Source: Oscillospiraceae bacterium (GTDB taxonomy: Bacteria > Bacillota > Clostridia > Oscillospirales > Acutalibacteraceae). From it: 39,346 nucleotides of DNA. Of the stretch, positions 1-39,346 are shown one piece after another. Location of the stretch: the NCBI GenBank assembly GCA_029218825.1, contig JAQXSC010000039.1, positions 1-39,346 of the forward strand. Reading direction: 5' to 3'. Each line of letters begins with the position of its first letter. Position 1 is the first letter of the stretch. The notes under the pieces are model-generated. The model ran no database searches, was not told the origin of the DNA, and worked only from the letters and a program-made list of their open reading frames with translations. Both the position numbers and the translations under genes were made by a program.

Positions 1-1
1 G

Positions 2-1372
2 CTCACAGGTCACACTATGGACGTTACTGATGATAACGGCACAATCTACAGTGGCGACAGCAATATTGATTTCACCGATGAGTTTACATTCACTTCCGCA
101 TTTAACTACGTAGTAAAAGCCTCACAACAGGAAAAGGAAGGCTACAAATTCTTAGGTTGGTATGATAAAAGCGGAAATAAGCTTTCTGCCACATCCGACC
201 ACAGCTTTACCATAGAACCATATTACTCTACAAGTAATAAAGATACTGATCATCAAACCCCCGGTGTTGTTTATGCAAGATTTGGATTTGAGTACAAGGT
301 TAAATTCCATATTAATGACAGCGATACGGTTTCTACCGTAGGCAACCCTGACGCTGACCTTTACAGGGTTTATTACCCTGAGGGTGTTGATATTTCACAG
401 GCATCAAGTCTAAACCTTAATTACGAAATATTGCATCTGGACAGCAATAACAAGATTCAAAAGCATTTCTATGACATTCCTACTCCAAAATCTACTTACG
501 GTAAAATCTTTAAGGGTTGGTATGAAGATAAGGACAATAATACCGACTCAAACGCAATTCAATGGAATAACAAAGCATATACAACCGAAACCGATATTTA
601 TGCTCACTGGATAGACGTTGGAACTGTTCCACAGGATCCGAAAGATAAGAAAATCATTGATCCTGCCAACAGACCTTTTGTAAACGAAAATAAAGGAAAT
701 AACAATTTATTATGGGGATTTGATTTGTCAGGTGTTCAGATTCGTTATGAGGACAAGGACGAAAACTATCCCGGTGGTACTGTGGATATACCGGCATTTA
801 CTACTGACGGATTGAGATTTGTTACCTATATCAAAGAGGATATTCTGTCCAAGGCAAGTACCCTGTTCAAGACAGGATATACCGGTTATACAAAGATTGC
901 GTCACCAATCCGCTACGGATATGTTGTAGCAAAAGAGTCAACCGCAGACAGTAAGCTCAAAGACGACAAGAGCCTTGAATACAAGGATTCAAATGTGAAC
1001 GGCGTGGATACAAGGTATGACTATTCCTTTGTAACTAACGCAGATTGCACAAGTGGTGTAGGAGGATACAAAGATACTCCAATACGTGACCACGAAAACT
1101 TTACCGACTACAGAATTTACTCGCTGATAATTTCATACGATAAAAAAGGAAAGTCTGATGCAGAGATTAAAGAGGCAAAAGGTCAAAATGTTATAGCAAG
1201 GCCGTATCTCCGCTATCAAGACGCAAACGGACTGTACCGCACCTATTATCAGGACTATACAGGTAACGCAAATAAGTATGGCGGATGCAGTACAAACTAT
1301 ACTGCTACAAGAGAATATCTTGAAAAAAATAGTTATTTCCCAACTAAACCCACAACAGCCCCTGCTAACTAA
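2..1372 (+). CDS. C-terminal part of a large surface protein with InlB B-repeat-like (Listeria-Bacteroides repeat) modules; 5' end lies outside the window
   Basis: Frame is open to the window edge upstream of the track ATG at 17 (ctc aca ggt cac act atg). Repeated motifs GYKFLGWYDKSGN and GKIFKGWYEDKDN...ETDIYAHW are typical of InlB B-repeats. Confidence 0.75.
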   Translation, partial: LTGHTMDVTDDNGTIYSGDSNIDFTDEFTFTSAFNYVVKASQQEKEGYKFLGWYDKSGNKLSATSDHSFTIEPYYSTSNKDTDHQTPGVVYARFGFEYKVKFHINDSDTVSTVGNPDADLYRVYYPEGVDISQASSLNLNYEILHLDSNNKIQKHFYDIPTPKSTYGKIFKGWYEDKDNNTDSNAIQWNNKAYTTETDIYAHWIDVGTVPQDPKDKKIIDPANRPFVNENKGNNNLLWGFDLSGVQIRYEDKDENYPGGTVDIPAFTTDGLRFVTYIKEDILSKASTLFKTGYTGYTKIASPIRYGYVVAKESTADSKLKDDKSLEYKDSNVNGVDTRYDYSFVTNADCTSGVGGYKDTPIRDHENFTDYRIYSLIISYDKKGKSDAEIKEAKGQNVIARPYLRYQDANGLYRTYYQDYTGNANKYGGCSTNYTATREYLEKNSYFPTKPTTAPAN

Positions 1373-1389
1373 TTAAATAATAAACAAAA

Positions 1390-1431
1390 CAGGAGATAGA
1401 TTGAATTCCAATCTATCTCCTGTTATTTTTT
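1390..1431. terminator. Bidirectional intrinsic terminator between convergent genes
   Basis: Perfect 14-bp stem CAGGAGATAGATTG / CAATCTATCTCCTG with a 5-nt loop. T-rich tail on + (TTATTTTTT) and on - (TTTTGTTT). Confidence 0.9.
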
Positions 1432-1483
1432 AAATTCGGTCATAAGCAAAAGTTAATTGATATATGAATTTTTCTACAGGTCT

Positions 1484-1520
1484 ATCATTATCCATTATCA
1501 ATTATCCATTATCAATTATT
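1484..1520. repeat. AT-rich short tandem repeat (CAATTATCCATTAT units)
   Basis: tattatccattatcaattatccattatcaattatt directly abuts the stop codon of the - strand gene ending at 1521. Related sequence occurs at 30450-30490. Confidence 0.75.
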
Positions 1521-2642
1521 TTACTCCACCGTCACTATTATATACACGTGCCTTACCTTGCCGTTGTATGTACCTTTGGCGGTCAGAGTAGCCTTGCCAC
1601 GCTTTACGCCTGTTATAACTCCCACGTCAGACACCGCTACTGTTTTGCTGTCAGAGGACTTCCAACTTATTAAGGTTTCAGCGGAATACTCACAAATCTT
1701 TTTGTAAATATCCTTGTAAACCTCGCCCTTTGAAATAGTAAGGTACAGCGGTATATCCTCGCTTTCAAAATATCCGAAAACGTCACCGTCAATATTGCTC
1801 TTTGCGGACTTATCCTTGCCGTTATAGGCTACAATGTAGTATTTGTATGAGTTGATGCCTACACAGGTAGTATCAACGTACATTTCCGTTGCGCCCTCTG
1901 TAATTGTCTTTATATGCTTAAAGTTATTTTCCTTTTTTAATGAACGATATATGCGATATCCCTCTGCTCCTTTGACCTTTTTCCATTCCAAGGTAATGCC
2001 GTCCATATCCAGGTATTCCTCTGCGTGGAGATTAGGCTGTTCCAAAAACATTTTTGTTACAGGAGTACTGTATGCCCCTGATGTTTTGTTGATAACCGCC
2101 TTTACCTTAATGCTGTAGGTAGCACCTTTATCCACGTTGTCGTCAACAAAACTCAAGGCTTTGCCTTTGTATGCGGTTTTGTACTTCTTGCCTGTAGTTT
2201 TTTTCATAGCAACAATGTATTTTGTTGCGCCCTTTACCTTGCTCCAACTGACTTTTATGCCGGTAGCGATATTATTCACTGTCACCTTTGGAGTTCCAAC
2301 ACAGAGAATTGACTTTGTGTTGCTGTACTTGGACTTTCCTTTGCCCTCAAAGGATTTTACGGCATAATAATACTTTGTATTTGACTTTGCCTTAATATCA
2401 GTGTAAGAGTTTATATCTGATTTACCTATCAGCGCAAATTTAGTTTTAGCAGTTTTTCGGTATATGTAATACCCCTGTGCATTATCAACCTGCTCCCAAT
2501 TAAGCAATACTCCGGTACTGCTTAATTTTACGGAGTTTAGTTTCGGCTCTGCAAGGGCATTTGCAGTAAATCCCACAGATATACAACCTATGAGAAGTAT
2601 TAACGATAATGTAATACACAAAAATTTATTTAACTTTTTCAA
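1521..2642 (-). CDS. Secreted protein with tandem fibronectin type III-like domains and a C-terminal bacterial Ig-like (Big_2) domain
   Basis: TTG start, Sec signal peptide (MKKLNKFLCITLSLILLIGCISVGFTANA), repeated VLLNWEQVDNAQGYYIYRK / GIKVSWSKVKGATKYIV / GITLEWKKVKGAEGYRIYR, then SWKSSDSKTVAVSDVGVITGVKRGKATLTAKG. Confidence 0.8.
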   Translation of the reverse strand: MKKLNKFLCITLSLILLIGCISVGFTANALAEPKLNSVKLSSTGVLLNWEQVDNAQGYYIYRKTAKTKFALIGKSDINSYTDIKAKSNTKYYYAVKSFEGKGKSKYSNTKSILCVGTPKVTVNNIATGIKVSWSKVKGATKYIVAMKKTTGKKYKTAYKGKALSFVDDNVDKGATYSIKVKAVINKTSGAYSTPVTKMFLEQPNLHAEEYLDMDGITLEWKKVKGAEGYRIYRSLKKENNFKHIKTITEGATEMYVDTTCVGINSYKYYIVAYNGKDKSAKSNIDGDVFGYFESEDIPLYLTISKGEVYKDIYKKICEYSAETLISWKSSDSKTVAVSDVGVITGVKRGKATLTAKGTYNGKVRHVYIIVTVE

Positions 2643-2722
2643 AATCTCACAACCTGTCTATATTAATTAAGTAATATCTTACCATAAATCAATTAAAAAG
2701 TCTATTGTGCAAAAATTGTAAA

Positions 2723-5119
2723 TTATTCGGAATAGCAGTACCAACGGCCGCCGTTTTTATTCCCCTCATTTGCTCGGTAACAGTTCAAGTCTTCCCTGAC
2801 TATCATATCATCAGTCTGGTTCTGCCAAGTATCTTTTGTGTCTTTAAACAGGAAACATTCTGCCCCTGCCACAAGTGGAGCATCAAAGGTATAATACCAA
2901 ATGTCCGTTCCGTCAATTTTTGTCATCAACACCGCTTCAGATTCAAGACCGCTTTCCTGCCAGCCGTATATATATACCTCTTGCCATTTTGCTATTGAAT
3001 TGTCAAAGTAAACTGTCTGCAATAAGAAATCGGAAGCAGGCTCCTCATAGTATTCCTCCGGTAAGCACTCACTTTCGTAACCCATTCTTATTAAGTTTTT
3101 TATAGGAGAAACAGTCATATCCCAGCAGGTAGAAACATTTCCCTGTTTACCGGAAATAGTAACCGGAGGCTCAGCAACAGCCTCTGTATGGCGATAAACA
3201 GTAATATCCGTTACATTTAAAGGCAGTTGAGCCACAAACGTGTAGGGGTTTAGAAATGAAATTTGCTCCATTTTGTAACTTTTTTCAGTGATATGGTCAT
3301 AAACATAAAGGGGTATCGTGTCATTTGCAATCCACTTTTGTTCTGTTGTTAAGTACAGTGAATACGTTTTCGGCTCATAAGCTTGTCCCGCAACGCTATG
3401 ATTGATTTCCATTTCTGCAATATCTTTTTGAATACAGGTAACGTCACTGATGGAAACAATACCGTCTTGGTTTACGTCTGCCATTTCAAGTCTTGTGTTG
3501 GAAATGTTTATAGATTTAACAAGATACTTGCTGATAAGAGTGCAATCGTTTACATCAAGCTTTTCATTGATATCAGCATCTCCGCAAATCATTTTTACAG
3601 GTTTTCCGTCTAAGCCTATTTGTTCATTTTCATTGGGCTTTACCCATATAATTTTTGCATTATTATCACCGAAAATTTCGGATATATTTTCACCAACATT
3701 TTCGGTAAACCTTACAAAATAATCCATTTTATGATTTCTTCCCATATTGCGGTTCAGAAATTGTATGTAGGTGTTTGAATCGTAGTTTGCACCTTCATTT
3801 TCATTCATACTGTAGGTTTCGGCAATATAGGTTTTTGCAATAGCAAACACATTATTTCTGACGTTGAAGTTCCCTTTATTTATATTTGCCGATGCCCAGC
3901 TCTTTATATGAGCGTCGTGTCCTTTGTCTGCCCTTTGGGAGCAAAGTCCGTAACCGGCATGCCACATATGGTTACCGCTGATAGTGAAATTTTTAAAATC
4001 TTTAGGAATATTTTTGCCCTGATCTAAAAAGTATTCTACAGAATAGTTGCAGTATTCCATAACATTATTTGTAAAATTAATATTGTCACAATGAATGTCG
4101 TTGTTTGTATCTCCGGAAAACTGAAAGGTTACCGCTGCATCATAAATCTGATTGAAATAACAGTTATCCACAGTGAAATTTTTGGCTTGTCCCCAAACTT
4201 GAACACCGTTACCAAAACGAACAGCGTCATATTGAATTGAACCGCCAATCCAATAAAACTCACAATTCTTTACAGTCAACCCCTCACAAGCCAGTGCACT
4301 GACCGCAAAATTTCCGCTGTAACGGAAAGTGATATTATCTATGGTAATATTGTCGCTCCATTTTGTTTCAATAATATCTATGCCCTCGGCAAATTCAATG
4401 CTTTCGTATAAATCAGCGGGATTTCCCTTTGTAGAACAGAGATACAGTTCTTTGCTCCCACTTGAATTATGGAAGAAATGTAAATTATCTTTCAAATCGG
4501 CATATGTATCAAATCGCTTGCCTGTAGTAGTGTTGTAGGTTACACCGTGTCGCTCTGCAATAACGCACTTTATGCCGTTGGCTTCCCCATTGTTGAAAAT
4601 AATGTTGCCTACATCTGCCTGTATAGGTTTTGAATATTTATAAACATTAGGAGCGTCGGTTTCTATCCACTGCCCCATTTCTGCATAATTATGTGATGAG
4701 CCGTAAAGCTCCGGCTTTTTGCCCTCTCCGTAGGCTGAATATGCAACTCCGTCTGTATAAGCCTTTACAGAGCCTCGCCATACTCCGCCACGCTGAAAAT
4801 ATACAACATCTCCCGACTGCAAATTCAGTTTGTTTACAGCAGATATTGTTGCAATGGGAGTGTTTGGGGATAGTCCGTCATTGTTGTCGTTTCCTTGGTT
4901 TGACACATAATATCCTTTAGCGCCGTTTTTAGGCTCTATAATTGCCCTTGTGCTATGTATTTCATCAATACGGTTTTGTGTATCACCGTAAAAAGTATCT
5001 ATTACTTCCTGTTCTGTTAATACTACCTCATTTACAACATCTGTAGCAAAGGCTGTTGTATTGATTAAGGATAACTGAAATATAATTAAAACTAATAAAA
5101 AGCATATTGATTTTTTCAT
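2723..5119 (-). CDS. Secreted right-handed beta-helix (pectate-lyase-like fold) protein with type I dockerin and C-terminal starch-binding-like module
   Basis: Signal peptide; YYVSNQGNDNNDGLSPNTPIATISAVNKLNLQSGDVVYFQRGGVWRG start of a parallel beta-helix; paired dockerin repeats GDADINEKLDVNDCTLISKYL / ADVNQDGIVSISDVTCIQKDIAEM; C-terminal WQEVYIYGW...MTKIDGTDIWYYTFDAPL...FLFKDT resembles CBM26-type modules. Confidence 0.8.
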   Translation of the reverse strand: MKKSICFLLVLIIFQLSLINTTAFATDVVNEVVLTEQEVIDTFYGDTQNRIDEIHSTRAIIEPKNGAKGYYVSNQGNDNNDGLSPNTPIATISAVNKLNLQSGDVVYFQRGGVWRGSVKAYTDGVAYSAYGEGKKPELYGSSHNYAEMGQWIETDAPNVYKYSKPIQADVGNIIFNNGEANGIKCVIAERHGVTYNTTTGKRFDTYADLKDNLHFFHNSSGSKELYLCSTKGNPADLYESIEFAEGIDIIETKWSDNITIDNITFRYSGNFAVSALACEGLTVKNCEFYWIGGSIQYDAVRFGNGVQVWGQAKNFTVDNCYFNQIYDAAVTFQFSGDTNNDIHCDNINFTNNVMEYCNYSVEYFLDQGKNIPKDFKNFTISGNHMWHAGYGLCSQRADKGHDAHIKSWASANINKGNFNVRNNVFAIAKTYIAETYSMNENEGANYDSNTYIQFLNRNMGRNHKMDYFVRFTENVGENISEIFGDNNAKIIWVKPNENEQIGLDGKPVKMICGDADINEKLDVNDCTLISKYLVKSINISNTRLEMADVNQDGIVSISDVTCIQKDIAEMEINHSVAGQAYEPKTYSLYLTTEQKWIANDTIPLYVYDHITEKSYKMEQISFLNPYTFVAQLPLNVTDITVYRHTEAVAEPPVTISGKQGNVSTCWDMTVSPIKNLIRMGYESECLPEEYYEEPASDFLLQTVYFDNSIAKWQEVYIYGWQESGLESEAVLMTKIDGTDIWYYTFDAPLVAGAECFLFKDTKDTWQNQTDDMIVREDLNCYRANEGNKNGGRWYCYSE

Positions 5120-5141
5120 ATTTTCGCCCCCTTACGTGTTC

Positions 5142-5170
5142 ATTATATATTGGCAAAAAGTCTGTGTCAA
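5142..5170 (-). promoter_or_regulatory. Consensus sigma-A promoter of the beta-helix/dockerin gene
   Basis: On - strand TTGACA - 17 nt - TATAAT, upstream of an SD-like AAGGGGGCG and the ATG at 5119. Confidence 0.85.
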
Positions 5171-5173
5171 CAC

Positions 5174-5206
5174 AAAAGAAAAAGGCGGATGCTTTGCGCA
5201 TCCGCC
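5174..5206 (-). terminator. Intrinsic terminator of the 5223-6416 gene
   Basis: Stem GGCGGATGC / GCATCCGCC with a 5-nt loop, followed on the - strand by TTTTTCTTTTG. Confidence 0.85.
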
Positions 5207-5222
5207 AAATTTGGTTGTAAAA

Positions 5223-6416
5223 TTATTTTACTGTGATTTCAAGATAAACTGTGTTATTTGAAAGAGCAGTAACTGAATTGTTTGCAAGACCGTTTACAAG
5301 GTTCAGAGCAGCGTCGCTTACTGTAATCTTGATAACTGCTGTACCTGCTTTCTTTGCAGTAATTACAGAATTTTCAAGAGCAACAACATCTTCGCCCTCA
5401 ACAATCTTTTCCTCATACATACCGCCTAAACTTAGGAAGTCTGCAAGAGCCTTGCCCTCTGCATAAACATCGCCTGTGTTGAAGTACAGTTTGATGTGTG
5501 CATCGTGCTTGTTGTCATAGTAGTAACGATTTTCACCGTTTCCGTCCTTTGGAACATAAGGTGCAAGTTTCATTGTAGTCTTTGCAGACTCGCAAGAATC
5601 CTTAACTGCAACTACTGTATAAGCATATGCTGTTGGGTTCATAGCAGCCGCTGACTTATCGTTGTAAGTTGTACCCTTTACTGTGGCAATCTTCTTGTAG
5701 CCGTCCTCTGTGCATTTCTGTCTGTAAACAGCGTATGAAGCAGCGCCCTTAACAGTTGACCAATTCAAAGTTATTCCGTCCATTGACAGATTCTGACGTG
5801 CTGTAACGTTGCTTACAGTGTCAAGAGCAACGAAGGATTCAACTCCTCTGTATGCTTCTGATTTTGTTTTAGAAGCAACTGCTGTCAACTTGTATGTATA
5901 TTTTGTGCCTGAAACTACGTTTTTATCTGTATAAGATTTTGCTGTTGTGGAAGTAATTTTCTTATATGAGCCTGTAGTCTTTCTGTAAAGAACATACTTG
6001 TCTGCGCCTTTTCTGCCACTCCAAGTGAGTTTAACGCCGTTTTTTGTGTTCTCGATATTTGAGAACAACATCATATTCATTCTTGTAATTTTCTTTGCTT
6101 TTTTAGCAGGGCTAACTTTCTTGCCGTTTACAGCCTTTACCTTGTAAACGTAGTTTTTACCTGCCTTTACAACAGCGTCTGTATAAGAGGTGGATTTTGT
6201 TGTAATAATCTTTTTGCTGCCACGGAAAACCTGATAACCTGTAGCCTTTGAAACCTTTGACCAAGTAATCTTAATGCCGTTAACAATATTCTGTGACTTA
6301 ACGGATTTCGGTGCTTTCAGGGAAGCTGCTGATGCAGAAAATCCACCTACTGCCACAGCAGAAAGCGCCATAATTACAGCCAATGCTGTGCAAATAACCT
6401 TCTTTGAAATTTTCAT
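5223..6416 (-). CDS. Secreted FnIII-domain protein, paralogue of the 1521-2642 product
   Basis: Track ORF starts at 6497, but an internal ATG at 6416 (MKISKKVICTALAVIMALSAVAVGGFSASAA) has a strong SD (AGGAGG) and starts the signal peptide. FnIII motifs GIKITWSKVSKATGYQVFR, GVKLTWSGRKGADKYVLYR, GITLNWSTVKGAASYAVYR. Confidence 0.85.
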   Translation of the reverse strand: MKISKKVICTALAVIMALSAVAVGGFSASAASLKAPKSVKSQNIVNGIKITWSKVSKATGYQVFRGSKKIITTKSTSYTDAVVKAGKNYVYKVKAVNGKKVSPAKKAKKITRMNMMLFSNIENTKNGVKLTWSGRKGADKYVLYRKTTGSYKKITSTTAKSYTDKNVVSGTKYTYKLTAVASKTKSEAYRGVESFVALDTVSNVTARQNLSMDGITLNWSTVKGAASYAVYRQKCTEDGYKKIATVKGTTYNDKSAAAMNPTAYAYTVVAVKDSCESAKTTMKLAPYVPKDGNGENRYYYDNKHDAHIKLYFNTGDVYAEGKALADFLSLGGMYEEKIVEGEDVVALENSVITAKKAGTAVIKITVSDAALNLVNGLANNSVTALSNNTVYLEITVK

Positions 6417-6452
6417 TTTAAATTCCTCCTTATAATATACCAATACCATTAA

Positions 6453-6461
6453 ATTATAGCA
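6453..6461 (-). promoter_or_regulatory. Extended -10 element (TGCTATAAT) for the 5223-6416 gene
   Basis: On - strand TGTGCTATAAT about 37 nt upstream of the ATG at 6416; no convincing -35. Confidence 0.45.
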
Positions 6462-6542
6462 CAGGCAAATATCAAAAACTATAGTAAAATTACACAAATA
6501 AATATAATTTTTTTGTTAAATATTAAAATCAACCCATATTGA

Positions 6543-7385
6543 TTAAGTTGATTTCTTGCGTAAATGATTGTGTATCACTATCAATACAGCGGAAATAATC
6601 AAAAATATTACCGCTATAACGGAAATATTCAAAAAGATGTTATTCAGACAGGATATATACAAATCGTTCAAAGAACGTGTCAGAATCGCAATTTTGCTTA
6701 TTATGTTGCTGAAAAATACCCCAATAGGAATAACAATCAAAAACAATCCTGTAGCCGCCGTTGAGTAGTAAATATACCTTATGGCCTTATGTTTCCATTT
6801 GTTGGTGAAAAATATCACAAATACCAATCCGATACCTACCGCTGCAAAAATCAAATCGTATATTAATATTTTCTTTGACCATCTCAAAAAGTCCCTTTGA
6901 ATGGCGTTGAAATAGGTGATTTTTATATTATTACTGTATATCTTTGCAGATTCATTGATGAAGTAAACAATGTTTTCTTCCGATACGTTTTTGGGGTCAA
7001 TGCCCTGATTTACCTCGTATTTTTCGATAGCAGAGCGCAGACTTCTTTCAAAATTTTTGGTATCAACAGTAGGCTTCTGTCCGCTGTAGAACAAATCAAG
7101 ATAACTTTGAATATCCTCTCTGACCATTACCTCGTCAACGAAATTATCAAAGAACTTTTTGTTTAGACCACTGGCGTTACCGATGTCGATTAAATCAGCC
7201 TTTATCTCGTCGCACAAGTCAACATAATAATCGGAATTATTCAAAACCTCTCCCAGATAACTTTGGCTGAATATTGTGCATTTCAGCAATGTAAACAAAG
7301 ACACCGCCACAAGACAAAACGCCAACATCAGGGATAAAAATGTATGTAGGAACCTTTGAAATTTATTATTTTTTAACAGTTTCAT
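6543..7385 (-). CDS. Multi-pass membrane protein of unknown function, in an operon with a sortase
   Basis: 280 aa; N-terminal TM, extracytoplasmic region of about 120 aa, then three more hydrophobic helices. Gap of 11 bp to the upstream sortase gene, same strand. Confidence 0.7.
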   Translation of the reverse strand: MKLLKNNKFQRFLHTFLSLMLAFCLVAVSLFTLLKCTIFSQSYLGEVLNNSDYYVDLCDEIKADLIDIGNASGLNKKFFDNFVDEVMVREDIQSYLDLFYSGQKPTVDTKNFERSLRSAIEKYEVNQGIDPKNVSEENIVYFINESAKIYSNNIKITYFNAIQRDFLRWSKKILIYDLIFAAVGIGLVFVIFFTNKWKHKAIRYIYYSTAATGLFLIVIPIGVFFSNIISKIAILTRSLNDLYISCLNNIFLNISVIAVIFLIISAVLIVIHNHLRKKST

Positions 7386-7396
7386 AACTTACCCAC

Positions 7397-8062
7397 TCAT
7401 TCATAAAGTCCAACGATTTCAGGGCCGGATGTTTTCTTTGCATAGACAAAATACCGCAGTTCCGTCAAACCTAATTCGTCAAAAGGATAACAGGTATACA
7501 TAACAAGATTTTCCTCCTCTGCGGAAAGGTCGTAGGCGGATTTATCGTTTTTACCTGCTATCTTTGTTCCGGTAATCTCATATTCATAGTTGCCGTAACT
7601 TGTATTAACCGTAACAATATCCCCTGTTTTCACATTTTTAAGGCCGTTAAAGTAAGTGTTGTTGTGACCTGCAACCAAAATAGTTTTTCCGTAGCCGGGA
7701 ATAAAACTTCCTGCATATACGCCTACTCCGTTGTTTAGAGGAATTGTGCCGTCACCAAAGAATAACTTTGCGGATACATCTCTGTTGTTGATTTTCAATT
7801 CTCCGAATTGCTTGTTAATGCTCGGATATTCAACATCCTCTGCGTTCACTGTATCGCTGTTAATATTGGTTGGCACAAAGATATTTTCGTAGGCAGTGGA
7901 ATAATCCACCTGCTTATCGGACAAAAACATACTTCCTATGGAAACAATATCGGTTAAATCCGCCGAGAAAATCGCCAGAACGGAAAGATACATTATCACA
8001 CAAAAAATAATAGGTACATATATGAATTTTGTTATTCCCAATCGTTTTTTATTTTTACTCAT
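7397..8062 (-). CDS. Sortase (class D-like)
   Basis: N-terminal TM; catalytic motifs ILVAGHNNTYF (His), LVMYTCYPF (Cys) and LTELRYFVYAKK (Arg) in sortase order. Confidence 0.85.
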   Translation of the reverse strand: MSKNKKRLGITKFIYVPIIFCVIMYLSVLAIFSADLTDIVSIGSMFLSDKQVDYSTAYENIFVPTNINSDTVNAEDVEYPSINKQFGELKINNRDVSAKLFFGDGTIPLNNGVGVYAGSFIPGYGKTILVAGHNNTYFNGLKNVKTGDIVTVNTSYGNYEYEITGTKIAGKNDKSAYDLSAEEENLVMYTCYPFDELGLTELRYFVYAKKTSGPEIVGLYE

Positions 8063-8063
8063 A

Positions 8064-8621
8064 TTAACTGTTCTTCGCCTTTTTTGAAATCATTAACAAA
8101 CCGCAACATACAGCGGATACAAGAACAAATCCTATCATTATCGGTGCGGAAAAATCCTTATTCACAGCGCCGGTTGTTTTGATAACCGCACCGGAGTCGT
8201 CAATAATCGTATTACCGCTTTTGTCGATAACCTTTACCTGTGTACCGTCCGAACCTGCTGTAGCAGAAAGATTCAGCACAGCCGCCGCCTGACTTGCATA
8301 ATTGGCGATAGTTTTCTTTTCGGAGCCTGTAAGTTTGTTAATACTTGATTTTCCTGTACCCTCAAGAAAACTGCGTCCCTGTGAGATTATACTGTTAATT
8401 TTACTTGCCTGTGCAGATGTCATATCAATAGTGTTAAAGTGAGCCTCTGCCTGATTTACGTATGAAGACGGCACATATACCATATTGCCCTGCATATTTG
8501 CAGGAGTTCGCATCTGATTAAGAACACTTTGCTCGTTTGCGTTTATGCCTGCGGCAAAGGCTGTAATAAATGATGCAAAAATTATGAGCATAACCGAAAT
8601 AATTGATACAAACTTTTTCAT
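8064..8621 (-). CDS. Small secreted protein with C-terminal sorting-signal-like tail; putative sortase substrate
   Basis: Signal peptide MKKFVSIISVMLIIFASFITAFAA; C-terminus VIKTTGAVNKDFS-APIMIGFVLVSAVCCGLLMI-SKKAKNS (motif, hydrophobic helix, basic tail); 1 bp from the sortase gene. Confidence 0.7.
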   Translation of the reverse strand: MKKFVSIISVMLIIFASFITAFAAGINANEQSVLNQMRTPANMQGNMVYVPSSYVNQAEAHFNTIDMTSAQASKINSIISQGRSFLEGTGKSSINKLTGSEKKTIANYASQAAAVLNLSATAGSDGTQVKVIDKSGNTIIDDSGAVIKTTGAVNKDFSAPIMIGFVLVSAVCCGLLMISKKAKNS

Positions 8622-8800
8622 ATTTTATTCTCCTTCTTTGATTATTTCACTGTACCTCAAATTAAAATTTTAACACATCCGTCCTTAAATGTAAAGTGGA
8701 AAAGGTTGATAACACTTCGTATTATTGTATTAATATTATATTCTTATATTTACGCGGTTTGGTTAAATAGTAGAAAATCTTTACAATTACCCGGAATAAG

Positions 8801-8829
8801 TTGATTTTAGGCTTATATTGTTGTAAAAT
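8801..8829 (+). promoter_or_regulatory. Promoter of the exopolysaccharide operon
   Basis: TTGATT - 17 nt - TAAAAT about 40 nt upstream of the ATG at 8869; SD GAGGTG at about 8857-8862. Confidence 0.6.
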
Positions 8830-8868
8830 TATGTGGATATTAGTATGTGATTTAATGAGGTGTAACTA

Positions 8869-9609
8869 ATGGAAAAAGAAATCGAATTTTCTATAAAGGA
8901 CTTATTCAATACCTTTGTTCACGGCCTTTGGATAATGCTTACCGTGGCTGTCGTTTTTGCTGTTGTTGCTTTTGGATTTTCTAAATATTTTATCCCAAAA
9001 ACATACACTTCCACAGTTAAACTATATGTTGAAACAAGCAAAAAAGGTGAGAGTTCCTACAACGATTTAAGTTCATATAACCTTGCAACAAATCTTGTAA
9101 ATACATATATTGAAATGTTGCAGACAAATAACTTCTACGAAAAAGTTGCCAACGATTTGGACAATAAATATACAGTATCTCAAATTGGGTCTATGGTTAG
9201 TTTTAGCAACGAAAGTAAAACAGAAGTTTTCACCGCTTCCATTGTGGCTAAATCCCCAACGGAAGCAAAGATTGTAGCCGACAGCGTTGCTGACGTAGCC
9301 CCTAATGTAATTTCCGCATTGGAGGATAATGCAAATCTAAAAATAGTTGATAACGCAACAATTCCTGCATATCCCACCTCACCCAATGTTACTAAAAATA
9401 CTTTATTGGCCTTTGCGGTAGGCTTTTTACTTGCGCTTATATACGTGTTTGTAAGAGAGGCGCTGGATATTAAAATCAAGTACAATCAGGATATGCTTGA
9501 AATCGAAAATATCCCTATTCTTGCGGCAATTCCTGATTTCAGTATGTCCTCAATAAAGTACGGAGAAACCGTCACCAATACAGATACAAACGAAAGCGAG
9601 GGCAAATAA
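8869..9609 (+). CDS. Wzz/YveK-like polysaccharide chain-length determinant (capsule polysaccharide co-polymerase)
   Basis: Two TM helices flanking an extracytoplasmic domain; STVKLYVETSK... and PAYPTSPNVTKNTLLAFAVGFLLALIYVFVREALD; followed by a BY-kinase gene. Confidence 0.85.
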   Translation: MEKEIEFSIKDLFNTFVHGLWIMLTVAVVFAVVAFGFSKYFIPKTYTSTVKLYVETSKKGESSYNDLSSYNLATNLVNTYIEMLQTNNFYEKVANDLDNKYTVSQIGSMVSFSNESKTEVFTASIVAKSPTEAKIVADSVADVAPNVISALEDNANLKIVDNATIPAYPTSPNVTKNTLLAFAVGFLLALIYVFVREALDIKIKYNQDMLEIENIPILAAIPDFSMSSIKYGETVTNTDTNESEGK

Positions 9610-9610
9610 T

Positions 9611-10285
9611 ATGGCTAAAAAACTTAACGAAGAAAGAAGCCGTGCGCTTAACTTTCAGGTAGAGGAATCCTACAAAAAAGCAAGGACAAATCTTGTATAT
9701 TCACTTATTAAAAAAGGATGCAAGAAAATTCTTTTTACAAGTCCGTTAAAGGGCGAGGGAAAAACTACCACAACCGTAAATGTTTCAAGGGCACTTGCTC
9801 AACAGGTTAATACCAAGGTTGTTATAGTTGACTGCGATTTAAGACGTCCCAGCGTTCACACTCATTTCAACGTTAATCCCCAACTTGGTTTGGCGCAATT
9901 TCTAAATGACGAATGCAGTGTTGAGGATATTATTGCCCACACTGACATTGACAGTTTGGATATTATCTCCTACGGCGTAATTCCCCCAAACCCCTCGGAA
10001 CTTCTGTCAAGCGAAGGTATGACGGAACTTATTAAACAACTTGAGAAAATTTACGATTATATTATTTTTGATACACCGCCTGTGAACGTGGTAGTAGATG
10101 TTCTGCCGATTGCAAAACTAACAGACGGAGTTGTGCTTGTAGTTACACACAATAAATCTACAACGCCTGAATTCAACAAGGCTGTCAGCCTTTTGAAAAG
10201 AAACGAAAGTAAAATTCTCGGTATCATCGTTAATAAAATAGAATCTGTGGACACCTCAAAGGGTTCGTATTACAAAGGCTATTAA
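9611..10285 (+). CDS. CpsD/CapB-family tyrosine-protein kinase (BY-kinase)
   Basis: Walker A SPLKGEGKTTTTVNVSRAL, Walker A' VVIVDCDLRRPSVH, Walker B YDYIIFDTPP; C-terminal tyrosines SYYKGY. Confidence 0.9.
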   Translation: MAKKLNEERSRALNFQVEESYKKARTNLVYSLIKKGCKKILFTSPLKGEGKTTTTVNVSRALAQQVNTKVVIVDCDLRRPSVHTHFNVNPQLGLAQFLNDECSVEDIIAHTDIDSLDIISYGVIPPNPSELLSSEGMTELIKQLEKIYDYIIFDTPPVNVVVDVLPIAKLTDGVVLVVTHNKSTTPEFNKAVSLLKRNESKILGIIVNKIESVDTSKGSYYKGY

Positions 10286-10325
10286 GTTAGATAAAACAAA
10301 AATCAGTAAGGAGGTATAAATCGGA

Positions 10326-11777
10326 ATGTATAAAAAAAGTTCCCAAAGTTGGATAAAACATATGGATTTTCTTTTGATAGATTTATTATGTTTGCACCTA
10401 TCCTTCTGGGCTTCAATTATTATTGCAAAGTTGGTTAATCTTGATTTTTCGGAAAAATTGTTTATACATATCTCCGTTTTTATTACCCTTATTGATATAT
10501 TAGTCCACGTGTTCTCGGAAACTTTAAAACACGTTTTGCGCAGGGGATTTTACAAAGAACTTGCCATAACGATAAAGCACGTGTGTCTTGTAGAATTGAT
10601 AGTTGTTTTCTATGCCTTTACCGTACTTGACAACACCAATTTTTCAAAGATAACATTACTCCTTATGGGTGGTTTTTACCTTATATTTAGTTACGTTACC
10701 AGAGTGTTGTGGAAAAAAGTAGTAAGAAAAGGCTTTTTCAAGAAAAACAAACGATCACTGCTTATTATAACAACAGAAAAAAAGAGTTCTTCCATTGTAA
10801 AAAATATTGAAAAATACAATTTTAACTCTTTCCGCCTTTCCGGAATTGCGGTAATAGACAAGGATTTGGCAGGAAAGAAAATAAGAGGAGTTAAGGTAGT
10901 TGCAAATATCGGTAATGTTGTAAACTACGTTTGCCGTCAATGGGTTGACGAAGTATTCATTGATATTCCTCAGGACTACGATAAATTAGACAGCCTTGTA
11001 GATAAATTTGTAGAGATGGGCGTGGTAGTTCACACAAACATCGACTCCCAGCATCACAAAACAGGACGAAATCAAATTGTAGAAAAATTCGGTAAGTACA
11101 ACGTGCTGACTACAAGCATAAATTTTGCAACTCCCGGTCAACTGTTTTTAAAACGTCTTATTGATATTATGGGCGGTTTATTCGGTTGTCTTGCTACGTT
11201 GGTTCTGTGCTTAATACTGGGGCCTATTATTTACATAAAATCCCCGGGTCCTATATTCTTCAAGCAGGAGAGAATCGGCAAAAACGGTAAAAAGTTCAAA
11301 ATGTATAAGTTTCGAAGTATGTATATGGACGCCGAAACACGCAAGCAGGAACTAATGGAGGACAATATTATGTCCGACGGAATGATGTTCAAGGCAGAAT
11401 GGGACCCTCGTATTATCGGAAGTAAAATACTGCCTGACGGCACTAAAAAGAAAGGTATCGGCAACTTTATCCGTGACTGGTCTTTGGATGAGTTTCCACA
11501 GTTTATCAACGTATTAAAGGGTGAAATGAGCCTTGTAGGAACTCGCCCACCTACAGTTGACGAATGGGAAAAATACGAACTTCACCACAGGGCAAGACTT
11601 GCTACAAAACCCGGAGTTACGGGAATGTGGCAGGTCAGCGGAAGAAGTAAAATTACCAACTTTGAGGAAGTCGTAAAACTTGACACAGATTATATTAACC
11701 AATGGTCTATCGGTCTTGATATAAAAATACTGTTTAAAACAATAGCGGTAGTATTTAAAAAAGAAGGCTCAATGTAA
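10326..11777 (+). CDS. Undecaprenyl-phosphate sugar phosphotransferase (priming transferase, WbaP/CpsE family)
   Basis: N-terminal TM helices; C-terminal KRLIDIMGG...KSPGPIFFKQERIGKNGKKFKMYKFRSMY...FIRDWSLDEFPQFINVLKGEMSLVGTRPPTVDE..KPGVTGMWQVSGRS. Confidence 0.92.
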   Translation: MYKKSSQSWIKHMDFLLIDLLCLHLSFWASIIIAKLVNLDFSEKLFIHISVFITLIDILVHVFSETLKHVLRRGFYKELAITIKHVCLVELIVVFYAFTVLDNTNFSKITLLLMGGFYLIFSYVTRVLWKKVVRKGFFKKNKRSLLIITTEKKSSSIVKNIEKYNFNSFRLSGIAVIDKDLAGKKIRGVKVVANIGNVVNYVCRQWVDEVFIDIPQDYDKLDSLVDKFVEMGVVVHTNIDSQHHKTGRNQIVEKFGKYNVLTTSINFATPGQLFLKRLIDIMGGLFGCLATLVLCLILGPIIYIKSPGPIFFKQERIGKNGKKFKMYKFRSMYMDAETRKQELMEDNIMSDGMMFKAEWDPRIIGSKILPDGTKKKGIGNFIRDWSLDEFPQFINVLKGEMSLVGTRPPTVDEWEKYELHHRARLATKPGVTGMWQVSGRSKITNFEEVVKLDTDYINQWSIGLDIKILFKTIAVVFKKEGSM

Positions 11778-11789
11778 AAGGAGGTTTTT

Positions 11790-12677
11790 ATGAAAGGTAT
11801 AATTTTAGCAGGGGGAAGCGGCACTCGTCTCTATCCTCTCACAAAGGTGACAAGTAAACAGTTATTGCCTGTTTACGACAAGCCTATGATTTACTATCCT
11901 ATGTCTGTACTTATGAACGCAGGTATCCGTGATATTCTAATCATCTCCACCCCACAGGACACTCCCCGATTTGAAACGCTTTTAGGTGATGGTCATCAAT
12001 TCGGAGTAAACCTTTCATATAAAGTACAGCCATCCCCTGACGGACTTGCTCAGGCGTTTATTATCGGTGCGGATTTTATCGGTGAGGACAGCGTTGCTAT
12101 GGTGCTGGGCGATAATATCTTTGCAGGTCACGGACTAAAGAAAAGACTGAAAGAGGCTGTCGAAAATGCCGAAAGCGGCAAAGGCGCTACGGTATTCGGC
12201 TATTATGTTGACGACCCTGAGCGTTTCGGCATTGTTGAATTTGACAAAAACGGCAAGGCGATTTCCATTGAGGAAAAGCCGAAAAATCCAAAGTCAAACT
12301 ACTGCGTAACCGGTCTTTATTTCTACGACAACAAAGTTGTGGAATATGCAAAGAATCTAAAGCCATCTCCTCGCGGTGAACTTGAAATTACCGACCTTAA
12401 TAAACTTTATCTACAGGAAGGTCAACTTAATGTCGAACTTTTAGGACAGGGCTTTACATGGCTTGACACAGGCACTCACGAAAGTTTAGTAGAGGCTACA
12501 AACTTTGTATATACCGTTGAAACTCATCAGCACAGGAAAATTGCCTGTCTTGAGGAAATCGCCTATCTTAACGGCTGGATTACCAAGGAGGATGTGCTGA
12601 CTGTATATGAAGAAGTAAAGAAAAATCAGTACGGACAATATTTGATGGATGTCCTGAATGGAAAATACATAGACTAA
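11790..12677 (+). CDS. rfbA: Glucose-1-phosphate thymidylyltransferase
   Basis: [37 protein letters not shown] signature; in rfbABDC cluster. Confidence 0.97.
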
Positions 12678-12690
12678 GGAGAACAGTATT

Positions 12691-13710
12691 ATGACAATTA
12701 TCGTAACAGGCGGAGCAGGTTTTATCGGCTCAAACTTTGTGTTCCATATGCTAAAAAAATATCCGGACTACAGAATTATCTGTCTTGACTGCTTAACCTA
12801 TGCAGGTAATCTATCTACTTTAGAGCCTGTAATGGACAACCCAAACTTCCGTTTTGTTAAGGAAAGCATCACAGACAGAGATGCTGTATATAAACTCTTT
12901 GAGGAAGAAAAGCCGGATATGGTTGTAAACTTTGCGGCTGAAAGCCACGTTGACCGTTCCATTGAAAATCCGGAGATTTTCCTTGATACAAATATCAAAG
13001 GCACCGCTGTTTTAATGGACGCTTGCAGAAAATACGGTATCACACGTTATCATCAGGTTTCCACCGATGAGGTTTACGGAGATTTACCACTTGACAGACC
13101 GGATCTATTCTTCACCGAGGAAACTCCAATACACACTTCAAGTCCATACAGTTCCTCAAAAGCAGGTGCTGATTTGCTTGTACTTGCATACCACAGAACA
13201 TACGGACTTCCTGTTACAATCAGCCGTTGCTCAAACAACTACGGCCCTTACCACTTCCCTGAAAAGTTAATCCCATTAATGATTGCAAATGCTTTAAACG
13301 ACAAGCCGTTACCTGTATATGGCAAGGGTGAGAATGTTCGTGACTGGCTCTATGTTGAGGATCATTGCAAGGCTATCGATTTGATTATCCACAAAGGTAA
13401 AGTGGGCGAAGTTTACAACGTTGGCGGTCACAACGAAATGGCTAACATTGATATTGTTAAGATTATCTGCAAAGCACTTGGAAAACCTGAAAGCCTTATC
13501 ACATACGTTACCGACAGAAAAGGCCACGATATGCGTTATGCTATCGACCCTACAAAAATCCACAATGAGTTAGGCTGGTTGCCTGAAACAAAATTTGAGG
13601 ACGGTATTCAAAAGACAATTCAGTGGTATCTTGATAATAAAGAATGGTGGGAAACTATCATCAGCGGTGAGTATCAGAATTACTACGAAAAAATGTATAA
13701 GGACAGATAA
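12691..13710 (+). CDS. rfbB: dTDP-glucose 4,6-dehydratase
   Basis: TGGAGFIGSNFV Rossmann motif, AAESHVDRSI, STDEVYGDLP, YSSSKAGADLLV. Confidence 0.97.
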   Translation: MTIIVTGGAGFIGSNFVFHMLKKYPDYRIICLDCLTYAGNLSTLEPVMDNPNFRFVKESITDRDAVYKLFEEEKPDMVVNFAAESHVDRSIENPEIFLDTNIKGTAVLMDACRKYGITRYHQVSTDEVYGDLPLDRPDLFFTEETPIHTSSPYSSSKAGADLLVLAYHRTYGLPVTISRCSNNYGPYHFPEKLIPLMIANALNDKPLPVYGKGENVRDWLYVEDHCKAIDLIIHKGKVGEVYNVGGHNEMANIDIVKIICKALGKPESLITYVTDRKGHDMRYAIDPTKIHNELGWLPETKFEDGIQKTIQWYLDNKEWWETIISGEYQNYYEKMYKDR

Positions 13711-13711
13711 T

Positions 13712-14602
13712 ATGAAAGTTTTAGTTACAGGCGTAGGCGGACAATTAGGCTATGATGTAATGATTGAACTTAATAAAAGAAATCACGAAGGTATAGGCTC
13801 TGATATTTTAGAGTCTGTACCTCTTGATATGTCATACACAAAGTTGGATATTACCGATGAAACCGCCGTGCTGAATACGATTAAAAATATCAGACCTGAC
13901 GCTGTAATTCATTGTGCCGCTTGGACTGCTGTTGACAATGCAGAGGACGAGGAAAACAAGGCAAAGGTAGAGGCTGTCAATGTTGACGGCACAAGAAATA
14001 TTGCAAAGGCTTGTAAAGAAACTGACTGCAAAATGATTTACATCAGCACAGACTACGTATTTGACGGACAGGGTACTACTCCTTGGACAGCGGATTGCAA
14101 GGACTACGCACCCCTGAATGTTTACGGTGAAAGCAAGTTGCAGGGTGAACTCAATGTCAGCGAAATTCTCGACAAGTACTTTATTGTGCGTATAGCATGG
14201 GTGTTCGGAGTTAACGGAAACAACTTTATCAAAACTATGCTTAACGTGGGCAAAAAGTTTGACACCTTAAAGGTTGTTAATGACCAAATCGGTACGCCAA
14301 CCTACACTTATGACCTTGCAAGGCTTCTTGTAGATATGGCGGAAACTGAAAAATACGGATATTACCACGCAACAAACGAGGGCGGATATATAAGTTGGTA
14401 TGACTTTGCGGTAGAAATATTTAAACAGGCAGGTTACACAACAAATGTATTACCTGTTACCACAGAGGAATATGGAATTTCAAAGGCAAAGCGTCCTTTC
14501 AATTCAAGGCTTGATAAAAGCAAACTTGCGGAAAATGGGTTTACCCCACTTCCAACCTGGCAGGACGCACTGAAAAGATATTTAAAAGAGATAGATTATT
14601 AA
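13712..14602 (+). CDS. rfbD: dTDP-4-dehydrorhamnose reductase
   Basis: MKVLVTGVGGQLGYDVM; ISTDYVFDGQG, YGESKLQGE. Track ORF begins at 13595, but its extension overlaps rfbB in another frame; ATG at 13712 is the proper start. Confidence 0.95.
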   Translation: MKVLVTGVGGQLGYDVMIELNKRNHEGIGSDILESVPLDMSYTKLDITDETAVLNTIKNIRPDAVIHCAAWTAVDNAEDEENKAKVEAVNVDGTRNIAKACKETDCKMIYISTDYVFDGQGTTPWTADCKDYAPLNVYGESKLQGELNVSEILDKYFIVRIAWVFGVNGNNFIKTMLNVGKKFDTLKVVNDQIGTPTYTYDLARLLVDMAETEKYGYYHATNEGGYISWYDFAVEIFKQAGYTTNVLPVTTEEYGISKAKRPFNSRLDKSKLAENGFTPLPTWQDALKRYLKEIDY

Positions 14603-14613
14603 GAGGTAAAACT

Positions 14614-15222
14614 ATGGGAAAGATTACTGTTGAAAAAAACGTAGGCGGAATAGAGGGTCTTTGCATTATTACTCCGTCGGTATTCGGCGACAATCGCGGA
14701 TATTTTATGGAAACCTACAACGAAAACGATATGAAAGAGGCAGGAATTAACATCACCTTTGTGCAGGATAATCAGAGTATGAGTACAAAGGGCGTACTTC
14801 GTGGACTTCACTTTCAAAAGGAATTTCCTCAGACTAAGCTTGTCCGTGCAATCAAAGGCTCTGTTTTTGACGTAGCGGTTGATTTAAGGGCAGATTCCAA
14901 AACCTACGGAAAATGGTACGGAGTTGAATTAACCGAGGAAAACAAAAAACAGTTTTTAATTCCAAAGGGCTTTGCTCACGGATTTTTAGTGCTGTCCGAC
15001 ACAGCGGAATTTTGCTATAAATGCGACGACTTCTATCACCCAAACGACGAGGGCGGTCTTGCTTGGAACGACCCTGAAATCGGCATAGAGTGGCCTCAGA
15101 CAGTAGGCGATTATCAGGGCAACTGTCAGGTAGGAAACTACCGCTTAACAGACGGCACACCTTTAAATTTATCTGAAAAAGACCAAAAATGGCTTGGAAT
15201 TAAAGATACTTTCAAATTCTGA
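14614..15222 (+). CDS. rfbC: dTDP-4-dehydrorhamnose 3,5-epimerase
   Basis: DNRGYFMETYNENDM, VLRGLHFQKEFPQTKLVRAIKGSVFDVAVDLR, IPKGFAHGFLVLSD. Confidence 0.95.
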   Translation: MGKITVEKNVGGIEGLCIITPSVFGDNRGYFMETYNENDMKEAGINITFVQDNQSMSTKGVLRGLHFQKEFPQTKLVRAIKGSVFDVAVDLRADSKTYGKWYGVELTEENKKQFLIPKGFAHGFLVLSDTAEFCYKCDDFYHPNDEGGLAWNDPEIGIEWPQTVGDYQGNCQVGNYRLTDGTPLNLSEKDQKWLGIKDTFKF

Positions 15223-15235
15223 TAGGAGAATGTAA

Positions 15236-16474
15236 ATGCAATCTGCTACCAATACACAGCACGTATTTCTTGTAGGTGCAAAATCTTTAGGGGCTTACGG
15301 GGGATACGAAACCTTTATAAACAAGTTAACCGAATATCATCAAAGTGACAACAGTCTGAAGTATCACGTTGCCTGCAAGGCAAACGGCGAAGGCTGTATG
15401 GATCCATATACAACAGAGGGTGCAACTATAATAAACGATAACGAATTTACATATCACAACGCCCACTGTTTCAGAATCCATATTCCCCAAAAGTTAGGCC
15501 CTGCACAGGCGATTTACTATGACGTAAAGGCGCTGAAAGAATGTTGCAAATATATTGAAAAGAACAATATTAAGCAGCCTATCGTTTATATAATGGCTTG
15601 TCGAATCGGACCTTTTATGAAGAAGTATTATAAAAGGATACATAAATTAGGGGGCAAGGTTTACCTTAACCCTGACGGCCACGAGTGGATGAGGGCAAAG
15701 TGGAGCGCACCTATCAGGAAATATTGGAAAATTTCCGAACAGATGATGGTTAAGTGGTCTGACCTTTCAATTTGCGACTCGGTAAATATTGAAAAATATA
15801 TTCACAAATGCTACGACGGCAAGGGCATAAAGGGAGCAAATCCAAATACCACCTTTATTGCCTACGGTGCGGAAACAAAGAAAAGCACCCTTGCAGATAA
15901 TGACGAAAAATTGCAGAATTGGTATAAGGAAAAAGGTCTGTCAAAGAAAAACTACTACCTTGTTGTAGGCAGATTTGTGCCTGAAAACAATTACGAAACT
16001 ATGATTCGTGAATATATGAAAAGCAACAGCAAGAAAGATTTTGCAATTATCACCAACGTAAACGATAAATTCCTTAATGAACTTGAACAAAGACTGCACT
16101 TTAAAAGTGACAGCAGAATCAAGTTTGTAGGCACAGTTTACGACCAAGAATTACTTTGGAAAATCAGAGAAAATGCCTACGGCTACTTCCACGGCCATGA
16201 AGTCGGAGGCACAAATCCAAGTCTGTTAGAGGCTTTAGGCTCAACGGAACTTAACCTGCTGTTGGACGTTGGCTTTAACCGAGAAGTAGCAGAGGATAAC
16301 GCAATCTACTGGACAAAGGAAGAGGGCAATTTAGCAGAACTTATTGACAAGGCTGACGGATTTTCTCCTGAAACCTGTGCCGAATACGGCAAAAAAGCAA
16401 AACAAAGAATTGCTGACGCCTACAGTTGGCGGTATATTTGCGATAGATATAAAAATACTTTTATAAAGGGATAA
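15236..16474 (+). CDS. Glycosyltransferase, GT4-like with DUF1972-type N-terminus (rhamnosyltransferase-like)
   Basis: VFLVGAKSLGAYGGYETFINKLTEYH; YLVVGRFVPENNYETMIREYM; GHEVGGTNPSLLEALGSTELNLLLDVGFNREV; directly after rfbC. Confidence 0.85.
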   Translation: MQSATNTQHVFLVGAKSLGAYGGYETFINKLTEYHQSDNSLKYHVACKANGEGCMDPYTTEGATIINDNEFTYHNAHCFRIHIPQKLGPAQAIYYDVKALKECCKYIEKNNIKQPIVYIMACRIGPFMKKYYKRIHKLGGKVYLNPDGHEWMRAKWSAPIRKYWKISEQMMVKWSDLSICDSVNIEKYIHKCYDGKGIKGANPNTTFIAYGAETKKSTLADNDEKLQNWYKEKGLSKKNYYLVVGRFVPENNYETMIREYMKSNSKKDFAIITNVNDKFLNELEQRLHFKSDSRIKFVGTVYDQELLWKIRENAYGYFHGHEVGGTNPSLLEALGSTELNLLLDVGFNREVAEDNAIYWTKEEGNLAELIDKADGFSPETCAEYGKKAKQRIADAYSWRYICDRYKNTFIKG

Positions 16475-16476
16475 CA

Positions 16477-17604
16477 ATGAAAAGGTTTTACTTAGAAGAT
16501 AGTACAGAATCCTACGAGGATAAATTTTTCGATAATTTAGTAATGCGTGAAACACCCTTGGGGTTTGTTTCTGTAAAAAACGCCATTGTTTTACCCCACA
16601 GAAAAGATTATTCAAATACGGTTTGGGGCAAAGGCGGAGTTATTGACCAATCCGGTGAATATGTGAAAGAATCCTTTTATAAAAATGGTTGGGTCACATT
16701 CGGAGGATATTATGACTACGACGGAAAAGTCAATGTAATTAACGGCTCGGCTATTTATTTAGGCTACTTCTTTAAACATTGGGGGCATTTTTTAAAAGAT
16801 ATTATTAACAGGATGTGGATAATATTAGAGCATTACCACAATGAATATGTAGTTTATCTCGGCGATGATGATATCAGCGGAAACTATCTTGAATTTATGA
16901 AAATGCTTGGAGTTCCTGAGGACAAACTAATAAGAATAGATAAGGCAACAAAATTCAGTGAAATAATAATTCCGGAATTATCCTACGTTTTAACAGAATA
17001 TTATACAAAAGAATATTTAGACATCTTTAACAGAGTTCGTGAAAACTGTCTTTCTGTATATTCTCAAAATCAAAGTGATTATATGGAAAATCAGTATAAA
17101 AATAAAAAAATCTATTTTTCCAGAGTAGCGTTTTCACGAGGAAAACGTGCCAAAGAGTTCGGCGAGGAATTCATAGAAAAAACATTTGAACTTAACGGTT
17201 ATAAAATTCTCAGGCCTGAAACATTAAGTTTATGTGAACAGATCTATATTTGGAATAATGCAGAAACTATAGCCTGTATAAACGGAACAATACCTATGAA
17301 TCTGCTTTTTAGTAACGGACAGGTGAAAGTAACTGTTCTTAATAAGACGTGTAATAAGCATTTGAATTTGTTGTTAATTGAAAAAATAAAAAATATATTT
17401 GTAACATATGTGGATATATACGATACCAAGCACACAAGCAAAAAAGTTTCTCTTGGAGCAGGCCCGTTTCTAATGAGAATTACAAATAGTTTTACTGATT
17501 TTTGTAAGGATTCCGGATATAAATTATCCAATGAAAATAAAGGAAAACTATTTTTAAATTTATTAAAATTTAAACTAATCCAAATTAAAAGATTAATTAA
17601 ATAA
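16477..17604 (+). CDS. Glycosyltransferase family 61-like protein
   Basis: GYFFKHWGHFLKDIINRMWIILEHY, KKIYFSRVAFSRGKRAKEFGEEFIEKTFELNGYKILRPETLSLCEQIYIWNNAETIACINGTIPMNLLF. Confidence 0.7.
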   Translation: MKRFYLEDSTESYEDKFFDNLVMRETPLGFVSVKNAIVLPHRKDYSNTVWGKGGVIDQSGEYVKESFYKNGWVTFGGYYDYDGKVNVINGSAIYLGYFFKHWGHFLKDIINRMWIILEHYHNEYVVYLGDDDISGNYLEFMKMLGVPEDKLIRIDKATKFSEIIIPELSYVLTEYYTKEYLDIFNRVRENCLSVYSQNQSDYMENQYKNKKIYFSRVAFSRGKRAKEFGEEFIEKTFELNGYKILRPETLSLCEQIYIWNNAETIACINGTIPMNLLFSNGQVKVTVLNKTCNKHLNLLLIEKIKNIFVTYVDIYDTKHTSKKVSLGAGPFLMRITNSFTDFCKDSGYKLSNENKGKLFLNLLKFKLIQIKRLIK

Positions 17605-17612
17605 TCATGTAA

Positions 17613-17687
17613 TTAAAGAATACATATTGGGGTAAGAATTGTAAGCAGTATATTTGTGACAAATACAAAAGAGCATTTACAAAATAG
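17613..17687 (+). pseudogene. Residual 3' end of a GT4/DUF1972-type glycosyltransferase gene
   Basis: Frame encodes LKNTYWGKNCKQYICDKYKRAFTK*, matching the C-terminus of the 15236-16474 product (YSWRYICDRYKNTFIKG*). Several matched codons differ only at the third position (tgc/tgt, gat/gac, tat/tac, aag/aaa). Confidence 0.55.
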
Positions 17688-17734
17688 AAATAAAACTTCC
17701 CTAAAAAATACAAAGCAAATTGAGGAATGGTTTA

Positions 17735-18553
17735 ATGAACGATATTGACTTAAAGCATATTCAACAATGTGAGTTGATGATTGCAAAGGAATTAAAAAGA
17801 ATATGTGAAAAGCACGATATAAACTACATTATGGGTTACGGTACTTTACTTGGCGCTATACGCCACAAGGGATTTATTCCCTGGGATGACGATATGGATT
17901 TTGCTTTTTTAAGAGAAGAATATGACAAGCTTATTGAGGTTTGCAAAACCGACCTTGACGACAAATTCTTCCTTCAAACCTGGGATACCGATCCGGAATA
18001 TCCCCACCCCTACGGCAAGATTTTGTTAAAAGATACATATGTTGAGGAATATTTCTCACAAAACACAAAATCTAAAAAAGGTTTATTCATTGACTTATTT
18101 CCACTGGACTTAATTTCAGATGATACAGACAAACAAAAGAAGTACATTAAAAGCGACTTTTTCTTTCGCCGGTCCTTGTGGATGAAAAAAGGTCACGGAA
18201 AACTTATACTGAAACAAAACTTAAAGCAAAAACTAAAATATATTTTCTCAAGATGCTTGTTTGCGTTTTTTCCATACAACTATTTAAAGTCCAAATACAA
18301 GAAAACTCAGATTGAATATAACAATGAAAACAACTGTATTCTATATGATTTTACGGTAAAATCAAAAAAGTTCTACAGCCGAGTAATGCTTGACGATGTT
18401 TCCTACTATGATTTTGAGGACACGCAGTTTCCCGGCCCACGAAAATATGACGAATATTTATCAAGGCTCTACGGCAACTATATGGAACTTCCCCCTGTGG
18501 AGGAACGCGGAAAACAGCACACTTTGATAAACTACGATTTTGGAAAATACTAA
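17735..18553 (+). CDS. LicD-family phosphotransferase (phosphocholine/polysaccharide modification type)
   Basis: INYIMGYGTLLGAIRHKGFIPWDDDMDFAFLREEYDKL is the LicD signature. The track TTG start at 17720 overlaps the SD; ATG at 17735 is preferred (GAGGA, 7 nt spacing). Confidence 0.9.
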   Translation: MNDIDLKHIQQCELMIAKELKRICEKHDINYIMGYGTLLGAIRHKGFIPWDDDMDFAFLREEYDKLIEVCKTDLDDKFFLQTWDTDPEYPHPYGKILLKDTYVEEYFSQNTKSKKGLFIDLFPLDLISDDTDKQKKYIKSDFFFRRSLWMKKGHGKLILKQNLKQKLKYIFSRCLFAFFPYNYLKSKYKKTQIEYNNENNCILYDFTVKSKKFYSRVMLDDVSYYDFEDTQFPGPRKYDEYLSRLYGNYMELPPVEERGKQHTLINYDFGKY

Positions 18554-18574
18554 ACAAATTTGAGGATTGATTCT

Positions 18575-19540
18575 ATGCACCCCTTAATCAGCGTAATTGT
18601 TCCTGTATATAATGTTGAAAAATATCTGGGCAGATGTTTAGACAGTATAATCGCACAAAGTTATAAAAACCTTGAGATTATACTTGTTGACGACGGCGCA
18701 AAGGATAACAGCGGAAAAATCTGTGATGAATATGCACAGAAAGACAGCCGAATTAAAGTTTTACACACCCAGAACGGTGGTCTGTCCGCTGCACGAAACA
18801 AAGGGCTGGATATTATAACCGGCGACTATGTAGCCTTTGTGGACAGCGACGATTATATCGCCCACAATATGATAGAAAAACTTTTTGATACTATTATTTC
18901 TAATAATGCCGACATTTCTATATGTGACCCTATACACGTTTTTGATGACCAAAAGGCAGAATTTGATACCGCAGACAGGGAAAGTGTTATATACAGTCCC
19001 ATTGAGGCAATTAAGGAAATGTGGTACCAGACTTCTTTCCTGCCCTCTGCTTGGGCTAAACTTTTTAAAGCAGATATTTTTAAAGATATAAGATACACCG
19101 AAGGCATTATATTTGAGGATATCGACATAATGCACGAGGTTTTTATAAAGGCAAATAAAATAGCCCATTTGCCACAGGGCTTGTATGCCTATATCCACAG
19201 GGAAAACAGCATTACAACCCAAGAATTTTCCGAAAAGGATTTTTACATACTTGATATTTGCAATAAGATAATGGAATTTGCCCAAAAGCAGGGACAAGGC
19301 TTGGAAAAACCTGCCCTTGCCTATGGTGTTACAGGCAATATGAGAGTGTATTTATCTACACCGAGAGAAGAAAAGTATGGGGATATTATTTCCAAAGCCG
19401 AAAAGTACATAACCAAAAACGGAAAAGTTGTTTTAAAGGACAACCGCCTCCGTAAAAAGGCAAAGTTAGGACTAAGACTGTACTACTTTAACAAACCCTT
19501 ATTCAGATTTGTTCATTCAAAAATTAACAGATGGAAGTGA
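18575..19540 (+). CDS. Glycosyltransferase family 2
   Basis: PLISVIVPVYNVEKYLGRCLDSIIAQSYKNLEIILVDDGAKDNSGKICDEYA...NGGLSAARNKGLDIITGDYVAFVDSDDYI. Start ATG 18575 with SD GAGGA. Confidence 0.93.
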   Translation: MHPLISVIVPVYNVEKYLGRCLDSIIAQSYKNLEIILVDDGAKDNSGKICDEYAQKDSRIKVLHTQNGGLSAARNKGLDIITGDYVAFVDSDDYIAHNMIEKLFDTIISNNADISICDPIHVFDDQKAEFDTADRESVIYSPIEAIKEMWYQTSFLPSAWAKLFKADIFKDIRYTEGIIFEDIDIMHEVFIKANKIAHLPQGLYAYIHRENSITTQEFSEKDFYILDICNKIMEFAQKQGQGLEKPALAYGVTGNMRVYLSTPREEKYGDIISKAEKYITKNGKVVLKDNRLRKKAKLGLRLYYFNKPLFRFVHSKINRWK

Positions 19541-19544
19541 CATA

Positions 19545-20525
19545 ATGAATATTTCTCTTTCAGTTATCATTCCCGTATATAACGGCAGTAAATATTTGGA
19601 AAAGGCTGTAAATTCAGTTACAGAATGTAATGACAAGGATTTTGAAATTATATTGATTGATGACGGAAGTACTGACGATACACCTGCACTTTGCGATAAA
19701 CTTCAGGAAAATGACAGCAGAATACATACTTTCCACATTGAAAATCTCGGTGTATCCAATGCACGAAACTTTGGTATTGAAAAGGCAAAGGGCGAGTTTC
19801 TCACATTTTTAGACGCAGACGATGAGTTCTTTCAGGGTGCTTTTGAAAAAGCAAAGGCAGACCTTGTAAATCAGGAAAATGATTTTATCATTTATCCTTA
19901 TTCAATTACTGACGAAAATGGTAACGAAAAAACCACAGTAGAACTTTTCAGCACAGAAAACCCCACTAAAAAAGAAATGTTTATGCACTTTATCAACTCA
20001 AGCAAAATGAATTTCTGCTGGGGCAAAATATACCGCACCGAATTTGTAAAGAAAAATTCAGTTAAATTTGATACTGCTTTTGATGTGGGAGAAGATATTG
20101 ATTTTCAATTATCTCTTTTCAAATATGAGCCAAGGGTCGAGTATTGCTTTACAAAACTTATAAAATATCGCCAGATTTCCTCCAGCGTAATGCATCAGTA
20201 CGATTTTACAAGGTTTGACAACCTGAAGGAATGTTACATTATGCGTAAGGATTTAGCCTCACAGATTGACTTTACCAAACAAGATGAAGAGGATATGTAC
20301 TGCGACTTAGGTAGGCGTTTGCTTTCATACACAAAAAACGTAAGCAAATTAAAACCCAAAAAAACGGTAATATCAAAGTTAAAGGAAAGTCTTGAAATAC
20401 CTGAAAACAGAGATATTCTCAACAACCTGCCGCTGCACAGAATGGACATGGTAAGAAAGATTATAGGTAAGTTACTGCAAAAAGGACATTACGGATTGGT
20501 AGTAAGGATTTTAAGTTTTATTTAA
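19545..20525 (+). CDS. Glycosyltransferase family 2
   Basis: SLSVIIPVYNGSKYLEKAVNSV...FEIILIDDGSTDDTPALCDK...LGVSNARNFGIEKAKGEFLTFLDADDEF. Start ATG 19545. Confidence 0.93.
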   Translation: MNISLSVIIPVYNGSKYLEKAVNSVTECNDKDFEIILIDDGSTDDTPALCDKLQENDSRIHTFHIENLGVSNARNFGIEKAKGEFLTFLDADDEFFQGAFEKAKADLVNQENDFIIYPYSITDENGNEKTTVELFSTENPTKKEMFMHFINSSKMNFCWGKIYRTEFVKKNSVKFDTAFDVGEDIDFQLSLFKYEPRVEYCFTKLIKYRQISSSVMHQYDFTRFDNLKECYIMRKDLASQIDFTKQDEEDMYCDLGRRLLSYTKNVSKLKPKKTVISKLKESLEIPENRDILNNLPLHRMDMVRKIIGKLLQKGHYGLVVRILSFI

Positions 20526-20545
20526 TATCGCAAGGAAAGACGTTT

Positions 20546-21694
20546 ATGGAAAATTCAGAAAAAAAGATACTTATCGTCACCGCCTTAACAGGCTTTATCA
20601 GAGCATTTATTCTTGATGATATAAAAATTTTGCAGTCTATGGGATATACCGTTGACTGTGCCGCTAATGGTGAACTTGACGACAGAACAATAGAGGATAA
20701 CAGAGAATTTTTCAAAAATATCGGCGTAAACTTTTTTCATATTCCCTTTTCTTCCAACAACCCTTTTTCAAAAAGCACATTGAAATCCTACAAGGCTTTC
20801 AGAAAAATTATTAAAAACACCCATTATGACGCAGTACATATTCACACGCCTATTCCCGGAGTAGTGTGCCGTACTGCACTTATGTTCAAAAGAAAACAAA
20901 CTAAAATTATATACACAACTCACGGCTTTTACTTTCACAAATACAGCAGTAAAAAAACATGGCTTGTTTTCCACACTATAGAAAAGGTTATGTCACGTTT
21001 TACCCACTGCATTATCACCATAAACAACGAGGACTTCAACAACGCCAAAAAAATGCATTGTAAAAATGTTTACCATATTAACGGCGTAGGTGTAGAAACC
21101 TCAAAATACGAAAACATTGAAATTGACCGCAGGGAATACCGCAGAAAATTAGGCATACAAGACAATGAAATTGCACTGCTGTCTGTAGGTGAACTGTCAG
21201 ACAGAAAAAATCACAAAATAGTTATTGAGGCTATGAACAAATTAAAAGACCTGCCTTTGGTATATCTTATATGCGGAAGAATCAACAAAAACAGCGGTAC
21301 ATACACAGAGCTAAAGCAACTCTCGGATAATTTAGGTGTTCGTGTAATATTCTTGGACTACAGACGTGATATTCCGGAAATTTCAAAATCCTGTGATATT
21401 GGTGCTCTCCCCTCTACAAGAGAAGGATTGGGACTTGCAGGTATCGAAATGTTAGCCGCAGGGCTTCCTTTGGTTGCCTCAAATGTTCACGGAATTGTGG
21501 ACTTTGCAGTTGACGGACAAACAGCATATACCGCTAACCCCTACAGCGAAGATGAATTTGCACAGGCTATTAAAAAATTATCGGACAAAGACTTGAGAGA
21601 AAAAATGAGAGATAACTGTATCAGCAAGGCTAAAGAATTTGATATGGCAATATCCCATAAGCAAAGAAAAGAAATCTACGAAAATATTTTATAA
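20546..21694 (+). CDS. Glycosyltransferase family 4 (EpsD-like)
   Basis: YDAVHIHTPIPGVVCRTALM, TTHGFYFHK, LSVGELSDRKNHKIVIEAM, LPSTREGLGLAGIEMLAAGLPLVASNVHGIVDF. Confidence 0.9.
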   Translation: MENSEKKILIVTALTGFIRAFILDDIKILQSMGYTVDCAANGELDDRTIEDNREFFKNIGVNFFHIPFSSNNPFSKSTLKSYKAFRKIIKNTHYDAVHIHTPIPGVVCRTALMFKRKQTKIIYTTHGFYFHKYSSKKTWLVFHTIEKVMSRFTHCIITINNEDFNNAKKMHCKNVYHINGVGVETSKYENIEIDRREYRRKLGIQDNEIALLSVGELSDRKNHKIVIEAMNKLKDLPLVYLICGRINKNSGTYTELKQLSDNLGVRVIFLDYRRDIPEISKSCDIGALPSTREGLGLAGIEMLAAGLPLVASNVHGIVDFAVDGQTAYTANPYSEDEFAQAIKKLSDKDLREKMRDNCISKAKEFDMAISHKQRKEIYENIL

Positions 21695-21723
21695 ACCGCA
21701 AAAACAAAAACAGAGGTGAGAAT

Positions 21724-23007
21724 ATGAATAAAATATCAATCAGGAAAACTATTCCGATTTCATATATTTTGATTTTGCCTCTGTGCATTATTATTCCTAA
21801 CACCGTTACTATTCTTATGGGGTTATATGCACCTTTAAGGTGGTTTATACCTTTTTATATATTATTCATTTTTATAATAAGAGCCGCCAAAAACAAAAAA
21901 GTAAATCTAACCTACACCCCTGAAGTAGGTTTGTGGGCATTTTGTCTGTTATTTTTATGGGCAGGTGTACTTTACAGCGTAGATAAAAACGCAACTATGG
22001 ATTATTGCATTACCTTATCCATATATTCTATTTTCCTTGTTGCAAGGTTAAGGGTCGATTTTTATTCTTTGCTTTACAAATGCTTGTACGCTATACTGTT
22101 TGTGCTGATGATTTCAATATATATAAACGGATTTGTCCCCAACCTTATGACAGGACCCTTGTCTTTCCTTGTGGCAAGTGGCGGTAAAGAGGCTCTTGCT
22201 TTGGAAGTATCCTCAGGAATATACTCCGGCTTGTTTGCAGACAGAGCATCCGCTGCCTTTGGTATGAATTTAGGATTTATCATCAGCCTGAGTTCTTTTC
22301 TTAACAACTATAAAAAGAAACACTTATTTGCATCAATCTTGTTCTTTGCGGCTATCTTTTTCACAGGAAAAAGAACATTGGCTATTATCCCTGTTATTTT
22401 GGTTTTTCTTGCCCTTATTTTCATAAGTAAAGGTAATTTAAGAAAAATCTACATATTCATTACCGCAATTCTGACCTCATTTATTGGAATAATTTTGATT
22501 GCATTTCCGCAAATTTTAATGTCTTTGGACCGCACAGGTACAGGCGACCTTACCACAGGCAGAGATACTATCCTCTGGCCTGTTGCCTTCGATATGTTTA
22601 ATTCACATAAACTGTTGGGTACAGGCATTAACACCTTTAACAGCGTTATTCAGTCACAAAACCCAAACAATCTGACTTTATCAAACTGGGGTTTCCACGC
22701 ACACAATATATACATACAGTTTTTAGGCGAGGTTGGAATTATCGGCACATTATTGCTTTGCACAGCGATAATATATTTCCTTGTTAAAACTGTTAAAACC
22801 ATACACAAAGCACAGAACAGTAAATATAAAACACTTGCAACTATTTCATTGTTAATCCAATTTCTGTGGATTATATACGGACTTACAGGAAACACCTTCT
22901 ATTATTCATCACAATTTCTGTGCTATATAGTAGCATTAAGCACTATGGAGGCGGTAATATATGAAGAAAAAAAGCGTGGCAATATTAACCTTTCACAGGG
23001 CGGTTAA
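21724..23007 (+). CDS. O-antigen ligase/polymerase-like membrane protein (Wzy-like)
   Basis: Poly-TM protein with the O-antigen ligase-like signature ...GRDTILWPVAFDMFNSHKLLGTGINTFNSV...SNWGFHAHNIYIQFLGEVGIIG. Confidence 0.85.
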   Translation: MNKISIRKTIPISYILILPLCIIIPNTVTILMGLYAPLRWFIPFYILFIFIIRAAKNKKVNLTYTPEVGLWAFCLLFLWAGVLYSVDKNATMDYCITLSIYSIFLVARLRVDFYSLLYKCLYAILFVLMISIYINGFVPNLMTGPLSFLVASGGKEALALEVSSGIYSGLFADRASAAFGMNLGFIISLSSFLNNYKKKHLFASILFFAAIFFTGKRTLAIIPVILVFLALIFISKGNLRKIYIFITAILTSFIGIILIAFPQILMSLDRTGTGDLTTGRDTILWPVAFDMFNSHKLLGTGINTFNSVIQSQNPNNLTLSNWGFHAHNIYIQFLGEVGIIGTLLLCTAIIYFLVKTVKTIHKAQNSKYKTLATISLLIQFLWIIYGLTGNTFYYSSQFLCYIVALSTMEAVIYEEKKRGNINLSQGG

Positions 23008-24055
23008 TTACGGTGCTGTTTTACAGGCATACGGACTGCAAACCGCACTGAACAACTTAGGCTTTAAGGCGGATATTCTCGACTACAGAAATGACGGAGT
23101 GGAGAATTACTACTATAAAACATTTAAAGGTAAAAATCTAAAGGGCGCCGTAAAATCAATAGTAACACATAAAACTCAAAAAGAACGGAACAAAAAATTT
23201 ATAGAATTTTCAAAGCAGTATTTAAACTACAGCGAAAAAACATATAACAGAAAAACAGTTATCCACTCAAAGGATTTATACGATTACTTTATTGTAGGCA
23301 GTGACCAAATGTGGAACCTGCCTGCAATTCACTATGATAAAACCTACTTCCTTGATTTTGTAACGGACAACTCCAAGAAAAAGTCCTACGCAATAAGTAT
23401 GGGAAAAATCAGCGATTGTGAGAAGGATTACGGCGATTACTACCCATTAATCAATGACTTTGACAACATCTCCCTGCGTGAAAATGCAGGTAAAAATTTC
23501 CTTGAAAAGAACGTCAGCAAGGATATTACCATTGATTTAGACCCAAGTTTTCTTTTGGAAAGTTCACAATGGCGAGAAATTTCCAAAAGTCCCCAAATAG
23601 ATAATTACGCATTAATATATTCCGTAAATCTCACCGCCAATGTAATCGAAACAGGCAGAAAATACGCAAAGGAAAACGGATTGAAACTTGTTTTTGTAAC
23701 ACTTCGAAATAAGGAAATCCCTTTACAGGACAACGAAATTAATCTTTCCTGCTGTAGTCCGACGGAATTTTTAGGGCTTATTGATAATGCAAAATGTGTT
23801 ATTACAAACTCTTTCCACGGAACAGCCTTTTCTGTTGTTTTAGGCACAAACTTCTGGACTGTTAAAAATTCCGCACAGGGTCTTGATAACAGCCGAATGG
23901 AAACTTTGCTCAATACATTTAATTTGTCGGACAGGCATATTTCCGCTCCTGACGAGGCTACGGATATTTTAACGGACTTCTCAAAAGCAGAGGAAATTTT
24001 ATCAGAACTCCGTAATAAAAGCATTTCAAATTTAATCGATAGTTTAAATAAGTAA
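22961..24055 (+). CDS. Polysaccharide pyruvyl transferase family protein
   Basis: VAILTFHRAVNYGAVLQAYGLQTALNNLGFKADILDYRN; DYFIVGSDQMWN; LIDNAKCVITNSFHGTAFSVVLG. Confidence 0.9.
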   Translation: MKKKSVAILTFHRAVNYGAVLQAYGLQTALNNLGFKADILDYRNDGVENYYYKTFKGKNLKGAVKSIVTHKTQKERNKKFIEFSKQYLNYSEKTYNRKTVIHSKDLYDYFIVGSDQMWNLPAIHYDKTYFLDFVTDNSKKKSYAISMGKISDCEKDYGDYYPLINDFDNISLRENAGKNFLEKNVSKDITIDLDPSFLLESSQWREISKSPQIDNYALIYSVNLTANVIETGRKYAKENGLKLVFVTLRNKEIPLQDNEINLSCCSPTEFLGLIDNAKCVITNSFHGTAFSVVLGTNFWTVKNSAQGLDNSRMETLLNTFNLSDRHISAPDEATDILTDFSKAEEILSELRNKSISNLIDSLNK

Positions 24056-24072
24056 TCATAGAAAGTGATAAA

Positions 24073-25464
24073 ATGCAATTAGTAAAAAAGGCAATTACAA
24101 AATTCAACAATTCCAATATGCTGAAAAATGTCACCAAAATTTCTTCAGGTACAATTTTAGGGCAGTTAATTTCACTTGTTACCCTGCCGATTTTTACCAG
24201 ATTATACGGCGCTACAGTAATCGGCTACTGGGCGTTGTTTACCTCGGTGGCTGCTATTGTCAACAGTTTTTCCGATTTAGGTATGTCAAACGCAATTATG
24301 ATTGAAGAGGATGAAAACCAAAGGAAAAGACTGTTTTCGGTTATTACTACCTTGGGCATAGTGTTCAGTGTAGTTGTAGGTGCAGGATACTTTGTTTACT
24401 ATACCCTTTGCCCTAACGACACTGGTATTCACCCGCTGTTTTACGCAGTTGTTTTGGCTGTTTTGATTTTCACACAGCAACAGATTCAACTGAGTTACAG
24501 TTGGCTCAACAAGAAAAAACAATACAATATACTGATGAAAAATCCTGTAGTAAACCAGTTGACTATTGCAATTATCGCTATTCCTTTGGGACTGATGGGC
24601 AAGTATTTAAACATCGGTATTTTTATTACATACGGTTATTATATAGGTCTTATTTTAGGTCAGTTTTTAACTCTTGTGCATATGCGCAGGTTTATTCCTG
24701 CCATACTGCCTGACTTTAACATTAATAACCATATTGCAAATATAAAAAAATACCGAGAGTTTGTTCAGTACCAAACTCCCACAAACTTTTTGGCACAGAT
24801 TAAATCTCAGGCTCCCGTGCTGTTAATCAAAATGTTCTTCGGCCCTACAATTTTAGGTTATTACAGCGTAACCCAAAGAATTTTAGGTATCCCAATTAAC
24901 CTGTTAGCCAACGCTATCGGCAAGGTCTATTATCAGTCTGTAGTTGAGGTTTCCAACCGTGGGGAATCTGTAGGACAGTTTACATTTAAAAATATGGAAA
25001 GAGCAATGAAAATCGCCCTTGTGCCAATGGTTCTGATTATGGGCTTTGGCGATATTGCTTCCGTATTTTTCCTTGGTGCCGATTATTCGGTAGCAGGTAA
25101 CCTTATCAGAATCATATCTTTGATGACATTCTTTACCTTCCTGATGATTGCAACCCAAGGTATTGCCATTGTAATTCACAAGCAAAAATATATGCTTATA
25201 TCTGCTGTGGTGCAAATTATCGGCTACGTTGCAGGACTTTCAATAGGCAAATATGTATTTGATAATATTTATATTGCTTGTTTCCTTATGGTTTTGACCT
25301 TCTGTATTGCGCAAATCGTTTATTTCTGTGCAATTTTCAAAGTGACAGGAATAACCCCTTGGCGTTATCTGAAAGGAGTTTTACTGTCCCTTGGTGTAAT
25401 GGCTGTAGGCACTGCCGTTATCCGAATTTTACTGTTGTTGATTTTTAATGTGCCTATTATATAA
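24073..25464 (+). CDS. Oligosaccharide flippase (Wzx/MATE-like)
   Basis: MLKNVTKISSGTILGQLISLVTLPIFTRLYGATVIGYWALFTSVAAIVNSFSDLGMSNAIM; about 12 TM helices. Confidence 0.92.
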   Translation: MQLVKKAITKFNNSNMLKNVTKISSGTILGQLISLVTLPIFTRLYGATVIGYWALFTSVAAIVNSFSDLGMSNAIMIEEDENQRKRLFSVITTLGIVFSVVVGAGYFVYYTLCPNDTGIHPLFYAVVLAVLIFTQQQIQLSYSWLNKKKQYNILMKNPVVNQLTIAIIAIPLGLMGKYLNIGIFITYGYYIGLILGQFLTLVHMRRFIPAILPDFNINNHIANIKKYREFVQYQTPTNFLAQIKSQAPVLLIKMFFGPTILGYYSVTQRILGIPINLLANAIGKVYYQSVVEVSNRGESVGQFTFKNMERAMKIALVPMVLIMGFGDIASVFFLGADYSVAGNLIRIISLMTFFTFLMIATQGIAIVIHKQKYMLISAVVQIIGYVAGLSIGKYVFDNIYIACFLMVLTFCIAQIVYFCAIFKVTGITPWRYLKGVLLSLGVMAVGTAVIRILLLLIFNVPII

Positions 25465-25513
25465 TTTTGGCATAGGATTCATATAGAATAAACTGTTAAT
25501 TGCGAGAGGAATT

Positions 25514-26383
25514 ATGGTAACTAAATTAAAATCTATTATAAGAAAAATCGGCATAGGCGCCTTTGTTCAAAATATTGTAAGAAAATTTTTGCTTCTGTTT
25601 CATATGAATAATAACTACATTCTGTTCACAAGCAAAAAGGCGGAAAAAAACAAGGTTAATATTAACTACTGCCACGATTTTAAAAACGTGGGAGATAATA
25701 TTTCCCCTGTTTTGGTAAAATATGCCGCTGAGTACAATAATATCGATATAAACAAAACCGTTTCTAAAACAAAACACCTGTTTGCCGTTGGCTCAATAAT
25801 TACCGCCGGCGCACAGGACTGCACAGTATGGGGCAGTGGATTGCTTAACACTTCAATCCTGAACAGATTGGATAAAAGAGAAATTGATTTCAGAGCAGTA
25901 AGAGGACCTGTCAGCAGAGCAATATTAATGGACAGAGGTTTTCAAGTGCCTGATATTTACGGCGACCCTGCATTGTTGACACCAAAGTTCTACAACCCAC
26001 AGGTAGAAAAGAAATACCGGGTAAGTCTGATTACCCATATGAACGAAACTAAAAACAGCCTGCCTGACAAGATTCATCAAATCAATATTGTTACAGACGA
26101 TTACAAGGAATTTGTCAGGGAAATTAAAAGTTCCGAATTAGTTATTTCTTCAAGTTTGCACGGAATTATTTTTGCAGAGGCATATGGAGTTCCTGCAATT
26201 CTGTTAAAACCGAAAACAGATATGCTGAAATATTTTGATTACTATTTCAGCACAAACAGAATGAGTTTTCCTATTGCAAACAGCATTGAGGAAGCCTTGA
26301 CTGTAAAACCGCTTGACATACCGGATTTATCACAAATGCAAGAAAAACTTTTAGATGCCTTTCCTGTGGATTTATGGGAATGA
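25514..26383 (+). CDS. Second polysaccharide pyruvyl transferase family protein (ExoV/GumL-like)
   Basis: CHDFKNVGDNISPVLVKYAAEY; FAVGSIITAGAQDCTVWGSGLLN; DFRAVRGPVSRAILMDRG; YGDPALLTPKF; SSLHGIIFAEAYGVPAILL. Confidence 0.85.
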   Translation: MVTKLKSIIRKIGIGAFVQNIVRKFLLLFHMNNNYILFTSKKAEKNKVNINYCHDFKNVGDNISPVLVKYAAEYNNIDINKTVSKTKHLFAVGSIITAGAQDCTVWGSGLLNTSILNRLDKREIDFRAVRGPVSRAILMDRGFQVPDIYGDPALLTPKFYNPQVEKKYRVSLITHMNETKNSLPDKIHQINIVTDDYKEFVREIKSSELVISSSLHGIIFAEAYGVPAILLKPKTDMLKYFDYYFSTNRMSFPIANSIEEALTVKPLDIPDLSQMQEKLLDAFPVDLWE

Positions 26384-26413
26384 TAAATTTTATAAAAATT
26401 TGAGGATAATCGT

Positions 26414-26629
26414 ATGAATAAAATACCCACATTATATGAAAATAAAGAAAACTGTTGCGGATGCTCCGCCTGTTACGCTGTCTGTCCTGTAAAGGCGATT
26501 ACCATGACAGCAGATACCGAGGGCTTTTTGTATCCTGCAATAGACGAAAGTAAATGTATCGGCTGTCATAAATGTTTGCAAGTCTGTTCCTTTAAGGCAG
26601 ACCAAATAAAAAAAGGATTTCTACAATAA
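26414..26629 (+). CDS. 2x[4Fe-4S] ferredoxin-like protein
   Basis: CCGCSACYAVCPVKAITM and CIGCHKCLQVCSF; 71 aa; directly upstream of a FrhB-like ORF with which it is usually fused. Confidence 0.85.
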   Translation: MNKIPTLYENKENCCGCSACYAVCPVKAITMTADTEGFLYPAIDESKCIGCHKCLQVCSFKADQIKKGFLQ

Positions 26630-26642
26630 AAGGAATATGAAA

Positions 26643-27599
26643 ATGGAACAAGGATTTAAAACTTTGGCATATGCTGTTAAGCACAAGGATTTTGAAACAA
26701 GAATGGCGTCACGTTCAGGGGGTATTTTTACCGCCCTGTCCGACTGTGTTCTGGAAAAGCAGGGAGTAGTTTACGGCTGTGTATTAACGGAAGATTTCAA
26801 CGCAGTACATATAAGAGCAGAAAAAGCAACAGAACGCAACAAAATGAGAGGGTCAAAATATATCCAAAGTGATATGGGAGATATGTTTAACTCTGTTAAA
26901 AATGATTTGGAGAACGATAGGCTTGTGCTGTTTTCAGGCACTTCCTGTCAGGTTGCAGGATTGAAAGGCTTTTTGCAAAAGCCATATGAAAATTTACTTT
27001 GTATAGATATCCTATGTCATGGTGTTCCAAGTCCAAGGGTGTGGCAGGACTATATAAAATTCCAAGAAAAAAGAGCCGATGGAAAATGCACAAAGGTGGA
27101 TTTTCGCAACAAAAGGGATTTCGGATGGCTTAACCACATTGAAACTTTGTACTTCGATAACGGCAAAAGGATTGACAGCGAGATATTCAAAACACTTTTC
27201 TTCAATCACTCTATACTCCGTCCCTGCTGTTATAAATGCCCCTACAAATCTACCGAGCATCCCTCGGATATTACCATAGCCGACTATTGGGGCATTGATA
27301 AGGCTGTTCCCAACTTCAACGACAACAAGGGTGTTTCTTTGGTTTTGATAAACAGTAAATTAGGCTTTGAGTTTTTTGAAAAAGTAAAGGACTTTACAGA
27401 ATACAGAGAAAGCAGTATTGAAAACAGTATGCAACCTGCACTAATCAAGCCTACCGATAAGCCCAAAAATCGAGAGGAATTTTGGGATAATTACAATAAA
27501 AAGTCATTTGAGTATATAGCTAAAAAATACGGCAATTTCTCACTGACTGTCAGGTTAAAAAGAAAAGTTAAAAAGATTATTAAAAAGATTATCAAATAG
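26643..27599 (+). CDS. Coenzyme F420 hydrogenase/dehydrogenase beta-subunit-like protein of the capsule-locus type
   Basis: SRSGGIFTALSDCVLEKQGVVYGCVL...FSGTSCQVAGLKGFL...CIDILCHGVPSPRVWQDYIKF...CYKCPYKSTEHPSDITIADYWGI. ATG 26643 has SD AAAGGA at good spacing; the track start at 26637 is too close to the SD. Confidence 0.85.
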   Translation: MEQGFKTLAYAVKHKDFETRMASRSGGIFTALSDCVLEKQGVVYGCVLTEDFNAVHIRAEKATERNKMRGSKYIQSDMGDMFNSVKNDLENDRLVLFSGTSCQVAGLKGFLQKPYENLLCIDILCHGVPSPRVWQDYIKFQEKRADGKCTKVDFRNKRDFGWLNHIETLYFDNGKRIDSEIFKTLFFNHSILRPCCYKCPYKSTEHPSDITIADYWGIDKAVPNFNDNKGVSLVLINSKLGFEFFEKVKDFTEYRESSIENSMQPALIKPTDKPKNREEFWDNYNKKSFEYIAKKYGNFSLTVRLKRKVKKIIKKIIK

Positions 27600-27603
27600 G
27601 AAA

Positions 27604-27637
27604 ACGGCTGATGCAATACGCACCAGCCGTCATTTTT
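27604..27637. terminator. Bidirectional intrinsic terminator at the end of the polysaccharide operon
   Basis: Stem ACGGCTGATGC / GCACCAGCCGT, 5-nt loop; CATTTTTG on +, TTTTCC on -; between the convergent FrhB-like and phage-like genes. Confidence 0.85.
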
Positions 27638-27652
27638 GTCCCATTAAAATTG

Positions 27653-29188
27653 TTAAACTAAATAAGTGATAGAAAAGTTTAATTCCTCATCCTGTGTACG
27701 TGCTGTTGTTGATGATGAAATAAATAACATACCTGAACTGACTGCCATTCTGAACATTTCGCCCTTATTTGTTGCTGAGTATATTCTTAATTGACCTACT
27801 TTATTGTTGTAATTAAAAGGCAAACCGTTAAATCCTGCGTAGTTACAACTTCCTGCATTAAACTTTATACTGCAAAACAGGGTTATCACTTCCCCTTGCT
27901 TTACATAGTAATAAGTTGCCGAGGATATTACATTTGAATCAATTATTGATTGTGAAGTAATGTTTAATGTTCCTGAACCGCTGACGCTTTGGTTAGCAAT
28001 AATTTCATCAACTTCCTCTTTGGTGTATAAACCTAAATCCGATAAAGTTTTATTGCCTGTCAATTCCACGTCATTAATTTTAGGTTTATTTTTAAAATCG
28101 CTGTAATCATATGATGAGCCGATAAGTTTTAGCTCACCGCTTGTCAAAATTCTGTAGTTAGCTTTAATTTGTCCCTCACCGCTTGAAATAAACAGCCAAC
28201 CGCTATTGATTTTCTTAATAAAGCCTACATACATACCTACTCCGCCAAAATCAGCGTTACTGCCTCTCAAACCGATAATTCCGGAGTGGAAGTAGTAAAT
28301 TTTACTTTTATCGATACAATCGGCTAAGTCCGTTCCATAGCCACATTCAACTAATAAATCCACATTTCCTAAATTATCAGGAAAAACACCGTTTACTGAA
28401 TTTACCTTTTGGCTGATAACGGAAGTAAATTCGCTCCACATATCCTCTGTCAGGTTATAATATCTGTAAAAGATATTGCCATTATCGGTAATAAGTATCT
28501 GCGTGTTTTCGTCAGTAGCAAAGAGAATGCCCTTTGTACCCTGGGCAACATTGTTGCAGGAAGCATTAAAGCAGACATTGTATATAGTGTCAGGGTCACA
28601 GGCAAATGTAAGTCCACCTGTACCGCCTGCATCATGGTAGATGTTTTCGAAGTTTGCCTTTTTTGCAAGTGAGTTGTAAACTGCACCGCTGGAAATCAAC
28701 TTGTTGCTGTTCTCTGTAGGCTGGGTATCAAACTCAAAGGTCGCTAAATTATCGTATATTTCCTGACCTTTTCTTACAATCTCGTTTAATTTCTCCTCGT
28801 GTTGGAGATATTCCGACACCTTTTTCTCTGCAAAACTGTCGCAAAATTCAATAGAGGACTGGACAAGCATATTTATTGAATTTGTGTGGAACACCTCACC
28901 GCTTGAGTTAGAAGCTTTTATCTGCACCTTAACAATGCCGTCCTTGTAAATCTGGTGAGAAGTTATATCCCAAATCAACTTTGTACCGCTGTCACTTTCC
29001 GCCTTTTCCAATAAAAAGAAGTTGCAAGTGCCGTCGTCAAACTTAAGATACATTCTGTAAATCAGGCTGATGTCCGTTTCGTTCTCTACTAAAATTTCTT
29101 TTCTGACGTTTAAGTTATCTCCTGTGTAGCCGATAAAAATATCATCATCGGTTACCACTAAATTTTTGTTTCTGTCAATTTTAATCAA
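27653..29188 (-). CDS. Phage baseplate/tail-fibre-like protein (BppU-like N-terminus), orphan
   Basis: N-terminal region resembles phage baseplate upper protein (FIGYTGDNLNVRKEILVENETDISLIYRMYLKFDDGT...). C-terminal half has tail-fibre linkers SDFKNKPKINDVELTGNKTLSDLGLYTKEEVDEIIANQ. SD AAAGGAGGTG lies inside the track ORF, favouring the TTG at about 29188 over 29215. Confidence 0.65.
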   Translation of the reverse strand: MIKIDRNKNLVVTDDDIFIGYTGDNLNVRKEILVENETDISLIYRMYLKFDDGTCNFFLLEKAESDSGTKLIWDITSHQIYKDGIVKVQIKASNSSGEVFHTNSINMLVQSSIEFCDSFAEKKVSEYLQHEEKLNEIVRKGQEIYDNLATFEFDTQPTENSNKLISSGAVYNSLAKKANFENIYHDAGGTGGLTFACDPDTIYNVCFNASCNNVAQGTKGILFATDENTQILITDNGNIFYRYYNLTEDMWSEFTSVISQKVNSVNGVFPDNLGNVDLLVECGYGTDLADCIDKSKIYYFHSGIIGLRGSNADFGGVGMYVGFIKKINSGWLFISSGEGQIKANYRILTSGELKLIGSSYDYSDFKNKPKINDVELTGNKTLSDLGLYTKEEVDEIIANQSVSGSGTLNITSQSIIDSNVISSATYYYVKQGEVITLFCSIKFNAGSCNYAGFNGLPFNYNNKVGQLRIYSATNKGEMFRMAVSSGMLFISSSTTARTQDEELNFSITYLV

Positions 29189-29313
29189 ATTTTCACCTCC
29201 TTTACTCTTAGGCAAAAGATAGGTGAAATTGCATAGTTAAAGGCAATTATTTTTAAATTTTCATAAAACTTTATTGTGTTCACATACTAATAAAAAGTAT
29301 TAGGTGTGATAAA

Positions 29314-29448
29314 ATGATTTTAGTGGGAATAATAGCGTTACTTATTTTTGTTGCTGTTTTACTTTACTGTTGCGTCAGAACAGGAGCAAAGGCGGAAAAA
29401 AGGGAGCAAGAACTTTTAAATCAGCGCAAAGAAATCCGCAAACCTTGA
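29314..29448 (+). CDS. Small (44 aa) single-TM protein, not in ORF track
   Basis: ATG with upstream AGGTG; translation MILVGIIALLIFVAVLLYCCVRTGAKAEKREQELLNQRKEIRKP*; hydrophobic helix plus charged cytoplasmic tail. Confidence 0.6.
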   Translation: MILVGIIALLIFVAVLLYCCVRTGAKAEKREQELLNQRKEIRKP

Positions 29449-29488
29449 AAAATTAAAGTTATCAAGTTATAATATGTGTGGTGATTTT

Positions 29489-30247
29489 ATGGAAAATATA
29501 TTTGACGCACACGCACATTACGACGATAAATGGTTTGACGAGGACAGGGACAGTATAATCAGCGCCTTGCCTGAAAGCGGAGTTGTGGGAGTGGTAAGTA
29601 ATGCCACGGATTTAAAAACCGCAGAATTTCTGCAAGGTTACGCAGAAAAATATCCCCACATTTACTTTACCGCAGGGTTTCATCCGGAGTGTTTAGATGA
29701 TGTGCCAACGGATTATTTGGATAAACTTGAAAGGTTTTTAGAGCATCCAAAATGTGTAGCCTTAGGTGAAATCGGTCTTGACTATCATTGGGACACACCG
29801 AGGGATTTGCAGAAAAGGATTTTTGAAGAGCAACTTATCCTCGCAAATAAACTTAACGTGCCGGTAATCATTCACGACAGAGAGGCTCATCAGGACACTA
29901 TGGACTACCTAAAGAAGTATAAGCCAAAGGGTTTAGTGCATTGTTTCAGCGGAAGTGTAGAGATGCTGAAGGAAGTGCTGAAACTTGGTATGAGCATCAG
30001 TTTAGGGGGAGTAGTCACCTTTAAAAACGCACGTCACAGCGTAGAGTGTGCCGAATATGTGCCAATGGACAGACTTATGCTTGAAACCGACGCCCCATAT
30101 TTAAGCCCTGTACCCTTTAGAGGGCAACGTAACGACAGCAGAAACATTGTCTATGTAGCGGAAAAAATTGGGGAAATTAAGGGTATGACCCCTCAACAGG
30201 TGCTTGACATCACAACAGAAAACGCAAGAAAATTTTACGGAATATAA
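29489..30247 (+). CDS. TatD-family metal-dependent hydrolase/DNase
   Basis: IFDAHAHYDDKWFD, GFHPE, ALGEIGLDYHWD, VIIHDREAHQD, LVHCFSGS, LMLETDAPYLSPVPFRGQRNDS. ATG 29489 has a better SD than the track start. Confidence 0.92.
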   Translation: MENIFDAHAHYDDKWFDEDRDSIISALPESGVVGVVSNATDLKTAEFLQGYAEKYPHIYFTAGFHPECLDDVPTDYLDKLERFLEHPKCVALGEIGLDYHWDTPRDLQKRIFEEQLILANKLNVPVIIHDREAHQDTMDYLKKYKPKGLVHCFSGSVEMLKEVLKLGMSISLGGVVTFKNARHSVECAEYVPMDRLMLETDAPYLSPVPFRGQRNDSRNIVYVAEKIGEIKGMTPQQVLDITTENARKFYGI

Positions 30248-30250
30248 CAG

Positions 30251-30278
30251 AAACTCCACAGCCAACGCTGTGGAGTTT
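30251..30278. terminator. Terminator-like hairpin after the TatD gene
   Basis: Perfect 12-bp stem AAACTCCACAGC / GCTGTGGAGTTT with CAAC loop; weak U-tract (ACTTTAT). Confidence 0.6.
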
Positions 30279-30290
30279 ACTTTATAATAC

Positions 30291-30410
30291 GGTCGGGGCA
30301 ACGTGACGTTGCATCCATTCCGAGCAGACAGCTTTATTTTATCAAAAAACATTTCTGCCCGACCATAATAACAAACCTCCGCCATAGGCGGACTATAGAT
30401 TCGGTCGGGA
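30291..30410. repeat. Structured palindromic repeat element (REP/MITE-like candidate)
   Basis: GGTCGGGGCA (30291) pairs with TGCCCGACC (30356); nested hairpin GCAACG-TGA-CGTTGC (30298-30312); adjacent hairpin TCCGCC-ATA-GGCGGA (30378-30392); third copy GGTCGGGA (30403). Confidence 0.55.
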
Positions 30411-30449
30411 ATAGAAGTTTATTTACAGATGAATTATTCTACTCGTCAT

Positions 30450-30490
30450 TCATTTTCCATTTTCAATTTTCAATTATCAATTATCCATTA
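30450..30490. repeat. AT-rich tandem repeat related to 1484-1520
   Basis: cattttccattttcaattttcaattatcaattatccattaat; sits at the 3' end of the mini-dockerin gene (encodes its terminal MDN-stop). Confidence 0.65.
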
Positions 30491-30749
30491 ATATATCCCC
30501 TATATCCTCGGTTTCCTTTGGAATAGTGTCAGGATTTTCTGCAAGTTCCTTTTGGATAGCGGTTACGTCATGAATGTTTATTACGCCGTCTTTGTTGTAG
30601 TCGGCGGTATTTTCGTTGAAGTTCTCTACAGAAAAACCTGCAAGATACTTCTGAATAGCGGTAGCGTCATTAATAGTCAACCCACTGACTGCAAACAGGG
30701 AAAAGCAAGTAATAATTGCAATTAATAAAGTTATTAAAAGTTTTTTCAT
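30477..30749 (-). CDS. Small secreted dockerin-only protein (90 aa)
   Basis: Signal peptide MKKLLITLLIAIITCFSLFAVSG then LTINDATAIQKYLAG...ADYNKDGVINIHDVTAIQKELAE (type I dockerin helix and Ca-loop motifs). ATG overlaps the upstream stop (TAATG). Confidence 0.8.
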   Translation of the reverse strand: MKKLLITLLIAIITCFSLFAVSGLTINDATAIQKYLAGFSVENFNENTADYNKDGVINIHDVTAIQKELAENPDTIPKETEDIGDILMDN

Positions 30750-32206
30750 TACTTAAACATCCCTTTCATTTTATCCACCTGCATAGGTGTGTTTGCAGAC
30801 ATAACACCGTTCATAAATATAACAGTATCAATCTTATTTTTCTCACAATACGCCTTTAGATTGCTGTTAAAATACCTGAAGTCAACAACGTGTACTTCCT
30901 CGTAGTTGTAGGTGAGGTAAGGAGCAAATGCGTTGCCGAAACTTTCCTTTACAAGAGCAACTTTGCCCTTTGCCTTTGGACTTTCAGATTTTAAAACCTC
31001 AAGAGGCTGATCGCCCCACAAAAATACTCCGTAGGTATTTGCACCGCCTATCTCGTTCATATAGTAAACAGTTGAGGGAGTGCCCGGTTTATCAGCGCCG
31101 TTGTAATAAATTGTGTTTGAGGTGTTATATGGAAAAGTCCAGAAATAAACGGTATCCGCAGGTAAATCGGCGGAAACGTTGTTTGCAAGTGTTCCGTAAA
31201 ATCCCTCGATTTTGTTCTTTTCGCAGTCTTTCAGGCTAAGGGCAGGAATACCCAATTTATCGGCAAACGCCTGATATGCATAATAGGAGCCTAAACCTGA
31301 CCAGTGGTGGTCGGTATTGTAATAAATATATTCGTTACAATGATTTGCAAGATAGTTGTAGCAGTTTACAGGAATTACATTATCCTTCATATTCTTATAG
31401 GCTGTGCCGATATTTCTTGACTGTGACAGGGAATTTACAGTGCCGTTCTCAATCAACCTGCTTGGCAGTCCCATTTCTACGTGAGTAGGAATCATCATAT
31501 CATAGACTGTGAATTTATCTCCTAACTTGTCTGCGCAGTAATTAATCCCCTTTGCGTAATTTTTGGCAAGGGTATCGTTACCGTAGAAAAGTTCAAAAGC
31601 CTTGTCGTTCCATATAAAACTGCTGTTGTCAAAGTGACCCTTTGCCTTGTTGTCCTTTGGCTGAGGGGTGACAAAGTAAGTGTTGTCAAGCAAATTTTCC
31701 GTGGGCTTTTCGGTAGGTGCTTCTGTAGTGGCGGTAGTAGTTGTTTCCACTTGTGCAGTATCTGTTTTTGGAAACAAACCTTCAAAATATCCCTGCTGAT
31801 AGCAGAAAAATACTCCACCGCTTAACGCCAAAACAACCGCCGCTATAATAAGGGTAATCAACAACCCTTTACGGCTTTTCTTTCTATCTGTGCCGTCGTT
31901 GAAAACGTCATAGTCCTCTGCTTTGCTCAAATCAATTCTCTGTTTAGGTCTGTCCATATTCTCGGAAACCTTTGGAATGGAAAAGGTCTGATAAATATCG
32001 TGTTGACGATGATTTTCCCGACTGTTGAAAATTTCGTCATAAACAGTAGTATTCGGTGTAGGACGCTTTTGTGTTTCCCTCTTTTCCTTTGAATTTACAG
32101 GCGGAGTAGGAGGATTTTCCTTTCCGTGATTTTTTATTTCATTTTCAAGTTGACGGTAATAATCCTCGTCAAAAAGCCTTGAAAAGTTGTCATCCTGATT
32201 GCTCAT
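30749..32206 (-). CDS. DHHW-family membrane-anchored protein (AlgX/SGNH-like, probable surface glycan modification)
   Basis: Disordered cytoplasmic N-terminus, single TM (GLLITLIIAAVVLALSGGVFFCY), YYNTDHHWSGLGSYYAYQAFADKLGI, VALVKESFGNAFAPYLTYNYEEVHVVDFRYF. Confidence 0.85.
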   Translation of the reverse strand: MSNQDDNFSRLFDEDYYRQLENEIKNHGKENPPTPPVNSKEKRETQKRPTPNTTVYDEIFNSRENHRQHDIYQTFSIPKVSENMDRPKQRIDLSKAEDYDVFNDGTDRKKSRKGLLITLIIAAVVLALSGGVFFCYQQGYFEGLFPKTDTAQVETTTTATTEAPTEKPTENLLDNTYFVTPQPKDNKAKGHFDNSSFIWNDKAFELFYGNDTLAKNYAKGINYCADKLGDKFTVYDMMIPTHVEMGLPSRLIENGTVNSLSQSRNIGTAYKNMKDNVIPVNCYNYLANHCNEYIYYNTDHHWSGLGSYYAYQAFADKLGIPALSLKDCEKNKIEGFYGTLANNVSADLPADTVYFWTFPYNTSNTIYYNGADKPGTPSTVYYMNEIGGANTYGVFLWGDQPLEVLKSESPKAKGKVALVKESFGNAFAPYLTYNYEEVHVVDFRYFNSNLKAYCEKNKIDTVIFMNGVMSANTPMQVDKMKGMFK

Positions 32207-32241
32207 TTTTTTGCCTTCTTTATGTATATATTGTAACCTCT

Positions 32242-32270
32242 ATTTTAGTACCTATTGTTGCAAAAGTCAA
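32242..32270 (-). promoter_or_regulatory. Promoter of the DHHW/mini-dockerin operon
   Basis: On - strand TTGACT - 17 nt - TAAAAT, upstream of SD GAAGG and the ATG at 32206. Confidence 0.75.
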
Positions 32271-32299
32271 CAAAGACGTGTGCAGTTGCACACGTCTTT
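32265..32299 (-). terminator. Intrinsic terminator of the araC-like gene
   Basis: 13-bp perfect stem AAAGACGTGTGCA / TGCACACGTCTTT; stop codon of the regulator at 32301; GTTGACTTTTG tail on -. Confidence 0.75.
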
Positions 32300-32300
32300 A

Positions 32301-33143
32301 TTAATTATTTTCATAATGTTTTTTATACTGGGCAGGAGTTAAGCCGTAAACCTTTTTACACATAGTAATAAAGGATTTTACATTTGGAAACCCGTTTTCA
32401 AGCGCCGCCTCGGTAACGGAACTGTTCCGTGCAAGCATATCCTTAACTGCGTAATCAAGCCTTATGCCGTTAAGGTAATGAGTAAAACTTGTGCCTGTGA
32501 TATTCTTAAAATACTTTGAGAAATAAGCAGGTGATAACCCCACAAGGTCTGCCATATCGTTCAGGGTAATTTCATTCTTATAATTTTCCCCTATGTATTC
32601 AAGAACACGCTTTGCATAAGTAAAATTGCTTGGAGTTTTTGCAATATAGGTATTTTTCTTATTTACCGCACATTCGCTTAAAAGCACGTGGTAAATCTTT
32701 AGAATTTCACAGTACTTCAGCAAATCAACGTATCGGTAATTGCTGTTTTCACAATAATCCACAAGTTTTCCCATGGATTCCTTTATCTTTTTACAGGCGT
32801 TAGAATTTGACTCCACATTAAAGGATATGCCGTCAGCCTTGTCGCTGAATTCACGAAGATACTCATAGGACAACTGCACTACTATATATTTGTTGTGCAT
32901 ATTGTCATCATCAATATTTGTAGTATGTATATCCTCGGAATTACAAAAAATCAATCCGTCATCGTCAAGGCTCAACTTTCTGCCGTTGACGGTAACGTCT
33001 AAATGACCTGATATCATATAAATGAGTTCAAGTTCTTTGTGCCAATGGAGTTCGGTACGGCAACGCCATCCCGGTTTATCCTGCATCAAAATCTTTGCAG
33101 GAATGTTTTTCTCGTAATTTACTTTTTCATATGAATATTTCAT
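32301..33143 (-). CDS. AraC-family transcriptional regulator with cupin sensor domain
   Basis: N-terminal HWHKELELIYMISGHLDVTVNGRKLSL; C-terminal HTH ITLNDMADLVGLSPAYFSKYFKNITGTSFTHYLNGIRLDYAV...GFPNVKSFITMCKKVYGLTPAQYKK. Confidence 0.95.
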   Translation of the reverse strand: MKYSYEKVNYEKNIPAKILMQDKPGWRCRTELHWHKELELIYMISGHLDVTVNGRKLSLDDDGLIFCNSEDIHTTNIDDDNMHNKYIVVQLSYEYLREFSDKADGISFNVESNSNACKKIKESMGKLVDYCENSNYRYVDLLKYCEILKIYHVLLSECAVNKKNTYIAKTPSNFTYAKRVLEYIGENYKNEITLNDMADLVGLSPAYFSKYFKNITGTSFTHYLNGIRLDYAVKDMLARNSSVTEAALENGFPNVKSFITMCKKVYGLTPAQYKKHYENN

Positions 33144-33192
33144 TTTAATACCAATAAACTTCTAAATCTTTTGTGTTAAAAATAACATTCAT

Positions 33193-33221
33193 ATTGTACC
33201 ATAATATTTATTTTTTTGCAA
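33193..33221 (-). promoter_or_regulatory. Promoter of the araC-like gene
   Basis: On - strand TTGCAA - 17 nt - TACAAT, about 50 nt upstream of the ATG at 33143. Confidence 0.65.
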
Positions 33222-33255
33222 TAATTTATGAAATATTGTCATAAATTGTCCTAAA

Positions 33256-36252
33256 CTATTGCAGAGTACCGGCGGTTGCAGAAGTGCATACCATATATTT
33301 ACCATCATAAAAAGACAGCGGAACGCTTTGTTCATCAACAACCTGACTAATCCAAGTTTGCTGAGTAGAGTCATAGGTTTGGAACTGCACCTTTATAACG
33401 TCTGTATATGTGGGGTTTTCTATAACTGTTTTATACACATAACGACCCTCTGAATAAAGTGTGTCGGTTTTTGTAAACCAATATGGGTGATAAGTGTTAG
33501 CACTGTCCTTAACATTCAGTTTAAAGGTATTTGACGACGCCTGTGAATCTGCGTCAGGCACCATATATACAGTATAACTTACCTGTGTAGTCGGAGTGCT
33601 TTCTGTAGTAGGCTGTGTAGCCTCTGTCGGTTCAACAGAGGCTGAGCCACAAGTGATTTTTAGAGTATTCTCTGTAGGATTATACACAAATTTCAAAGAT
33701 ACGCTTGTTGACAAGCCCTTTATTGTAATACTCTTGCCTTTTGTTTTAGAGTTCAAAAGAGTATAGTCATATACTGCGTCAGGAGAATATGTAAAGTTTG
33801 TACTTGCAGGAACACAGTTATAAGTCTTGTCGGAATTGTTATATATATTAATGCTCATATTACTGCTGTCCTTTGGAACAAAGTCAAGTGCATATGTTCC
33901 GTCTGACTGCGGTACAAGGAATGTATCTATTGTTGTCCAAGCGTGAGAAGTTGAGTTGAAATAGCAAAGTGCGTAACGGTTACTGTCATCAATAATTTGA
34001 GTAGTTGTAGGAGGAATTGTAGGTTCTTCTCCACCCTCAAAAGTGAAGTTGCCCACTGTCAATTTTCCTTTTGATGTGTTGCCGTCAAGGTAGAAACAGT
34101 TACCTTCATAGTCGCTTAATCCGATGTCAACAGTCTGGTCTGTGCCGTTGGTAAAGATTAGATTCTTATACTGTCCTGCTGATTCAAACTTAATGCCGTA
34201 AACATCATGTGTTCCGTTTGTTCCAACCTTTTGCATAGGTACTCCCGGCCATTCAGCGATTTTATCTAAACCGGTCCAAGCGTAGCATTTTACTGTTGTC
34301 CAATCATTAGTATTTTCAAAATAGTAGGTATCTCCGATAGGATAAACAACCGGAACACCGATATATTCAACGATTGCGGAAAGTTCAGAAATGGCTGTTT
34401 CAAATTCTGCGATAACACTTTCATCGGCAGCGGTTTCACCTTTGTACTGATAGTACAACTTCTTTAACGCCTGATATTGGTCATAAGATGCGAAAGGATA
34501 TTTTAAATCAAGGTGCTGTTTTGCCAGTGCAAGTTCTTCGGTTAGCGTTGACGCACCAACTGAATATATGCTCTTTTTAGCAGAGGAAGTAAATGTATCG
34601 CTTTCAGGAGCAGGATATGGGAAAGTAGTAATTATATTTGCGATATACATTTGGATTGTTGTAGCATCCCTCACGTCAACCTTATTGTCAAAGGTAACGT
34701 CTGCAACTGCAAGTGCCTCTGTGCTTAACAGATTAGTCTCTGCAATATGCCTCTGTACAGCAGTTGCATCGGAAATATCAACCACACCGTTGCCGTTCGT
34801 ATCTCCCATTAATGTATAAACAGGTGTTGTTTCCGTAGTCGGCTGTGTATCAGCGCTTGTAGGAGGAGCAGTTGTAACGCTTTCTGACGGATTTGTCGGA
34901 TTTGTGCTTTCCGGAGTTGACTGTCTTGAACCCTCCATAACGTATGAATATGCAGGGTAAATAAGTTCGTCGGTTAGGTTAGCACCATAGTAAACTACCT
35001 GATTTTCATAGGTTTCCACGTAATAACCCTGTGAGTTATATCCCAGACCGTTTCTGTAATCAAGTCCGTTATCAGAGGAATTTGCCTTGGTTGTGCCTGC
35101 AACAGAAGGATTGTGAATCATATTTGCTGCTGTACCGTTTTCGTCAGAGTAGTTATAGCCCATCGAAAAGTCCTCGTGGGTATGACCTGACATCCAAATA
35201 ACATCAGGATATTTAATCAGCAAGTTTTTGAATTGAACCGTTGAAACGTAGGATTCGCTTAAATGAGCCTTGTAGTAAGGGCTGATCATTCTGTCTCCGG
35301 CACCAAAGCCTTTGATTGGTGAGTGTTCAACAATATAGATATTTTTACCCTTGCCGTAGTTTTCGCTTAACAGATTTGAAAGCCAGGTAATTTGCTCTTG
35401 TGAAAATTCGTCTGCACCGGCGGGATTTCCGTCTTTTTCCAAAGCCATAAATATAAAGATATCCCCTGTTTTCTTTTCTGTTACGTAATAGTAAGGCTTG
35501 TTAGCGTCATAATTTGCAATAGTATTATCAGTACCTGTTGCCTTTACAAAGGTAGTGTTGCCCTTTGTAGGACTGTCCTTTAAATCGTGGTTGCCGTTTG
35601 ACTCCCAAACAGGATTTACGTAGTCAGACTCTGCAAGGATTCTTTCATATCTGTCCCACTCTGCCGTTCTGCCGAAAGTTACAGTGTCACCTGAAGTTAC
35701 TATAAAATCCGTACCCTTATCAACGCCGAATTTTAAAGCCTGTGCCAAATTTTTCGGAGCATTTACAAAATAGTTGTCGTCTGCAATATGAATATCCGAG
35801 TAGGAATTAAACTTGTAAAGAAGTTCGCCGCCGTTAAATTGCTTTTCTACAGGAATGTTGTAAACTGCAACTGCGTTTGCTACGGATTTGTCGTCGGTTG
35901 TTGTTGCAATAACTTTTGTTGCACCCTGCGGAATAACCGTGTGGTAGCCAAACTTAAACTCTTTGCTGCTGTCTGCAGATACAGTTAGAGAAGTGATGGC
36001 ATAGTAACCCTCAAGAGCCTTTGTATCGTCAGCCCAGTAAAGGTTGTATTTGCCCTCCGTGTCGGTGGAGAGTGTAATTGTACCCTCGGCATAGCCGGAA
36101 GTATCTTTGTCATTTCCTGTGAAAACGTAATCGATAGTAGTACCTGTTTCCGCATTTACAGTAACGGCAAAAACAGAAACTACCGAAAACATCAGCACTA
36201 AAGACATAATAATTGCCAATGATTTTTTAGATAATCTAATAGCCTTTGACAT
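33256..36252 (-). CDS. Large secreted calcineurin-like metallophosphoesterase with internal type I dockerin and C-terminal starch-binding-like modules
   Basis: Signal peptide; SDIHIADDNY, TSGDTVTFG, WESNGNHDLKDS, WMSGHTHEDFSMG (metallophosphoesterase motifs); dockerin MGDTNGNGVVDISDATAVQRHIA / ADVTFDNKVDVRDATTIQMYIA; TYYFENTNDWTTVKCYAWTG..WPGVPMQKVG..YKNLIFTNG (CBM26-like); Thr/Pro linkers. Confidence 0.88.
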   Translation of the reverse strand: MSKAIRLSKKSLAIIMSLVLMFSVVSVFAVTVNAETGTTIDYVFTGNDKDTSGYAEGTITLSTDTEGKYNLYWADDTKALEGYYAITSLTVSADSSKEFKFGYHTVIPQGATKVIATTTDDKSVANAVAVYNIPVEKQFNGGELLYKFNSYSDIHIADDNYFVNAPKNLAQALKFGVDKGTDFIVTSGDTVTFGRTAEWDRYERILAESDYVNPVWESNGNHDLKDSPTKGNTTFVKATGTDNTIANYDANKPYYYVTEKKTGDIFIFMALEKDGNPAGADEFSQEQITWLSNLLSENYGKGKNIYIVEHSPIKGFGAGDRMISPYYKAHLSESYVSTVQFKNLLIKYPDVIWMSGHTHEDFSMGYNYSDENGTAANMIHNPSVAGTTKANSSDNGLDYRNGLGYNSQGYYVETYENQVVYYGANLTDELIYPAYSYVMEGSRQSTPESTNPTNPSESVTTAPPTSADTQPTTETTPVYTLMGDTNGNGVVDISDATAVQRHIAETNLLSTEALAVADVTFDNKVDVRDATTIQMYIANIITTFPYPAPESDTFTSSAKKSIYSVGASTLTEELALAKQHLDLKYPFASYDQYQALKKLYYQYKGETAADESVIAEFETAISELSAIVEYIGVPVVYPIGDTYYFENTNDWTTVKCYAWTGLDKIAEWPGVPMQKVGTNGTHDVYGIKFESAGQYKNLIFTNGTDQTVDIGLSDYEGNCFYLDGNTSKGKLTVGNFTFEGGEEPTIPPTTTQIIDDSNRYALCYFNSTSHAWTTIDTFLVPQSDGTYALDFVPKDSSNMSINIYNNSDKTYNCVPASTNFTYSPDAVYDYTLLNSKTKGKSITIKGLSTSVSLKFVYNPTENTLKITCGSASVEPTEATQPTTESTPTTQVSYTVYMVPDADSQASSNTFKLNVKDSANTYHPYWFTKTDTLYSEGRYVYKTVIENPTYTDVIKVQFQTYDSTQQTWISQVVDEQSVPLSFYDGKYMVCTSATAGTLQ

Positions 36253-36318
36253 ATACAGTCACCTCATTTTTTATTCTAATTAAATTATATACCCATTTTT
36301 ATCATTGGTATAGCAAAA

Positions 36319-36380
36319 AAGTGCTTTAAATATAGTTAATATTTGCTGTTGATAGTAAATATTAACAATTTAAAGCACTT
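36319..36380 (-). terminator. Long interrupted hairpin, probable terminator/3' structure of the CHAP-domain gene
   Basis: AAGTGCTTTAAA...GTTAATATTT - loop - AAATATTAAC...TTTAAAGCACTT (12-bp and 10-bp perfect arms); followed on - by TTTTTTGC. Confidence 0.75.
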
Positions 36381-36395
36381 GTATTTGTATATTAT

Positions 36396-38597
36396 TTAAG
36401 CCTCTTTAACTTTCACTACACATTCCAAAATTCTGTTATCAACTGTAGCGGTAATTGTGGCTTTTCCAACGCCGATACCCAACACCTTGCCTTTTGTGTT
36501 CACCTTAACAATCTTTTTGTTTGGACTTTTCCAAACAATGTTGTTATCCTTGTTTTGGGATACGGTGAGGAATTTGTATTCGCCCACCTTTAATTTCAAC
36601 TTTGTTTTGGATAAAACAGGGTCATAAACGGAAATTTCGCAGGTCATAAGTATTCCATTCCGTTTAGCCTTGATTGTTGTGGTGCCGTAGCCTTTGCCTG
36701 TAACAACGCCTTTTGAATTTACAGTAGCAACAGCCTTGTTTGTGCTTGACCACTTAACAGTACCGTCACCGCCCTTTACCGCTAAAGCAACGGCGTCACC
36801 TTTGAACAAAGGAAGTTCTGTATCCGTAAGTCTTGGATTGATTACAGTGACTTTGAATTTCATTTCATACTCGCCGTTTACAACGTTGATAGTTGTTGTA
36901 CCGGCAGACAGTCCGGTAACAACGCCCTCATCGTTGACTGTAGCGATTTTTTCGTCCCGACTTGTAAAGGTACTTTTCCCTGTTTTTGCTTTAACAGTAA
37001 TGGGGTACGTTGCCTTCAGGTAAATTGTTTTCTCGGTTTTCTTAAGGAAAGGACGTTTCAGATATACCTTTCCGTCGATAGAGCCGTTTACATATTTACA
37101 TTGGCTGATAACAACCCAACCCTTTGTGGATTTATATGTAGTTTCTCCCCAAGTGTAGGTATCGGAATACTTTACGTTTGTAACTTTTAGAGCCGTTCCC
37201 TTAGGAATAAGCACCGTTTTGTTGCCCATATAGTTGTCGTACAGATAGGCAATATCGCTGTTTACAGTAAAGTTTTCGTATGTAGTAGGCTCTTTGGTAA
37301 CAGTAACCTCACAACTTACCTCAGTTGTTCCCTTTGTGGCTGTTATGGTTGCCTTGCCTTCGCCGATGCCTTTTACGTTTCCGTTTGCGTCAACCTTTGC
37401 AATAGTTTTGTCGGAACTTGCCCAAGCGTCTATTGAGGACAAGGCGCCTACTGTCAACTGAATTTTATCGCCGATGCAAACTGTTGGATTCTTCTGGTCA
37501 AAGGTAGGATTATTAACGGTTACCTGACATTTTGAACTGCCTGTATTTGTCTTGCAGGTAATAGTAGCGTTGCCCTTGCCCACAGCGGTAATTTTGCCGT
37601 TTTTATTAACGGTAGCAACCTCTTTCTTTGAACTTGAATACTTCGCCCCAAGCCCATTTGTAACGGAAAGTTTTTTACTCTGAGTTGCATACAAAGATAA
37701 AGTTGCAGGCGATACTTTAGGGGGAAGTTGGTAGTACTCTCCGTCTATGTTACCTTGAATATAAGTGCAGTAATCAAGAGCACACCAGCCTGTTTTACCG
37801 TTATGCTTTGTATATCCCCACAGATAACCGCCGCTTTGCTTGAAATCCGTTACCTTTAACAACTGTCCCATTGAGATAGTTGTCAGTTTTTCGGAACTTG
37901 TGGAATAACTGCTCCTGAGCATAAGCACGTCAGCGTCGGTAACCTGCCATTGTTCGTGGTCAGTAGGCTCGTCCTCAGGGGGAACATATACGTTACCGCT
38001 GTATCTTGGAGTGCCGTAGCCGATTACGTAACTGCTTTTCAGCATACGGCTGGAGTTAGTTTTAAACTCGCACACCGACGCATTAGTTGAGTTACCCTCA
38101 ATTACGTGGAGATAACTTCCGTTTGTACCAACGACTACACCTGTATGATCGGACACAGCACTGCTTCCGGAGTTACGATAGAAAACAACGTCGCCCATTT
38201 GAGGGGTATATTTACCGCCGTAGTATTGGCTGTCGTGCCATTGTCCCTGACTTTGGAACCATCTTACCCAAGCACTGCAAGAGGCATGTTTCGGCAAAAT
38301 AGCCTGAGATACCCCTGCCTGATCGGCGCACCAACTTACAAACATTGCGCACCAAGGCTGATTTACAAAAATCTCATTGTACCAATATCCGTACTTTGTT
38401 CCGCCCACTTGCTTATATCCTATTTGTGTACGTGCAACTCCCACTATATCCGCAGCACCCCTGCCTGTGTTTTTATAGGTGTTGGGGTGAGTTTTAGGAT
38501 AGGAAGCCGCAGACACGCTTGTCTGTGAAAATACAACTGCAAATATCAGTAATATACATAGTAACAAAGCAGACGAACGTTTTGTTATTACTGCCAT
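36396..38597 (-). CDS. Secreted CHAP-domain (amidase/peptidase) protein with two SH3-like and five bacterial Ig-like (Big_2) modules
   Basis: Signal peptide; CHAP motifs NQPWCAMFVSWCADQAG...MGDVVFYRNSGSSAVSDHTGVVVG...HVIEGNS; five copies of the pattern WxSSDKxxAxVxxxGxVxGxGxGxAxIxA. Confidence 0.9.
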   Translation of the reverse strand: MAVITKRSSALLLCILLIFAVVFSQTSVSAASYPKTHPNTYKNTGRGAADIVGVARTQIGYKQVGGTKYGYWYNEIFVNQPWCAMFVSWCADQAGVSQAILPKHASCSAWVRWFQSQGQWHDSQYYGGKYTPQMGDVVFYRNSGSSAVSDHTGVVVGTNGSYLHVIEGNSTNASVCEFKTNSSRMLKSSYVIGYGTPRYSGNVYVPPEDEPTDHEQWQVTDADVLMLRSSYSTSSEKLTTISMGQLLKVTDFKQSGGYLWGYTKHNGKTGWCALDYCTYIQGNIDGEYYQLPPKVSPATLSLYATQSKKLSVTNGLGAKYSSSKKEVATVNKNGKITAVGKGNATITCKTNTGSSKCQVTVNNPTFDQKNPTVCIGDKIQLTVGALSSIDAWASSDKTIAKVDANGNVKGIGEGKATITATKGTTEVSCEVTVTKEPTTYENFTVNSDIAYLYDNYMGNKTVLIPKGTALKVTNVKYSDTYTWGETTYKSTKGWVVISQCKYVNGSIDGKVYLKRPFLKKTEKTIYLKATYPITVKAKTGKSTFTSRDEKIATVNDEGVVTGLSAGTTTINVVNGEYEMKFKVTVINPRLTDTELPLFKGDAVALAVKGGDGTVKWSSTNKAVATVNSKGVVTGKGYGTTTIKAKRNGILMTCEISVYDPVLSKTKLKLKVGEYKFLTVSQNKDNNIVWKSPNKKIVKVNTKGKVLGIGVGKATITATVDNRILECVVKVKEA

Positions 38598-38640
38598 AAT
38601 GTCATTCCTTATTTAAAAGTAATTTAATACTTTTTAATTC

Positions 38641-38667
38641 ATTATTTGTCATATTTCGACAAATAAT
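38641..38667. promoter_or_regulatory. Perfect inverted repeat (operator or 5'-UTR hairpin)
   Basis: ATTATTTGTC-atatttc-GACAAATAAT, beginning just downstream of the -10 box on the - strand. Confidence 0.65.
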
Positions 38668-38673
38668 AAAATA

Positions 38674-38702
38674 ATTATAACACACAAAAAATTATAGGTC
38701 AA
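38674..38702 (-). promoter_or_regulatory. Promoter of the CHAP-domain gene
   Basis: On - strand TTGACC - 17 nt - TATAAT. Confidence 0.8.
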
Positions 38703-38767
38703 CAAAAAGAGGGTGGAACTTATTGGATAATATCAGCCCTTAAATTAATATTTTTTCCTGTACTCTA

Positions 38768-38796
38768 TTGATAAAGTGGAAAAAATTTAATATAAT
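38768..38796 (+). promoter_or_regulatory. Promoter of leuC
   Basis: TTGATA - 17 nt - TATAAT; SD AGGAG at about 38811 and ATG 38825. Confidence 0.85.
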
Positions 38797-38824
38797 AGGT
38801 ATATTACAAAAGGAGTTGATAGAT

Positions 38825-39346
38825 ATGGGAATGACTATGTCCCAGAAAATTCTTGCGGCTCACGCAGGACTTTCAAGTGTAAAAGCAGGTCAACTTATTG
38901 AAGCACAACTTGACTTGGTTTTGGGTAATGACGTTACAACCCCTGTTGCCATAAACGTATTTGAAGAAAACAACGCAACAGCGGTTTTTGACAACACAAA
39001 AATTGCAATGATTATGGATCACTTTGCTCCAAATAAGGATATTAAAGCGGCTACTCTTGTAAAGCAGGTTAGAACATTTGCTGACAAGTACGATATTAAA
39101 AACTATCGTGACGTAGGTCAGATGGGCATTGAACACGCTTTGCTCCCGGAAATGGGACTTGTAGGTCCCGGATGTCTTTGCATAGGCGCAGACTCGCACA
39201 CCTGCACCTACGGCGCACTCGGTGCATTTTCAACAGGCGTAGGCTCAACAGATATGGCGGCAGGTATGGTTACCGGTAAGGCTTGGTTTAAGGTTCCGTC
39301 AGCCATTAAGGTTGTTATTACAGGTAAGAAGGCATCATTTATCAGC
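38825..39346 (+). CDS. leuC: 3-isopropylmalate dehydratase large subunit (HacA/LeuC type), truncated by window end
   Basis: [43 protein letters not shown]...DHFAPNKDI...[59 protein letters not shown]; not in ORF track because it is open at the 3' edge. Confidence 0.9.

Follow-up and report, generated by a model that had tools for sequence, protein, structure and literature searches.

We analyzed a stretch of 39,346 nucleotides (the window hereafter; positions 1 to 39,346 of contig JAQXSC010000039.1, assembly GCA_029218825.1) from a gut bacterium of the Oscillospiraceae; it contains a Wzx/Wzy capsule operon on the plus strand. The larger, 5' part of the operon (8869-22960) was identified by Pfam matches and encodes Wzz, a Wze-like ATPase, a priming transferase, RmlABDC, a DUF1972 glycosyltransferase, a GT61 protein, a LicD-family phosphotransferase (17720-18553; PF04991, 4e-42), two GT2 proteins, a GT4 protein, and a Wzy/ligase-family protein. 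The 3' end encodes, in this order and also on the plus strand, a member of the polysaccharide pyruvyl transferase family of the NYGAVLQ class (PT1, 22961-24055; PF04230, 5e-33), a Wzx-type flippase (24073-25464; PF01943, 1e-16), a second, ExoV-like pyruvyl transferase (PT2, 25514-26383; PF04230, 1e-15), a 71-aa 2[4Fe-4S] ferredoxin with two intact CxxCxxCxxxC motifs (26414-26629; Fer4 families, 3e-12), and a 320-aa FrhB-like protein, predicted to be an Fe-S flavoprotein (26637-27599; PF04432, 4e-22; PF04422, 4e-7), whose true start may be the ATG at 26643 instead of 26637. The initial annotation had described two pyruvyl transferases, a Wzx flippase, and a ferredoxin/FrhB pair in this part of the operon, and Pfam confirmed all of them in place. 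The polymer made by the operon is plausibly heavily decorated and anionic.

The FrhB-like protein belongs to the FrhB/FdhB fold family (PF04432/PF04422) by both profile and fold. Its profile scores exceeded the curated cut-offs (79 bits vs 23.3 for PF04432 and 30 vs 22 for PF04422), and all Foldseek matches of its AlphaFold model (pLDDT 94.8) with E < 1e-3 were FrhB-fold proteins, HCAR (5DQR) among them. Four cysteines (C104, C127, C198, and C201) are invariant and, along with the SGG and SKY motifs and both ferredoxin clusters, are kept across phyla. Among solved structures, it was HCAR that the FrhB profile aligned with over most of its length, the 4 invariant cysteines falling on HCAR cysteines, as a weak match (chain E 0.035), and its similarity to F420-using members was weak and confined mainly to the N-terminal half. 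The protein shares domain family and fold with the beta subunit of F420-reducing hydrogenase, but it scored only 20 bits against the NCBIfam FrhB model (cut-off, 269), and the window holds no F420 genes and the operon no hydrogenase. The source genome (1.75 Mb, 119 contigs, 92.7% complete) contains exactly 1 PF04432 gene, the one in the capsule operon, and neither CofE (PF01996) nor CofD (PF01933) was found in it, in agreement with the initial annotation, which had seen no sign of F420 metabolism. Because both genes are absent, the label "F420 hydrogenase" is very unlikely to describe the function of this protein, and its use of F420 is equally improbable. We predict instead a ferredoxin-dependent reductase, with the 71-aa ferredoxin as its likely electron donor or transfer domain.

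The arrangement of the 2 redox genes varies among relatives. In most of them, including most of the distant ones, the ferredoxin domain is fused to the N-terminus of FrhB, whereas in the closest relatives (about 50-62% identical) it is mostly a separate gene lying upstream or downstream of FrhB, and the split is therefore a property of a subclade. A short GGATTT-type repeat around the junction hinted at an insertion, with a recent frameshift that had separated the ferredoxin from FrhB in the window, and this was rejected because the closest relatives commonly have separate genes, in either order. Ruminococcus albus plasmid pRUMAL02, for example, carries a pyruvyl transferase, a flippase, FrhB, and a separate 4Fe-4S gene in that order, with rml genes adjoining. 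Some of the closest relatives also have a second FrhB paralogue; tandem paralogues were seen at 5 loci (L033, L036, L043, L051, and L052), in 4 of which a separate ferredoxin gene follows them, and part of the subclade may thus have a heteromeric enzyme.

We searched 100 genomes of the family for FrhB and obtained 38 clear PF04432 matches. A PF04230 gene is no more than 10 kb away from 35 of them and no more than 5 kb away from 32, with about 1 expected by chance. By the 10-kb measure, only 5 of 99 genes for LicD, taken as a control, have a PF04230 neighbor (Fisher p = 9e-24). Thus, the co-occurrence of FrhB with pyruvyl transferases, which the initial annotation had proposed to compare with background, is far above it. 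Only 3 of the 99 LicD genes have FrhB close by, which is no strong linkage; LicD was rejected as a functional companion of FrhB, and its being brought in together with the redox genes, as in the initial annotation, was not supported, the gene being incidental to the module and outside it in the operon. Nitroreductase was considered as an alternative partner in this family and gained no support: among the matches listed, 1 lay within 10 kb of a pyruvyl transferase.

The pairing extends well beyond the family. Among 80 named loci with FrhB, spanning Clostridia, Bacteroidota, Myxococcales, Elusimicrobia, Spirochaetia, and others, 61 contain a pyruvyl transferase, as do 37 of the 43 with full flanks; these loci were chosen by FrhB similarity, in a genome scan with a set of closely related FrhB sequences, so the counts speak for generality and are not an unbiased rate. 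The commonest order is transferase, Wzx, FrhB, with the flippase commonly between or beside the other two. Pairs also occur on annotated plasmids of Pseudobutyrivibrio, Ruminococcus albus, Bacteroides, Parabacteroides, and Loktanella. Further, we identified 7 single-chain transferase/FrhB fusions, with the transferase first in 6 and FrhB first in 1, and 6 of the 7 include a ferredoxin domain. The other neighbors of FrhB are mainly glycosyltransferases, flippases, and polymerases (Wzy), and no other modifying enzyme was found to recur among them, which makes the product of the transferase the likeliest substrate of FrhB. The pair is a widespread cassette, not peculiar to the locus in the window, and PT1 and FrhB very probably form one functional module. 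On Pseudobutyrivibrio xylanivorans plasmid pNP95, the annotation gives the pyruvyl transferase beside FrhB in 2 overlapping pieces, and that of R. albus pRUMAL02 is also in 2 pieces (sites L190:10936-11989 and L191:5215-6458 cover the 2 plasmids).

The 2 transferases of the window differ in their relation to FrhB. PT1 belongs to PF04230 by profile and by the GT-B-like fold of its AlphaFold model (pLDDT 93.7), for which Foldseek matches include Pvg1p (5AX7, E 6e-6); a sequence search with PT1 against the PDB gave nothing significant. Its class is defined by an N-terminal NYGA..LQ motif, and in the family, FrhB is nearby in 28 of 39 transferases of this class vs 7 of 25 classified as "other" (p = 8e-4), with a third class, bearing a GCEA motif, at 4 of 8. 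The usual partner of FrhB is thus the PT1 class. Some FrhB genes adjoin transferases of other classes. Conversely, no FrhB is visible around 11 of the 39 members of the PT1 class, some of which sit at the end of a contig, so these transferases may also work without FrhB. PT2 is assigned to PF04230 by profile; its plasmid homologues are mostly rhizobial, and across 149 aligned columns it shares 29% identity with a frame, itself without annotation, in the exo region of Sinorhizobium meliloti pSymB, which we take to be exoV. From this resemblance, PT2 is probably an ordinary, ExoV-like ketal transferase, so the window would probably hold a ketal-forming enzyme alongside a module made of a transferase and a reductase. 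The initial annotation had tied a redox step to both transferases; linkage and fusions bear out the tie to a pyruvyl transferase, in an organism without F420 genes, but the involvement of both was not supported, as PT2 is ExoV-like and the usual partner class is that of PT1.

We also looked for a residue that separates lactyl from ketal transferases, and none was found. Ser or Thr in place of an Arg before the conserved His, in a column that seems to correspond to Pvg1p R337, correlates with FrhB (p = 7e-4). It was rejected as a signature of non-ketal transferases because the ExoV-like frame of the S. meliloti exo region also has Ser there.

No electrons are consumed when a ketal is formed from PEP. 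For a reductase whose gene adjoins that of the transferase, and is sometimes fused to it, the simplest role is to act on the C3 group that has been transferred. We therefore propose that the module performs reductive pyruvylation with a lactyl (1-carboxyethyl) ether as its product, a reading that we consider about evenly balanced between right and wrong. PT1 would work on the cytoplasmic side, where it would attach a PEP-derived C3 group (enolpyruvyl or pyruvyl) to the hydroxyl of a sugar in the lipid-linked repeat unit; electrons would pass from the ferredoxin pool of the cell, not from F420, through the 2[4Fe-4S] ferredoxin to the FrhB-like protein, presumed to bind a flavin, which would reduce the C3 group to the lactyl ether. 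Chemically, either an enolpyruvyl ether could be reduced, or a ketal could be opened to the 1-carboxyethyl ether. The modified unit would then be flipped by Wzx, and PT2 would probably add an ordinary pyruvate ketal elsewhere on the polymer.

Several known systems share parts of this scheme. BciB, an 8-vinyl reductase annotated as frhB, contains FAD and Fe-S and draws on reduced ferredoxin to reduce a vinyl group (PMC4836224), and the FrhB of the window may do likewise. With BciB and HCAR it has in common the fold family and, as proposed here, the Fe-S/flavin reductase architecture and ferredoxin, not F420, as donor. Whereas those enzymes have chlorophyll substrates, its gene lies in capsule loci next to those of pyruvyl transferases, and in its subclade the ferredoxin has a gene of its own. 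The proposed logic, a PEP-derived C3 group followed by flavoprotein reduction, is that of MurA/MurB, which make the lactyl ether of MurNAc, and the module would be their functional counterpart in an anaerobe. No sequence relation to that pair is claimed, since PT1 is GT-B-like and FrhB is not a MurB, and the proposed donor is ferredoxin in place of the NADPH of MurB-type enzymes. PT1 and PT2 are PF04230 members, as are Pvg1p, CsaB, and ExoV; the latter make redox-neutral ketals, with no reductase partner reported in the literature that we searched.

Independent, though indirect, support for a lactyl product comes from Klebsiella capsules. Among K types, lactyl ethers are listed only for K22, K37, and K66 (PMC6856556, Table 1), and a pyruvyl-transferase gene in a capsule lacking pyruvate was reported only for K8, K22, K37, and K66 (PMC4616057), K8 being listed as pyruvylated in PMC6856556, unlike in PMC4616057. 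Thus, like the window, K22, K37, and K66 have a pyruvyl-transferase gene, and their capsules carry a lactyl ether, not pyruvate. The overlap of the 2 sets has a chance of about 3e-4, with the limit that K22 and K37, which differ by a point mutation (PMC5359410), share nearly one locus and are not fully independent cases. Across 79 Klebsiella cps loci, 2 nitroreductase genes and 1 coenzyme F420 hydrogenase gene were reported (PMC4616057). Since a point mutation is what distinguishes K22 from K37, the obvious reading would put the nitroreductases in these 2 types and the F420 hydrogenase in K66, as putative redox partners; the texts of the Klebsiella papers do not name the K type that carries the latter. 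A DNA search of E. coli genomes for an enterobacterial FrhB gave no match.

The same evidence bears on other readings of the pair. FrhB and PT1 could be a functional unit with a product other than a lactyl ether: the group derived from pyruvate might, for example, be extended or rearranged, or a sugar might be reduced first and then ketalised by PT1. The linkage of the module holds whatever the product, Providencia has lactate-like ethers, 2,4-dihydroxypentanoic acid among them (PMC10609480), and at one locus a PT1-class transferase is fused to the N-terminal domain of a thiamine-diphosphate enzyme, so the class may feed several chemistries. That locus has no FrhB, however, and the agreement of structures with genes in Klebsiella favors plain lactyl ethers; we regard a non-lactyl product as unlikely, though it deserves to be kept in mind. 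The fusion in question (L122:4108-6885, minus strand; PF02776) is perhaps a route to longer pyruvate-derived ethers of the Providencia kind.

HCAR removes a hydroxyl. By analogy, since HCAR is a Foldseek match in the same fold family, FrhB could be an electron-transfer or sugar-reducing enzyme of an unrelated step, such as an HCAR-like deoxygenation, and would co-occur with the transferases because both serve capsule decoration and decoration genes are shuffled among capsule loci. This explanation is quite improbable given that LicD, also a capsule decoration gene, is almost without such linkage in the same genomes, that single-chain transferase/FrhB fusions exist, and that no deoxysugar gene recurs among the neighbors of FrhB beyond occasional Rml-type genes. 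It is more doubtful still that both transferases make ordinary pyruvate ketals and that FrhB is regulatory, structural, or vestigial. Ketals form from PEP without a redox step, and Pfam names the family after polysaccharide pyruvyl (ketal) transferases, but the retention across phyla of the FrhB cysteines, the SGG and SKY motifs, and the ferredoxin clusters makes a vestigial protein unlikely.

Reductive pyruvylation would give a biosynthetic origin to a known decoration. Lactyl ethers occur in capsules or O antigens of Klebsiella K22, K37, and K66, Shigella dysenteriae, Enterococcus faecalis, and Proteus. Both protein families of the module were already known, and no assigned function for the pair was found in the papers that we searched; closed papers, such as a Shigella O-antigen review cited in PMC10609480, may hold a proposal. 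More tentatively, a transferase with a flavoreductase may be a general, previously unassigned route to lactyl ethers in bacterial surface polysaccharides, with ferredoxin/FrhB in anaerobes and perhaps a nitroreductase-type enzyme in some Klebsiella; on that reading, many capsule-locus genes now labelled coenzyme F420 hydrogenase would be capsule reductases. To our knowledge, the biosynthesis of lactyl ethers in polysaccharides has not been assigned outside MurNAc of the cell wall. If reductive pyruvylation is true, a widespread and mis-annotated gene pair allows lactyl ethers to be predicted from the sequences of many bacteria of the gut and rumen, and capsule assembly gains a redox step.

The surroundings of the operon were also annotated. 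The flanks (2723-8062 and 33256-36252, minus strand) encode dockerin, sortase, and starch-binding-module (CBM26) proteins, which suggest a starch-degrading, Ruminococcus-like host. Directly behind the capsule operon, a minus-strand open reading frame of 520 aa (27653-29215) has weak similarity to a phage minor tail protein.
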